This document shows, piece after piece, positions 1 to 52,898 of a DNA stretch of 52,898 bases. Source of the DNA: Chthoniobacterales bacterium (GTDB lineage Bacteria; Verrucomicrobiota; Verrucomicrobiia; Chthoniobacterales; JACTMZ01); the NCBI GenBank assembly GCA_021463515.1, contig JAJTYZ010000049.1, forward strand, positions 1 to 52,898, given 5' to 3'. Numbering within the stretch: the first letter of the stretch is position 1; the number at the start of each line of letters is the position of its first letter. A model generated the notes under the pieces. It made no database searches. It was not told the origin of the DNA and worked only from the letters and a program-made list of their open reading frames with translations. Position numbers and translations under genes: made by a program.

Positions 1-1
1 C

Positions 2-337
2 GAAAGTGCGGATGCCTATGGACGCGACTGTGACCAATGGCCAAAGTTTCGCACCGAGTCCGCAGAAAAACTTCTCACCCATGTGGATAATTTTCTTCGC
101 TATCTCGAAGTGCAGGGAGTGACGCGCAGGGTTCTTGCGTTCTATTTTCATCCCTGGGAATTCCATCCCATGCCGCAGGGCGTAATTCATTTTGGCGAAG
201 GCGGTGTCGTGCCCGATCCATTTATCACCGCCAACTGCGGCGACTATGCGTTGGAGCAATTGGACGCGCTCCTGACCGGCCTGAAAGCCCGTGGTGCTCG
301 TTTCAAAACAGCCGCGCAGATCGCTTCCGAAACGTAA
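2..337 (+). CDS. C-terminal part of a polysaccharide-deacetylase-like protein (5' truncated by window)
   Basis: The frame is open from base 2 and stops at 335-337, so only the last 111 codons are visible. The motif FHPWEFHPMP, followed by a C-terminal stretch ending in a helix with GLKARGARFKTAAQIA, resembles the C-terminal part of polysaccharide deacetylase (NodB-like) domains. In those a His-Pro segment lies near the active site and the last helix covers the barrel. The catalytic N-terminal half is outside the window, so substrate and localisation cannot be judged. The next gene begins 16 bases downstream on the same strand, suggesting one transcript. The family call rests on one motif and the fold-like ending. 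Confidence 0.55.
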   Translation, partial: ESADAYGRDCDQWPKFRTESAEKLLTHVDNFLRYLEVQGVTRRVLAFYFHPWEFHPMPQGVIHFGEGGVVPDPFITANCGDYALEQLDALLTGLKARGARFKTAAQIASET

Positions 338-353
338 TCACTCAACACATCTC

Positions 354-2168
354 ATGATCTTCCAACCACGCATTTGGCGTAGTCCGAAAAGCAATTTTTT
401 AGGCGATGAAATGTTACAATCGGCTGATGTTTACACGCGAGAAACACTGCGTGGCATCCGTGAAGAAGGGTTTGATGGCATTTGGTTGCGCGGAAGTCTT
501 TACGACCTTATGGACTCCCACGTGCTGCCCGGGCTGAACCGTCCCCGCGCGGAGGAACGTCGTCAATTACTGCGGGAACTTATTGCCCGCGGGCAGCAGG
601 AGGGCGTGGGCGTGTGGCTGTTTTTTAATGAACCGAAAGCCATCCCCGTGGTTGACCCATTTTGGCTGGAACATCCGGAATTGAAGGGGGCGGCTCATGA
701 AGAATTCTGGCGTAAAAAGGATGGGGATTTTTTGGCTTTGGGTGACATGCACTCGCTTCCAAAAATGAGCATGGTTTCCCTCTGCGTTTCTCATCCGCTC
801 GGACGGGAATTTTTCGTCGAAGCCGTCAACGGACTTCTCTCGCAAATTCCCGGATTGGCGGGAGTCATTCTCATCACCGCCAGTGAATCGCACGCCCATT
901 GCTGGTCGCATTACACCATGTTGCCGACGGGCGATGCCTTCCGTCCGGTGAATGAGCAAGAGTTGGAGTGTCCGCGTTGCCGTGAGCGGGGCCCCGCTAC
1001 CGTGGTGCTCGATATCATTTCCATCTGGCAGGAGGCCGTCACAAAAATGCCCGCTCCCTGCCGCGTCGTCGCGTGGAATTGGAGCTGGTCCATGTGGTAT
1101 CCTGACCCGCAGCACGAGATTGTGGATCATCTTCCCGAAGGCGTGGGATTGCAGCTGGATTGCGAGCGGGGCGGACACAAAACATGGCAGGGGCGCACGA
1201 TCCCCATTGATGAGTATTCGATCGGCTATGTCGGCCCCAGCGAACGTTTCCGCGAAACACGACGGGCTGCGGGAGCGCGTCCTGTGAATGCCAAGCTGCA
1301 AATCAACACTACCCACGAAATCGCCAGCGTTCCCAACCTCCCTCTCATTCCCAATCTCTTCGAGAAATGGTCCGGCCTCCACCGCGAAGGCACGGCCGGC
1401 GTCATGGGCAGTTGGAATTTCGCCGTGGATGCCACGCTCAATACCCATGCCTTCCGGCGATTCAACGAGAAGGAATGGACCGATGAGTCCACCTTTTGCC
1501 GCGCCATTGCCGCCTCGTATTTTGGCGACGATGTGGATGCCGATGCTGTCTTGCGAGCCTGGAATGGATTTTGCGACGCCTTTCTGCCTTATCCCTATAA
1601 TTTCGGAGTTCTTTATGTCGGGTTAGTCAATTACGCTCCGGCAAATCCGTTGGATCTGACTTATCATGCCCGACAAATGGGCATGTCGCATCTCTACCAA
1701 AAGCAGTGGGGAGACCGTCTGGAAGACACCTGCGAAGAATGGCCCTTCGAAGATGTGGTTTCTGCATGGGATCAAGTCGCGAAGCTTTGGGAAAACGCTC
1801 TGCCTCACTACCGTAAAGCCCTCGCGCCTCCCTCCACCGATCCGCTCTTTCAACGCCATCGGCGCGACGAATTAAGCTGCGCCGAAATGATAGGCCGACA
1901 TCTCATCAGCACCTACAACGCCTACCGCTTCCACGCATGGAGACTCGCGACCATGCGTAAAAAAAATCTCACGGCTCCCTGCACCCTCAAAGCCGATGAC
2001 GAAGCCCGTGCCATCTGGCAGGGCGAACTCGCCAATGTCCGCCAAACCATCCCCCTTATGGAAGCCGACCCCCGTCTCGCCTACCATGGCGAAGCCCACA
2101 CCCACCTCTTCGACATCAAAACCCTGCAAAACAAAATCGCCGCGCTCACAAAAAATTTGGAGAGCTAA
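354..2168 (+). CDS. TIM-barrel glycoside-hydrolase-like protein, uncharacterised
   Basis: This is a 604-residue protein with no signal peptide, so probably cytoplasmic. The start at 354 (MIFQPRIW) is preferred to the upstream in-frame alternative at 291, which would overlap the preceding gene. The sequence has the rhythm of a (beta/alpha)8 barrel: DGIWLRGSLYDL early, GVILITASESHAH near residue 180, VVAWNWSWSMW near residue 245 and GVMGSWNF near residue 355. A helical C-terminal domain follows. The acidic residue in TASESHAH and the aromatic-rich strand ends suggest a retaining glycosidase of the GH20/GH67-like type, but no family signature is decisive. A CxxC pair (ECPRC) interrupts the barrel near residue 205. 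Context between a deacetylase-like gene and a LacI glycan operon supports a sugar substrate. The activity is unknown. Confidence 0.6.
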   Translation: MIFQPRIWRSPKSNFLGDEMLQSADVYTRETLRGIREEGFDGIWLRGSLYDLMDSHVLPGLNRPRAEERRQLLRELIARGQQEGVGVWLFFNEPKAIPVVDPFWLEHPELKGAAHEEFWRKKDGDFLALGDMHSLPKMSMVSLCVSHPLGREFFVEAVNGLLSQIPGLAGVILITASESHAHCWSHYTMLPTGDAFRPVNEQELECPRCRERGPATVVLDIISIWQEAVTKMPAPCRVVAWNWSWSMWYPDPQHEIVDHLPEGVGLQLDCERGGHKTWQGRTIPIDEYSIGYVGPSERFRETRRAAGARPVNAKLQINTTHEIASVPNLPLIPNLFEKWSGLHREGTAGVMGSWNFAVDATLNTHAFRRFNEKEWTDESTFCRAIAASYFGDDVDADAVLRAWNGFCDAFLPYPYNFGVLYVGLVNYAPANPLDLTYHARQMGMSHLYQKQWGDRLEDTCEEWPFEDVVSAWDQVAKLWENALPHYRKALAPPSTDPLFQRHRRDELSCAEMIGRHLISTYNAYRFHAWRLATMRKKNLTAPCTLKADDEARAIWQGELANVRQTIPLMEADPRLAYHGEAHTHLFDIKTLQNKIAALTKNLES

Positions 2169-2253
2169 ACCGCCCCAGCTTCCCCAAGCCAAGTCGCCAA
2201 GCCTCCCTCGTAAGGGTACGAAAAGGTAATTCGTGAGCAATCAACACCAGATT

Positions 2254-2287
2254 TATAACTCATAAAAATGTCTGGCGGTGAGTTATA
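2254..2287. repeat. 9-bp inverted repeat (stem-loop) downstream of the glycosidase-like gene
   Basis: TATAACTCA at 2254-2262 is perfectly complementary to TGAGTTATA at 2279-2287, with a 16-base loop. No T-tract follows, so it is not a convincing intrinsic terminator. It lies in the 249-base gap between the plus-strand gene ending at 2168 and the convergent vapC. I see no gene in that gap. Confidence 0.4.
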
Positions 2288-2390
2288 CATGCGAAGGGCA
2301 ACATCTGAGGAATTGGTACCATTCGTGGGTAAAAAGCTTTTCTTTGCGCATCCGTATTTTTTAATTCTCTCTGATTTCTCGGCTGCAATA

Positions 2391-2406
2391 TTTCATGCCT
2401 GACACC
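2391..2406 (+). repeat. Copy 1 of a short interspersed motif containing CATGCCTGACAC
   Basis: The motif TTTCATGCCTGACACC lies just 3' of vapC. Near-identical copies occur at 3181-3196 and 3432-3447, all in the same orientation, so the vapBC pair is bracketed by them. Such motifs resemble REP-type elements mobilised by IS200-like (RAYT) transposases. That link is inference, as no transposase of that kind is in the window. Confidence 0.5.
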
Positions 2407-2417
2407 ACTCCACCTTT

Positions 2418-2837
2418 TCAGGTTGTCAGCTTGAGTTTTACTCCTGCTTCGCGGCAGGCGGTGATGAGTGCTTTGTCCCGTGTTGCCAAGGGGAGACCTC
2501 GGCGCAGTGCAATTTCGAGATATGCCGCATCGTAGGTGGAGAGGCCATGCCGGAGTGCGAGGTCCAAAGTCTTGTCCCACGAACGGGACAGCGCTTCGGG
2601 ATCCGCGGTAATCTCAAGATTTCGAAGCAAGGAAACGAAAGCTTCAATGCCTGCTTGATCAATCCGCTTTTTCCGCAGTGCTCCAAGCAACACATTACCC
2701 ACTTCCAAGGGCCAAATTGCAGGAACCCACGCCTTTCTTCCATCCACCATTTCCTTCAGCAGCCCATCCGTGGCCGTGCAGGCTTCATCTCCAAAGACCC
2801 AGGGTAATGCCGCAGAGCAATCGAGAACAAAACTCAT
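2418..2837 (-). CDS. vapC: VapC-family PIN-domain ribonuclease toxin
   Basis: This 139-residue protein has the usual length of VapC. The PIN-domain acidic residues are recognisable: D6 in FVLDCSAA, E45 in WPLEVGNVL, D103 in STYDAAYLE and D121 in LATRDKAL. These would bind Mg2+ for RNA cleavage. The gene overlaps the upstream antitoxin gene by four bases (ATGA), the normal arrangement for vapBC, so toxin translation is coupled to antitoxin. The pair lies inside a glycan-utilisation region and is surrounded by short palindromic repeats, consistent with acquisition as a module. The RNA target cannot be read from sequence. Confidence 0.92.
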   Translation of the reverse strand: MSFVLDCSAALPWVFGDEACTATDGLLKEMVDGRKAWVPAIWPLEVGNVLLGALRKKRIDQAGIEAFVSLLRNLEITADPEALSRSWDKTLDLALRHGLSTYDAAYLEIALRRGLPLATRDKALITACREAGVKLKLTT

Positions 2838-3085
2838 GAGCGTCCCTCATCCCGCAATCTTCGGATACTGGCTCCCTTGAGGTGATAACGCTTACGCAGC
2901 GTGCGTACCGCCGCTGCTGCCTCCTCCCGGCGTGCTGCTTTATCATCCTCATAGCCGATCAATTTCGCCACAGGCCGATCATGTTTCGTAATGACAAAGC
3001 TTACGCCTCGTCCAACGCGTTCCAACAAACTGCCGAGGGTGGTTTTCGCTTCAAAAGCTCCCACCAGTTCCGGTTTTGAATTCAT
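2834..3085 (-). CDS. vapB: Phd/YefM-type antitoxin of the VapBC pair
   Basis: This is an 83-residue protein. The N-terminal half (VGAFEAKTTLGSLLERVGRGVSFVITK, then HDRPVAKLI) is typical of the Phd/YefM DNA-binding fold. The charged C-terminal tail (AARREEAAAAVRTLRKRYHLKGAS) would wrap the toxin. It is the first gene of the reverse-strand pair and overlaps vapC by four bases. Antitoxins of this class normally repress their own promoter, which would lie at about 3086-3130. I see no clear operator palindrome there. Confidence 0.9.
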   Translation of the reverse strand: MNSKPELVGAFEAKTTLGSLLERVGRGVSFVITKHDRPVAKLIGYEDDKAARREEAAAAVRTLRKRYHLKGASIRRLRDEGRS

Positions 3086-3180
3086 TGAAACAGACTAGTT
3101 GAACCAACCAGTTTGTCAAGGCAGCGTTGCGACCACCTCCATTATGAAAGTCCCCGGAATCCAATGGTCGCTTGTCAATA

Positions 3181-3196
3181 TTCCATGCCTGACACG
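3181..3196 (+). repeat. Copy 2 of the CATGCCTGACAC motif
   Basis: TTCCATGCCTGACACG, upstream of vapB. It matches the copies at 2391 and 3432 over at least CATGCCTGACAC. Confidence 0.5.
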
Positions 3197-3253
3197 AATG
3201 GCCCTAAGATAAGGCGTGGTTGAAAAGATTTCGATGTTCTCGTTTCCGAGAGG

Positions 3254-3373
3254 GGTACCACACCCGCCTCGGGTGTCGTGCCGTGCGCCCTCGCACGGCG
3301 CATCGTTGAGTGGCCTTACGACAATGTCTCCGGCGAGGGCGCCGAAGGCAACACCCGAGGCGAGTGTGGTACC
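3254..3373. repeat. 120-bp composite palindromic (REP/MITE-like) element
   Basis: The outer arms at 3254-3276 and 3351-3373 are 23-bp inverted repeats with one mismatch, both ending in GGTACC. Inside the left half are two perfect short hairpins: ACACCCG/CGGGTGT at 3260-3276 and CCGTGCG/CGCACGG at 3281-3298. A further inverted pair (GCGCCCTCGC at 3285-3294, GCGAGGGCGC at 3333-3342) joins the two halves. The element occupies the 500-base gap between vapB and the LacI gene, where I see no credible gene. No transposase is present, so it would be a non-autonomous element or a structured extragenic repeat. Confidence 0.65.
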
Positions 3374-3431
3374 CTCAAACGCAGAAAAGTAAAATTGGGA
3401 AACCACCCTAACCATCTGTTAACTTCGTGCC

Positions 3432-3447
3432 ATTCATGCCTGACACC
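3432..3447 (+). repeat. Copy 3 of the CATGCCTGACAC motif
   Basis: ATTCATGCCTGACACC, directly after the composite palindrome and about 145 bases upstream of the LacI-gene operators. It completes the set of three same-orientation copies. Confidence 0.5.
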
Positions 3448-3591
3448 TGTTCACCGCTCGAACGTGGTAACGGGAGTAGAAGAACTCGCCTCGATGCAAC
3501 GTCACCCGCCCGCACGGCGATTCCCAGCGATTCACATCCATCTCGTTCGTCCCATTCGCCGGGTAAAAAAAACCTAAAAAATACTTGCAAG

Positions 3592-3605
3592 ATGAAACGT
3601 TTCAT
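3592..3605. promoter_or_regulatory. LacI-family operator (perfect 14-bp palindrome)
   Basis: ATGAAACGTTTCAT is a perfect palindrome with the central CG typical of LacI/GalR-family operators. It lies just upstream of the preferred start of the LacI-type gene (3622), inside the longer reading frame. That placement argues that this stretch is leader and not coding, and that the regulator represses its own operon. Confidence 0.7.
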
Positions 3606-3607
3606 GC

Positions 3608-3621
3608 GAGAAATGTTTCTC
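3608..3621. promoter_or_regulatory. Second operator-like palindrome abutting the regulator start codon
   Basis: GAGAAATGTTTCTC has 6-bp perfect arms and ends one base before the ATG at 3622. Together with the site at 3592-3605 it forms a tandem pair about one and a half helical turns apart (centre to centre 16 bp). It is weaker in the centre (TG instead of CG) than the first site. Confidence 0.5.
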
Positions 3622-4767
3622 ATGACCCCTGCCCTCGAAAAACCCCGGCTGAGCATCCGCGATGTGGCCAAGCGCGCCAACTGCGCGTTGGGCAGCGCGT
3701 CGAAGGTGCTCAACGGCAGCCTCGAGGTTTCCCCGGCCATGAAAAAAAGGGTGCTGAAGGCCATGGAGGACATGGGCTACGTCCCCAACCGCCATGCGCG
3801 CAACCTGAAATCCGGCCGCACTTACCGCTTGGGACTATTGATGCCGTTTGCCAGCGACCTTTACTACGCCACACTGCTCGATGCTTTTAATGAAACGGTC
3901 ATGGAGACCAACTACCGGCTGGATGTGCAGCTTCACCGCTGGATAGAAAAGGAAGAAGATGTGGCGATACGATATTTTGTGGAGTCAGGAATGGAGGGGG
4001 TGATCCTGCATCCTTGCCGAACAAACTATGAAAATGTCGCCAATATCCGATTGCTTGAGCAATACCGTATTCCTTGTGTCGTTATGGGGCCGCAGGGAAT
4101 ATGCAATCTCCCGGATACCGTTTTTCGGGGGATGCAGGATTTGGCCAGTGGCATGGAACTGCTGGTGAAACATCTAGCTTCTTTGGGGCATCGCAAGATC
4201 GCCCTGCTGCTACCTGCTTCCAGCAGCAAACAGTTGGGGATGCATGAGCGCCTTGACGGAGCAAAGAGAGGGGTTGCGTCTTATCAGGGGGTTAAGCTGG
4301 AAGTTATTTATATGCGAGCAGGTAGCGATAACGTTCCTTCGCAGAAAGATTTCAAAACCTACGGTATTAGCATCACGGATTATCAGGACTATGTGAGCAA
4401 GTTAGTAAAGAAATTTCTAAGTCAAAAAAAAGGGGTGACGGCGGCCATTACCGTCAATGAAATTACCGCGTGGATGCTGATTACCGCCTTGAAAGAGGGA
4501 GGATTCCGCGTGCCCGAGGATTTTTCCGTGGCGACGCTGGGGCTTTCCAATACGGAACATTTCGGCGGCTTTCCGCTGACCATGGCGGAGTATTCGCCCA
4601 TGGACATCGCGCAGTGCGCTCTGGACGCGTTGCTAAAAAAAATCGAACCCACGCTTGTTCCCCCTTCCTTGGTGGTTCGCCGCTCCTCTGCTCCCGTCTG
4701 CTTTTCCTCTCCGGGGCAACCCGAAGAACCTCAAAACAACAACAAACACGAAAGACAACAAACATGA
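3622..4767 (+). CDS. LacI-family transcriptional regulator
   Basis: This is a 381-residue one-component sugar regulator. The N-terminal helix-turn-helix and hinge helix are clear: LSIRDVAKRANCALGSASKV, then LNGSLEVS and MGYVPNRHARNLKSGRT. A periplasmic-binding-protein-like sensor domain follows, with landmarks such as YRLGLLMPF, RKIALLLPA and FSVATLGLSN. Upstream in-frame starts exist, including 3592, but the operator-like palindromes at 3592-3621 favour 3622. The gene overlaps the PEP-CTERM gene by ATGA at 4764-4767, so the regulator is the first gene of the operon it probably controls. The ligand is not predictable beyond a sugar released by the downstream enzymes. Confidence 0.9.
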   Translation: MTPALEKPRLSIRDVAKRANCALGSASKVLNGSLEVSPAMKKRVLKAMEDMGYVPNRHARNLKSGRTYRLGLLMPFASDLYYATLLDAFNETVMETNYRLDVQLHRWIEKEEDVAIRYFVESGMEGVILHPCRTNYENVANIRLLEQYRIPCVVMGPQGICNLPDTVFRGMQDLASGMELLVKHLASLGHRKIALLLPASSSKQLGMHERLDGAKRGVASYQGVKLEVIYMRAGSDNVPSQKDFKTYGISITDYQDYVSKLVKKFLSQKKGVTAAITVNEITAWMLITALKEGGFRVPEDFSVATLGLSNTEHFGGFPLTMAEYSPMDIAQCALDALLKKIEPTLVPPSLVVRRSSAPVCFSSPGQPEEPQNNNKHERQQT

Positions 4768-5672
4768 AAACAACTGAAAGCTCCCTGAAAGGGATCATCA
4801 GCCTTGCGATGGCAGGAATCATCATCGCGGCATTCGGCGCTGGAACTGCACGAGCAGCCACAGTGATTCATTACGACTCCGTCAATGGCAATTATACGGG
4901 CGGAAAAGCTGCTCCCTTTGGCGGTACGAATAATCCACACTTCACGCTTCCCACGCCGGTGGACAATGGAAAGACGCGCACTTGGAAATACAGCGATACC
5001 ACGCCCATCAGCCCGACCAATGGCTATACGGGGCCCGCCATCTATACAGTGCTGCAAACGGTGGGAGTCTCAAGTGCACAGGATTTTTGGTATAAGAGCG
5101 GAATCAATAACGGGCTGGGGACGACAAACTCCTTTGTTGTCGCGGGGGAATATCAGAGCACCGTGACGGCGATGGTTTTTTTCAAGCCGACGGTGAATCT
5201 AGGCGAGACGGTCTCGTTCGACGCTACAAGCTCCATAATCCTTAATATGTTGGTGGCTCAGGATTCTCACACCAATTGGTTTAATGAGAACCTTCGGTTT
5301 GTTGTTCAGAACGAGGGGCTGTGGTATATTTCTCAGTCCCCATTTTACACTTCCACTAACACGACTTGGACATTGACCAACGTCGGCTCCGCTAATTTTG
5401 CCTTGTTCGATCCGGAGGATAAGGCCCCTTTGCCCACGATCCCGGCATCGGGTTACACGTCTCTAGGCTCCAGTTTTACGAATATTACTGGGGTGGGATT
5501 TTATGCTGATTCTTTTGGGCGCACCAACAATTATCCTTATATGTCACTGAACGACTTTGCGGTGAACGCCACCATCATACCGGAGCCCGCCACGATGGCT
5601 CTGTTGGTCTTCGCGGCGGTCTCGGTGCTTGTTTTCGCCCGCCGTCGCAAGTCCACGTTCTTGAATTCCTGA
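4764..5672 (+). CDS. PEP-CTERM sorting-domain protein
   Basis: This 302-residue exported protein begins with a signal peptide: a charged start, the hydrophobic stretch IISLAMAGIIIAAFGAG and the site ARAA. It ends with a textbook PEP-CTERM tag: the PEP motif in IIPEPATMALL, a hydrophobic segment, then RRRKS. Such tags are recognised and cleaved by exosortase during export, in species that make extracellular polysaccharide. The middle (about residues 33-270) is Thr/Ser/Asn-rich, beta-type and has no recognised domain. The start at 4764 overlaps the LacI stop by four bases. Its place behind a regulator and ahead of glycan enzymes suggests a surface glycan-binding or adhesion role. That is inference. 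Confidence 0.88.
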   Translation: MKTTESSLKGIISLAMAGIIIAAFGAGTARAATVIHYDSVNGNYTGGKAAPFGGTNNPHFTLPTPVDNGKTRTWKYSDTTPISPTNGYTGPAIYTVLQTVGVSSAQDFWYKSGINNGLGTTNSFVVAGEYQSTVTAMVFFKPTVNLGETVSFDATSSIILNMLVAQDSHTNWFNENLRFVVQNEGLWYISQSPFYTSTNTTWTLTNVGSANFALFDPEDKAPLPTIPASGYTSLGSSFTNITGVGFYADSFGRTNNYPYMSLNDFAVNATIIPEPATMALLVFAAVSVLVFARRRKSTFLNS

Positions 5673-5681
5673 TACAATACA

Positions 5682-6464
5682 ATGAAACTTTCCTCTTTAT
5701 TTTTAGCTGTTCTGTTCACGCTTGGCGTGGACTTCCCTGTGCAGGCTGATGAGCTCCTCTTCGACGAAAACTTCGACGACGTCCCCTATGCGGACAATCA
5801 GCCGCTGCCCGAGTGGAAGGACAACAACAATGTAGGTGTGGTCGGACGGTGGTTGGTTACTGCGACGCCGGATCGAGGGATGGCGCTTACCGTGCCGGAG
5901 CAATCCGTTTCCGCGCCCCGTTCGCTGCGGTTAAACGTGACAGAATCACCCGACCCCATGGAAGCGGGAGTGACGGTCTGTGGAACCTTCGCGGATAACA
6001 AGACCAAGATCATCGCGGTGCCAGAGGCCATCACGCTGACCTTGGCATTCCGCATTGAGGATCCCGAGTGGAGAAGAAAAGGGGCGTTGCAAGTGGAGAT
6101 TATGGGAAGCTATCTCACGCCCGATCAAAAACCAAGAATGCCGGCGCAGTTGCGAATTAACTCTAAAGGAGAGCCCTTCGTGGAAGTGAATTTTGGGGGT
6201 AAGTGGACGAAAATTCCAGAGCCGATCGAATACGGAAAATGGCATCGCCTCGAAATCACCCTGCCTTCGAATCCCGCAAATGCAGAGGCCGAATATACCG
6301 TTCGCCTCTCCGATGTGGACGGAAAGACCGATCTGGGTTCGGTCAGCGGACCTCTGGCCGCGCCGTCGGAAACCGATATGTATGGCTATTTCTTCATCCA
6401 CAACTCCATGCCCGGCACACCCGTTTATATTGATGATGTATTGGCTATCCGCGGCGAGTCGTAA
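5682..6464 (+). CDS. Secreted concanavalin/LamG-like protein
   Basis: This is a 260-residue protein with a signal peptide (LFLAVLFTLGVDFPVQA, cleavage near residue 22). The mature part starts with a jelly-roll-like pattern (LLFDENFDDVPYADNQPLPEW) and ends with SETDMYGYFFIHNSMPG and TPVYIDDVLA, where a final strand carries an Asp pair. This layout matches concanavalin-A-like beta-sandwich proteins that bind or cleave glycans (LamG, or the 3-keto-disaccharide hydrolase-like group). No catalytic residues can be assigned. It starts 9 bases after the PEP-CTERM gene and is in the same operon. A carbohydrate-binding role is the likeliest. Confidence 0.7.
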   Translation: MKLSSLFLAVLFTLGVDFPVQADELLFDENFDDVPYADNQPLPEWKDNNNVGVVGRWLVTATPDRGMALTVPEQSVSAPRSLRLNVTESPDPMEAGVTVCGTFADNKTKIIAVPEAITLTLAFRIEDPEWRRKGALQVEIMGSYLTPDQKPRMPAQLRINSKGEPFVEVNFGGKWTKIPEPIEYGKWHRLEITLPSNPANAEAEYTVRLSDVDGKTDLGSVSGPLAAPSETDMYGYFFIHNSMPGTPVYIDDVLAIRGES

Positions 6465-6556
6465 GCAGCCGATGATAGTACCCGGAGCTATTTTGCTCAG
6501 GATGTCCTCATTTCTTCGAGTCGGCTTCGATTTGCGAGGTCATCATTATCTTCCTT

Positions 6557-9500
6557 ATGAAAAATAAAGCCCTCATTTTCCTCATTTTCTTTCTCTCCGC
6601 AGGTATCCTATCTGCAGACAATGTCGCCCTCGGGAAAAAAGCTACAATAGCTCCCTCGTCCAACTATTCACTCTGCACCGATTCGGAAGACGCCGCGCAG
6701 CTAACCGATGGGAAGACATCCGAGGGAAGGATATGGACACAAAAGTCCACAGTAGGCTGGACGAGCGTCAATCCGAACATTGTAATTGATTTAGGCAGGG
6801 TGGAGCCCATCGAAAGCGTAACGATTCACAGCGTCGGGGGCGGCGTAGCCGGTGTGTATTTTCCCAAGAAAATCACGGTCTATGTTAGCGATGACAATAT
6901 AACTTTTTATGAGGTGGCGCAAATGACGTCTGCGGGGCTCCAGCAGGACGCAGTGGAATCCTATACGCATTTCTTTTCCGCTGCGGGGTTGAAAACACGG
7001 GGGCGCTATGTGATGGTTTGCCTCCAGCAGGCAGGATACTTCCTCTTTGTGGACGAGATTGAGGTAAATCGGGGGGATTTTGATCCGGCATCCGTGGTAT
7101 TTTCTGGTCGGGCCGTCAGTGGTGCGGAGATTCAGTTCGACGCGCTCGGTCTGATACCGGAATCGTACACGCGCGGCCACTTTCCCGAGACGCCGCATGT
7201 AGCTTGGGCCATACCGCTGGCGGGTCGTCCACTACGGGCAATCTTGGTGAATAACTACAATACCATGCGCGAAATGGTGGAAGTCGCCCAACGCCTCGGC
7301 ATGGATTATACCCCCGTACCGTTCCTTGATCCTTTGCCGTATTTATCGGAGGAATTGATCACTGCCAACCTAGCAGACTGTGACGTGCTGGTGGCAGGCG
7401 CAATCAACTGGAAGGCCCTGCCGCCAGAACTGCTTGAAAAAATTCTGACCCGTGTCCGCGAAGGCATGGGACTGGTCTGCGTCACCAATGACAATGGCTC
7501 TTGGATAGAACCGATTCAGAGTCTCCTTAATGAGAACCCGCTGCCAGATGATCAGCATCTCCTCGACCTTGTGCCGATGACACTGATCCCCGGTTACCAT
7601 GCACCGCCCGGCGATGCGCATTTCACGCTGGCCACATACGGAAAAGGTCGCGTGGCCCTGCTGAATTCCGCCAAGTTCACCCGCCCGGCCAGCTTCCTAA
7701 TGCCGGCGTTTACACACGAGGATTATATCGAAAAGACAAACGGACCGCTTGAGTATTGGTTCGCGGCGTTCAACAAACTTGTGCTCTGGACGGCTAACCG
7801 CGACAAACAGTTGATCTCAAAAATCGAGGCCACACCAGAAAAAATCGCGGTGGAAATCACGCCCGGCCACGTGGGGAAACTGCGGGTGATAACACGCGAC
7901 CCGTTTTTCAATCCGGTGGCAACCCGGGAGGAGGCCGTCTCCCTCTCGGGCGGACGCTTTGAGTTCCAGCCGCCGACGGGCTTGCAAGGAATCCATGCCG
8001 TGGATGCGTGGTTGCTCGATGACAAGGGCGCGGTGCTGGATTTCGGTTCGTCTTTTTATCAACGACAAGGAGAAAACCGCCTCACGGCGATTCAGGTGGA
8101 GAAAACGCTTTTTGCTGCGGGTGAACCAGTCACCGCCATGGTAGAAGTGCAAAAACCGGCGGAAGGTCTCGTACTGCGTGCGTCGCTTTTCGATACGGAC
8201 GGCCGCGAGGTTTCCGCCCCTCAAACGCTACCGATCGGTGCTGACGGAAAAGTTGCGGTGAGCCTACCCTATACACATCCGCTCACGCTGGGAGCCACGC
8301 TCAATATCGAACTTTTACGGGACGAAAAGGCACTCGAAATCCAACGCCGACGCGTTTGGGTGGAAGTACCAGACTCGCATGATTTCACCGTCATGGGATG
8401 GGGCACTAGTGCTGGGGTACAACCGGTGGCGGCCGCCCTCTTGGCAACCCTGCGCAATCTTGGTGTGGATGGTATTGTCGTTACTTATGTACGTGCAAAT
8501 ATAAATAATGCGCCTAACGCTGCGCTGGCCAATCTCCGTCTCGCTCCCGAAAACGTTGCCCGCGTTGCCCCGCCAAATCCTCCAGATAAGAATGGAATTC
8601 GCGTCCCCAGCCTGAGCGACCCCGCGCATCAGAAACAGGTCGAGGAAATACTCCAAGCTCTGACTAGGGACACACGGCCCTTCGGCGTGACAGAGTGGTC
8701 GCTCGGCGACGAGGAGAGCTTGGGCGGGCAGGGCGAGGAATACGATTTCTCGCCGGATTCTCTCGCGAAGTTTCGGGAATGGCTAAAGGGCCAATATGCC
8801 GACCTTCGGGAGCTGAACGAAAGCTGGGGGAGCAGTTACAAAGATTGGGCAGAAGTGACGCCCTCCATGCTAAAGCAGGTAAAGCCCAAGGAAAGCCTCG
8901 CACCGTGGCTCGACTTCCGGCGGTTTATGGAAACCGTCTTTGCCGACTACCATGCGAGTGCCGATCAAATCATCAAAGCCGAAAACCCCGCCGCACGCGT
9001 GGGATTCTCCGGCTCGCAAAATCAGGATTCCTACAACGGCTACGATTGGTGGAAATTGATGAAGGCTGTGGACCATGTTTCCGGCTACGTTGGCGTGCAG
9101 TCCGCACTGCAACGCAGCTTTCTGCGTCCAGGAGCATTTTGGACCACCTTCATCGGCTACGACTACAACGATACTGGCGAGCAGCAGGCCCATGCGCAAC
9201 CGTGGAAGGTGCTCTTTAATGGGGCGAACGGCGTGAATTATTTTGGGCTGATGCACCTGTGGCAGATTTGCGGTCTCCTTCGTAACGATTTCAGCCCAAC
9301 CAAAAAGGCCGGATGGTTTTTCCCGGAAATCCGGGAATTGAAAGCCGGAACAGGGCGGCTTTTCATGGAGGCAGCGTATGAGGACGACGGCATTGGAATT
9401 CTTTACTCTCCTTCGAGTGCTCATGCCGCCACGGTTTCCGGCCTCGCCGATACCGCGAACACGCGAAGAAATTTTGGCATCAATCAAACCAATCTTGCGA

Positions 9501-10642
9501 AGCTCCTAAGTGAGTCGCACTACCAATATCGCTTCGTCCATGAGGAGCAGTTGGAGCGAGGGGAACTTTCGCGCTTCAAGGTGCTGTTTCTGCCGTGGAG
9601 TTCCGCCCTGAGCGACGCGGAAGCGACGGCGATCCGACAGTTCGTTAAGGATGGAGGCACCGTCATCGCCGACTCATTCGCAGGCGTACGCGATGGACAC
9701 GGAAAACCCCACGCCATGCTCGAGGATGTGTTCGGCATCGTGCAACCCCTCAAAGCCCCCTCCCTCGTGGAAGGAGCACTCGAAGTGACGGACGCTGGGT
9801 TTTCTGGCCCGAAAAAAGTTTTTATCACCACCGGGGTTACCGGTCTGGAACTCAAGGGCGGTGAAGCGCGGGGCTCGGTGCGTGGCGCGCCGGCCTTCAT
9901 CGTTCACTCCTACGGAAAGGGCCGCGCCATCTTCTTAAATGCGAATCTCTCGAATTACTCCAAGCAAACTTCGGGCGGCGAGGGCGGGGAAATCGAAAGA
10001 GGCGACGATGCAGCGCAATCTGTCAGCGCACCGATTCGCGCCTTCATGACGGCTTTGCTTACGGAGGCCGGCGTGCCGGTGCCACTTCCCGTGCGAAGCG
10101 GTGAGGTGGAAAATTCGGAAATCGAACTTTCGCGCTTTCGGCTCGGCGATGCACGGCTGCTCGGTGTGCTGCGTGCCATCAGAGGCGAAGCACTCGACCC
10201 TGATAACCGCGAGGATGTCACTCTCGCCCTCGGACGGCCTTGGCACGCTTATGATATCCGCGCGGGAAAATACCTCGGCGAAACCGACATAATCCGTGAA
10301 TCGCTCCCGCGGGCAACCGCCAAGGCGTATGCGCTGCTTCCTTACAAAGTGAACGCGGTCACGGTGTCCGGACGGGGGCAGTTTGCGCGGGGAGAGACAG
10401 CTGTCTTCCCAATTACGGTGGTCGCCGACGGCCAGCCCGGCAAACACGTGGTTCGGCTAACGGTGGCGGGACCGGATGGAAAAGAACGCCCGTTATATGC
10501 GCGGAATCTCGTCGCACCCGGCGGCAAGACGGAGGCCGTCATTCCCTTGGCTTGGAATGATCAGGAAGGGGAATGGACGATCACGGCCAAGGATGTGGCT
10601 ACGGGTGTCGTCGGGAGGAAAACTATTCAGCTGAAGAATTGA
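6557..10642 (+). CDS. Large secreted GH42-like glycoside hydrolase with N-terminal F5/8-type domain
   Basis: This is a 1361-residue protein with a signal peptide (IFLIFFLSAGILSADN). Residues about 22-175 form an F5/8-type C (CBM32-like) domain: VALGKKATIAPSSNY, then QLTDGKTSEGR, IVIDLGRVEPIESVTIHSV and RYVMVCLQQAGYF. An alpha/beta glutamine-amidotransferase-like segment and beta-sandwich regions follow. A (beta/alpha)8 barrel runs from about residue 610, with EWSLGDEESLGG near residue 719 as the probable acid/base region. The segments FREWLKGQYADLRELNESWG and YKDWAEVTP are typical of GH42/GH5-clan enzymes. A beta-galactosidase trimerisation-like domain follows (VLFLPWSSALSDAEATAIRQ, then DGGTVIADS). 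It probably cleaves a beta-linked polymer or oligosaccharide outside the cytoplasm. The family assignment is inferred from these segments and the substrate is unknown. Confidence 0.75.
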   Translation: MKNKALIFLIFFLSAGILSADNVALGKKATIAPSSNYSLCTDSEDAAQLTDGKTSEGRIWTQKSTVGWTSVNPNIVIDLGRVEPIESVTIHSVGGGVAGVYFPKKITVYVSDDNITFYEVAQMTSAGLQQDAVESYTHFFSAAGLKTRGRYVMVCLQQAGYFLFVDEIEVNRGDFDPASVVFSGRAVSGAEIQFDALGLIPESYTRGHFPETPHVAWAIPLAGRPLRAILVNNYNTMREMVEVAQRLGMDYTPVPFLDPLPYLSEELITANLADCDVLVAGAINWKALPPELLEKILTRVREGMGLVCVTNDNGSWIEPIQSLLNENPLPDDQHLLDLVPMTLIPGYHAPPGDAHFTLATYGKGRVALLNSAKFTRPASFLMPAFTHEDYIEKTNGPLEYWFAAFNKLVLWTANRDKQLISKIEATPEKIAVEITPGHVGKLRVITRDPFFNPVATREEAVSLSGGRFEFQPPTGLQGIHAVDAWLLDDKGAVLDFGSSFYQRQGENRLTAIQVEKTLFAAGEPVTAMVEVQKPAEGLVLRASLFDTDGREVSAPQTLPIGADGKVAVSLPYTHPLTLGATLNIELLRDEKALEIQRRRVWVEVPDSHDFTVMGWGTSAGVQPVAAALLATLRNLGVDGIVVTYVRANINNAPNAALANLRLAPENVARVAPPNPPDKNGIRVPSLSDPAHQKQVEEILQALTRDTRPFGVTEWSLGDEESLGGQGEEYDFSPDSLAKFREWLKGQYADLRELNESWGSSYKDWAEVTPSMLKQVKPKESLAPWLDFRRFMETVFADYHASADQIIKAENPAARVGFSGSQNQDSYNGYDWWKLMKAVDHVSGYVGVQSALQRSFLRPGAFWTTFIGYDYNDTGEQQAHAQPWKVLFNGANGVNYFGLMHLWQICGLLRNDFSPTKKAGWFFPEIRELKAGTGRLFMEAAYEDDGIGILYSPSSAHAATVSGLADTANTRRNFGINQTNLAKLLSESHYQYRFVHEEQLERGELSRFKVLFLPWSSALSDAEATAIRQFVKDGGTVIADSFAGVRDGHGKPHAMLEDVFGIVQPLKAPSLVEGALEVTDAGFSGPKKVFITTGVTGLELKGGEARGSVRGAPAFIVHSYGKGRAIFLNANLSNYSKQTSGGEGGEIERGDDAAQSVSAPIRAFMTALLTEAGVPVPLPVRSGEVENSEIELSRFRLGDARLLGVLRAIRGEALDPDNREDVTLALGRPWHAYDIRAGKYLGETDIIRESLPRATAKAYALLPYKVNAVTVSGRGQFARGETAVFPITVVADGQPGKHVVRLTVAGPDGKERPLYARNLVAPGGKTEAVIPLAWNDQEGEWTITAKDVATGVVGRKTIQLKN

Positions 10643-11490
10643 AAAAAGGATCACAGAGCACTCGAACGGCGATCCATAACCGCAGGAAGAATGCGGCGGA
10701 CATCGTCCGCCGCTACGGGTTTCCGTCCGCCCGCGGTTTCACTCTTATGGAGTTACTCACGGTGACAGCCATCATCAGCCTGCTCGCTGCGTTTTGTTTC
10801 CCGGTGGTAAAATCATTTATTGACCGGGCCAACGGTGCTAAATGCGCCGGTAATCTGAGACAATTGGGTGCTGCCTCTGCTCTCTATGTACTGGATCATA
10901 GTGGCTTCCTGCCGGTCACCTTTTCGAAGAATTTGGCCACAGAAGATATGTCCTATACCGCCGGAGGAGCGTGGTATTGGTTGATCGCGCCGTATGTGGA
11001 CGTTCCTCGATGGGAGACGATCAAAAGCTATTTGGGGCCACAAGGCAGCCGAGGCATTACAGCACCTAACATCTTCTGTTGTCCGAGCCACGACAAGTAC
11101 GAGGTTAAGCCGCTGGTCTTTCCCTCATACGACCCGATCAGCTACGCGCCTTCCACCCAAATAGCCACGCCCATGATGGTTAAATCTCCGATGGAAACCA
11201 CGCCGACGTTACAAACATGGGGACTACGCTTCCAAGATATCAAAGAGCCGGGCCGGAAGATTTGGCTGTCAGATTCTGCCTTTCCCAATATTAATAACGT
11301 ATCGGCCAGCAGGTGGAGCGATCCGTCCAACAATGGTTGGGCGCGTATAGCGTTCTCACGGCATGATGGCGCGGGAAATGTACTGTTTTATGACGGCCAT
11401 GTGGAACGCTTCCCGCCCTCGCTTATCCTCAACGGCGATATCTCCCAGAATATTCTAAACTTTTTCGATCCCACCCGTGAAATCAAATAA
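10639..11490 (+). CDS. Type II secretion/prepilin-like protein with C-terminal DGH motif
   Basis: This is a pseudopilin-like protein. A leader of about 30 residues ends in ARG and is followed by FTLMELLTVTAIISLLAAF, the prepilin peptidase site and hydrophobic helix with Glu at +5. Then come KCAGNLRQLGAASALYVLDH and, near the C-terminus, SRHDGAGNVLFYDGHVERF. This is the His-to-Asp-Gly signature of the DUF1559-like pseudopilins abundant in Planctomycetes and Verrucomicrobia. I chose a TTG start at 10639 that overlaps the preceding stop (TTGA). An in-frame ATG at 10573 would overlap the previous gene by 70 bases and cannot be excluded. Its role in a glycan operon is unknown; surface display or secretion is plausible. 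Confidence 0.8.
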   Translation: MKKGSQSTRTAIHNRRKNAADIVRRYGFPSARGFTLMELLTVTAIISLLAAFCFPVVKSFIDRANGAKCAGNLRQLGAASALYVLDHSGFLPVTFSKNLATEDMSYTAGGAWYWLIAPYVDVPRWETIKSYLGPQGSRGITAPNIFCCPSHDKYEVKPLVFPSYDPISYAPSTQIATPMMVKSPMETTPTLQTWGLRFQDIKEPGRKIWLSDSAFPNINNVSASRWSDPSNNGWARIAFSRHDGAGNVLFYDGHVERFPPSLILNGDISQNILNFFDPTREIK

Positions 11491-13966
11491 CCTGCTGAAC
11501 GGCTGTCTTTCTCCTGATATTAGTATCGAAAACGTGGTGATCCGGTTGCCCCGGACGGCCGCGCCGTTGCGGATTCCGTGCATTCCCGTCCGGCTCGTTT
11601 TTGAGAACATCCGGCTGGATCGCTTCACCATCGTTTCCGACGAAGCCTCGCCGGAGGCGCGGATTCTGTCGGGGGATATTGCTTCGACTGGATTAAAATT
11701 TCACGCCGAATGGAAGACCTCTCCCGAAGGTTGGATTCGCTTTGTATTTCGTGTAATCGGGGAACCGGATCCGGCGTGGGGGGAATTTCAGAGACTGATT
11801 CTTCTCGATCAAGAGATGCCTTCGACGGATCTCCGCTCCGATCTTGGCTGGCGGGAACTTGGCGGAAGCTCGGAAGAATCCCTCGAAGATCGCCCGCCCG
11901 AGGAAGGTGGCGGGTTGCTGCCTCCCTTCGGCTACCCTGTTTTTGGCCCAGATTTTTTCCTCGGTGCGGAACATCCTATGGCCTGCATCGAGGCCTCGGC
12001 AAACCGCGTCCGCATCTTTCATCATCCGCTTTGGGCGGAGGGGGAGTTGTGTAGCATTCCGCTGGTCATCGGAGTATGCGGTGCGGAGGAAACGCCGACG
12101 GAGGCGTTTGCCCGGTATTTTGCCTCCATCCGCCGGCCCGCGCCGAAACGCGCCATCGTCGAGATCAACACGTTTTGGACGGATCCGTATGATTCCACAA
12201 CGGGATACAGCACGGATATTGCGAGCTATCGCACTATGGCGGAATGTTGGGCAAAGGAAGTGTTGGGCGGAGAAAAAGGGTTGGTGTCCCATTTTATGCT
12301 GGATGCAGGCTGGCAGAATCAGAACTCGCTGTATCGTCCACAGGCATCGAATGGCGGTCCGAGTGACAACTCGCTGGCGGAGTTGGGCAGGGCTATGAAA
12401 GCCTTGGGATTGCAATTCGGTCTGTGGTTTTCGCTGAATGGACCGATGGGAGTGGATATGGACTGGGCTACTGCAGAGGGCTATCGCGTTTCAAACCAAG
12501 GAACCGGCGCAGGCTACGGCAATAATCACGGTAAAACCCGCTATGCCTGCCTGACGGATGTACGTTGGGAGGAAGACCTGAGCCGAAGATTCGAAGAGTT
12601 GATCAGCCATGTCCCAGTGATGTTTTTAAAGGGAGATTGGGACAATGACGCCGTGGAGGATCCGGTGAAATTTTCAGGCGGAGCAACTTCTCCATGGCAA
12701 TTGCGCGAAGCCATTGCCAACGCCATGATTCGCATTTACCGGCGTATGCATGCTGTTCGCCCGGACGTGGCCCTACGTGGTGCCTGGTGGCTGAGTCCGT
12801 GGTGGTTTTCGCATGTGGACAACACCCACCTACCGAATTCCGGCGACCATGAGGGTGCAGATGTCCCCAGTTTGACGCAACGCGACTCGGGAATCACGTG
12901 CCGGGACGCCGTGTATCATCACGTCATGGTGCGTTCAGCCAGTCCTGTTTCCTGGGATGTCCTCTGCCCTCATGAATTTGCTTCTTCGTGCCGCAATCCC
13001 GTGCAGGATACTGAGGATAGTTGGATGAACAATCTGGCCATGTGGATTTCCCGTGGCAGCCACTATCTGCAGCTTTATCTGGCTCCCTATGGTATGGACG
13101 ACATAAAGGCTTGGTCCCTGCGCGAAATCCTACGCTGGTTCCGTGCGGACGAGGCACTGCATTGGAAGAATGGCACGACCATGTTGGGTGGCGATCCGCT
13201 CTGCGGCCACGTTTATGGTTATTATCACCAATCGGAAGGGCGTCATTTGCTGACGATCCGCAACCCGCAGGCGCACCCACAGGCCCTGCCGTACTTGGAG
13301 AGATGGGGATTACCTGCGGACGGCTGGGAGCAGGTCTTTCCGTATTGTCGAATGTTTTCGGCAAAGGGGCATTGCATGGCGGGTCATGAGGTGTTGATGC
13401 TCGTTCGCGGCAAGGATTCCGTGGGCGAGCGGATTCTGGTCAACACTCCCCAAGGGTGGCATGAACCGAGGCCAAGAAACAGCGTTCCCATCCTGCATGA
13501 AATCGAAGAGCCGGCAGCGCGGTTTGAATGGTTGTCGCCCTCGAAGCTGGCGATTCATGCCGCCCTGCCGTATGGACTGGCTTCCGCCGAGGTCGTGCTT
13601 TTAATCCGTGCGGGTGAGAACCGCCGCTGGCGTGCCGCCGTGGGGCGTTACCCAGAAGATATCGCATCCTTCAACGTACCCCTGACTCATGTTCGTCCGC
13701 ATTGGCAGCATGGTTTTGCGCAGAAACGGCTGAAGGCGCGGGCGTGGGACCCCGGCGCAGGTGTGCTGCGTTTTCCCATCGGGATCGGCGGTTTTGCCCA
13801 TGCCTTTCTCTGCGGAGACGAGGGGCTCCCTGAAATCCTCGGCGGGTGGATCGAGGTCCGGGAAGCTCTTCGGCGGGTTGAGGTCGCCCCGCCGCTTAGC
13901 CGTCCGCCGGCGATGAGCCATCCCGTGAGATGTCTGTTGGAAATTCAGAAAGAAAGCACACCTTAA
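11477..13966 (+). CDS. GH36/GH27-like glycoside hydrolase (alpha-galactosidase-like), cytoplasmic
   Basis: This 829-residue protein has no signal peptide. An N-terminal beta-sandwich (about 1-225) precedes a TIM barrel: IVEINTFWTDPYD, SHFMLDAGWQNQ, LGLQFGLWFSLNGPMGVD, PVMFLKGDWDND and ALRGAWWLSPWWF. The strand ending in KGDWDND sits where GH36/GH27 enzymes carry their Asp nucleophile. A C-terminal beta domain follows. It likely hydrolyses an alpha-linked oligosaccharide after import. The start overlaps the pilin gene by 14 bases. The family assignment is by motif and fold rhythm, and the substrate specificity is not known. Confidence 0.72.
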   Translation: MKSNNLLNGCLSPDISIENVVIRLPRTAAPLRIPCIPVRLVFENIRLDRFTIVSDEASPEARILSGDIASTGLKFHAEWKTSPEGWIRFVFRVIGEPDPAWGEFQRLILLDQEMPSTDLRSDLGWRELGGSSEESLEDRPPEEGGGLLPPFGYPVFGPDFFLGAEHPMACIEASANRVRIFHHPLWAEGELCSIPLVIGVCGAEETPTEAFARYFASIRRPAPKRAIVEINTFWTDPYDSTTGYSTDIASYRTMAECWAKEVLGGEKGLVSHFMLDAGWQNQNSLYRPQASNGGPSDNSLAELGRAMKALGLQFGLWFSLNGPMGVDMDWATAEGYRVSNQGTGAGYGNNHGKTRYACLTDVRWEEDLSRRFEELISHVPVMFLKGDWDNDAVEDPVKFSGGATSPWQLREAIANAMIRIYRRMHAVRPDVALRGAWWLSPWWFSHVDNTHLPNSGDHEGADVPSLTQRDSGITCRDAVYHHVMVRSASPVSWDVLCPHEFASSCRNPVQDTEDSWMNNLAMWISRGSHYLQLYLAPYGMDDIKAWSLREILRWFRADEALHWKNGTTMLGGDPLCGHVYGYYHQSEGRHLLTIRNPQAHPQALPYLERWGLPADGWEQVFPYCRMFSAKGHCMAGHEVLMLVRGKDSVGERILVNTPQGWHEPRPRNSVPILHEIEEPAARFEWLSPSKLAIHAALPYGLASAEVVLLIRAGENRRWRAAVGRYPEDIASFNVPLTHVRPHWQHGFAQKRLKARAWDPGAGVLRFPIGIGGFAHAFLCGDEGLPEILGGWIEVREALRRVEVAPPLSRPPAMSHPVRCLLEIQKESTP

Positions 13967-13968
13967 AA

Positions 13969-14772
13969 ATGAACGGCGCAACCATCGAACCCGCCGAAAT
14001 CCTTCAGACAAATTCCGCCATTGGCGAGGCTGGGAAAATCCATGTTTATCTTCCGTCCGCTTCGGAGTACGGTTCATGGCCGTTTGTCTTCGCCATCCAT
14101 GGCGGCGGATGGCAACAGGGCGATCAGAGGTCCTATTCACATATTGCACCCAAATTTCTGTCCCTTGGCGTCGCGGTCGTTCTGGCGAGTTATCGCCAGG
14201 CGCCGGAGTTTCCCTTTCCTGCTGCCTATGATGATCTGGTGCATGGACTGACGTGGCTCGTGCAACACGGTGGCAAACACGGTTTGGATGTCACACGGTG
14301 CATGCTTTTCGGCAGCTCGGCAGGGGGCCATCTGGCCATGCTGCTGGCCACTCGCGCAACGGCGGAGAATTGCCCTCTGCCCATGCTGCGTGGAGTGGCG
14401 ACCTGTTGTGGTATCATGAACTTGACGGAGCAATTTGAATGGGATGCACGGCGAAACAGTCCGATGACACGGGATTTTCTTCAGGCGACACCGGAGGAAG
14501 CGCCCGAACTCTACCGACTAGGCTCACCCATCGCGCATGTGCATGCGGATATGCCGCCGGTCTGGATGACGCACGGGGACGCGGATACGGTCGTTTCCAT
14601 CGAGCAGTCGCGCAGAATGGCCGTGCGACTAAAGGAAGCGGGACACCATCCAATTTTTCATGAAAACTTTGGAGCCGATCATATTCTGACGCAAGGCGAA
14701 CCGCCGGCGTTGGTTTTCGAGACCGAGCTTCTGAAATTCACCAGAAGAGTTCTTGGAGCGGAAACATCATGA
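13969..14772 (+). CDS. Alpha/beta hydrolase (BD-FAE/HSL-like esterase)
   Basis: This 267-residue cytoplasmic enzyme has an oxyanion-hole motif HGGGW (residues 44-48) and a nucleophile elbow GSSAGG with Ser117. The candidate acid is Asp in MTHGDADTV (about 206) and the His is in GADHILTQ (about 238). This is the layout of the hormone-sensitive-lipase and carbohydrate-esterase-like branch. The start 13969 lies two bases after the previous stop; an upstream in-frame start at 13930 would extend the overlap. It ends in an ATGA overlap with the oxidoreductase gene. In context it probably removes acetyl or feruloyl-like esters from the imported sugar. Confidence 0.82.
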   Translation: MNGATIEPAEILQTNSAIGEAGKIHVYLPSASEYGSWPFVFAIHGGGWQQGDQRSYSHIAPKFLSLGVAVVLASYRQAPEFPFPAAYDDLVHGLTWLVQHGGKHGLDVTRCMLFGSSAGGHLAMLLATRATAENCPLPMLRGVATCCGIMNLTEQFEWDARRNSPMTRDFLQATPEEAPELYRLGSPIAHVHADMPPVWMTHGDADTVVSIEQSRRMAVRLKEAGHHPIFHENFGADHILTQGEPPALVFETELLKFTRRVLGAETS

Positions 14773-15689
14773 AGATTGGGCTCGTTGATCTGGACACTTC
14801 GCATCCTGAAGCCTTTGTGCCGCTGCTTCGTGAACGCGGACACGAAATCGCCGGCGTTTGGGATGGGGGAAGTGTGCATCCGGCGGGATTCGCGCGAGAA
14901 TTTGTGGGAAAAAATCAAATCCCCAAGGTTTTTGAAAAACTGGAAGATATGGCGAACGAAATAGACGGCGCTATCGTTCATGCGTGCGACTGGGACACGC
15001 ATGTTGAAAAAGCGCGCCTGTTTTTGGACGAGGGTAAAAGCGTGCTTGTGGACAAACCCCTAGCGGGCCGGTCATCCGATCTCGGCGTTCTTGCGCAATG
15101 GGTCGCGCAGGGACGGCGCATCGCGGGAGGTTCGGCGCTGCTCTATTGCGTGGAAGCTGCGGAATGGAAGGTGTCCGCCACGGATGAACGGGGGGAGTTG
15201 CGTACGGTTTTTTGCGGGTGTGGGGTGGATGAATTCAACTACGGTATCCACGGCTATGCGATGGCCTTGACCTTTGCGGGGTTCGACGTCGAGTCGGTGC
15301 AGTATCTCGGCCCGTCCGGACGGCAGAATGTCATCGAGCTGTCCCACACTTCCAGCGTACGCTCCATTCTCCAAATCGGGCCAAGCGAGGCATGGCTACC
15401 CTTTTATGCCACACTTGTAACCACCCGGCAGGTGCGGCAAGTCACGGTAGACTCGAGCAAACTCTACGCGGCACTGCTTGATGCGACGCTTCCTTTTCTG
15501 GAGGGCAAAACGGATGTGCCGCCCTTGGCTGCGGACGCGCTTATTTTGCCCGAACGTTGCGCGCTGGCCGCACTGGCCTCCAAACAATCCGGCGGACGCA
15601 CCGTGCCGCTCTCCGAAATTCCCGTGACGGCCTACGATGGCGCAGCCTTCGCCCGAGGCTACCGGGCGTCCAAATATCCATCCTTATGA
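14769..15689 (+). CDS. Gfo/Idh/MocA-family oxidoreductase
   Basis: This 306-residue protein has an N-terminal Rossmann region (MKIGLVDLDTSHPEAF) and the conserved Lys-Pro motif in SVLVDKPLAG (usually EKP), followed by a C-terminal alpha/beta substrate domain. The usual glycine-rich GxGxxG is replaced by VDLDTSH, a variant seen in some sugar-modifying members. It would oxidise or reduce a sugar, sugar acid or inositol-like substrate with NAD(P). It overlaps both neighbours by ATGA, so its synthesis is tightly coupled to the esterase and the 2-hydroxyacid dehydrogenase. Confidence 0.8.
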   Translation: MKIGLVDLDTSHPEAFVPLLRERGHEIAGVWDGGSVHPAGFAREFVGKNQIPKVFEKLEDMANEIDGAIVHACDWDTHVEKARLFLDEGKSVLVDKPLAGRSSDLGVLAQWVAQGRRIAGGSALLYCVEAAEWKVSATDERGELRTVFCGCGVDEFNYGIHGYAMALTFAGFDVESVQYLGPSGRQNVIELSHTSSVRSILQIGPSEAWLPFYATLVTTRQVRQVTVDSSKLYAALLDATLPFLEGKTDVPPLAADALILPERCALAALASKQSGGRTVPLSEIPVTAYDGAAFARGYRASKYPSL

Positions 15690-16696
15690 CCAAACCCCGC
15701 GTTCTCCTTGCCATCAACCGCCGATGGTTTTCTTCCGTGATGTCCCCGGACGATCTCACCCGCCTGCGCGTTCTGGCTGACGTGCTCAATGACGATCCAC
15801 CCGCGCAAATCACGAAGGATTTTTTAATAAAACATCTGCCTTCTGCAGATATCGCGTTGACCTCATGGGACACCGCGCGATTCGACGAGGATGTTCTCGC
15901 GGCCGCGCCAGAATTGAAACTCGTCTGCCACGCGGCCGGCAGCGTCCGGCCCATTGTGAGCGGCGAATTTTGGAAAAGGGGCATCCGCGTCACCAGTTCC
16001 GCCGCTGCTATTTCCCACGGTGTGGCGGAATTCTGCCTTGGGCTCATTCTGATGGCATCCAAGCGCGTTTTCTGGCTCGCGCAGGGAGCCCGCCGGGGCG
16101 AGTGGATGGAAGGCGCGGCGGGGTTCGGCGGCATGTTTGAACTCTACCGGCAGAACGTCGGCGTCATCGGCACGGGGCACATCGGGAAACACCTGATCCG
16201 GCTGTTTCGGAATTTCGACTGCAAGGTCCTAGCTTATGATCCTTATCTAAGCTCGAAGTCGGCTGCGAAACTCGGCTGTGAGAAGGTGGAAACGCTGAAC
16301 GAGCTTTTCAGCCGATGCCGGGCCGTGAGCCTTAACGCTCCCAGCAACGAAGGCACACGGCACATGCTGCGCGGGCAGCACTTCGCGACACTGCCCAAGG
16401 GGGCGGTGTTCGTCAACACAGCGGGCAGCATCCAAATTCACGAAACGGAATTTATTGAAGAACTGCGCAAGGGGCATTTTGTCGCCTGCATAGACCGCTG
16501 CGAAGTGGAGCCGTGCGCGCTGGATCATCCCTATCGCACCCTGCCTAATGTCATCCTCACTCCGCACATTGCCGGGGCTGCCGCCGACAACCTGCAGCGG
16601 GTGGGAACCTGCGCGGTGGATGAAATCGAGGCATTCGCCAGCGGACGGAGCCTTATTCACGAAGTCACCGAAACGAGCCTCGCCACCATGGCCTGA
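15686..16696 (+). CDS. D-2-hydroxyacid dehydrogenase family protein, catalytic Arg apparently missing
   Basis: This 336-residue protein has the NAD-binding motif IGTGHIGKH (residues 161-169), the YDPY strand ending in the ribose-binding Asp185, catalytic Glu275 in EVEP and catalytic His294 in TPHIAG. At the position of the catalytic Arg in the usual N-T-A-R-G, this protein reads NTAGS (244-248). That would impair classical hydride transfer or indicate another substrate mode. The start at 15686 overlaps the previous stop by ATGA; a longer frame from 15557 would lie inside the preceding gene. It probably acts on a 2-keto or 2-hydroxy acid from the same pathway. Confidence 0.82.
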   Translation: MTKPRVLLAINRRWFSSVMSPDDLTRLRVLADVLNDDPPAQITKDFLIKHLPSADIALTSWDTARFDEDVLAAAPELKLVCHAAGSVRPIVSGEFWKRGIRVTSSAAAISHGVAEFCLGLILMASKRVFWLAQGARRGEWMEGAAGFGGMFELYRQNVGVIGTGHIGKHLIRLFRNFDCKVLAYDPYLSSKSAAKLGCEKVETLNELFSRCRAVSLNAPSNEGTRHMLRGQHFATLPKGAVFVNTAGSIQIHETEFIEELRKGHFVACIDRCEVEPCALDHPYRTLPNVILTPHIAGAAADNLQRVGTCAVDEIEAFASGRSLIHEVTETSLATMA

Positions 16697-16700
16697 TCTG

Positions 16701-17531
16701 ATGAAAGCCTATATCCATACCGACATTGAAGGCGTGGCCGGCTGGGTTTTTTATGCACAGACCGCACATTTTGGCCTCGCGAACTGGCATCACACGCAGC
16801 GAATGAACCGGCTGTTGACGGCGGAAGTGCTGGCCGCAGTCCGTGCCTTGGAAGCCGATGGATTCACGGAAATCTATGTCAACGACGCGCACGGCTACGG
16901 ATACAGTCTGCTCTTCGAGGAGTTTCCGGAGTCCTGCCGCATCATTCATGGGAGAGGTGGTCACGGGCCGGGCTGGACTCCGTTTCTGGATGAGACCATT
17001 AATATTTCTATAGCCATCGGCCAGCACCCGATGGCCGGAACGCCTTGCGGCAACTGCAATCATTCCATCTGGCTGCTGACCGATGGAAAAGGCAACGAGC
17101 ACACTCTCAGCGAAACCACAATGTTTGCACTGCTGGCCGGAGTCAAAGGGGTGCCGCTGGTGATGGTTTCCGGTGACGACCTGCTCTGCAAAGAAGTAGA
17201 GCAAAAGATCGAGGGCTGCGCTTTGGCACCGGTCAAAACCAGCCTAGGCCTGCAAAACGCTTGTACCCTCTCGCCCGCCGCTTCCCGAAAATTAATTGGC
17301 GAAAAGGTGCGCGAGGGCATTACGAATCGTACGCACACCCGCCCGTTCGTCCTGCCCGATCCTTTCCGGCTCAATGTGGCCGACCGCGATCCTGCCAAAC
17401 CGGAATTGGAGCAACCTCTGGAAGGCGATGACATTTGGAAACTCATGCACGCCGTCTGCAACCGGACTTACGCAAAGTTCGGCAATACGGATGCAGTGGA
17501 TGACCGCACCTTCCGCTGGCCACCCCTATAA
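16701..17531 (+). CDS. M55-family D-aminopeptidase (DppA-like)
   Basis: This is a 276-residue zinc peptidase homologue. The metal-binding set can be read as D8 and E10 (TDIEGVAG), H64 (NDAHG), H109 (IGQHPMAG) and E138 (HTLSETTMF), matching the DppA arrangement. DppA releases D-alanine or D-amino acids from peptides. It is the last gene of the operon, starting four bases after the dehydrogenase stop. A D-aminopeptidase at the end of a sugar pathway is unexpected and could mean the substrate carries an amino-acyl or amide group. The start at 16701 is chosen because the longer frame from 16548 overlaps the previous gene. Confidence 0.88.
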   Translation: MKAYIHTDIEGVAGWVFYAQTAHFGLANWHHTQRMNRLLTAEVLAAVRALEADGFTEIYVNDAHGYGYSLLFEEFPESCRIIHGRGGHGPGWTPFLDETINISIAIGQHPMAGTPCGNCNHSIWLLTDGKGNEHTLSETTMFALLAGVKGVPLVMVSGDDLLCKEVEQKIEGCALAPVKTSLGLQNACTLSPAASRKLIGEKVREGITNRTHTRPFVLPDPFRLNVADRDPAKPELEQPLEGDDIWKLMHAVCNRTYAKFGNTDAVDDRTFRWPPL

Positions 17532-17537
17532 GAAAAG

Positions 17538-17551
17538 TTTGCGTACGCAAA
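17538..17551. promoter_or_regulatory. Perfect 14-bp operator-like palindrome after the operon
   Basis: TTTGCGTACGCAAA is a perfect palindrome seven bases after the M55 stop codon. It has the size and central symmetry of LacI/GntR operators but differs from the ones at 3592-3621. No plus-strand gene follows. It lies in the 251-base gap before the hipA end, in which I see no gene. Confidence 0.4.
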
Positions 17552-17782
17552 TGTCAGTATTAAATGTCTGACTCGGGCACTCGGAATCTCCGGTTGGTGT
17601 GGAAGTCGAGTCTTCTAGAAATTTTGCTCTTGTCCTGTACACGTCTGAAAAAAAGAACCGATAATTTGTCCAGCTCACCCGAGAAAATAGCGATTTCAAG
17701 GATTTTGATCCTCATTTGGATTTTGTTAAGTATTTGCATCCCACCCTCACCTCTAGGTGGGAAAGTCGGAATCGTGGAGTGT

Positions 17783-19087
17783 TTACTTTTTCAAAAAGGA
17801 CAAACGGTGGGCGCTTTGGATTCGGTTTTGCCGTTCGTCTGATAGCTTCGCGGATGAAGCAAACTGCGCCCAATTTTTTACCGCAGCAATTACCTCGTCG
17901 AGAATTGTCAAGGCTCGCCCACGTTTCATCAAGGCGGCCTTCGCCACCGCCTCAAAGTCTGAAAGCGTGAAACCCTCCCGCTTTCCATTAAACGTCATTT
18001 GATGATTGGCCGTCCATGCGCCGCGAGAATTGTAATTATATGTCACATCAAAAGCAGGGGCGAGCGACCATTCCCCCCGCCGATTCATGAGGAAGGCGAT
18101 ATTCTTTACATGGTCATCTTGATTGCGTGCCACGATGTTGAAAGCCATGCGGCGAAATAGCTCTTCCACCGAAGCCATCGGCAAACCAAGCTGTCGAGCC
18201 GCCAAAAGGGCTTGCTCGCAGGAATGAGCACCTGCTTGCTGGAAATCAAGATGCGCCAGAGCACCCAGCGACTGCATGTGCAACTTCTCCCCGTCCCGCA
18301 AACGGTCAAAGCGCTGCGTCATAAAATGCCGCCGTCCATTTTCCTCCAACAATCGGCATTCATTCATCTCAATCCCTGCCTCGACCGCCATCAAATGATA
18401 TGCAAATTCGACGGCACCATACCCCTGAGCATCCTCTAATTCTTTGTCCTTGTTGCCTGCCACGCCGTCAAATTTCAGCAACCAATAATCAAAACCGGCA
18501 CCTGCGGCGACTTGCCCGGAACGCACTTCGTTGGTCACACGATTCCAAGCAATCACAGCCTTCGCTCGCGCCCCTCCCGCCGAGGTTCCCACACTCAAAA
18601 TATTACGCAACGCGTGGGCCTTACCAGCCGCATGAAAATGCTCTCGAAGGTTGGAACGATGCGCTAGCACTTCCGCCGCCAAGTCCACCAAGGCATCCAC
18701 GACAACTTTGGAAGACCTCTGGGGACGAGGACCGAGCACCGGAGCATACTCCAATGCCCCCATACCTCTTGTTCCTGTATAACAAAGGCGTTCCACCGCA
18801 TTAAAACTCTCCGGCAAACGGCCTTGGGTGGCCAACCAAGCATCCACCAGCGCATGGCCAAATTTATCCGGCAAGGAATCCGCCAAAAGCCCCGGCAAGC
18901 CGTAAAAAGTAGGGCGCGGCAACGAAGAAAACTCATAGACCCGGTTGCTTAAGGGCATCATCAATGGAGCCACCTCAATTCCACTACGTGCGAAATCCGC
19001 ATCGTATTGAAACCGCGCCACCTCGCGTTCAGCATCAAGCTCTACCGCGCCAATCGTGCGCCCCCACAGCTTAACCCGCGCAATCAT
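17783..19087 (-). CDS. hipA: HipA-family serine/threonine kinase toxin
   Basis: This 434-residue protein matches the length of HipA. It carries an N-terminal subdomain, the ATP-binding loop region GTSAGGARAKAVI (167-179), the catalytic motif RNQDDHVKN (321-329) and the metal-binding Asp in LAPAFDVTYNY (342-352). All key residues appear intact. HipA kinases phosphorylate glutamyl-tRNA synthetase or related targets and slow growth. It follows hipB with a four-base overlap on the reverse strand. The gene's end lies close to a GGTGGG stem-loop around 17740-17761 that lacks a T-tract. Confidence 0.93.
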   Translation of the reverse strand: MIARVKLWGRTIGAVELDAEREVARFQYDADFARSGIEVAPLMMPLSNRVYEFSSLPRPTFYGLPGLLADSLPDKFGHALVDAWLATQGRLPESFNAVERLCYTGTRGMGALEYAPVLGPRPQRSSKVVVDALVDLAAEVLAHRSNLREHFHAAGKAHALRNILSVGTSAGGARAKAVIAWNRVTNEVRSGQVAAGAGFDYWLLKFDGVAGNKDKELEDAQGYGAVEFAYHLMAVEAGIEMNECRLLEENGRRHFMTQRFDRLRDGEKLHMQSLGALAHLDFQQAGAHSCEQALLAARQLGLPMASVEELFRRMAFNIVARNQDDHVKNIAFLMNRRGEWSLAPAFDVTYNYNSRGAWTANHQMTFNGKREGFTLSDFEAVAKAALMKRGRALTILDEVIAAVKNWAQFASSAKLSDERQNRIQSAHRLSFLKK

Positions 19088-19437
19088 TTTGAATCACCCC
19101 ATGTCCATTTTTGCAAAGGAGCAATGGAGACCTTCCGGCCAGCCGCACGCTGACGTTGACGTCCTTTCTGCTTAAGTTGCGCCATAGGACTTGGAGTTGA
19201 CACGGGCAAAACCGCCACGAAACTCTCCAGCATCCCAAGCACCCGGCAAACCCGCAAAAAACTCGAAAGTTGCGTTGCCACTTCCCCCGATTCCAAGCGC
19301 TCTACCGTTCGCTTAGACACCCCCGCTTCTTCGGCTAATTGCGCTTGCGTCAAATCACGCTCAAGACGCACCCGCGCCAAACGTCGCCCCAATTCTTGAA
19401 TCAGAGCCTCCGTAGTAAGATGTGGTGTTATCTGCAT
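19084..19437 (-). CDS. hipB: HipB-like XRE-family antitoxin
   Basis: This 117-residue protein has a clear helix-turn-helix (LARVRLERDLTQAQLAEEAG, then VSKRTVERLESGEVATQLSSF, residues about 20-60). A basic, Gln/Arg-rich C-terminal tail follows. It would bind DNA upstream of its own gene and neutralise the HipA kinase. It overlaps hipA by four bases. The promoter region carries similar 14-base direct repeats (see 19444-19497) that could be its binding sites. Confidence 0.9.
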   Translation of the reverse strand: MQITPHLTTEALIQELGRRLARVRLERDLTQAQLAEEAGVSKRTVERLESGEVATQLSSFLRVCRVLGMLESFVAVLPVSTPSPMAQLKQKGRQRQRAAGRKVSIAPLQKWTWGDSK

Positions 19438-19443
19438 GAAGAC

Positions 19444-19497
19444 GCCAAATTTGACGAGTTATTAAATAAAATCAAATAAATTCGCCACAAATGACGA
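19444..19497. promoter_or_regulatory. Candidate HipB operator region (direct and inverted repeats)
   Basis: GCCAAATTTGACGA (19444-19457) and GCCACAAATGACGA (19484-19497) are direct repeats 40 bp apart, immediately upstream of hipB. Between them, ATTTGA at 19449-19454 and TCAAAT at 19472-19477 form an inverted pair in AT-rich sequence. Position and symmetry suggest antitoxin binding. The sequence does not match the classical E. coli HipB site. Confidence 0.35.
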
Positions 19498-19597
19498 TGA
19501 ATTACGAACTTAAAATTTCTACTCCTTCGCACCTTTTATGCACCATATCGAGGAAAATAGGCGCTGTGCCAGCCATGCGATAATCTCTCCCGTGATG

Positions 19598-19646
19598 CCG
19601 TATTGCGCCAATGTAAGATGACACCGAAGGGGGTAGCGCAATACGG
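19598..19646. repeat. 11-bp perfect inverted repeat
   Basis: CCGTATTGCGC (19598-19608) pairs exactly with GCGCAATACGG (19636-19646) around a 27-base loop. It lies in the 288-base gap between hipB and the haemoglobin gene, where no gene is evident. The function is unknown; it could be a small extragenic repeat. Confidence 0.5.
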
Positions 19647-19681
19647 GTGCCTCGTGCATCTGTGAATCAATGTTACAAGAG

Positions 19682-19706
19682 GAGATTTTGTAATCTCTTT
19701 AACTCA
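19682..19706 (-). terminator. Possible weak terminator of the ric-haemoglobin transcript
   Basis: About 20-45 bases 3' of the haemoglobin stop codon, GAGATT and AATCTC form a 6-bp hairpin with a TTGT loop. The tract after it on the reverse strand is not T-rich, so intrinsic termination would be weak. Confidence 0.25.
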
Positions 19707-19725
19707 TATCTCCGTGTTATCGGCT

Positions 19726-20163
19726 TTAAGTAGAGTGGAAAACTTCGCTTAGGCGAGCGGCCCATGCTTTAAGCTCATGGGTCATGGGCCCCGCAAAATG
19801 AGCATCCACCACATCCTGGAATAATTCTCCCAAACGCTCGGAATGGAGAGTGGAAGGAGCGAAGTGCATGTCTTTGCTCCACGAGCCTTCGTGATAAGAA
19901 TGATGGCCAAAAAGCAGGGTGCTCCAAAAGCGGGTCATGGCAGCAATCCATTTCTCACCTGCTCTCTCAACCGAATCCTCGGTCTGTATTCGATGTTCCT
20001 CGTGTGTGAGCCGCACGTAAAAACCTTCCACCACGAGGCGCAGATCGTTTTCGTCGGCAATATCGCGGAGGCGGGATTCTCGCCCGACGCTCGGGCGTAG
20101 CGGTACTCGAGAGTACCGCGTTGAACCGGAGCGGAGGCGGATTTGTGAGGCAGGTGCCCTCAT
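19726..20163 (-). CDS. Group III truncated haemoglobin (nitric-oxide/oxygen-binding)
   Basis: This 145-residue protein shows the core of the group III truncated globin family: VVEGFYVRL (helix B with Tyr49), MTRFWSTLLFGHHSYHEG, KDMHFA with the probable proximal His100, then LGELFQDVVDAHFAG and ELKAWAARL. These globins bind haem and commonly accompany nitric-oxide responses. The ATG at 20163 overlaps the ric stop by ATGA, fixing the operon order. The N-terminal 31 residues (RYSRVPLRPSVGRESR region) are encoded by a palindromic repeat (20081-20118) and do not look like globin. The functional N-terminus may be later or repeat-derived. A longer frame begins at 20286 but lies inside ric. Confidence 0.8.
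   Translation of the reverse strand: MRAPASQIRLRSGSTRYSRVPLRPSVGRESRLRDIADENDLRLVVEGFYVRLTHEEHRIQTEDSVERAGEKWIAAMTRFWSTLLFGHHSYHEGSWSKDMHFAPSTLHSERLGELFQDVVDAHFAGPMTHELKAWAARLSEVFHST
20081..20118. repeat. Double-hairpin palindromic repeat inside the haemoglobin reading frame
   Basis: CGCCCGA/TCGGGCG (20081-20097, 3-base loop) is followed by CGGTACTC/GAGTACCG (20101-20118, 2-base loop), both perfect. The arrangement of two adjacent hairpins with CCCG/CGGG stems resembles the composite element at 3254-3373. The element is coding, for residues near the N-terminus of the globin. Confidence 0.6.
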
Positions 20164-20861
20164 GCTGCGGCGAGGGCGCGAACTTTGGGAAAGAGGACGT
20201 TGTTTTCCTTGTGAATGTGCTGGTGTGTCTCGCGCTCCAATTCCGAGAGAGCATCGTAAAGCGCCCGGAATGTATTGCAGGCCCATTCTGGCGGCGTGTA
20301 GCTATCGGTCAGCTCCTTAAATTTTTCCAGAGCGGCCCCGGTGTTGTCATGTTCGTGCTCCAACTTTTTAAGCAACTCGGGTAAGGCCTTGCGGGAGTCC
20401 TCGGCACTTGCTTTTTCCAAGGCGCGGATGGCGGGAAAAACTTCTTCATCCTCCTGCTTCGTGTGTTCGGTGATTTTTTCTAAAAAGAGTTGGAAGAGTT
20501 GACGAATTTGCAAAAGGCGAGGCTCATGTTCGCCATGAACAGCGGCCACTTTGCGCGTCATGAAATCGAGCCGTGGAAGTTCCTTGCGAATGTAACCGTG
20601 ATGCACCGTCTGGATGTAATCGCAAAGTTCTCCAAGCGTCATTTTATCCGCATCGGGGAGTGCCGAGCCGACGCCATCGCCGATGGCATCGAGCATGGCG
20701 ATGATGGTGGCGGTATCGAGACCCTTAGCTTGACAAGCTTCCGCGAGGGTTTTCTTGCCTCCGCAGCAGTAATCAATGCGGAGATTGTCGAAAATTCGTG
20801 AGCGAGCGGGAACGTCTTTTACGAGTTCCCCGACGGTTGTTTCTGACGTGATGTTTTGCAT
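20160..20861 (-). CDS. ric: Iron-sulfur cluster repair di-iron protein (RIC/YtfE/ScdA)
   Basis: This 233-residue protein starts with the DUF542 domain (TVGELVKDVPARSRIFDNLR, then IDYCCGGKKTLAEAC with Cys32-Cys33). It continues with a hemerythrin-like four-helix domain rich in His and Glu (HHGYIRKELPRL, HTKQEDEEVFPAI, HEHDNTGAAL, HQHIHKENNVLFPKV) that binds a di-iron centre. RIC repairs iron-sulfur clusters damaged by nitric oxide or oxidants. The gene is divergent from nsrR across a 91-base region with a plausible NsrR site and is followed by a haemoglobin with a four-base overlap. Confidence 0.94.
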   Translation of the reverse strand: MQNITSETTVGELVKDVPARSRIFDNLRIDYCCGGKKTLAEACQAKGLDTATIIAMLDAIGDGVGSALPDADKMTLGELCDYIQTVHHGYIRKELPRLDFMTRKVAAVHGEHEPRLLQIRQLFQLFLEKITEHTKQEDEEVFPAIRALEKASAEDSRKALPELLKKLEHEHDNTGAALEKFKELTDSYTPPEWACNTFRALYDALSELERETHQHIHKENNVLFPKVRALAAA

Positions 20862-20886
20862 AATCGGGGGCGAGGTTAAACTCTTT

Positions 20887-20911
20887 AAATATGTATTTCA
20901 AGAACATCTTT
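20887..20911. promoter_or_regulatory. Candidate NsrR operator between ric and nsrR
   Basis: AAATATGT (20887-20894) and ACATCTTT (20904-20911) are imperfect inverted repeats (7 of 8) with a 9-base spacer. The half-sites resemble the AAGATGYATTT consensus known for NsrR. The site lies between two divergent genes that NsrR would be expected to control. Confidence 0.5.
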
Positions 20912-20952
20912 GACTTGTGGAGCGGCGATATTTTGGTCATTGTTTCGTCCTC

Positions 20953-21390
20953 ATGCGATTGAGTCGTTATTCCGATTATTTGGTTCGTGTTTTAATTCTC
21001 GCGTCCCTGCGCAGTCCGGAGCGGATCACGGTGAATGAAGTTGCGGAAGCGTTCGACATATCGCGTCATCATCTTGTGAAGGTCGTTCACGATCTTGGGC
21101 GTCATGGTTATCTCGTGACGCAACGCGGTGTGGGTGGGGGATTCACTTTGGCGTTACCCCCTCATGCGATTCTGCTGGGGGACGTGATTCGCCTTGGCGA
21201 GGAGGAAACGGTAATTAACTGCATGGATGGCCCGAATCACATCTGCCGCTTATCACCTGCGTGCCGTCTTAAGGGCATTTTGGATGAGGCTGCCGTGGCA
21301 TTTTTTGATGTTTTGGATCGTTACACTCTTGTGGATTTGATGGAAAAATCTGCGGTACTTCGAGAAGTTTTGAATCTCCGAGAGCCATAA
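20953..21390 (+). CDS. nsrR: Rrf2-family regulator, NsrR-like nitric-oxide sensor
   Basis: This 145-residue protein has an N-terminal winged helix (RLSRYSDYLVRVLILASL, then ITVNEVAEAFDISRHHLVKV) and the wing RGVGGGFTLA. Three cysteines, C90, C98 and C104, lie in CMDGPNHICRLSPACR and fit the iron-sulfur cluster of NsrR. Nitric oxide would destroy the cluster and derepress ric and the globin gene. The start at 20953 gives the canonical MRLSRYSDY N-terminus; an earlier start at 20917 lies in the operator region. The methyltransferase gene follows by five bases. Confidence 0.88.
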   Translation: MRLSRYSDYLVRVLILASLRSPERITVNEVAEAFDISRHHLVKVVHDLGRHGYLVTQRGVGGGFTLALPPHAILLGDVIRLGEEETVINCMDGPNHICRLSPACRLKGILDEAAVAFFDVLDRYTLVDLMEKSAVLREVLNLREP

Positions 21391-21395
21391 ATTTC

Positions 21396-22220
21396 ATGAT
21401 GAATAAAACGGAAACAGCGACTGAAAGTTTGGAGGCCCATGCACCTCCGCGCAACGCGATGCAAAAAATGCCTGGGCATTGGCTTTTGGCAAAAATGGGC
21501 AAGCGCGTTCTACGTCCGGGTGGCTTAGAACTTACGCGTGCGATGTTGGAGCGTTTGGATGTGAAGCCGGATGATGCGGTGGTGGAATTTGCGCCCGGGC
21601 TGGGAGTAACGGCGAGGATGACGCTGGAGCGTCGGCCTGCAAGCTACACAGCTGTCGAGCGTGATGAAGAAGCTGCAGCGCAGGTGCAAAGTTATTTACG
21701 CGGGCCAACGCAGCGCATTCAGGTTGGCAGTGCGGAGAGTACAGGATTGCCTGACCGCTGTGCGACGGTGGTTTATGGTGAGGCGATGCTCACCATGCAC
21801 GGACCTCAGCAAAAGCTTGGCATTGCCTGCGAGGCTTTTCGATTGTTGAAGCCGGGTGGGCGTTACGGGATTCACGAGCTGGCCGTTGTGCCGGATGATT
21901 TGTCGAATGATATTCAGGACGAAATCAGCCGCGAAATGTCACGGAGTATTCACGTGGGGGCGCGGCCGCTTACCGTACGGGATTGGCGTGAGGTGCTGAA
22001 AGAAGCGGGTTTTCGGGTGCAATTTGAGTCGAGAACTCCCATGCACTTGCTGAAGCTTGGACGTCTGATTGAAGACGAAGGATTGCTTCGCACGCTGCGG
22101 TTTATTTTTAATATCATGCGAACGCCCGAGGCCCGCCATCGAGTGTTGTCCATGCGAAACGTCTTTCGTCGGCACCGTCAGCATCTTTCCGCCATCATGC
22201 TTGTCGCGATTAAACCGTAA
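21396..22220 (+). CDS. SAM-dependent class I methyltransferase
   Basis: This is a 274-residue protein. SAM-binding motif I is VVEFAPGLGVTARM (about 61-74), motif II includes the acidic residue in YTAVERDEEA, motif III is near GSAESTGLPD, and LLKPGGRYGIHEL is the post-III motif. The methyl acceptor is unknown. It starts five bases after nsrR and is probably cotranscribed with it, so it may be part of the nitrosative-stress response, but no known NsrR-regulon role fits clearly. It ends ahead of a terminator at 22241. Confidence 0.8.
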   Translation: MMNKTETATESLEAHAPPRNAMQKMPGHWLLAKMGKRVLRPGGLELTRAMLERLDVKPDDAVVEFAPGLGVTARMTLERRPASYTAVERDEEAAAQVQSYLRGPTQRIQVGSAESTGLPDRCATVVYGEAMLTMHGPQQKLGIACEAFRLLKPGGRYGIHELAVVPDDLSNDIQDEISREMSRSIHVGARPLTVRDWREVLKEAGFRVQFESRTPMHLLKLGRLIEDEGLLRTLRFIFNIMRTPEARHRVLSMRNVFRRHRQHLSAIMLVAIKP

Positions 22221-22240
22221 GGCGTCGGGTTTGACCTGAC

Positions 22241-22270
22241 GGGGCGTCTTCGAGGAAGATACGCCCTTTT
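22241..22270 (+). terminator. Intrinsic terminator after the methyltransferase gene
   Basis: GGGCG-TCTTC pairs with GAAGA-CGCCC (2-base bulge, GAG loop) and is followed by TTTT. A second hairpin (CGTCGGGT with ACCTGACG) precedes it. The lgt start codon lies only three bases further, so lgt expression may depend on read-through. Confidence 0.55.
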
Positions 22271-22272
22271 CC

Positions 22273-23226
22273 ATGCTCGCTTACTGGGTTCACAACCTTG
22301 ATCCATTTGCTCTTCGCCTAGGCGAAACAATTGGGATTCGCTGGTATGGGGTGGCATATCTCGCGGCATTTGCGGCGGCATATTTTGTCTATTTACGGCT
22401 GGCAAAGCGCGGATTCTCGGTGATTCCGGCGGTGAAAGTTGGTGATTTTATCACGGGCTGCGCGGTCTTTGGCGTGCTCTTGGGAGGACGTCTTGGCTAT
22501 ATGCTGTTCTACGATTTTGAAGGATTCCTTCATAATCCGCTCTTGCTTTTTCGCGTTTGGGAAGGCGGCATGTCGGCACACGGAGGAATTCTCGGCGTGG
22601 TGCTCTACACCCTTTGGTATGCGTGGAAGCACAATGTCAATTGGCCTGGTCTCGGTGACAATCTCGTGGTGGGTGCGCCTTTGGGACTGTTCTTCGGGCG
22701 TATGGCAAATTTTATCAATGGGGAACTTTATGGGCGTCTTACGTCCGTGCCGTGGGCGATGAAATTCCCCAAGGAAATATATGAGCTTCCTTTGGAAACG
22801 CAGCGGAATGTTCTCCAAGCGGCGCAGGAAGCGGCAGGGAGGCCCTTAGATATTGAGGGCATCCTTGCGGTCGTGCCCCATTCTCCCACTGTTAAAGATG
22901 CGGTGGCGGACTTTCTCACACCACGTCATCCTTCGCAAATTTATGAAGGGCTTTTGGAGGGGCTTTTTCTTTTTGCGGTGTTGTGGCTTTTACGAACGAA
23001 GGTGCGTGTGGCCAATGGAGTGCTGACAGGCGTGTTTTTTGTCGGCTATGGAGTATTGCGAAGTTTAGGAGAAATTTTTCGTCATCCGGACTCCGGCTAT
23101 ATTGGCACCTTCACACGCGGGCAGTTCCTTTCCATTTTCCTCGTCGTGATGGGCGTGGCGTTTTGGATTGCGGCTTGGTTGCGTCCGTCGTATCCGACTT
23201 CCGAATTTAAAGTCAGGAAATCTTGA
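22273..23226 (+). CDS. lgt: Prolipoprotein diacylglyceryl transferase
   Basis: This is a 317-residue inner-membrane enzyme that transfers diacylglycerol from phosphatidylglycerol to the lipobox cysteine of preprolipoproteins. Conserved segments are GGRLGYMLFYD, VWEGGMSAHGGILG, the Lgt signature GLFFGRMANFINGELYGR and RHPSQIYEGLLEG. About seven hydrophobic segments are visible. It is longer than most homologues (260-300 residues) because of a soluble insertion of about 40 residues before RHPSQ (QRNVLQAAQEAAGRPLDIEG and following). Expected substrates include the lipoprotein at 41468. Confidence 0.96.
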   Translation: MLAYWVHNLDPFALRLGETIGIRWYGVAYLAAFAAAYFVYLRLAKRGFSVIPAVKVGDFITGCAVFGVLLGGRLGYMLFYDFEGFLHNPLLLFRVWEGGMSAHGGILGVVLYTLWYAWKHNVNWPGLGDNLVVGAPLGLFFGRMANFINGELYGRLTSVPWAMKFPKEIYELPLETQRNVLQAAQEAAGRPLDIEGILAVVPHSPTVKDAVADFLTPRHPSQIYEGLLEGLFLFAVLWLLRTKVRVANGVLTGVFFVGYGVLRSLGEIFRHPDSGYIGTFTRGQFLSIFLVVMGVAFWIAAWLRPSYPTSEFKVRKS

Positions 23227-23319
23227 GGCTATCCGCATAATTTTTGCGTTATTGTGTGGCGATGGGAGCCTGCGACTGGTAAGCGTTTTCGACGGACACA
23301 ATTTCTTCTCACCTATTCT

Positions 23320-25473
23320 ATGAGCAATTCTTCACCTCGTGCGTCCGCCGTAGCCGCTATTGCTGCGCGAAAAACGGAATACGCTTCCGTCAATTTCGTC
23401 GAAGAAACGCCGGAGACTGTTTTCGGATCAAACACATTCAGCCTTGCGGTGATGAAAGCCATGCTGAAGCCCGAAACGTTTGCGGCCGTTGAAAGCACGA
23501 TTCACGAGGGAGAGCGGCTTCCGTTGGGTGTGGCGGATGACGTAGCGGAGGCCATGAAAAATTGGGCGGTGAGCCGAGGGGCGACGCATTATGCGCATGT
23601 ATTTTATCCGCTTACCGGTGCCACGGCGGAGAAGCATGATTCCTTTTACGATCCGAGTGAGGATGGGGGGGCGGCTATTTCTAAGTTTAGGGGTAAGACT
23701 CTCATTCAAGGCGAGCCGGACGCCTCTTCTTTTCCATCCGGTGGCCTGCGTGCCACACATTCCGCCCGTGGTTATACGGCGTGGGATGCCACGAGTCCGG
23801 CCTACATTGTCGAGAGTGCCAATGGCATCACCCTGTGCATTCCCACGTCTTTTGTGTCATGGACGGGAGAAGCTCTCGACACCAAAACGCCGTTGTTAAA
23901 ATCACGTCAGGCGTTGGATAAACAGGCGCAGCGAATTTTGAAGCTTTTCGGGCATAAAGAAATTGCCCAAGTGCATGCCACGGCAGGGCCCGAGCAGGAG
24001 TATTTTCTTATCGATAAAATATTTTTCTATGCGCGACCCGATTTGCTTTCAGCAGGGCGCACCCTTTTTGGCGCACCTCCTCCCAAGGGTCAGGAGTTTG
24101 AGGATCATTATTTCGGACTCATTCCCGATCGTGTCATGGCGTTTATGTTCGAGGTGGACCGCGAGTTATTTAAGCTCGGGATTCCGGCTAAGACGCGACA
24201 CAACGAAGTTGCGCCCGGGCAATTTGAAATTGCGCCGCTTTTTGAATCCGCCAATCTCGCGGCGGATCATCAACAGACCACAATGGCAGTGCTTAAAAAG
24301 ACGGCGGATAAGCATGGTCTCGCTTGTCTCTTGCACGAGAAGCCATTTGCGGGAGTCAATGGCTCGGGAAAACATGTCAACTGGTCCCTTGGCAATTCCA
24401 CGCAAGGCAATCTACTTGACCCCGGTGAAACTCCGCATGAAAACGCGCAATTTTTAGTCTTTGCGGGTGCGGTGCTTCGCGCTGTGCATAAATTTTCCGC
24501 CTTGTTGCGAGCGAGTGTGGCCACCGCTGGAAATGATCACCGCCTCGGTGCCAACGAAGCACCGCCTGCCATCGTTTCCATTTATCTCGGCGATCAGCTT
24601 GCGGATGTCTTTGAGCAAATTCGTGCCGGAGGAGCGACAACCTCGAAGCAACGTGGAACGCTGAAAATCGGGGTGGATATTTTGCCGGAGCTCCCCAAGG
24701 ATGCCGGGGATCGCAATCGCACCTCGTCCTTTGCTTTTAATGGCAATCGTTTTGAATTTCGCGCCGTGGGAGCAAATCAATCTGTCGCGGCCCCCATAAC
24801 TGTCTTGAACACGATTCTTGCGGAGTCGCTCGATTACCTCGCGGGCCGACTTGAAGGAGCCACTGATCTCAACCGCGCCATCCAAGAAGTTCTTAAAGAA
24901 ATCGTAGATAAACACGGGCAAATTATTTTTGGCGGGGATGGGTATTCCGAAGCATGGCATGCGGAGGCGGCGGATCGTGGATTGCCGAATCTCAAAACGA
25001 CGGCGGATGCTCTTCCTGCCTTAATTACGCCGGAGGTTGTGGATTTATTTGAAAAGTACGGCGTTCTCACGGAAGCTGAACTTAAAGGTCGCTATCTCGT
25101 GCAATGCGATCAATATGTAAAGCACCTCAATGTCGAGGCGAAGCTCGTCGAAGAGATTGCGCAGACAAAAATTTTTCCCGTTGCGGCAGCGTATGCGTCG
25201 AGTCTGGCGGAGGGTGAGAGTCGACTCAATGTGGTGGGTGTGGCATCGGGACGGGTGACTTTGGAAAAAGTTGCGTCACTCGTGGCGCAACTTGAAGGTG
25301 ATCTTTCGGCACTTTATGAGGCGCATAAAGCGGCGATGGAAGTGGAAGATTGGACTTTTAAGGTTTTACCCGCCATGGCGAAAGTGCGTGTGACGGTGGA
25401 TGAACTGGAAGGGTTGCTTCCTGATGATTTGTGGCCGTTGCCAACTTATCAGGAGATGCTTTTTATTAAGTAG
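23320..25473 (+). CDS. glnN: Type III glutamine synthetase
   Basis: This 717-residue protein has the length typical of GSIII and the characteristic N-terminal extension ([18 protein letters not shown]). Catalytic signatures include [11 protein letters not shown] (metal-binding Glu residues), [15 protein letters not shown], the [12 protein letters not shown] loop and the ARG-binding segment ENRTSSF-like [16 protein letters not shown]. It condenses ammonia and glutamate with ATP. GSIII is frequent in Bacteroidetes, Cyanobacteria and Verrucomicrobia. The start at 23320 (MSNSSPRAS) is preferred to 23254 because the extra residues are arginine-rich and not family-like. It is monocistronic. Confidence 0.96.
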
Positions 25474-25530
25474 GGGGGGCGAAGGGGGGGTGGGGAAAGA
25501 CAGGACGGACAGGACAGACGAGACGGGGCG
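25474..25530. repeat. Purine-rich low-complexity tract
   Basis: After the glnN stop come two G7/G6 runs and then imperfect repeats of GGACAGAC-like units (GACAGGACGGACAGGACAGA, then CGAGACGGGG). No gene is present. It may be a decayed tandem repeat. Confidence 0.4.
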
Positions 25531-25574
25531 AAGGTGTTTGGTGAGTATGATCTCCTGCTATATTTTGACCTTTG

Positions 25575-27086
25575 TTAGAAGGTCACTTGCGTGCCGATGT
25601 AGGCGATGTTTTGTGTGTAATCGCGCATTTGCACGGTGTCGCTGGACATGCTGGTGGTGAAGGTATAGCCGGCGAGCAAAGACCACATGCGGTTGATGGC
25701 AAATGTGGCGTTGAGTCCGGTGTTGAAGACATTCGCTGTGAAATCCGGGGAAACTTCAACACCATTCACAACGCTATCCGGTTGGTCGTAGAAATTGTTT
25801 TGATAATTGAAAAACAAGCTGGCACTGATGCGGCGAGTGAATTGATGGGCGGCATTTAAGCCCAGTAAAAATTGCTGACCTTGGTTGTAATTGCTCAATC
25901 CGGAAGCCGTAGTTCCATAGCGAGATTGGAGGCCGACGGTCGTTCCTTTGCCGACGGCATAGTTGGCATTAAATTGTGCAAAGGGACCGATATAAGTGTT
26001 GTCAGAGCTGTTCCCTTGGGCACCGGTGACCGGATTCTGATTGAAGCGTTGTTCCGCACCGGCCCTGAGCATCACGCTCGCTCGGGGATTTAAGGTGTGG
26101 TCAAAGCCGAGGAGCGCGTAGTTACCGATGCTGTTGAGGTTGTTGGGCTGGTAATAGTTTCGGGTATCAAAGCGATATTCCGCCACCAACTTGGTGGTTG
26201 GCTTCCAGAGGTATTGGAACTGCTGGGAAACCGTCTGTTCCACACGGCCTTGGCCGTCGTTGTAATCCTGATCCACAAAGTAATAGATGCGCGGGTTGTA
26301 GGAAGTCACCGTGGAGAACTTGGGGGCCCAGCGGTAAGTGGCACCCAAAATGGAGTCGCTCAGGATGTAGCTTCCTTGAAAGGAATTGGGGGCACCAGGC
26401 GTGGTGTAATTGCCGGCTGATAGCAATCCGGTACTTGTAGAAAAGGAAAGATCAAGCTTGGGAGTTGCCGCATAATTTGCACCGATGACGAGATAGACCG
26501 TTGGAAAGAGGCCATCATTATCCAGCCCTTCTTGATTGTAATAGTAGGTCAACGCTGCTGAGAGGGAGGTGTTTAATTCCAAGCGCGGCGAGCCAAAGTC
26601 ATAAGAAATGCCGCCCGAAATCTGCGTGTACATACTCGCCACGCCATTGTCTTGCTGTGTGTTTACGTTGCTGTTGTAGCCTTCGTAAACCGCAAAGCTA
26701 ATGCGATAAGGACGCTTTGAAAAAATTCCTTCTCCCATATCGGGGGCGGGGAGAACGTCATCGCCGCCCACTGTCTCAAAGACAGGCATATTGGCCTGGC
26801 TGCCCGTGGGGGCATCTGTCTTCACAGGTGTTTGTACCGGAGCTTTTTTCTCTGTATATACTTGCGCTGATCCACTATCGCGCACGGGATAGGAGTAGCG
26901 GAAATTAGAAGCTTTCGGGGCCTCTGCGGAGGGCGTGGCCGAGGTGGCTTGTTGTTCGAGATTTTCGACGGGAGGTGGAGCGGTAGGTGCGGCGGGTGCC
27001 GGTGATTCTTGGCTTTGGGCAATAGGCATCCACGCCAGAGCCACCGCGGCAACCAACCAATAGGGAAGGGAGGGAGTAGATTTCAC
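25575..27086 (-). CDS. Outer-membrane beta-barrel protein
   Basis: This 503-residue protein has a signal peptide (PYWLVAAVALAWMPIAQSQ). A Pro/Ala-rich periplasmic linker (about 25-95) leads into a region from about residue 125 with alternating aromatic and polar beta strands (YRISFAVYEGYNSNVNTQ, GGISYDFGSPRLEL, LVAEYRFDTRNYY). It ends in the terminal Phe expected for BAM-inserted barrels (YIGTQVTF). The pattern is like the surface beta-barrels found with exopolysaccharide systems, but no specific family is certain. It stands alone and convergent to glnN. The role is probably an outer-membrane channel or structural protein. Confidence 0.8.
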   Translation of the reverse strand: MKSTPSLPYWLVAAVALAWMPIAQSQESPAPAAPTAPPPVENLEQQATSATPSAEAPKASNFRYSYPVRDSGSAQVYTEKKAPVQTPVKTDAPTGSQANMPVFETVGGDDVLPAPDMGEGIFSKRPYRISFAVYEGYNSNVNTQQDNGVASMYTQISGGISYDFGSPRLELNTSLSAALTYYYNQEGLDNDGLFPTVYLVIGANYAATPKLDLSFSTSTGLLSAGNYTTPGAPNSFQGSYILSDSILGATYRWAPKFSTVTSYNPRIYYFVDQDYNDGQGRVEQTVSQQFQYLWKPTTKLVAEYRFDTRNYYQPNNLNSIGNYALLGFDHTLNPRASVMLRAGAEQRFNQNPVTGAQGNSSDNTYIGPFAQFNANYAVGKGTTVGLQSRYGTTASGLSNYNQGQQFLLGLNAAHQFTRRISASLFFNYQNNFYDQPDSVVNGVEVSPDFTANVFNTGLNATFAINRMWSLLAGYTFTTSMSSDTVQMRDYTQNIAYIGTQVTF

Positions 27087-27190
27087 AGTTGCGTCACTTT
27101 TAGCGAAGTTTCCCAGGGTTCTGCAAGCCTTTTTTCTTCAAAACGACCTTCAAAATATCCCCATGTCATTGTCGGCGGCTATCCGAGTTT

Positions 27191-27211
27191 GTAGCAGCGG
27201 CACTCTGCTAC
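27191..27211. repeat. Extragenic palindrome GTAGCAG/CTGCTAC
   Basis: A perfect 7-bp stem with a 7-base loop (CGGCACT) lies upstream of pdxH, in the 180-base gap shared with the divergent beta-barrel gene. No T-tract follows, so it looks like an extragenic palindrome and not a terminator. Confidence 0.45.
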
Positions 27212-27266
27212 CGCTTCATGGGCGAATTTGCGTGGCCGCACGCGCTATTTACCGTAAGTTGTACAA

Positions 27267-27926
27267 ATGGACCTGACCACTTTACTTCCCGATGTTGCTG
27301 AGATGCGGCGCAATTATACGCGGGATGGATTACGACGTGGCAACCTTGCGCCGGAACCCGTCGCGCAATTTCGTCAATGGTTTGAGGAAGCCGTTAAAGC
27401 CGAACTTCTCGAACCAAATGCGATGGTATTGGCGACGACAGACGGTACGCGCCCCGGCTCACGCACGGTTTTGCTGAAGGCTTTTGACGAGCGAGGCTTC
27501 GTTTTTTTTACAAATTACGAGAGTCGTAAAGCGCATGACATCGCGATAAATCCCCATGTGAGTTTGCTTTTTCCATGGTATACGCTGGAACGTCAGGTTG
27601 GCATTCTTGGTGTGGCGAAGCGGATCAGTGCTGCAGAATCTCTAGCCTATTTTGTCTCGCGTCCGCAGGGCAGCCGCCTTGGTGCATGGGTGTCGCATCA
27701 AAGTTCCATCATTTCCTCGCGAAAACTTTTGGAAATGAAATGGCAGGAAATAAAGCAGAAGTTTCAACGTGGGGAAATTCCTTTACCTTCATTTTGGGGC
27801 GGCTTCCGTGTGGTGCCTCATGAGGTGGAGTTTTGGCAAGGCCGTGAAAATCGCCTTCATGATCGCTTTCGTTATACGCGGAAAATGGGTGCGGCAGACT
27901 GGAGCATCGAGCGTCTCGCGCCGTGA
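27267..27926 (+). CDS. pdxH: Pyridoxamine/pyridoxine 5'-phosphate oxidase
   Basis: This 219-residue protein has the usual length for the FMN-dependent oxidase that makes pyridoxal 5'-phosphate. Signatures are [38 protein letters not shown], the FMN-binding [15 protein letters not shown] (usually FYWxxLERQV) and the C-terminal [14 protein letters not shown], then DWSIERLAP. All are typical of PdxH. It is the only vitamin B6 gene in the window. Confidence 0.96.
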
Positions 27927-27960
27927 GGTTGTCATTTTACCTCGATTTTGCAAGCCGGAG

Positions 27961-27985
27961 GGGTCGGGCCTACTTATTATGAAAT
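27961..27985 (+). repeat. Interspersed 25-bp repeat, copy 1
   Basis: GGGTCGGGC followed by CTACTTATTATGAAAT. The copy at 44485-44509 matches 23 of 25 bases. The repeat covers the stop codon and last codons (FHNK) of the phosphatase gene on the reverse strand, so the C-terminus of that protein is repeat-encoded. Confidence 0.7.
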
Positions 27986-28506
27986 GGCTGTGGGGCGGCA
28001 GCCAATTCTCGTACTAAATCTCGGATGGCTAGGGCGACATGATTGGTGCTGCTTTCGGCGGGTTGACTGGGGGTTTTGTGGGCGCCTCCTAGCAAGCGGA
28101 TAAGTGCTCCCGGACGTTGGGGTATATCGTAAATGGTCCAATAGCGAAGCCGCTGAGCTTGATGAAGCTTTTTGGCCAAGGCCATGAACTTTTGTTCCAC
28201 CATGGGCTGATGTTCCTCTCGGCACATTCCAATACACAGATTGGCCTCAATGAGATCTTCAACTTCGATTCCCACCGGGTTTCTCGGCGTTTCGGCGGGA
28301 AGTTCAATTTTCATATCTTTCAAAAACGAAAGCGCATAAGGCGACATGCCTTTGAGTCCGTCGGCTTTAAACATCCCGCGCGATTCGGCAACCCACGGGA
28401 GTCCGGCAATTTCTGCTTCGTGATTGAAAAGAATTTCCGCCAGCCGACTGCGGTAATAGTTGCCACTGCAAATGAACAGAACGCGTTTTTTTTTGGCGGA
28501 GGTCAT
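27970..28506 (-). CDS. Low-molecular-weight protein-tyrosine-phosphatase-family protein
   Basis: This 178-residue protein has the P-loop Cys13-SGNYY-Arg19 (CX5R) at the N-terminus and a likely general acid in YWTIYDIP, as in LMW-PTP and arsenate-reductase-like enzymes. It would dephosphorylate phosphotyrosine or a small phosphorylated substrate. It is the last gene of a four-gene reverse operon, five bases after the aldehyde dehydrogenase. The last residues (PFHNK) come from an interspersed repeat (27961-27985), so the natural end may have been altered. Confidence 0.85.
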   Translation of the reverse strand: MTSAKKKRVLFICSGNYYRSRLAEILFNHEAEIAGLPWVAESRGMFKADGLKGMSPYALSFLKDMKIELPAETPRNPVGIEVEDLIEANLCIGMCREEHQPMVEQKFMALAKKLHQAQRLRYWTIYDIPQRPGALIRLLGGAHKTPSQPAESSTNHVALAIRDLVRELAAAPQPFHNK

Positions 28507-28511
28507 AAGGT

Positions 28512-29942
28512 TTAATGAGGCTGCTCGTTAATGATGAGGGATTTTAACTCGGACATTTCTTTCATGGAATAGCGAATCCCTTCGCGTCCGAAGCCGCTGT
28601 CTTTCATGCCGCCGTAAGGCATGTTTTCGACGCGAAATGTTGGGACTTGATTGATGAGTACACCTCCGACATCGAGGGTGTTGTAGGCTTGAAGTATTTT
28701 ATCCGAATCGCCGGTGAAAACACCGGCCTGCAATCCAAAACGCGAATCATTGGCGGCGGCTAAACCTTCGGCAAAGGTGTCATAGGATTCCAAAATCACA
28801 AGGGGAGCAAAGGCTTCTTCACGCATGATGGGTGCGTGATGCGGCACATGTTCAAGCACCACCGGGTGCATGATGCGACCCTCAATTTTCAAGGGCGTGA
28901 GCAAATGGGCTCCTGCATCCACGGCTTCTTGAATCCAGCGCTGTACTCGTGCAACAGCCGCAGAATCAATCATGGGGCCTACGAGTGTTTTGGGGTTGGA
29001 AGGGTCACCCGCCGGCGCGAAAGTAGGTATTTGTGCAAGAAATGCCGCACGGAAATCGGTGTAGATGCTGCGCTGTGCAAAAATGCGCTGAACGCTGATG
29101 CACGATTGCCCGGCGTAACTGAAGGCACCGGAAATGATTTTCGGGATGTGAGTTTTCCAATCCGCATCCGGTTCGATAATGCACGCGGCATTGCCACCGA
29201 GTTCGAGCGTGGATTTTTGCTTCACGGCGTCGCCTTTGAGTTTCCATCCTACGGTATCGCTGCCGGTGAAGGTCAGCATTTTTACCCGCGGGTCTTCGAG
29301 GAGCAGTTTTGTGTGCTGGGGGTCAAAAGGCAGCACTGTTATTTGCCCGGGTGGTACGCCGCACGTTGTGAGAATTTCGCTCAATAACAGGGCACACAGC
29401 GGTGCTTTGGGCGATGGCTTGAGAATCATGGTGTTTCCCGTCGCGAGGCAGGGGGCGATTTTGTGGGCGACGAGATTGAGGGGAAAATTGAAGGGCGTGA
29501 TGCCAAGTATAATTCCAAGTGGGAAATGCCGTACGCTTCCACGATGCCCTGCACCTGCTGCTGTCGCACTCATATCTAACGGCGCATCTCCGAAATGGAG
29601 CGCCGCAGCAGCGGAGAGCGAAAATGTTGCTTGTGCACGTTGCACTTCTGCCTTTGCCAATGTCATGGGTTTTCCCGCTTCGGAAATAAGAAGCCCCACA
29701 AAGTCTTGAGCGCGGCGTCCTATTTCTTCGCTGATATGACGCAACAACTCTGAACGTTCGGTGGGTGATGTGTGGCGCACGGAGGCAAAAGTTTTTTCCG
29801 CAACATCGAGGGCGGCAGCAATTTCGTCTGTACCTGCAAGGCATATTCGTGCAAGAAGTGCGTTATTGTAGGGATTGCGGACCTTCACAACATCCCGTGT
29901 GATGACTGGTTCGCCATTGATAAAAACGGGATGCGGATTCAT
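28512..29942 (-). CDS. NAD(P)-dependent aldehyde dehydrogenase
   Basis: This 476-residue protein has the ALDH fold signatures GITPFNFPLNLVAHK, the Rossmann LTFTGSDTVG, catalytic Glu in LELGGNAA and catalytic Cys in AGQSCISVQR. The C-terminal KDSGFGREGIRYSMKEM is also typical. It resembles the non-phosphorylating glyceraldehyde-3-phosphate/succinate-semialdehyde group, but the substrate is uncertain. The start at 29942 overlaps the coaX stop by ATGA; the longer frame to 30002 would lie in coaX. It is in the udg-coaX-aldh-phosphatase operon. Confidence 0.9.
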   Translation of the reverse strand: MNPHPVFINGEPVITRDVVKVRNPYNNALLARICLAGTDEIAAALDVAEKTFASVRHTSPTERSELLRHISEEIGRRAQDFVGLLISEAGKPMTLAKAEVQRAQATFSLSAAAALHFGDAPLDMSATAAGAGHRGSVRHFPLGIILGITPFNFPLNLVAHKIAPCLATGNTMILKPSPKAPLCALLLSEILTTCGVPPGQITVLPFDPQHTKLLLEDPRVKMLTFTGSDTVGWKLKGDAVKQKSTLELGGNAACIIEPDADWKTHIPKIISGAFSYAGQSCISVQRIFAQRSIYTDFRAAFLAQIPTFAPAGDPSNPKTLVGPMIDSAAVARVQRWIQEAVDAGAHLLTPLKIEGRIMHPVVLEHVPHHAPIMREEAFAPLVILESYDTFAEGLAAANDSRFGLQAGVFTGDSDKILQAYNTLDVGGVLINQVPTFRVENMPYGGMKDSGFGREGIRYSMKEMSELKSLIINEQPH

Positions 29943-30691
29943 GGCTTGTTTGTTTGCCGCAGTACTAAATCTCCGAGAACAGCAATGCCTTTGAGCGTCC
30001 ATAAAGGGTCAATGAGAGGTGTCGCTCGTGTGAGTCTTGCCACCATCCGTGCATCACCTCCGGTAAAAACGAGTCGTCTATTTCTTTTTGCAAGCTGCGC
30101 GAGAAGATGCTGTACCATGCCGGCATAGCCTCCCACGATGCCTGCACGCAAAGCTTCGGAGGTGTTGCGTCCGATCCATCGCGTTGGGGCGGTGAGGAAG
30201 GTTTCGGGGAGTTGGTCCGCTGCCGTGGCGAGAGATTGCGCCATCGTTCGGAGACCGGGGGCTATGGCACCACCGAGGAAGTTTCCACGGCTATCGAGAA
30301 CATCCCATGTTGCCGCTGTTCCAAAATCCGCCACCAGCACATTTTTGCCAAATTGGTCCACGGCTTGGGCTATGTTGGCAAGACGGTCAGCTCCTACGCT
30401 GCGCCGATCTACCGACGTAGAAAAATTGAGAGGCGTCGCTGCGTTTACGATATGGATGTCGGGCCATGCCGCTTGTAAAAGACGTGTGATTGCCTTCACT
30501 ACGCAGGAAGCGACTGCGGTGTGGCAGCCGGATTGCATTTGGATTTTTTTGACGTGTGAGGCTCGAAGTTTATGAGAATCCCATGTGGCTAAAATTTGCG
30601 GTAAAACCTTCCGACGGTTTATCCGCGCAAATTTCACCGAAGTGTTTCCCGCATCAATCACGAGCATCGGATAAATCGGTGGTGGCATCAT
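29939..30691 (-). CDS. coaX: Type III pantothenate kinase
   Basis: This 250-residue enzyme phosphorylates pantothenate, the first step of coenzyme A synthesis. Diagnostic segments are MLVIDAGNTSVKFARI (phosphate-binding), VGADRLANIAQA, VADFGTAATWDVLD and GGAIAPGLRTM. The start at 30691 overlaps the upstream uracil-DNA glycosylase stop by ATGA. An internal Met at residue 9 (30667) just before the conserved VIDAGN could also be used. It overlaps the aldehyde dehydrogenase gene downstream by four bases. Confidence 0.95.
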   Translation of the reverse strand: MMPPPIYPMLVIDAGNTSVKFARINRRKVLPQILATWDSHKLRASHVKKIQMQSGCHTAVASCVVKAITRLLQAAWPDIHIVNAATPLNFSTSVDRRSVGADRLANIAQAVDQFGKNVLVADFGTAATWDVLDSRGNFLGGAIAPGLRTMAQSLATAADQLPETFLTAPTRWIGRNTSEALRAGIVGGYAGMVQHLLAQLAKRNRRLVFTGGDARMVARLTRATPLIDPLWTLKGIAVLGDLVLRQTNKP

Positions 30692-31338
30692 ACGATTTGC
30701 TTTTTATCCATAGTGGATTTGCGTGCTTTTGCGGCGATTATTTTGAGCGAAGGGTCTTTAGAAAGATGCGTCAAGGCACGGCGAAGCAGTGTTTTCCCGG
30801 GTTCCGTCCATCGCCATGCGGAAGCACCGGAGGGGTGGGGGAGGGCAATAATGTCAAAGGAAACACCCTCGCGATGATGCGGGATGCGGTGGCCAATGAC
30901 ATCGGCAAGTTTGGCTTTGGGAAGAAATTGGTGAATGGCGAGTTTGCCGACGAGGATGACAAGCTTCGGGTGCAGGAGCGTAATTTCTGCGGTGAGCCAC
31001 GGAGCGCAGTTGGCAATTTCGGTCTCATCGGGCACGCGATCGCCGCTGCCTTTGGGATGTTTGCCGGGGAAACAGCGGCATACGGCAGCCATGTAGATGT
31101 GGGATCGGAAATGTTCTTCGTTAAATCCACACGCTTCCTCAAACCACTGAAATAGCGTCTTCCCGGCTGTCCACGCAAAGGGGCGCCCTAATCGTGGTTC
31201 GTGAACGCCCGGTGCTTGCCCTACCAATACCACATCGCTCATCACGGCACCGCCGGAGATTGGGGTTGATTGCATTTTTGGGCAGCGACGACAGCCCAGC
31301 AAATCTTGAACGTGATTTTGCAAAGCTGCGTTAGTCAT
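30688..31338 (-). CDS. Uracil-DNA glycosylase, iron-sulfur family (family 4-like)
   Basis: This 216-residue protein removes uracil from DNA. Motif 1 is VGQAPGVHE (39-47) and motif 2 is LPHPSGAS (166-173). The cysteines C16 and C19 (GCRRCP), C87 or C89 and C111 fit the 4Fe-4S cluster of family 4 enzymes. It is longer at the C-terminus, with a basic tail (AAKARKSTMDKKQIV). It is the first gene of the reverse operon with coaX, and its start is 90 bases from the divergent transporter gene. Confidence 0.88.
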   Translation of the reverse strand: MTNAALQNHVQDLLGCRRCPKMQSTPISGGAVMSDVVLVGQAPGVHEPRLGRPFAWTAGKTLFQWFEEACGFNEEHFRSHIYMAAVCRCFPGKHPKGSGDRVPDETEIANCAPWLTAEITLLHPKLVILVGKLAIHQFLPKAKLADVIGHRIPHHREGVSFDIIALPHPSGASAWRWTEPGKTLLRRALTHLSKDPSLKIIAAKARKSTMDKKQIV

Positions 31339-31428
31339 CGTGGAGATTTTTGCATAAAATGAGTACTGGCTAAACTTTTACCTTTTGTCTTGAGCTTCAA
31401 AACGACACATTTTGCCGCGTCATTTTTT

Positions 31429-32718
31429 ATGAATTCATCATTAAACGCTCGGCGAAACCCGAATTCCACACGACGCGTATTGTTTGCGAGCCTTGCGGGA
31501 ACGACGATCGAATTTTTTGATTTTTACATTTATGCGATGGCGGCGGTTCTTGTTTTCCCAACGCAATTTTTTCCTAAATCGGATCCCACGGCCGCGACTT
31601 TGGAATCGTTGGCAACATTTGCACTGGCCTTTTTTGCGCGACCTTTTGGCTCCGCGCTCTTTGGGCATTTCGGCGATCGCATTGGTCGCAAAGCCACGTT
31701 GGTGGCGTCGCTCATGACCATGGGGGTTTCGACGGTGTTCATCGGCTTGCTGCCGACCTATGCGTCCATAGGTGCTTGGGCACCGGCTTTGCTTGCGTTC
31801 TTCCGATTGGGTCAGGGACTTGGTCTTGGCGGGGAATGGGGAGGCGCGGTTTTATTGGCGACCGAAAATGCTTTGCCTGGTAAGCGCGCATGGTTTGGCA
31901 TGTTTCCGCAATTGGGTGCTCCCATTGGATTCGTGTTATCCAGCGGTACATTCCTCTTGATCTCATGGCTGCTTACCAACGAGCAATTTCTTGCTTTTGG
32001 CTGGAGAATTCCATTCATCATTAGCAGCGTTCTCATTCTCATTGGGCTTTATGTGCGGCTAAAAATCACCGAAACGCCGGCTTTTCAGCGCACCCTTGAG
32101 AAACGTCAACGCGTTGCCGTTCCGCTCCTCACGATCTTTCGTCATCATTTTCGCCTCCTCTCTCTTGGCACCCTGATTGCCATTACGGCGTTTGTGATTT
32201 TTTATCTTCTTCTCGTATTTTGTCTTAGTTGGGGAGTGAGCAGCTTGCATTACAGTCGTGATCAATTGCTCATTTTGCAAATGATCGGCGTCCTCGCTTT
32301 TGCTATCACCATCCCCATTTTCGCCGTTTTGGCGGATCGGTGGGGGCGACGCATCACGATGATCGGCGTCAATGCGGCCATTATTCTTTTTGGTTTTGCA
32401 TTGGCTCCGTTATTTCACGCCGGATTAATCGGCGTGTTGGTCATGTTTCTTTTAGGATTTGGTCTCATGGGAGCGAATTATGGTCCGCTTGGAACCTTGC
32501 TCTCCGAGCTATTCCCCACGCAAGTGCGTTACACGGGTGCTTCTATGTCCTTTAACATGGCCGGCATTCTCGGTGCGTCACTCGCGCCTTACATCGCGAC
32601 AAAACTCGCTCTCGGCTACGGACTCTACACCGTGGGGCTTTACCTAAGTGTCGCCGCAGCCCTCTCCCTTGTTGCCCTCCTCTTCATCCACGAAACACGG
32701 CATTCCGATTACGAATAG
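31429..32718 (+). CDS. MHS-type major facilitator superfamily transporter
   Basis: This 429-residue inner-membrane protein has about 12 hydrophobic segments. The N-terminal GTTIEFFDFYIYAMAAVLVFP and the loop GHFGDRIGRKATL (MFS motif A), then RLGQGLGLGGEWGGAVLL, are typical of the metabolite:H+ symporter family (ProP/ShiA/KgtP-like). It likely imports a small organic acid, osmolyte or similar solute. The ATG at 31429 is chosen over a TTG at 31390, which adds only 13 residues. It stands alone and is convergent with the hydrolase gene at 32739. Confidence 0.9.
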   Translation: MNSSLNARRNPNSTRRVLFASLAGTTIEFFDFYIYAMAAVLVFPTQFFPKSDPTAATLESLATFALAFFARPFGSALFGHFGDRIGRKATLVASLMTMGVSTVFIGLLPTYASIGAWAPALLAFFRLGQGLGLGGEWGGAVLLATENALPGKRAWFGMFPQLGAPIGFVLSSGTFLLISWLLTNEQFLAFGWRIPFIISSVLILIGLYVRLKITETPAFQRTLEKRQRVAVPLLTIFRHHFRLLSLGTLIAITAFVIFYLLLVFCLSWGVSSLHYSRDQLLILQMIGVLAFAITIPIFAVLADRWGRRITMIGVNAAIILFGFALAPLFHAGLIGVLVMFLLGFGLMGANYGPLGTLLSELFPTQVRYTGASMSFNMAGILGASLAPYIATKLALGYGLYTVGLYLSVAAALSLVALLFIHETRHSDYE

Positions 32719-32738
32719 CGCATCGAAGGTTCAAGGTT

Positions 32739-33662
32739 TTAGGGGTGCATCATGAGATGTTTTTCGAGGAAATTGTAGGCTTGGTGACGGATTTCACGGG
32801 GAAAGGAATGGGCACCTTCGAAGATGTTTGACCAAAAATGTTCAGGCTTGAAGACGCTTTCTGCTTTGTGATGAATTTCCCGAATTCCTTCGAGAGGAAA
32901 TATCACGTCGTTTGTTCCATGACTCATTCCTACCGCACGGGGAGCAATGGAAGCCACGACATCGGCCATGTCACCGACCTTCAATAACCCGGGAAGGTAC
33001 ATGGCGCGATTGTGGAGAATACATTCGTCTTGGATGTGGCGTAGCTGACTTACTCCGCAGGAAGAAAAGGCGATCTTCACCCGAGAATCCCCTGCGGCCA
33101 ACCACAATGCCGTTTGTCCCCCAAGGGAGTGGCCCATCACACCAAGGCGAGAGGCGTTCACGAAATCAAAAGTTGTGAGGACATCCACCGCTTGTTGCAA
33201 GTCGAAGAGATATTTTGCGGTGAGGCTTTCACCATGCAAAAGCGCATTCAAAAAAAGAAAGTGCTCATAGTCTCGGCCTTCGAGAGGTTGTTGGTGGGGG
33301 CACCTTTTTTGCTGACGTTCTTCAAATCCGGCATGGTCTGGGCAGAGTACCACAAAGCCACGTTGAAAAAGCTCCAAACCATAGGCCATTTCCGAGTTTC
33401 CCGCGAGGCCTGCCGCTTCTGACTTTCCGAGGTCAAACTGCCCTGCATGTTGATGGGAGGCAATAATCGCTGCACAAGGATGCTCGGCTGTCGCCCGAGC
33501 GGGAATGAGGAGATAAGCTTGTACACGCTCATTTTCCGCAACAGCATATTCAATAACCCATCGTTCACCACCCTCCAAGGGCGTCCGGCTTATGATTTTG
33601 AGTTGAGGATCAAGTTGGGGGCGCGGAGGAAAAAGCTTTTGAATTTCTGTTGGTAGACTCAT
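32739..33662 (-). CDS. Alpha/beta hydrolase, acetyl-xylan-esterase/dienelactone-hydrolase-like
   Basis: This 307-residue protein has no signal peptide. It has the nucleophile elbow GHSLGG with Ser179, acid Asp252 in SHGTNDVIFP and catalytic His285 in EGAHSFP. The segment preceding the nucleophile (YEHFLFLNALLHGESL, then YLFDLQQAVDVL) is characteristic of the acetyl-xylan-esterase and dienelactone-like branch. The start at 33662 lies four bases after the phosphodiesterase stop. It is the last gene of the three-gene glycan-lyase operon and probably removes ester groups from the sugar product. Confidence 0.82.
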   Translation of the reverse strand: MSLPTEIQKLFPPRPQLDPQLKIISRTPLEGGERWVIEYAVAENERVQAYLLIPARATAEHPCAAIIASHQHAGQFDLGKSEAAGLAGNSEMAYGLELFQRGFVVLCPDHAGFEERQQKRCPHQQPLEGRDYEHFLFLNALLHGESLTAKYLFDLQQAVDVLTTFDFVNASRLGVMGHSLGGQTALWLAAGDSRVKIAFSSCGVSQLRHIQDECILHNRAMYLPGLLKVGDMADVVASIAPRAVGMSHGTNDVIFPLEGIREIHHKAESVFKPEHFWSNIFEGAHSFPREIRHQAYNFLEKHLMMHP

Positions 33663-33666
33663 GTTT

Positions 33667-34734
33667 TTAGTGAATTGCGAGGTCTTGCTTGCTGTTAATT
33701 GATGACCCGGGAATGGGAGGAAGTCCCAAAAGTTGAAGAGCAAGATTCCCCCCATCCCCATTGCGAATGGGTTGGGGGAAAACTATATAATCTGGGCGAC
33801 CGGTATCGGGGTCCGAGCGAGTGTTCAGATTTAATTTATAGATATCTGCCCCTCGTGCCACACCCGTACCCCATACAAAGAAGGGAATTGTATAATTGTA
33901 AGGCTCCTTCTTTTCGCCATGAGATTTTGTCCCCGGTTGACCTCCGTGATCTGCGGAAAGGATAATGATCGTTTGATTCGTAAATTGAGGATCGGACTCT
34001 ATGAGCCGAAATAAATCTCCAAGATAGCCATCCACCTCCTTAACAGCATCTCTGTATTCGGTGCCCAGATAACCATACTTATGACCTGCAACATCCGGGT
34101 CAGGATAATGGAGAAATGTATAAGCTGGGTGGTACGCCTTTAGCCCGGCCATCGCTTGAGTATGGATGGCAGTATCCTTTGCAATGGCATTATCAATCTT
34201 ATTGCGTCCATGGATATTTTCAGAACCAAACTTTTCACCATAACTTTCGATAAAAACCTTAAATTTATCCTTTCCGGAATAGAGAGATGAGGTGAGCCCA
34301 TGATCATGCACCACATCAAAGGTGCTTGCGGTGTATTTGTGGGTGGGATTTACCGAATGTAATGATTCGATATCTTTCATAGGATACTTGTTTTCCTCGT
34401 ATCCATGCCCCGTAAATTCCGGATGCCCTTCAGGTGTTTTCACCGGACGGCCCGTGATCATACATAGATGATTGGGAAGGGTGATGGTTTTCGAGTAATC
34501 GGTTCTTGCATTAAAAGTATAAGTGCCTTCATGTATCAGCCTTTCAAAATTGGGGAACTCTTGAGGAGCCTCTTGTAAAAACTTTTCGAGGTATTTTGCA
34601 CCAAGGGCATCCACACTGATGTGGATAACATGTTTAACAGAAGGAGCGGGTGAATCCTCTGCCCGAGATGGGAAGCAATTTATAAATAGAGAAACCCCCA
34701 GAACTATTAGTATCCGAAACTTTATAGGCATCAT
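33667..34734 (-). CDS. Secreted phosphodiesterase/alkaline-phosphatase-superfamily enzyme
   Basis: This 355-residue protein has a signal peptide (ILIVLGVSLFINCFPSRAE). The metal- and nucleophile-binding elements are ISVDALG (Asp42), TLPNHLCMITG (nucleophile Thr85), a mid-region HYPDPDVAGHKYG that supplies Asp/His ligands, and ILSADHGG. This is the type I phosphodiesterase/nucleotide pyrophosphatase branch of the alkaline phosphatase superfamily, which shares its fold with sulfatases. The expected sulfatase Cys/Ser formylglycine motif is absent. The start at 34734 gives the signal peptide; the longer frame lies in the lyase gene. It is 16 bases after the lyase stop. Confidence 0.85.
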   Translation of the reverse strand: MMPIKFRILIVLGVSLFINCFPSRAEDSPAPSVKHVIHISVDALGAKYLEKFLQEAPQEFPNFERLIHEGTYTFNARTDYSKTITLPNHLCMITGRPVKTPEGHPEFTGHGYEENKYPMKDIESLHSVNPTHKYTASTFDVVHDHGLTSSLYSGKDKFKVFIESYGEKFGSENIHGRNKIDNAIAKDTAIHTQAMAGLKAYHPAYTFLHYPDPDVAGHKYGYLGTEYRDAVKEVDGYLGDLFRLIESDPQFTNQTIIILSADHGGQPGTKSHGEKKEPYNYTIPFFVWGTGVARGADIYKLNLNTRSDPDTGRPDYIVFPQPIRNGDGGNLALQLLGLPPIPGSSINSKQDLAIH

Positions 34735-34750
34735 AGAATAGAAATATTGC

Positions 34751-37378
34751 TTAGGGAGCGATTTGGTAGCGGCCACCATGAGTGGTAAATGTGAGGGTGT
34801 GTTTTTCGGCTTCCACTTTAACCTGACGCGACGCGTCTTTGTCATCGAGATTTGTGATGTTCCAATTTCCGGGGGTGAGGCCGGCGACCCACACTTTATA
34901 TTGTTTTTTGGACGCAGGCACGGTGAACTCGAGAGGTTGGTCTCGCAGGGTGGTGTCGGTGACCATGACAACAAGGCGATTGGCGATGCGAACGGTTACA
35001 AAACCGTTGCCTTTATCATATGCAACGGGCAGCGGTTTTCCTTTGCCCGGTTGAAGCACGGAGAGGAAGATGTCGTGGGACTGCGCGGTTTTCGGGGATA
35101 CAAGGATGCGGTGTCCGTGCGCTTCGGGGGCATTGGCATCTGGCGGCTGATAAACTTTACCATCCACGCGGAACACATCTTCACCGCTGAGGATGTCGAG
35201 CGTTCTATCTTTGGCGGCAGGCAGGAGCATGCGCATGTTGAGCGAGGGCGACTGCTTTCCTTGGGCCCCTAGACGCACACCCGTCGAGGTGGGTTGTACG
35301 TCTTGCACGGTGGTGAGCTGCCAGACTTTGCGGAATGTGGGGTTTTTAGAGGTGATGCTATCGAGCAAAATTATGGCTGCAGGATGTTTCGGCAAATGGA
35401 GATTGAGAAAGCAAAACTGCCGGACATAGGCCGTGACTTTGTCGGAATAGGCTTGGCGCAGATCCGCTGCGAAGTAACTGAAGTCTGGTTCTTTCGCATC
35501 AGGGCCAAAGGAACTGGATTGTACCTTGCCATAATGAAACCGCGGATCGCTCATCGCCTCCTTGGGTGTAAGAGCTATTTGGGGATTGTAGCGCGAGCCG
35601 CCGTCGTTGGCTTGATTGTTGGGGATTGCTTCGTTGGGATCGAAGACAAGCATCATGCTTTGGGCGACAGAACGTTTTCCGAAGTTTAAATCGTAAGGCG
35701 TGCCGTAGAACCTATATTGCGCCAACGGCCCGACCTGCATTCCATGATAGTAAATTTGGATCGCCCCCGCATCGGAATGTTGGTGGTTTCCAAAATGGTA
35801 TCCCCCTCCACGAATGGCCGCGATGACGTCCGGTGAAGTTTCTCCTAATGTCCAGCCGGTGCGTGCCACCATCCCTCCAAGGATAGGGCCAAAATCCATG
35901 GTCAGGGGTAGAGAGTCGAGGCTTAGCTCGGGCGTAATCGCGGGATCGTTGAGCAGGAGAAACAACGCGGGATCAGCCATAAAACCACCCTGACGTTGAA
36001 GTTCGCCTTTCATAATTGGGTCGCCATTGTATGCCGAGCATAGCAGGGCTGTGCGTGCATATTTCCAATACTTCCCTGCGGATTTTACGCCGTCGCCATC
36101 GCGTAACATGGAGCCGTCGGGGAGGCGGAAGTAGAGCCAATAAAGCGGTACGCGTTTGATATTGGAATCGAAGACTTCGTGTCCGCTCATGCGTCGCAAT
36201 AACCATGCTGCGTGCATTTCCCATCCAAAGCGAAAATCCCCATAACTGATGCCTTGATTGTGGCGCGGAGATTGGTATTCGAAGCGTCGCATGGGCACGA
36301 GTTGTTCGAGTAACGGATAGGCGCAGTATTTGTAGGGAAGCGGGTCTTCATTATAAATGGCGATGGCCATGGCGAGGAGATCGCGGTTGATCTGCGCTTC
36401 GTTGCCGTGGCCGTTGACGATAGTTTGGAGAAACGGTGGCCAGCCACATTCCATCTGCTCTGCGAGGCGCAAGAAATGATGACGTAGGGTGTCACGTTCG
36501 GCAGGCGAGAGCAGGTCATAGCACCAGTCATACACGCAGGCTCCGGTGTAGATTGCCGCACCGATTTGGCGTGTGATGTCGAGCAAATTGCCGAACTCAA
36601 CGCGTGGAAGATAGGCGAGCATGAGATCGGCGGCTTCTCGTCCGATTTTTTGGTCGCCTTGCATGAGATAGAAAAAGGCCTTTGCCATCGCCGCATGTTC
36701 CAATGGCGTGTTGAAAGGAACCTCGGCATCGCCGGTGGGATGGAACTCGAAGGGCTTTGCCGCTTGAGCACTCACGCTCTCCCAGTAAGGACGGTTTTCC
36801 GGATGCGTGAGATTTGCACGCACTTTGGCAAGTGAGTCTTTCGTCACCCACAGGCGCGGATGCTCCGCAGGAGGGACGATGGTCGGTTGGTATGCCCCCG
36901 CTTCCGGCGGAACGAGCGGTGCTATGTAGGGAGTGAGCTCGAGGCGATGTAAATTGACACCCGCTGGCAACCAGAGGCGAATCTGCTGCTCTTCCCCCGT
37001 GAATTCAAAGACGCCCGTATGCTCTTTCTCTATCTTTGCCGGCTTCCCCCACGGCTCGAATACCACACGCCGTGTGGGCCTTTGTTTATCAATTTGAAAC
37101 CAAAGGAAGAGGGATTCAAATTTCGATTTGGCAGTCTTCAATCGCTCGATACCCGTTTCATTGATCGTGGCATAGGTGGAAACAATGTAGCGTCCGGGTT
37201 TCGGTGCTCGTACGGGAAGGATGAGGTCCGGTTCACTTGTGGGGGGGGCGGTGTTGTCCATTGCGGAAGGGGCGACGTCAACTTTGAGAGTCACGCTCTG
37301 CTGATTCGGAAACGAATTCTGCATCATGATCTCCACGCGGCTTGTATTAAGTTGCCCCGCCTTGGCCTCCAGCTTCAT
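34751..37378 (-). CDS. Heparinase II/III-like polysaccharide lyase (N-terminus interrupted)
   Basis: This 875-residue protein has an N-terminal beta domain (1-155), then an alpha/alpha toroid beginning HPRLWVTKDSLAKVRANL and including EPLEHAAMAKAFFYLMQG-like PLEHAAMAKAF, NGHGNEAQINRDLLAMA and the segment YHFGNHQHSDAGAIQIYYHG. The His-rich motif and adjacent Tyr fit a lyase active site of the heparinase II/III (PL12/PL15/PL21-like) type. A C-terminal beta-sandwich follows. In the same frame upstream a signal peptide (37391-37480) is separated by a TAA at 37388-37390. Translation would have to restart at 37378, giving a protein without export signal. It may be a recent mutation or a sequencing error. 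The operon continues with a phosphodiesterase and an esterase. Confidence 0.78.
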   Translation of the reverse strand: MKLEAKAGQLNTSRVEIMMQNSFPNQQSVTLKVDVAPSAMDNTAPPTSEPDLILPVRAPKPGRYIVSTYATINETGIERLKTAKSKFESLFLWFQIDKQRPTRRVVFEPWGKPAKIEKEHTGVFEFTGEEQQIRLWLPAGVNLHRLELTPYIAPLVPPEAGAYQPTIVPPAEHPRLWVTKDSLAKVRANLTHPENRPYWESVSAQAAKPFEFHPTGDAEVPFNTPLEHAAMAKAFFYLMQGDQKIGREAADLMLAYLPRVEFGNLLDITRQIGAAIYTGACVYDWCYDLLSPAERDTLRHHFLRLAEQMECGWPPFLQTIVNGHGNEAQINRDLLAMAIAIYNEDPLPYKYCAYPLLEQLVPMRRFEYQSPRHNQGISYGDFRFGWEMHAAWLLRRMSGHEVFDSNIKRVPLYWLYFRLPDGSMLRDGDGVKSAGKYWKYARTALLCSAYNGDPIMKGELQRQGGFMADPALFLLLNDPAITPELSLDSLPLTMDFGPILGGMVARTGWTLGETSPDVIAAIRGGGYHFGNHQHSDAGAIQIYYHGMQVGPLAQYRFYGTPYDLNFGKRSVAQSMMLVFDPNEAIPNNQANDGGSRYNPQIALTPKEAMSDPRFHYGKVQSSSFGPDAKEPDFSYFAADLRQAYSDKVTAYVRQFCFLNLHLPKHPAAIILLDSITSKNPTFRKVWQLTTVQDVQPTSTGVRLGAQGKQSPSLNMRMLLPAAKDRTLDILSGEDVFRVDGKVYQPPDANAPEAHGHRILVSPKTAQSHDIFLSVLQPGKGKPLPVAYDKGNGFVTVRIANRLVVMVTDTTLRDQPLEFTVPASKKQYKVWVAGLTPGNWNITNLDDKDASRQVKVEAEKHTLTFTTHGGRYQIAP

Positions 37379-37480
37379 TGCTTCTGCTTACCCCGTGGTG
37401 TGAAATGCTAGGGATAAAATGACCCCAAGAAAAAGTGCGTGCCCATAGCGACGACCACCTCGTGTTAAAAAGTAATTCAT
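37376..37480 (-). other. Detached signal-peptide leader of the lyase gene, with in-frame stop
   Basis: Reading the reverse strand from an ATG at 37480 gives an n-region with four Arg/His residues and a hydrophobic core ALFLGVILSLAF. Then comes HTTG, a TAA stop (37388-37390), the codons AEA and the ATG at 37378. Without the stop the sequence would be a complete signal peptide with a plausible AxA cleavage site. The single stop codon therefore looks like a nonsense mutation in an exported enzyme. Confidence 0.7.
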
Positions 37481-37547
37481 TGGCGAAAAGGGTATTTAGA
37501 GAGGCATGGAGGGAAGGAAAAGGGCAAATATGAAAATGAGGCCAAGG

Positions 37548-37561
37548 ACTCGCGGGCGAGT
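37548..37561. repeat. Hairpin in the lyase/pdhA divergent region
   Basis: ACTCGC-GG-GCGAGT is a perfect 6-bp hairpin flanked by GGCC on each side (37540-37543 and 37562-37565), which extends the symmetry. It lies between two divergent starts (37480 and 37642), so it could be a regulatory site or an extragenic repeat. Confidence 0.35.
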
Positions 37562-37641
37562 GGCCTGCGGAGCGGTTGTTGCATGATTTTCCGTTTTACC
37601 TTTGCAGCGGGGGATAATCTCGACTTATCCTGTGCGCTCTG

Positions 37642-38694
37642 ATGGCTGCTGCAATTAAGGACGAAGCGCAGGAAAGCGAGAAGTTGGCGCAAAGCGTCCC
37701 TTTGCCTGTGCGTGCATACCGTGTGATGCTCCGTGCTCGTATCATCGAGGAGAAGTTGGCGAGCCTTTATCGTGCGGGAATGATTAAGGGCGGTGTCTTT
37801 TTGGGGAAAGGGCAGGAAGCTCTCAGCACGGCTTCGACGATTTTTTTGCGGAAGGGAGATATTTATGGGCCTTGCATTCGAGACCAGGCCGGGCGCCTCG
37901 CGTTTGGCGATACGATGCTCGATACATTGCGAACGTATTTTGGGTCGGCGCAGGGGCCGATGCGTGGACGGGATGGAAATATCCACCGAGGGCGTCCGAA
38001 GGAAGGTTCTTATGCCATGATTAGCCACCTTGGTTCGATGATGGCGGTGGTCGGTGGCGGGCTTTATGCGCGGCGGCTACGCGGAGAAACGGGAGCCGTG
38101 GGGGTGACGTCCATTGGCGAAGGGGGGACGTCAACGGGCGCATTTCACGAGGGCGTGAATTTTTTGGCAGTAGAAAAACTTCCCGTCGTGATTGTGGTGG
38201 CCAACAATCAATATGCTTATTCCACGCCGAATAGTCGACAATTTGCCTGCGCGGATTTGCTTGATCGTGCGAAAGGCTATGGGATTGCGGGGCACAGAAC
38301 GGATGGGACGGATATTATGGCCTGCCTCGAAACGCTTGAACATGCGGTAAGTGCGGCGCGAGAGGGTGGTGGACCGCAAATGGTATTGGCCTCGTTGCTA
38401 CGCTTGGTGGGCCATGGGGAACATGATGATGCCAGCTACGTGGATGCCAATTTGCGCAAAGCCAATGTGGGTCGTGATTGTATGGAGGTTGGTGCGCAGG
38501 AAATCACAGAGGCCGGACTGGCGACGGTGGCGGATATTGAGGCGTGGACTGCAGAAGCACAGGCGGAGGTAGAAGCAGCCTTGAGTATTGCGCAGCGTGA
38601 AAAGGGTCCTGATCCCAATAACGAAGATTGGCGGGCAATTTCCACCGAACGCTTGGTGGATGGTTGCTATGATGATGAGGAGGAGGACGCATGA
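37642..38694 (+). CDS. pdhA: Pyruvate dehydrogenase E1 component, alpha subunit
   Basis: This 350-residue protein has the thiamine-diphosphate motif SIGEGGTSTGAFHEGVNFLAV (a GDG-N variant, about 157-177) and KLPVVIVVANNQYAYSTP. The substrate-side segments SQEALSTAS-like GQEALSTAST and GRDGNIHRG are also present. With E1 beta it decarboxylates pyruvate (or a branched-chain 2-oxo acid) and acetylates the lipoyl group of E2. It is the first gene of pdhABC, overlapping pdhB by ATGA. The C-terminus is acidic (DDEEEDA). Confidence 0.92.
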   Translation: MAAAIKDEAQESEKLAQSVPLPVRAYRVMLRARIIEEKLASLYRAGMIKGGVFLGKGQEALSTASTIFLRKGDIYGPCIRDQAGRLAFGDTMLDTLRTYFGSAQGPMRGRDGNIHRGRPKEGSYAMISHLGSMMAVVGGGLYARRLRGETGAVGVTSIGEGGTSTGAFHEGVNFLAVEKLPVVIVVANNQYAYSTPNSRQFACADLLDRAKGYGIAGHRTDGTDIMACLETLEHAVSAAREGGGPQMVLASLLRLVGHGEHDDASYVDANLRKANVGRDCMEVGAQEITEAGLATVADIEAWTAEAQAEVEAALSIAQREKGPDPNNEDWRAISTERLVDGCYDDEEEDA

Positions 38695-39656
38695 GCGTTA
38701 CTTACCTTGAGGCCATTCGTTCCGCTCAGGAACGCGCTTTGGAAACGGATCCACGGGTTTTTATTTACGGTCAGGATGTCGGTGTTTTTGGGGGGGCATT
38801 TAAGGCGACCAAAAACCTTGCAGCAGCATTTCCCGGGCGCGTGATGGATGCGCCTATTAGCGAAGACGCCATCGTGGGAATGGCTATTGGAGCGGCGATT
38901 GAGGGCGCACGCCCGATTGTTGAAATGCAGTTTGCCGACTTTTCGACGGTGGGGTTCAACCAAATCGTCAATCAAGCCGCCACGCTCTATTTTCGCACCG
39001 GCGTTTCGTGTCCGATGGTTGTGCGCCTGCCCAGCGGGGGAACGGTGGGCGGCGGCCCTTTTCATAGTCAAAGCCTCGAAGCGATTTATGCGCATTATCC
39101 CGGGCTCATCGTGATGACGCCTGCCACGGTGGAGGATGCTTATAGTATGTTGTTGGAAGCGGTGACGCTGGATGATCCGGTGATTTTTTGCGAACACAAG
39201 CTGCTCTATTACCATCTTAAAGCGGACAAACTTCCCGATTCAGCGATGCCTTCGGGAAAGGCGCGTGTGGCGCGAATGGGGCGCGATGTGACCCTCGTGA
39301 CTTATAGCGCGATGCTGCATGAAGCGTTGCAGGCAGCCGATGAATTGATTGAGGAAGGGTGGCAAATTGAAGTGATTGATTTGCGCACCGTGAAGCCTCT
39401 CGATACCGATACGATTTTGGCTTCCGTTGCGCGCACGGGTCGGCTTCTCGCGGTTGGCGAGGCCTGGCCTTGGGGCGGAGTGACAGCGGAAGTGGTGGCG
39501 CGTGTGACTTCCGAGGGTTTTGGTTTGCTCGACGCCGCGCCCATGCGACTTAATGCTAAGGACACGCCCATTCCTTATCATCCTGATCTTTGGGCTACTT
39601 TCCGACCGACGGCAGAAACAATTGCTGCCCGTCTGCGTCAACTTCTCACTCAATAA
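38691..39656 (+). CDS. pdhB: Pyruvate dehydrogenase E1 component, beta subunit
   Basis: This 321-residue transketolase-like beta subunit has typical segments: RVFIYGQDVGVFGGAF, RVMDAPISEDAIVGMAIGAA, EMQFADFSTVGFNQIVNQAA and YHLKADKLPDSAMPSGKA. The C-terminal half is the transketolase C-domain (DVTLVTYSAMLHEALQAA, then VIDLRTVKPLDTDTI). It overlaps pdhA by four bases and pdhC follows after ten bases, so the three are cotranscribed. Confidence 0.94.
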   Translation: MSVTYLEAIRSAQERALETDPRVFIYGQDVGVFGGAFKATKNLAAAFPGRVMDAPISEDAIVGMAIGAAIEGARPIVEMQFADFSTVGFNQIVNQAATLYFRTGVSCPMVVRLPSGGTVGGGPFHSQSLEAIYAHYPGLIVMTPATVEDAYSMLLEAVTLDDPVIFCEHKLLYYHLKADKLPDSAMPSGKARVARMGRDVTLVTYSAMLHEALQAADELIEEGWQIEVIDLRTVKPLDTDTILASVARTGRLLAVGEAWPWGGVTAEVVARVTSEGFGLLDAAPMRLNAKDTPIPYHPDLWATFRPTAETIAARLRQLLTQ

Positions 39657-39666
39657 TTCTCTCGTC

Positions 39667-40899
39667 ATGATTCGCATTCCCCTTCACATGCCTCAACTCG
39701 GTGAATCCATCGCCGAGGCCACGATTGTCCGCCTCATTGCCGCCACTGGAGACGCTGTGGTAGCGGATTCCGACGTGATGGAAGTCGAAACGAACAAAGC
39801 GGTCATGGGTGTTGTCGCCCCTTGCAATGGCACGCTGGTGGAGATTCGTGCGGTGGAAGGTGAGAGTTATGCGGTGGGGGCGGTGTTGGGATATTTGGAG
39901 GTTTCGGAGGAAGACGCAGATCGTATGGGTTATCTCGAACCGGAAGAAGAGCCGACGGTACAGCCGGTGGGCTCGATGCCGGCGGGTGCTCCGGAGAAAC
40001 CGAAAAAGAAACGCACTCCCAAGCCGGAGCCTGTACATTCGGATAAAGTCGAGCCGACGATTAAGGGGCTTCCTGTACCTGCTCATGCGGGTGGAGCTTC
40101 GTATCTTTCTCCACGCATGAAAGCGCGGATGGTTGAACTGGGATTAAGTGCGGCGGATTTGGCAGGTGTGGCCGGGAGTGGTGCAGGCGGACGTGTGACG
40201 ATTGAGGACTTTGAGAAATTCATGGAAAATCTCGATCGCCAAAAAGTCACCGATGCTTCGCCCATGCGTGTGGCCGTAGCCGATGCGATGCGACGTAGTT
40301 GGACGCGTCCGTTGGCAACGGTGGTGATTCCTGTGCCCCTCGATAATTTATTAACGCACCGTAAAGCATCGAAGGAAAAGGCGGGTGTTTCTCTTTATGC
40401 TCTGCGTGCTTTGGCCATGGCTTTGAGCGAAAATAGCGCACCGGCGGGGCGACTTATTGGAAGCCAGATTGTGCATCCGGGTTCCATTGATATTGGCTTT
40501 GCGGTGGAGGCGGAAGATGGGGTGTTGGTACCGGTTATTCGTGAGGCGGATAAGCACACGCTGGTGGAGTTAGTGCCAATTTATGCACGACTTGTGGAGC
40601 TGGCTCGTCAGCGTCGCTTAGCACCTGCCGACATGGGGCATTGTATTTCCACGGTTACCAACTACGGCACTTTCGGCCTCACATTTGCCACGCCGATTCC
40701 GTTGCCGGAGCAGACGGTTCTTTTAGGGCTGGGAGCGGGGCGCATTGAGCCGCAATGGGACAAGGACAGGCAACAATTTGTTCCCGCAACCGTTGCACGT
40801 TTCACCCTCAGCTTCGATCACCGCGTGTTGGATGGTGGTGCCGCCGGGCGGCTTTTATCGCGCATTGCCGATTTGCTCAATCATCCGGAACAATTGTAA
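39667..40899 (+). CDS. pdhC: Dihydrolipoamide acyltransferase (E2) of the 2-oxo-acid dehydrogenase complex
   Basis: This 410-residue protein has one lipoyl domain with the modified Lys44 in EVETNKAVMG. A Pro/Lys-rich linker, a peripheral-subunit-binding domain (SPRMKARMVELGLSAADLAG, then GGRVTIEDF, about 140-180) and the catalytic domain with DHRVLDGGAAG (His/Asp) follow. It transfers the acetyl group to coenzyme A. The start at 39667 is preferred because the longer frame from 39520 runs inside pdhB. No E3 gene follows in this window, so the complex must use one encoded elsewhere. Confidence 0.93.
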   Translation: MIRIPLHMPQLGESIAEATIVRLIAATGDAVVADSDVMEVETNKAVMGVVAPCNGTLVEIRAVEGESYAVGAVLGYLEVSEEDADRMGYLEPEEEPTVQPVGSMPAGAPEKPKKKRTPKPEPVHSDKVEPTIKGLPVPAHAGGASYLSPRMKARMVELGLSAADLAGVAGSGAGGRVTIEDFEKFMENLDRQKVTDASPMRVAVADAMRRSWTRPLATVVIPVPLDNLLTHRKASKEKAGVSLYALRALAMALSENSAPAGRLIGSQIVHPGSIDIGFAVEAEDGVLVPVIREADKHTLVELVPIYARLVELARQRRLAPADMGHCISTVTNYGTFGLTFATPIPLPEQTVLLGLGAGRIEPQWDKDRQQFVPATVARFTLSFDHRVLDGGAAGRLLSRIADLLNHPEQL

Positions 40900-40911
40900 C
40901 GCGTAAAACTT

Positions 40912-41373
40912 TTAGGCGAGACCTTGCGATTGCGCGAGGCGTTGAAGCTCGTCTTGGAAAGCCATGACGTCTTCCTGACTCGGGCGATAGGACGGCTTTG
41001 TGGGATGGAGTCCCAGTCGGCCCGTGCGATCCAGCATCCAATCGGCAGTTTCACCATCGGAAAATGTCACCTTTCCGCTGATCAACGCCTGCGGTTTGGT
41101 GATTTGGTCCATTGTCACGTGAACGGAACCCGGGGCCACGCCACGGCGCTCGCTTTCACCTTGTTGTTTTGCAGATTCCAGACGCTCCACGGCTTCACTT
41201 TGGCGCGGCGCATCCTTTATTTGCAGCTGCAAATCATCTACGAGAAAGCGCACATCCATGTAGGTCAGCTTGAGATTAAAATGTTCCTGAAGGTTTTTTT
41301 GCACATCGGATAAAGAAGAACCTCCCTCAATCCACGATGCGACGGTTGCCTTTTGTTCGTCGGTTAGCGTCAT
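40912..41373 (-). CDS. Hypothetical protein
   Basis: This 153-residue soluble protein is not recognised. It starts with a helical segment (TLTDEQKATVASWIEGG) that looks like a small helix-turn-helix, continues with a charged helix (QSEAVERLESAKQQGESERR, about 70-90) and ends with a beta region (ALISGKVTFSDGETADWML) and a C-terminal helix. A longer frame to 41439 starts in the promoter of the divergent lipoprotein gene. It is convergent with pdhC across 12 bases. Confidence 0.7.
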   Translation of the reverse strand: MTLTDEQKATVASWIEGGSSLSDVQKNLQEHFNLKLTYMDVRFLVDDLQLQIKDAPRQSEAVERLESAKQQGESERRGVAPGSVHVTMDQITKPQALISGKVTFSDGETADWMLDRTGRLGLHPTKPSYRPSQEDVMAFQDELQRLAQSQGLA

Positions 41374-41433
41374 GGCCGTAAGCCTACCTTGTTTTACTCC
41401 CGCTGCAAAGCCGCATGGCTGGTGTTCTCGGAC

Positions 41434-41461
41434 TTGCAAATATGCTTCTACTGCTTATGTA
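41434..41461 (+). promoter_or_regulatory. Possible promoter of the lipoprotein gene
   Basis: TTGCAA (41434-41439) and TATGTA (41456-41461) are 16 bases apart and seven bases upstream of the ATG at 41468, close to sigma-70-like spacing. The short leader makes this tentative. Confidence 0.3.
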
Positions 41462-41467
41462 ACACTC

Positions 41468-41956
41468 ATGGAAAAAACTTTTCGTCTTCTCGTTATCACG
41501 GTTGTTGCGGGTTCCCTCATGACTTCGGGTTGTGAAAATATGACCGCCGGAGAAAACGCACTTATTGCGGCAGGCCTTGCGGGGGCCGCCACAGGCATCG
41601 CTCTGGGCACGACCGGAGTACCCGTGGGAACGACATTGCCGGTCGCCTTGGGCGCCGCTGCTGGAGCGGGTGCGCTGGGTTATGGTGTTTCAAAATGGCA
41701 GGTCAATCGCGACCAAAGGCGATATGCTGAACAGCGTGGACAAACCCTCGTTATGGATGCCCAACAACGCGGCGCACGGATTCCACGTTACATCCTCGTG
41801 GATACATTTGCCGAAAAACCCGCGACGGGGGGGCGTCCGGTTATGGTGTTTGACACCGCGACCGGACGCGTGGCAAGCAACCGACTTTATTACGTCAACG
41901 CCGCACCCAATCGTTATGGTTACCTCGAGGCACCTGCGGGAATGGCACCACGCTAA
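41468..41956 (+). CDS. Small lipoprotein with glycine-zipper-like region
   Basis: This 162-residue protein has a lipoprotein signal (LLVITVVAGSLMTSGC, Cys22) that Lgt (22273) could modify. Residues about 28-70 are rich in Ala/Gly (AAGLAGAATGIALGTT, then VALGAAAGAGALGYGV), like glycine-zipper segments. The C-terminal part (RIPRYILVDTFAEKP, then MVFDTATGRVAS) is a compact beta domain. The function is unknown. Its ATG at 41468 lies 95 bases from the divergent hypothetical gene. Confidence 0.8.
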   Translation: MEKTFRLLVITVVAGSLMTSGCENMTAGENALIAAGLAGAATGIALGTTGVPVGTTLPVALGAAAGAGALGYGVSKWQVNRDQRRYAEQRGQTLVMDAQQRGARIPRYILVDTFAEKPATGGRPVMVFDTATGRVASNRLYYVNAAPNRYGYLEAPAGMAPR

Positions 41957-41958
41957 AA

Positions 41959-42876
41959 TCAAGAGGTCCGCGCACGCGGATGAAATTGACGATGCGCTTT
42001 ATGCAAATGGCGTGAGTCCACATGCGTGTAGATTTGCGTCGTAGAAATATCGGCATGTCCCAGCATTTCTTGAATGATGCGCAAGTCCGCGCCACCTTCG
42101 AGAAGATGCGTGGCAAAAGAATGCCGCAGCATGTGAGGGTGAATCGCCTTTTCTAATCCCGCTCGCTTTCCAAGAGCATTCATTAGTTGCCAAATGCGCT
42201 GATTGGTTAATTTGCGTCCGCGAACAGATAAAAAAATTTCTCCGCCAGTTCGTTTGCCAACCAGTTCGGGACGCCCCAATTGCAGATAACGTTCCAACGC
42301 TTCACGCGCCTGAGTGCCTACGGGAATAAGGCGCTGTTTATTACCCTTGCCGACGACGCGAATGAAGCTTTTTTCGAGGTCAAGATTTTCGAGGCGTGCG
42401 CCGCAAAGCTCCGAAGCACGAAGACCGCTTGCGTAGAGAAGTTCGACAATGGCCCGATCACGTAATTCGAGAGGCGATTTTCCTGCTGCTGCCGACAGCA
42501 ACTTTTCCACTTCAGGCGCCGATAAAGTTTCTGGGAGATAGCGTTCAATTTTGGGGACACCGAGAAATTCCGTGGGGTCTTTCGTCAGTTGTCCTCGTTG
42601 CAATAAATGGCGAAAAAATATCCGCAGTGCCACCGCATGGAGTTTAATTGTCGCCGCAGCTATACCGGCTTTTTTGCGCCACCCCAGAAACTCACCGATG
42701 TGTTCGGGAGTCACATCACTCCACGTTGTTGCCCTTTTATTTTCTGTGGCCCATTGCGCAAACAATTCGAGCGAGGCGCGGGTGCTTAATTGATAATTAT
42801 CTGAGAGCCCGCGCTCGGTGGCGAGGTGCAGGATGAATGGATCAATAAGGGCGTTCAAGGTGTGGGAAGGTTCCAT
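41959..42876 (-). CDS. xerD: Tyrosine recombinase of the XerC/XerD type
   Basis: This 305-residue protein has a SAM-like N-terminal core-binding domain and a complete catalytic set: Arg153 (YASGLRASEL), Lys177 (VVGKGNKQR), His248 and Arg251 (HPHMLRHSF), His274 (LGHADI) and nucleophile Tyr283 (IYTHVD). Its length and motifs fit the chromosome-dimer recombinases acting at dif. The D paralogue is more likely than C from overall layout, but this is not certain. It is convergent with the lipoprotein gene. Upstream is a decayed transposase. Confidence 0.9.
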   Translation of the reverse strand: MEPSHTLNALIDPFILHLATERGLSDNYQLSTRASLELFAQWATENKRATTWSDVTPEHIGEFLGWRKKAGIAAATIKLHAVALRIFFRHLLQRGQLTKDPTEFLGVPKIERYLPETLSAPEVEKLLSAAAGKSPLELRDRAIVELLYASGLRASELCGARLENLDLEKSFIRVVGKGNKQRLIPVGTQAREALERYLQLGRPELVGKRTGGEIFLSVRGRKLTNQRIWQLMNALGKRAGLEKAIHPHMLRHSFATHLLEGGADLRIIQEMLGHADISTTQIYTHVDSRHLHKAHRQFHPRARTS

Positions 42877-42890
42877 GGCGTTGATGAGTT

Positions 42891-43625
42891 TTGGATTTTT
42901 CTAAACGGGGCCCGTTTCCGTGTTCCCAGCATGGGCATGAGCAAGTCAGATTGGCAAAAAAAACGAGAAATAAATGGCTGGAAGTCGTGGCAGCAATCGT
43001 GCTGAAAGACAAGACGGGTTCCGTAAGGAACACCACACGAAAGGGGTTTGTAACAAAGAGGACGACCGTAGGAATACGAATAGGTAGGGTGGCACGTCAA
43101 CTGGTAGCCAACTGCATTGACTAGGCCAAGCACCGTAATCGCAAGGTGGCAGCCAAGATGCACCTGCGGCTCGACTTGCACAGCTTCCTGCCCTCATTTA
43201 CCGTGGTGGATACTGCGGCGCACCACGGCAACAGGAGAGTGCATGAAGTGTGCGCGGGCGTGGGCAAGGGCGAGATCGTCGTTTTCGACAAAGCTTATGT
43301 GGATTTTGATCATCTTTACTTGGCGCATCTCTCAGCCTGGGGCCATAGTTTTACCCGGCTTTTCACGGTAAGCCGTGCGGTGCTTTGGGAGCGAATTGAC
43401 CTGCTCGATCATTTGAAATCCTATGGGATGGCATCCGCTCTACTTCTGGATAATATAGCCAACCGCATCGAAAGGCTCGCAATCGCCACCAACGAAATTA
43501 ACAAACCCGACCTGAGTAAAATTAAGGTCTTGAAGCCGTTATGCCAAAGCTATGGGATGGCTGTAAAATTTAATCTTGATGCTTTGCTTATCAAGCACAC
43601 CGGAGATTTACGCTCAAGAGGATAA
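42891..43625 (+). pseudogene. Decayed IS4-family transposase with in-frame TAG and unrelated tail
   Basis: One frame runs from 42891 to 43625 with a TAG at 43122-43124. After the stop, AKHRNRKVAAKMHLRLDL, then SFLPSFTVVDTA, REVCAG-like HEVCAGVGKGEIVVFDKAYVDF resemble the central DDE region of IS4-type transposases, where a Trp normally fills the TAG position. The similarity ends near residue LSAWG (about 43348). The remaining 80 codons do not look like a transposase and are not recognised. No terminal repeats are visible. The 905-base gap between xerD and vapB holds nothing else. Confidence 0.6.
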
Positions 43626-43781
43626 AAATTTCATAGCGACTTCATTCCTCAATCCCTTTTTATGCTGTTTTTCTGTCAATATTCCGTGTAAACTCGGTGA
43701 TTACGAGGCTTCCCATCCATTTATAACACCTAACTTTATGGCACGCTTGCTGACAAAGCGAAAATGTGTAACATTGAGCAC

Positions 43782-44024
43782 ATGGTTCAAATTTCCATTC
43801 GCGACCTGCACATGAAAACTGGTGATTGGGTGCGCAAGGCGACTCAGATGGGTAATATCGTAGTGATGGATCGCCGCCGACCGGTTGTAAAACTTGTTCC
43901 ATTTACTGCGGAAGATGCAGGAAAGTCTTTTGCCGAACGGCCTTTGGTGAAGGGATTCTCGGCACTCCCAAGATCGCGTCATGATTCTACTCGCTACCTC
44001 TCGGAGGATCGGGAACGAACATGA
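43782..44024 (+). CDS. vapB: Phd/VapB-type antitoxin
   Basis: This is an 80-residue protein. The segment VQISIRDLHMKTGDWVRKATQ, then GNIVVMDRRRPVVKLVPF is the Phd/YefM-like DNA-binding domain, and the C-terminal tail would contact the toxin. The start at 43782 is favoured over 43764 since the family begins with this segment. It overlaps the toxin gene by ATGA. It lies directly after a transposase remnant, consistent with acquired DNA. Confidence 0.85.
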   Translation: MVQISIRDLHMKTGDWVRKATQMGNIVVMDRRRPVVKLVPFTAEDAGKSFAERPLVKGFSALPRSRHDSTRYLSEDRERT

Positions 44025-44455
44025 TTTATTTCGATACGGCTTATCTTGCGAAGTGCTACCTCAATGAGCATGGCAGCGATGCTGTACGAAAACTTGCTGC
44101 GGAATCAGGGCGCATTGCTTGCTGTGCCTTTGGACAGCTTGAACTCGCGGCCACCATTCATCGGAATCTGCGCGAGGGAAAGATCACCCGGCATCAATGT
44201 CGGATTATTTTCGCCCAGATTGATCTCGATGAATCCAATCACATCTGTACTTGGCTTCCCGTCAGCTCCGACCTGCTTGTGACATCCGCCGCGAAATTTC
44301 GTGCCCTGAAACCGACGACTTATTTGCGTTCTGCAGATGCACTGCATCTCACCTGTGCGACCGAGCATGGGTTCAAGGAAATTTTCAGTAATGATCGTCA
44401 TCTCTTGGCCGCAGCTTCCGCCTTCAAAATTAACGGACGTAACGCAATTTCCTAA
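44021..44455 (+). CDS. vapC: VapC-family PIN-domain ribonuclease toxin
   Basis: This 144-residue protein has PIN-domain acidic residues at D5 (IYFDTAYL), E41 (QLELAATI), D107 (RSADALHL) and D125 (FSNDRHLL). It is distinct in sequence from the vapC at 2418, so the window has two independent VapBC pairs. It overlaps its antitoxin gene by four bases. A repeat copy follows at 44485. Confidence 0.91.
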   Translation: MIYFDTAYLAKCYLNEHGSDAVRKLAAESGRIACCAFGQLELAATIHRNLREGKITRHQCRIIFAQIDLDESNHICTWLPVSSDLLVTSAAKFRALKPTTYLRSADALHLTCATEHGFKEIFSNDRHLLAAASAFKINGRNAIS

Positions 44456-44484
44456 ACCTGATTCACGATGCCCAAAGGCTAAGA

Positions 44485-44509
44485 GGGTCAGACCTACTTA
44501 TTATGAAAT
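44485..44509 (+). repeat. Interspersed 25-bp repeat, copy 2
   Basis: GGGTCAGAC followed by CTACTTATTATGAAAT. It matches the copy at 27961 in 23 of 25 bases (both differences are G to A) and has the same orientation. It lies between vapC and the convergent DUF309 gene. Confidence 0.7.
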
Positions 44510-44527
44510 CCCCTCTTTTCATGAATC

Positions 44528-45006
44528 TCAAAGCGGCATATTGAGCTGAGGAGCGGTGGTGGGGCACCAGGGATTGAGAGTAAAGTTTGATTGCTCCAAT
44601 GCTTCTACCATGGTTGTTGCTAGGTTTCGGGGAACGGCCACATCCATTCCTTCGTAAACGGACGGGAAATTTCCAAGCATCATGGCACAGCGCTGAAAAA
44701 GTCTGGCCGCAGGGCGTAAGCGTCGCCCGTGAACGTGGTGCGTTGGTTCGTTGTGTTGCTGCTTCAAATGTACAAAGCCGCCGGCCAATTGGATGAGTGC
44801 TTTGTAAAAGGTGTACTTTTCCCCGATGGATTTGAGCCAGATGTGTTCAAGCACATCGTGGGCGCCGTAGTAATCTTGGGTGTTAAATAAGCGGAAGTAT
44901 TCGAGATAGCACGGATGATAGGGTGTTTGGATGCCCGCCCATCGTTCGGCAATTTGAGCGGCGATGATGTCGTGTTTTCCCATGCGAAAAACGGTGGCGG
45001 ATCCCA

Positions 45007-45007
<1 letters not shown>
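44528..45007 (-). CDS. DUF309-family protein
   Basis: This 159-residue protein has the DUF309 core: YFRLFNTQDYYGAHDVLEHIWL, then KYTFYKALIQLAGGFVHLKQ. It is a small helical domain of unknown biochemical function. The ATG at 45007 shares its base with the stop of the ABC ATPase gene (TAATG), so it is translationally coupled to the transporter operon. That association is the only clue to role. Confidence 0.85.
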
Positions 45008-45845
<838 letters not shown>

Positions 45846-45849
<4 letters not shown>

Positions 45850-46745
45850 TGGCGTGCGGATCGAGTTTCTACGGCTTGGCGCAGTGCGTCACCCGCTAAA
45901 TAAAATGAAAGAGCGGCGATGAGGATGGCAAGCCCGGGGAAAAGAATCAGCCACCACGCATCAAGAATGTAGGTTTTTCCATCGGCAATGATATTGCCCC
46001 ACGTGGCTTGAGGAGGCTGAACGCCAAAGCCTAGGAAACTAAGTCCGGCTTCCGCAAGAATCGCATCCGGAACGCCAAGCACGGCGGTGACAAGAATGGG
46101 GGCGGCGGCGTTGGGGAGAATATGACGGAAAATGATGCGTGGTGCCTGTTGGCCTAGAGCACGGGTTGCTTGCACATAGGAAGTTTCACGCAATGTGAGA
46201 AACTCTGCCCGCACGAGCCGCGCGGTTCCCGTCCAGCTCACTAATCCAATGACAACAACGATATTGATGATGCTCGGGCCGAGGAGGGCAACCGCTGTGA
46301 GAATGAGAAAAAATGTGGGGAAGCACATGATGGCATCCACAATGCGCATGATGATGTTGTCCACCCATTTTCCGAAGTATCCGGCCACCGCGCCCACGGT
46401 CACACCGATGAAAAGGGAAACAAACACAGCGATGAATCCGACGGTAAGTGAGATATGCGCCCCATTAAGCAGACGACTTAACACATCGCGTCCTAGGTTG
46501 TCAGTGCCCAGCCAATTGACGGCATTAGGGGCGAGGAGTTTCCTTTCGAGATTGGTGGCGTCGGGATCGGCGGGGAAGGGGATGCCGAGATGATTGAGGG
46601 TGAAGAAAACGACGCCGATCAAGGCAAGTAGGAGAACGACGCCCAAGGCAACCATGCCGATTTTATTATCTCGAAAACGACGCCATGCACGTCCGGCGGG
46701 ACTGGCCGGCACAAGAGCGAGGGGTTCTGGCGTGTTGATAATCAT
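45846..46745 (-). CDS. ABC transporter permease, DppC/OppC type
   Basis: This 299-residue inner-membrane protein has an N-terminal hydrophobic segment (MVALGVVLLLALIGVVFF) and five further ones. The OppC motif is NWLGTDNLGRDVLSRLLNGA and the EAA-type loop LRETSYVQATRALGQ is visible near residue 200. It forms the translocation channel with the B-type permease. It overlaps both adjacent genes of the operon by four bases. Confidence 0.92.
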
Positions 46746-47704
46746 TCGAGTCTCACCCTTGGGTCCACCACGGCGTAGAGCAAATCGGCGAGTAGATTTC
46801 CTCCCAACACGAGGGCAGCTGTAACGAAATTGAGTGCCACGAGTGTGGGATAGTCGCGTTCCAAGACGGCTTCGTAGCCGAGGCGCCCCATACCCGGATA
46901 AGCAAAGATGCTTTCGATAATCACCGAGCCGCTGATGAGTGTGGGCAGCAACATACCCACGCCAGTGAGCAGGGGGCGGATGGAATTGCGGAGGGCATGA
47001 CGATAAAACACGGCATTTTCGTCTAATCCTTTTGCTCGCGCTGTGCGGATGTAATCTTCGCGTAGGGTGTCAATCATGCTGGCGCGAATAAAGCGTGACT
47101 GAACGGCAATACCGCCAATAGCGAGAATGGACGCGGGCAGCATAATGTGCCACCAACCATCGAGAAAAACTTCCAATCCATTGGTAAAATCCACACCGAT
47201 TGTGTGGGTTCCCAGAATTGGTACAGCCGCCCAATTTACTAAGACAATGGCCATGAGATACGAAATCCAAAATCCGGGAAGCGCAATAAAAGTGAAGGCC
47301 AAAACGCTCGTGACCACATCGGGAAGTCGTCCTGCATGACGCGCTCCATAAACGCCGAGCATGAGGCCGAAGCTGAGCGATAGCGCGAGTGCGCCGAGAT
47401 TGAGAACCAGCGTGGCCGGCAAGCGTTCTCCGATTTTTTCTAACACCGGTCGCTCGTCTTTAATGCTGCGCAGACGTCCGCTAAAGAGGTCGCGCATAAT
47501 GAGGGTGTATTGTTCGGTGAGTGGGCGATCGAGATGGAATTTTTCGCGAAACACGCGTTTCACTTCGGGCGAAACTTTGGGGTTAAGCTCACCCCACGGA
47601 TACGGACTGCCGGGTGTGAGGGTGATGATAAAAAATGAAATGACGCTGATGATAAACAGCAGCAGGACGGAGATGAGGAGGCGGCGAATGATAAAGGATG
47701 TCAT
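46742..47704 (-). CDS. ABC transporter permease, DppB/OppB type
   Basis: This 320-residue protein has an N-terminal membrane segment (LISVLLLFIISVISFFIITLTPG) and the OppB family pattern LDRPLTEQY, then TLREDYIRTARAKGL (EAA loop) and ERDYPTLVALNFVTAALV. The start at 47704 gives a four-base overlap with the binding-protein gene; the longer frame to 47764 would add residues from inside that gene. It is the first permease of the operon. Confidence 0.92.
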   Translation of the reverse strand: MTSFIIRRLLISVLLLFIISVISFFIITLTPGSPYPWGELNPKVSPEVKRVFREKFHLDRPLTEQYTLIMRDLFSGRLRSIKDERPVLEKIGERLPATLVLNLGALALSLSFGLMLGVYGARHAGRLPDVVTSVLAFTFIALPGFWISYLMAIVLVNWAAVPILGTHTIGVDFTNGLEVFLDGWWHIMLPASILAIGGIAVQSRFIRASMIDTLREDYIRTARAKGLDENAVFYRHALRNSIRPLLTGVGMLLPTLISGSVIIESIFAYPGMGRLGYEAVLERDYPTLVALNFVTAALVLGGNLLADLLYAVVDPRVRLE

Positions 47705-49779
47705 GGCTGTGCCGCTCCTTTCGCGTATTCCGGGCGATAAAACCATTCGAGATAATAGCTCCAACCCGCTTTGGTCATGGTGACAGGTTCATCAATCCAT
47801 TGGCCATCCGGCCCCGGGCGGCGTACGCGGAAGGCATCCTTCCACATGACGGAAGTTCCTTCGGGAACAAAAAGGAAAAGGTAGGGTTGGTCATCGTAGA
47901 TGCGTTGTTGCAGCTCGCCGCAAAGGGAAATGATTTTTTTACGGTCGAACTCCTCGCGCACCGCCTCCAACAACCGATCAACCTTCGCGTTTTTATAGCC
48001 CACGGTGTTAAGTTGTTCCGGCCCCGTTTGCGACGAGTGCCAAATTTGAAATTGATCGAAGCCCTGTCCCAAAGCCCATCCGAGTACCATCGCATCAAAC
48101 TCTCCCTTGGTGATGAAATTTTTCAAAAACACAGCCCACTCATACATTTCAACTTTCACCTCAATCCCCACAGCTTTGAGGTCCGCTTGTACGAGCGTGG
48201 CAATATCACTTCGCACGGCATTGCCATTGTTGGTGATGAGTGTGAAGGCAAAGCGCTCCCCGTTTTTCACGCGGATACCATCGGGCCCTAAGTTCCATCC
48301 TGCTTCGTCTAAAAGCTCCCGTGCTTTTTCCGGATTAAAGGGTAAGGGGCGAACGTGCGGATTAAAAAACCACATGTCGGGCGTAAAAATTCCGGTGCTT
48401 TGTGTTCCATAGCCGTAGAGAACATAGCGAATCATTTGCTCCACATTAACGGCGTGAGCTAAGGCCTGCCGCACGCGCAAGTCCTGAAACATCGGACGGC
48501 GCAAATTCCACCCAATATAATTGTAGGAATTGCTCGGCGAGGTGAACACCGAGAAACGCGGGTCCATTTTGAAGCTTCCGACAGCCCACGGGTCTGCTGT
48601 CCAAAAGTCCACCTGCCGTGTTTCAAACGCTAAGCGTAGAGTGAGCGGATCGGGCAGCACGCGAAAGACAATGCCATCAAGATGAGGGCGTCCTCGGAAG
48701 TAATCCTCATTGCGCACGACGCGCACAAATTGGTTTGTTTTCCATTCTGAAAATTTGAATGGCCCGGTACCGACAGGGGCGCGATTGAATGTGAGTGGCC
48801 ATTGATCCGGCGGCGTGTGGGCCAGCAAATGCGCGGGAAGAATGCTCATCATCCAGCTTTCCAGTGCCGGGGAAAACGGGCGCCGATAAACCACGCGTAC
48901 GGTGTGATCGTCGGGGGTTTCCACGGATAGCACCAACTCGTAATCCGATTTGCGCGGTGAGGCGACACGATCATCCATGATGGCATCGTAGGTGAACTTC
49001 ACATCACGGGCAGTGAAAGGTGTGCCATCATGCCATTGCACACCCTCGCGGAGATGAAATGTCACTTCGGGTTCTGCAAGAAAAGTTGGTGCGGCCACGG
49101 ATTCTACCACGAGACCTTCCGCGCCGAATTTTTCCGTGAGAAATTCCTGTAAGTGTTGTTGTACAACTTTCGAGTCCCCGAGGAATACGATTTCGCCGAG
49201 GTTGCCAATGGCCCATGTGCGAACAATGCGTGCTGAGGGAGTGAGAGATGAAAACTCGGAGAGAACATCTCCGAGTTCCTTCGGTGCAACAATGGAAAGC
49301 GTGGCGACAGGCTGTGGTTGTGCCGCACCAAAAAGTTTGGCGAGTGCCAACGAGTCAGCCGTTCCCGGCAAAGAAAGTTCCAATACTAACCGATTGTTCT
49401 CCACGCGGTATTGACGCAGGTGCAATTTTTCGCGATCGAGTAACGAGGTTTCCATATTCGCAGCTGCCTGCATGGCATTTTCTGGCGTTGCGAAAAAAAA
49501 CGTACTTCGCTGACTTAAAGTCCACCTTTCGGCGAGATCGCCTGCGACATGCAAATCGGCATCATATTTAAGCAAGCCATTAAAAATCACGCCAAGTACG
49601 GAACTTGAAGCGGAGTCTGCGGCTTGGATGGGATTGAGAGTTGCGGGTTCGGCGATGCTGCCGATGAACATCTCGTTTTTTTTATCGGCGGAAGCACGGA
49701 GCACCACCCACAGTGCCACCGCCGTCACGGCAGCCAGCACCAAGGGAATCCCAACAATCAAAGTTCGCACCCGAGGCAT
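47701..49779 (-). CDS. ABC transporter substrate-binding protein (family 5) with a large insertion
   Basis: This 692-residue protein is anchored by an N-terminal hydrophobic segment (LIVGIPLVLAAVTAVALWVVL) with no lipobox Cys. Family 5 signatures are EPATLNPIQA, GLLKYDADLHVAGDLAERW, FHLREGVQWHDGTPFTARDV and RAPVGTGPFKFSEW. In typical members DLAERW is followed within a few residues by the FHLR strand. Here about 145 residues (91-236) intervene, containing QYRVENNRLVLELSLPG and a second globular segment. It binds peptides or similar ligands in the periplasm and passes them to the permeases. It is the first gene of the operon. Confidence 0.85.
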   Translation of the reverse strand: MPRVRTLIVGIPLVLAAVTAVALWVVLRASADKKNEMFIGSIAEPATLNPIQAADSASSSVLGVIFNGLLKYDADLHVAGDLAERWTLSQRSTFFFATPENAMQAAANMETSLLDREKLHLRQYRVENNRLVLELSLPGTADSLALAKLFGAAQPQPVATLSIVAPKELGDVLSEFSSLTPSARIVRTWAIGNLGEIVFLGDSKVVQQHLQEFLTEKFGAEGLVVESVAAPTFLAEPEVTFHLREGVQWHDGTPFTARDVKFTYDAIMDDRVASPRKSDYELVLSVETPDDHTVRVVYRRPFSPALESWMMSILPAHLLAHTPPDQWPLTFNRAPVGTGPFKFSEWKTNQFVRVVRNEDYFRGRPHLDGIVFRVLPDPLTLRLAFETRQVDFWTADPWAVGSFKMDPRFSVFTSPSNSYNYIGWNLRRPMFQDLRVRQALAHAVNVEQMIRYVLYGYGTQSTGIFTPDMWFFNPHVRPLPFNPEKARELLDEAGWNLGPDGIRVKNGERFAFTLITNNGNAVRSDIATLVQADLKAVGIEVKVEMYEWAVFLKNFITKGEFDAMVLGWALGQGFDQFQIWHSSQTGPEQLNTVGYKNAKVDRLLEAVREEFDRKKIISLCGELQQRIYDDQPYLFLFVPEGTSVMWKDAFRVRRPGPDGQWIDEPVTMTKAGWSYYLEWFYRPEYAKGAAQP

Positions 49780-49865
49780 TCAACGCATTGTCCCCGCCAT
49801 TTGTTTCGGTGCGAGACAAAATATAAGACGCGCCACATAGGAGCTTATCTCGGCTCGATGCCCTT

Positions 49866-50093
49866 TTACTTGCTGTACATTCGAGATTGTCGTTCGGAAT
49901 TTCCTTTCAATTTTGCTTCGAGCGTCTTCATTTTTGCTCCCGAAAAGTCGTCAGGCCATCCCACCAGCACGAGCACGCCGGGCGGACTTAAATCTACGGG
50001 GATGGATGCTGCATAGAGGGAGGCGTGATGGACCTCGTAGGAGGTGGAGAAACCGTGGCGATACTCGGCAGTCAGGGCATGCCGCAGGGCTTT
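49866..50093 (-). pseudogene. Remnant of an unrecognised protein-coding gene
   Basis: On the reverse strand a 75-codon open frame without an ATG runs from 50093 to the TAA at 49866-49868. It reads with protein-like composition (ALRHALTAEYRHGFSTSYEV, then PPGVLVLVGWPDDF). In another frame immediately upstream, MQDLIATELKVRTPT ends in TAG, which suggests a frameshift in a once longer gene. The protein family is not recognised. The rest of the 480-base gap 49780-50260 is AT-rich with no gene. Confidence 0.4.
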
Positions 50094-50260
50094 TTACGCT
50101 ATGTAGGTGTTCTGACTTTTAGTTCCGTAGCGATTAAATCCTGCATAATATGCGTAAGACATTTTAATATAATATTATAAGTGTATATCCCTTAGTTAAT
50201 TGCGATGTAAGGCTTTGAACTCAACTTTTAGAAAGACGCCTTGGCACCGGCTCCGCTGGC

Positions 50261-51598
50261 TTAGGGGGTTCTTTTCTCCGGTTTTGGATTCTGAATGAAG
50301 GAGCCTTTATGATCGGAGTTCCACACCCATTGGAGGTTATCTTTGCCATCCGCTTGGGTCGGAGCATCCTTTCGGTAGGTGTCCCACATTTGCTGAACGA
50401 ACTTATCCGTATAGCGCCGTGTTGGTTTAAGCTCTCCTGTTTTGGTCTCGTGGCTTACTTGCCCTGGCTCCATGAACCAGTCGCAAAAGTCAAAAAAAGC
50501 GTCGTGATTCCATAAGGCTTTTGCCTTCATGTAAAGTGCGGCTAAAGCGTGACTGCTCCAATTGCCGGTCGTCCACATGTAATTGTTCTGGAATTTTTCC
50601 TGATCATCCCATGCACTGTAAGGTTTTTCTTGGTAAGGAGCACGAGGGCGCCCATGGTACACCACTTGCCAGAGAACCTGCTGCCCATTGCCTCCTTGCC
50701 CATAATAGGTGTCCATATCCTCCGAAAAAAGGGTCGTCGGTTCCGCACCTTCGGCATCGGGATCGAGTTTAAATTCATAGGGGGGTGGGAAACTGGAGAT
50801 TTTCGGGAAGCGGCTTAGTTCCGGTTTGTCGAGCATTAAACTGGCAAAGAGGATGGGCCATTTTCGGCCGATCCAATGCCCGCCATCGGAAACCCACTGC
50901 CGTCCACTAAGAGCTAAACCATGCAAATCTATCCCATATTGGAGAAACCGCGTGAGCAACTTCTCTTTCTGCTCGCGAGGGGCATCCGTGAGCAATAAAA
51001 GAGAAGCGTAACCATTCATTTTCAGAACATCGCAGCCATACGCCGGTTGATTACGTCCGGGTGCTGTGTATTGGATGATCCAACTGCTGACATGATCGAG
51101 CCACGGACGCTCGTAAATTCTGGCCATCTTTTCCCAATCGGGTGTGGAAGTGATGGGCGGCAGGTTGGGCAAAAGGTCCCATTGTATATCTTTGGCACGA
51201 TAAATCGTTTTGTCCGTGCCGGCGTAAGCCGGACGAAAGGCGTCCGCCGGCGGCACTTCAGCAAGACTCGTAAGTATCGCCGCTGTATCAAGAGCCACTT
51301 CCGAAACCCCTGGTTCCTTTTTGGTCTGTTTGATTTCGCTCATCAAGGCTCCCGGTATGTAGGGTGTCGTCAATTTCCCATCCACATAGTTTTCGCTGCT
51401 GATGGTCGAAATGAGCGACTGGCCTGCTGGAAGAAGGTGGGGAAATTGAATGGTTTGCGTAGGATCGAAATTCCGGGCGCGTGAGTCGTAGCCCTGTATG
51501 TTGAAGCCCCATTTTGGATCAGGGCCGAGGATAATCATAGAGCCGTTGCGAAGGGTCTTATCGTCATGCAATGCGGGCGCGTTGTAGAAGCTTCTCAC
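50261..51598 (-). CDS. 3' part of a frameshifted, uncharacterised secreted-enzyme gene
   Basis: This 445-residue frame starts with a GTG that overlaps the upstream fragment (GTGA). It reads RSFYNAPALHDDKTLRNGSMI, then WGFNIQGYDSR, SLISTISSENYVDG, and has helical-toroid-like segments (SSWIIQYTAPGRNQPAYGCDV, then SLMLDKPELSRF). The family is not known to me. It occurs near a lyase-type glycan operon and may be a glycan enzyme. The upstream fragment (51595-51933) continues smoothly into it if one C is added at 51632-51636, so the two are parts of one gene. Confidence 0.65.
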   Translation of the reverse strand: MRSFYNAPALHDDKTLRNGSMIILGPDPKWGFNIQGYDSRARNFDPTQTIQFPHLLPAGQSLISTISSENYVDGKLTTPYIPGALMSEIKQTKKEPGVSEVALDTAAILTSLAEVPPADAFRPAYAGTDKTIYRAKDIQWDLLPNLPPITSTPDWEKMARIYERPWLDHVSSWIIQYTAPGRNQPAYGCDVLKMNGYASLLLLTDAPREQKEKLLTRFLQYGIDLHGLALSGRQWVSDGGHWIGRKWPILFASLMLDKPELSRFPKISSFPPPYEFKLDPDAEGAEPTTLFSEDMDTYYGQGGNGQQVLWQVVYHGRPRAPYQEKPYSAWDDQEKFQNNYMWTTGNWSSHALAALYMKAKALWNHDAFFDFCDWFMEPGQVSHETKTGELKPTRRYTDKFVQQMWDTYRKDAPTQADGKDNLQWVWNSDHKGSFIQNPKPEKRTP

Positions 51599-51933
51599 AT
51601 CAGTGATTGGTTCCTCTGCCGATGCCGGGCCGGGGGTGGGGTGACGCTCACGACATTAACCGGGCCAACAACCCACCAGTCTCCCGTGATGAATTGACCG
51701 ACTTGATGTGGCTTATCGAATGTCCACGTAATGCCATATTGGGTGACCGAGGTTGCCATCGTTACCTCGGGGCTTGGGGGCGTGGCCGTTGGTGACGCTG
51801 CCGAAGTTGCGGGAGGGGTGTCGGGCCTCGCCGCAATTTGAGTCGTGTCTCGCCGTAGCCGTAGAGCAACAAAGAAAGTGATCAGCCCCAAGAGAACGGA
51901 AAAAATAAGGAGAGAATATGTGCGTTTCATCAT
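51595..51933 (-). CDS. 5' part of the frameshifted secreted-enzyme gene
   Basis: This 112-residue fragment has an N-terminal hydrophobic segment (LLIFSVLLGLITFFVAL) and a Pro/Thr/Ala-rich linker. The domain that starts TQYGITWTFDKPHQVGQFI, then GDWWVVGPVNVVSVTP breaks off after SVTPPPA. The following frame at +1 continues GPASAEEPITDVRSFYN directly into the next gene. Restoring the frame yields a single membrane-anchored or exported protein of about 556 residues. A candidate operator lies at 51977. Confidence 0.65.
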   Translation of the reverse strand: MMKRTYSLLIFSVLLGLITFFVALRLRRDTTQIAARPDTPPATSAASPTATPPSPEVTMATSVTQYGITWTFDKPHQVGQFITGDWWVVGPVNVVSVTPPPARHRQRNQSLM

Positions 51934-51976
51934 TCATAAGATTCGCTTTCGGAGGAAATCGTTCCAGCGAGAATAA

Positions 51977-51992
51977 AGTCAACGTGTTGACT
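51977..51992. promoter_or_regulatory. Perfect-arm 16-bp palindrome (operator-like)
   Basis: AGTCAAC-GT-GTTGACT is fully symmetric (7-bp arms) and lies 44 bases upstream of the start at 51933. It has the size and sequence style of LacI/GntR-family operators. It may control the frameshifted enzyme gene. No regulator gene is adjacent. Confidence 0.45.
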
Positions 51993-52090
51993 GCGCCATG
52001 GTGGCTTTGGAGGAGTTCGCCCAAGCAACAGTTTGACTTTTTTGCATTTCTACGAGGTTGGGCTTTGTGTCATCAATGAATTGAATCGCC

Positions 52091-52825
52091 ATGGCATTTT
52101 CTTTGCGACAATTTTGACAACACCCCCGCCGAGGTTTCAGCTTGGTGGAATTGCTCGTTTGCTTAGTAATCCTCAGTATTTTAGCCATGCTGGTAGTTCC
52201 GGGCATTCAGAAATGGAGATCCGTGGCACTCTCCGCAAATTGTGCCAGTAATTAGCGAGAGATTGGCAACGCTTTTCGACTTTACGCGCTGGACAATAAC
52301 AACCTCTATCCGGCACCACGAGGCCGTAGTGACTACATTCCACCTGATAGCTTTATTGCTGTGGATTCGCGAAAAAACCCGACTCAAAACAATTGGATGG
52401 TTGAGCTTTATCCCTACTTAGGGAGTGATCGCCGAGGTTATTCCAACAGAGATGCAGATCTTCACCGCATCAAAGCCTCCTATTGCCCCGAGTACTATCG
52501 TGTATATGGTAAGGAGCCATCCTTTAGGGTTTATGTGACAGCGGGTTATGGCATGGTTTTTCCTTTCATAACTTACGGCGACGGCCCGAATTCTGCGGCT
52601 CCACCTCCTCACAATATCAACTTCCGATTTAATTCAGCGTTGATAGCGAAGCCTTCCACAACACTTCTTGCGGGGGATAGCACGGATTATTGGTTGGAGC
52701 TGCAACCTCCCCGCCGATCTTATGGGGATTGGTATGAAAGCACTTCTCATTTGGGCGGCTACGAAGCAGGGCACCCTGATAGGCACCATGGGAAGGCTAG
52801 GGCCTGTCAAGGTAAAATAGCTTGA
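52091..52825 (+). pseudogene. Pseudopilin (DUF1559-like) pseudogene with two stop codons, cut by an IS
   Basis: In one frame from an ATG at 52091 the sequence reads MAFSLRQF, TGA (52115-52117), then RRGFSLVELLVCLVILSILA (prepilin site and helix), NCASN, TAG (52253-52255) and REIGNAFRLYALDNNNLYP. The canonical CxSNLRQIGNAF shows that the TAG replaces a Leu codon. The C-terminus DRHHGKA, where the DGH motif should follow, is replaced by IS sequence (from 52800). The gene is thus inactivated three times. The longest clean stretch is 52361-52825. Confidence 0.75.
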
Positions 52826-52898
52826 TATATCAGAGCAACGATAATAAATGCTATGAACATTTCATCAAGCTTTTCAAAACGGGTAAATATTCTACGAA
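52800..52898 (-). mobile_element. End of an IS5-family insertion sequence (continues beyond the window)
   Basis: GGGCCTGTCAAGG at 52800-52812 looks like the terminal inverted repeat at the 3' end of an IS. Its boundary coincides exactly with loss of the pseudopilin similarity. The transposase C-terminus is read on the reverse strand. The flanking CTAG suggests insertion at a short target, but the other end is not visible. Confidence 0.7.
52807..52898 (-). CDS. IS5-family transposase, C-terminal fragment
   Basis: Only the last 29 codons are in the window. They read RRIFTRFEKLDEMFIAFIIV, then ALIYQAILP and stop (TGA at 52807-52809). The R-I-x-T-R-(F/Y)-(D/E)-K-L-D pattern followed by a hydrophobic helix is the usual end of IS5-family transposases. 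The catalytic DDE residues lie outside the window, so activity is unknown. Confidence 0.75.
   Translation of the reverse strand, partial: RRIFTRFEKLDEMFIAFIIVALIYQAILP

Follow-up and report, generated by a model that had tools for sequence, protein, structure and literature searches.

Ten plus-strand genes of an uncultured verrucomicrobial bacterium, at positions 3622-17531 of the 52,898-nucleotide stretch of DNA analysed here (the window), form an operon-like run; the module that it represents recurs in the genome with regulators and enzymes that vary from copy to copy. Our preferred explanation, which we hold to be probable, is that the run is an inducible, substrate-specific surface-glycan utilisation locus, and that it represents a module, multiplied in a Chthoniobacterales-like lineage, whose surface part stays constant while its enzyme part varies. 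The recurrent pairing of a PEP-CTERM gene with a pseudopilin gene suggests a little-described arrangement of sugar-scavenging genes; no description of this pairing was found in open-access papers, which is not proof of novelty.

The first-pass annotation had described ten co-directional genes, many overlapping by ATGA, and the ten genes are indeed present. They are closely coupled, with intergenic distances of −4, +9, +92, −4, −14, +2, −4, −4 and +4 nt in order (range −14 to +92). The ATGA overlap is found at three junctions, whereas a fourth 4-base overlap reads TTGA, one junction is a 14-nt overlap and the others are gapped. Between the genes, no promoter- or terminator-like site stands above background on the plus strand. 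Upstream of the run lies a gene for a 625-aa protein (291..2168, +) that belongs to a neighbouring LacI-associated cluster continuing on contig C63, the reverse complement of which ends with the first 87 bases of the window. This protein has no PDB sequence match and has a homologue in the Terrimicrobiaceae MAG DTUVER3 (locus L159, E 5e-27), flanked by a GH42 paralog on one side and a deacetylase on the other; perhaps it serves the same pathway as the ten-gene operon.

The first gene encodes a LacI-family regulator (3622..4767, +), which scores 45.3 bits with PF00356 (cut-off 27) and 63.9 bits with PF13377 (cut-off 26.5). Just upstream of it, directly after TTGCAA, is an unstranded, CG-centred perfect palindrome of 14 bp, ATGAAACGTTTCAT (3592..3605), a candidate operator near the regulator's own promoter. 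The LacI start is probably 3622 rather than 3592 as first read, because a start at 3592 places the palindrome inside the gene. The palindrome is single-copy in the genome and is among 12 such palindromes of at least 14 bp in 796 kb, and palindromes of this length are found in 3 of 11 LacI leaders (0.10 expected). No sister operator shares its sequence; the LacI gene on contig C64 shows the identical TTGCAA-plus-palindrome layout with a different palindrome, and C23 carries a repeated 20-bp palindrome. The operator-like palindrome supports the earlier proposal of a LacI-controlled glycan locus.

Three of the following products carry visible signal peptides, as had been predicted for the exported proteins. 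The PEP-CTERM protein (302 aa; 4764..5672, +; ATGA overlap with the LacI gene) combines its signal peptide with a PEP motif, a TM helix and a basic C-terminus, IPEPATMALLVFAAVSVLVFARRRK, and it passes TIGR02595 (21.4 bits, cut-off 16), while Pfam PF07589, at 19.6 bits, falls 1.1 short of its cut-off of 20.7. Its ectodomain has no sequence homologue in the other loci of its own genome. The 260-aa protein (5682..6464, +) has no Pfam match and has homologues in loci L033, L091 and L158. AlphaFold predicts an all-beta structure with low confidence (pLDDT 53), and the best Foldseek matches of this low-confidence model in the PDB are mostly legume lectins (E about 1e-6), so that the protein looks like a concanavalin-type lectin of beta-sandwich fold. 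In sister loci, the lectin-like domain and the PEP-CTERM anchor are borne by the same protein, which links anchor and lectin.

The third exported protein (1361 aa; 6557..10642, +) joins an F5/8-type-C domain (PF00754, 33 bits, over the cut-off) to a GH42-like barrel (PF02449, 54 bits, over the cut-off, profile positions 102-258 of 376) and a trimerisation domain (PF08532, 37 bits). Its PDB matches are beta-galactosidases (E to 1e-10), and it has a paralog at C72/C134 (50%) and homologues of 46 and 53% in DTUVER3. The subfamily is rare: of 213 genomes from the order, 2 have it at full length. The catalytic pair is incomplete as far as the sequence can be read: E719 (in WSLGDE) sits in the expected acid/base region and is kept in close homologues and in one Victivallaceae protein, the region is not kept in a distant Lentisphaerae ADurb homologue, and a GH42 nucleophile is not recognisable in the 1361-aa sequence. 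A reading of the active site from the predicted domain structure was set aside (pLDDT 52, pTM 0.39). The next gene (10639..11490, +) encodes a pseudopilin with a visible type IV prepilin leader and a C-terminal H-X9-DG motif, over the cut-off in TIGR02532 (25.7 bits, cut-off 16.3) and TIGR04294 (25.1 bits), in agreement with its first assignment. The TTGA overlap with the GH42-like gene sets its start at the TTG at 10639.

The last five genes encode presumed cytoplasmic functions and begin with an 829-aa enzyme (11477..13966, +) that had been called GH36-like. The GH36 assignment stays tentative: the protein possibly belongs to clan GH-D, and its Melibiase match of 10.8 bits is below the cut-off of 27. 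It has no PDB sequence match and no named relatives, and it is full-length in none of 97 relatives, with partial 30% matches in G016 and G065 only. The four genes behind it match the functions first given to them, each over the profile cut-off: a BD-FAE/acetyl-esterase-like alpha/beta hydrolase with HGGG and GSSAG motifs (13969..14772, +; PF20434, 126 bits), a Gfo/Idh/MocA-type oxidoreductase (14769..15689, +; PF01408, 33 bits; ATGA overlap), a D-2-hydroxyacid dehydrogenase (15686..16696, +; PF02826, 140 bits; ATGA overlap) and a DppA-like M55 D-aminopeptidase (16701..17531, +; PF04951, 164.8 bits), the last of which does not reach the NCBIfam DppA equivalog cut-off.

The pairing of pilin and PEP-CTERM genes recurs throughout the genome. 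In this 2.1-Mb MAG, 15 of 22 HX9DG pilins have a same-strand PEP-CTERM gene within 6 kb (1.8 expected, P about 5e-12) and none has one on the opposite strand, and chance neighbourhood is rejected by this co-location test. Likewise, a pilin lies no more than 4 kb from 6 of the 11 LacI genes (P about 2e-6). The statistic counts curated-model matches, the weakest of them below curated cut-offs, together with three pilins found by similarity (C64, C16 and C23), and motif-based scans of raw ORFs gave some false calls and misses. Because the MAG is 66% complete, the genomic counts are minima. The enzyme cargo differs among copies (GH42-, GH31-, GH114-, pectate-lyase- and DUF4838-like) and, where recognisable, is mostly carbohydrate-active.

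In such motif-based scans, the pairing extends to Terrimicrobiaceae-type genomes: in G049, 10 of 17 pilins are paired on the same strand and 3 on the opposite one, and in G026 the figures are 9 and 1 of 13. In DTUVER3, an automatic scan found a nearby PEP-CTERM gene for 1 of 7 pilins and missed the L158 operon. The DTUVER3 order is GntR-PEP-CTERM-lectin-GH42-pilin, and at C72/C134 in the own genome it is permuted to lectin-GH42-pilin-GntR-PEP-CTERM. Gene order is thus conserved in another family for the first five genes, from regulator to pilin, so that the outcome named beforehand as refuting the first-pass reading, a lack of conserved order in relatives, does not apply to this part of the run. 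Other genes take the place of the last five in sister loci, and the idea of ten genes as one conserved unit is rejected.

The glycan system had also been called self-contained, which finds no support, as the ten-gene run lacks a transporter, an exosortase and a prepilin peptidase. Two exosortase genes (PF09721, E 2e-47) lie outside the operon, and exosortases are also present in all ten congeners. Profile searches found no SusC TonB receptor or SusD lipoprotein domain and no PilM among the operon proteins. The earlier suggestion that the sorted surface protein and the pilin-like protein replace the SusCD pair of Bacteroidetes stays conjectural and is likewise not supported. A crude pattern scan for prepilin peptidase, secretin and TonB/SusC, covering 38% of the genome, found no SusC-plug motif and no secretin; a PilT-like ATPase match was counted in favour of our explanation.

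From family knowledge and sequence, LacI would bind 3592-3605 over its own promoter and repress the ten-gene transcript until a sugar freed from the target glycan lifts the repression. The induced cell would then export the lectin-like protein, the PEP-CTERM protein and the large F5/8C-GH42-like protein, and an exosortase encoded elsewhere would sort the PEP-CTERM protein to the envelope. The pseudopilin may enter a filament like that of type IV pili or type II secretion, which would likely hold or draw in glycan close to the enzyme. Fragments would enter via a transporter outside the operon. Inside the cell, the esterase would strip their side chains, and the GH36-like enzyme, both dehydrogenases and the M55 peptidase would complete the breakdown. 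Glycan binding, the pilin's job and the uptake route are what we infer here, and the substrate is perhaps galactose-containing and esterified. Counting against this explanation are the rarity of the GH42 subfamily, the missing transporter, the unrecognised GH42 nucleophile and the poorly kept acid/base region, the single pairing scored in DTUVER3, and the low confidence of the lectin model. A broader version, possible but tentative, is that the PEP-CTERM anchor (often lectin-bearing) and a dedicated pseudopilin act as a plug-in unit for capture or secretion that takes over the function of SusCD; Chthoniobacterales-type Verrucomicrobiota would have more than 10 copies of it per genome, each with a LacI/GntR regulator and operator of its own, and the enzymes would be interchangeable between copies.

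The pseudopilin could instead be a substrate-specific (minor) type II secretion pseudopilin that helps the large enzymes of its locus through the outer membrane rather than capturing glycan, with the PEP-CTERM protein only tethering the product at the surface. We consider this rather unlikely, although a large exported enzyme is nearly always encoded next to the pilin, and one pilin per enzyme suits a cargo adaptor. The best match of the pilin N-terminus is GspG, but at 31.7 bits it is far under the equivalog cut-off of 88.9; moreover, the C38 pilins adjoin PEP-CTERM genes without a large enzyme, and the crude pattern scan found no secretin in the 38% of the genome that it covered.

That the module serves to reshape exopolysaccharide made by the cell itself, with the PEP-CTERM protein, lectin-like protein and pilin as matrix proteins and the enzymes trimming a self-made glycan, seems quite improbable to us. 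PEP-CTERM proteins were discovered through a link to exopolysaccharide production (PMC1569441), and sister locus C134 contains a PGA_cap capsule-type gene; however, the operon has no glycosyltransferases, and every copy is equipped with a separate LacI or GntR regulator and with differing degradative enzymes, plus cytoplasmic catabolism here, as expected of foreign substrates. It is most improbable that the pilin and PEP-CTERM genes are unrelated passengers in a LacI catabolic operon: both families are abundant in such genomes, but their pairing is well above chance, strand-specific and repeated in Terrimicrobiaceae-type genomes, with the order kept in DTUVER3.

Under the preferred reading of a surface-glycan utilisation locus, the strand-specific, multi-copy pairing together with sugar-type regulators and glycan enzymes amounts to a concrete proposal for the roles of the abundant HX9DG pseudopilins and of most PEP-CTERM proteins in the phylum, and the pairing offers a genomic signature for glycan loci in bacteria without a visible SusCD pair. 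Like the SusCD-type loci of Bacteroidetes, the module would place genes for surface glycan binding in one transcript with those for glycan-degrading proteins, both exported and cytoplasmic; a regulator that responds to sugar would control this transcript, and the genome would hold many copies with different enzymes. However, SusC and SusD are absent, the surface part being a PEP-CTERM protein, a lectin-like protein and a pseudopilin, and control is by LacI or GntR, whereas SusR or hybrid two-component systems act there. Other (freshwater) Verrucomicrobia use CUT loci, which share with this operon the phylum, regulators and exported glycoside hydrolases, but are built on TonB-dependent receptors, none of which is in this operon (PMC5615132).

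A pilin-type protein is also tied to glycan attachment in Verrucomicrobiota by Akkermansia MUL2 and the Akkermansiaceae type IV-like pilus; MUL2, however, is one locus of four genes that include PilM (PMC13174399), whereas here there are many HX9DG pseudopilins, mostly beside PEP-CTERM genes and often beside their own enzymes, and the locus has no PilM. The planctomycete pilus 'fishing rod' hypothesis (Boedeker 2017, reviewed in PMC12078418) similarly proposes that pilin-like proteins bind whole polysaccharides, but it involves neither PEP-CTERM pairing nor local LacI/GntR operons. Finally, canonical PEP-CTERM tails and EpsH-type exosortases are shared with the PEP-CTERM/exosortase system, in which PEP-CTERM genes mostly stand alone as single-gene operons and are under sigma-54 control in Proteobacteria (PMC1569441), whereas here many PEP-CTERM genes lie in multigene operons, some of them LacI- or GntR-headed.

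Ten co-directional genes, as the first-pass annotation had claimed, occupy 3622-17531 on the + strand of the window, which is the entire contig C85 of a 2.11-Mb MAG (66% complete); the MAG's order is probably Chthoniobacterales, that of its Terrimicrobiaceae relative DTUVER3. In order, they encode a LacI regulator, a PEP-CTERM protein, a 260-aa exported protein, a 1361-aa exported F5/8C-GH42-like protein, an H-X9-DG-type pseudopilin, an 829-aa cytoplasmic enzyme, a BD-FAE-type esterase, a Gfo/Idh oxidoreductase, a D-2-hydroxyacid dehydrogenase and an M55 D-aminopeptidase, all assigned by family profile except the third, which is without a family match, and the sixth, for which the profile match behind the earlier GH36-like label is below threshold. 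The intergenic gaps range from −14 to +92 nt; three of the many ATGA overlaps claimed were found, and the remaining 4-base overlap is TTGA. A sequence scan within the operon found no dividing promoter- or terminator-like site above background. The operon is bracketed by a PIN-domain gene on the opposite strand (2418-2837, −) and a convergent HipA/HTH pair (17783-19437, −), both of which are toxin-antitoxin-like.

Immediately 5′ of the LacI gene lies a perfect palindrome, ATGAAACGTTTCAT (3592-3605), present in a single copy genome-wide. The LacI start originally placed at 3592 would enclose this palindrome in the gene, so that 3622 is the likelier start. CG-centred perfect palindromes of at least 14 bp number just 12 in the 796 kb of this genome scanned, four of which are LacI-linked: the window's, one on contig C64 and two copies on contig C23. 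On C64, CTTAACCGGTTAAG precedes the LacI gene directly after TTGCAA, the same placement as in the window. On C23, an identical 20-bp perfect palindrome, TATTAAACACGTGTTTAATA, occurs at 2830-2849 and 8855-8874 of locus L097, one copy at the LacI gene and the other 5′ of a 613-aa gene in the neighbouring operon 6 kb off; these copies are likely a LacI operator pair. Palindromes of at least 14 bp occur in 3 of 11 LacI leaders (0.10 expected from shuffles) and, judged by sequence, fit local, private candidate LacI operators.

The gene order is conserved in part. At locus L158 of DTUVER3, a Terrimicrobiaceae MAG, GntR, PEP-CTERM, lectin-like, GH42-like (46%) and pilin genes follow the window's order, so that the first five positions are kept, with GntR for LacI. 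The last five genes of the operon are outside the conserved core; the L158 contig stops after the pilin and has no bearing on them. A diverged paralog in the window's own genome, apparently one locus split over contigs C72 and C134 (on the latter at 1-7000 of locus L091), is permuted: lectin, GH42 (50%), pilin, GntR, PEP-CTERM and GH31-like. No homolog of the window's PEP-CTERM ectodomain was detectable; the PEP-CTERM proteins of L158 and of the split paralog carry the domain of the 260-aa protein, and therefore the anchor and the lectin-like domain belong together. The GH42 subfamily is rare: of 213 genomes from the order, 2 carry it at full length, with two copies apiece. The pilin/PEP-CTERM pairing is spread wider, occurring at 10 of 17 pilin loci in one genome from DTUVER3's family and at 9 of 13 in another.

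The pairing also recurs within the window's genome, which holds about 30 PEP-CTERM matches, 11 to 12 LacI genes, two exosortases and 22 pilins (19 H-X9-DG matches at a loose threshold and three by similarity, on C64, C16 and C23). A same-strand PEP-CTERM gene lies within 6 kb of 15 of the 22 pilins (1.8 expected, P about 5e-12, approximate because the null is uniform placement), and an opposite-strand one of none; the corresponding count of LacI genes with a pilin on their strand no more than 4 kb away is 6 of 11, where 0.45 was expected. GntR-type regulators occur at module loci on C134, C129 and C77. The enzymes adjoining the pair vary (GH42-like, weakly GH31-like, GH114 with F5/8C, pectate-lyase/beta-helix, DUF4838), and many are without a Pfam family. 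PEP-CTERM genes are numerous in this genome and its congeners alike, whereas strong H-X9-DG matches number 13 here versus 1 to 4 in each of seven congeners searched; the pseudopilin expansion is lineage-specific on these counts. A PilT-family (PilT/PilU-like) ATPase gene at locus L235 (17146-18231, −) scores below the curated cut-off; it is single, with no other pilus gene recognised alongside.

Among the enzymes, the GH42 assignment is sound at the domain level, the sole recognisable catalytic part being the acid/base region (E719); no nucleophile glutamate was assignable in the sequence, and the predicted domain model was too poor to aid. The esterase, M55 and dehydrogenase assignments are clear at the family level. 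For the 260-aa protein, a family search gave no match, and the proposed comparison with carbohydrate-binding folds used an all-beta AlphaFold model (three-sequence input, mean pLDDT 53), which Foldseek grouped among concanavalin-like folds, legume lectins included, at E about 1e-6; this is suggestive, although not proof, of sugar binding.

A second LacI cluster extends into the window at its left end: contig C63, once reverse-complemented, terminates in an exact overlap with window bases 1-87. Its genes, a divergent LacI, an M24 creatinase-like peptidase, an ASRT-domain protein and a polysaccharide deacetylase, are followed by a 625-aa gene (291-2168). At DTUVER3 locus L159 the deacetylase and a 625-aa homolog follow a GH42 paralog (53%), so the two clusters may contribute to a common pathway.

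We favour an inducible surface locus, which, once induced, would capture and degrade its substrate. Least certain in this scheme is the role of the pilin, which may be a capture filament or a secretion adaptor. The description of the system as self-contained exceeds the evidence, and replacement of SusCD by its surface proteins is likewise beyond it. No account of this recurring unit of regulator, PEP-CTERM protein, pseudopilin and enzyme turned up in the open-access literature searched, where PEP-CTERM genes are described mostly as single-gene operons (PMC1569441). Known already are pilus-based glycan attachment, described in Akkermansiaceae (PMC13174399) and proposed in Planctomycetes (PMC12078418), and the TonB-based loci of freshwater Verrucomicrobia (PMC5615132).
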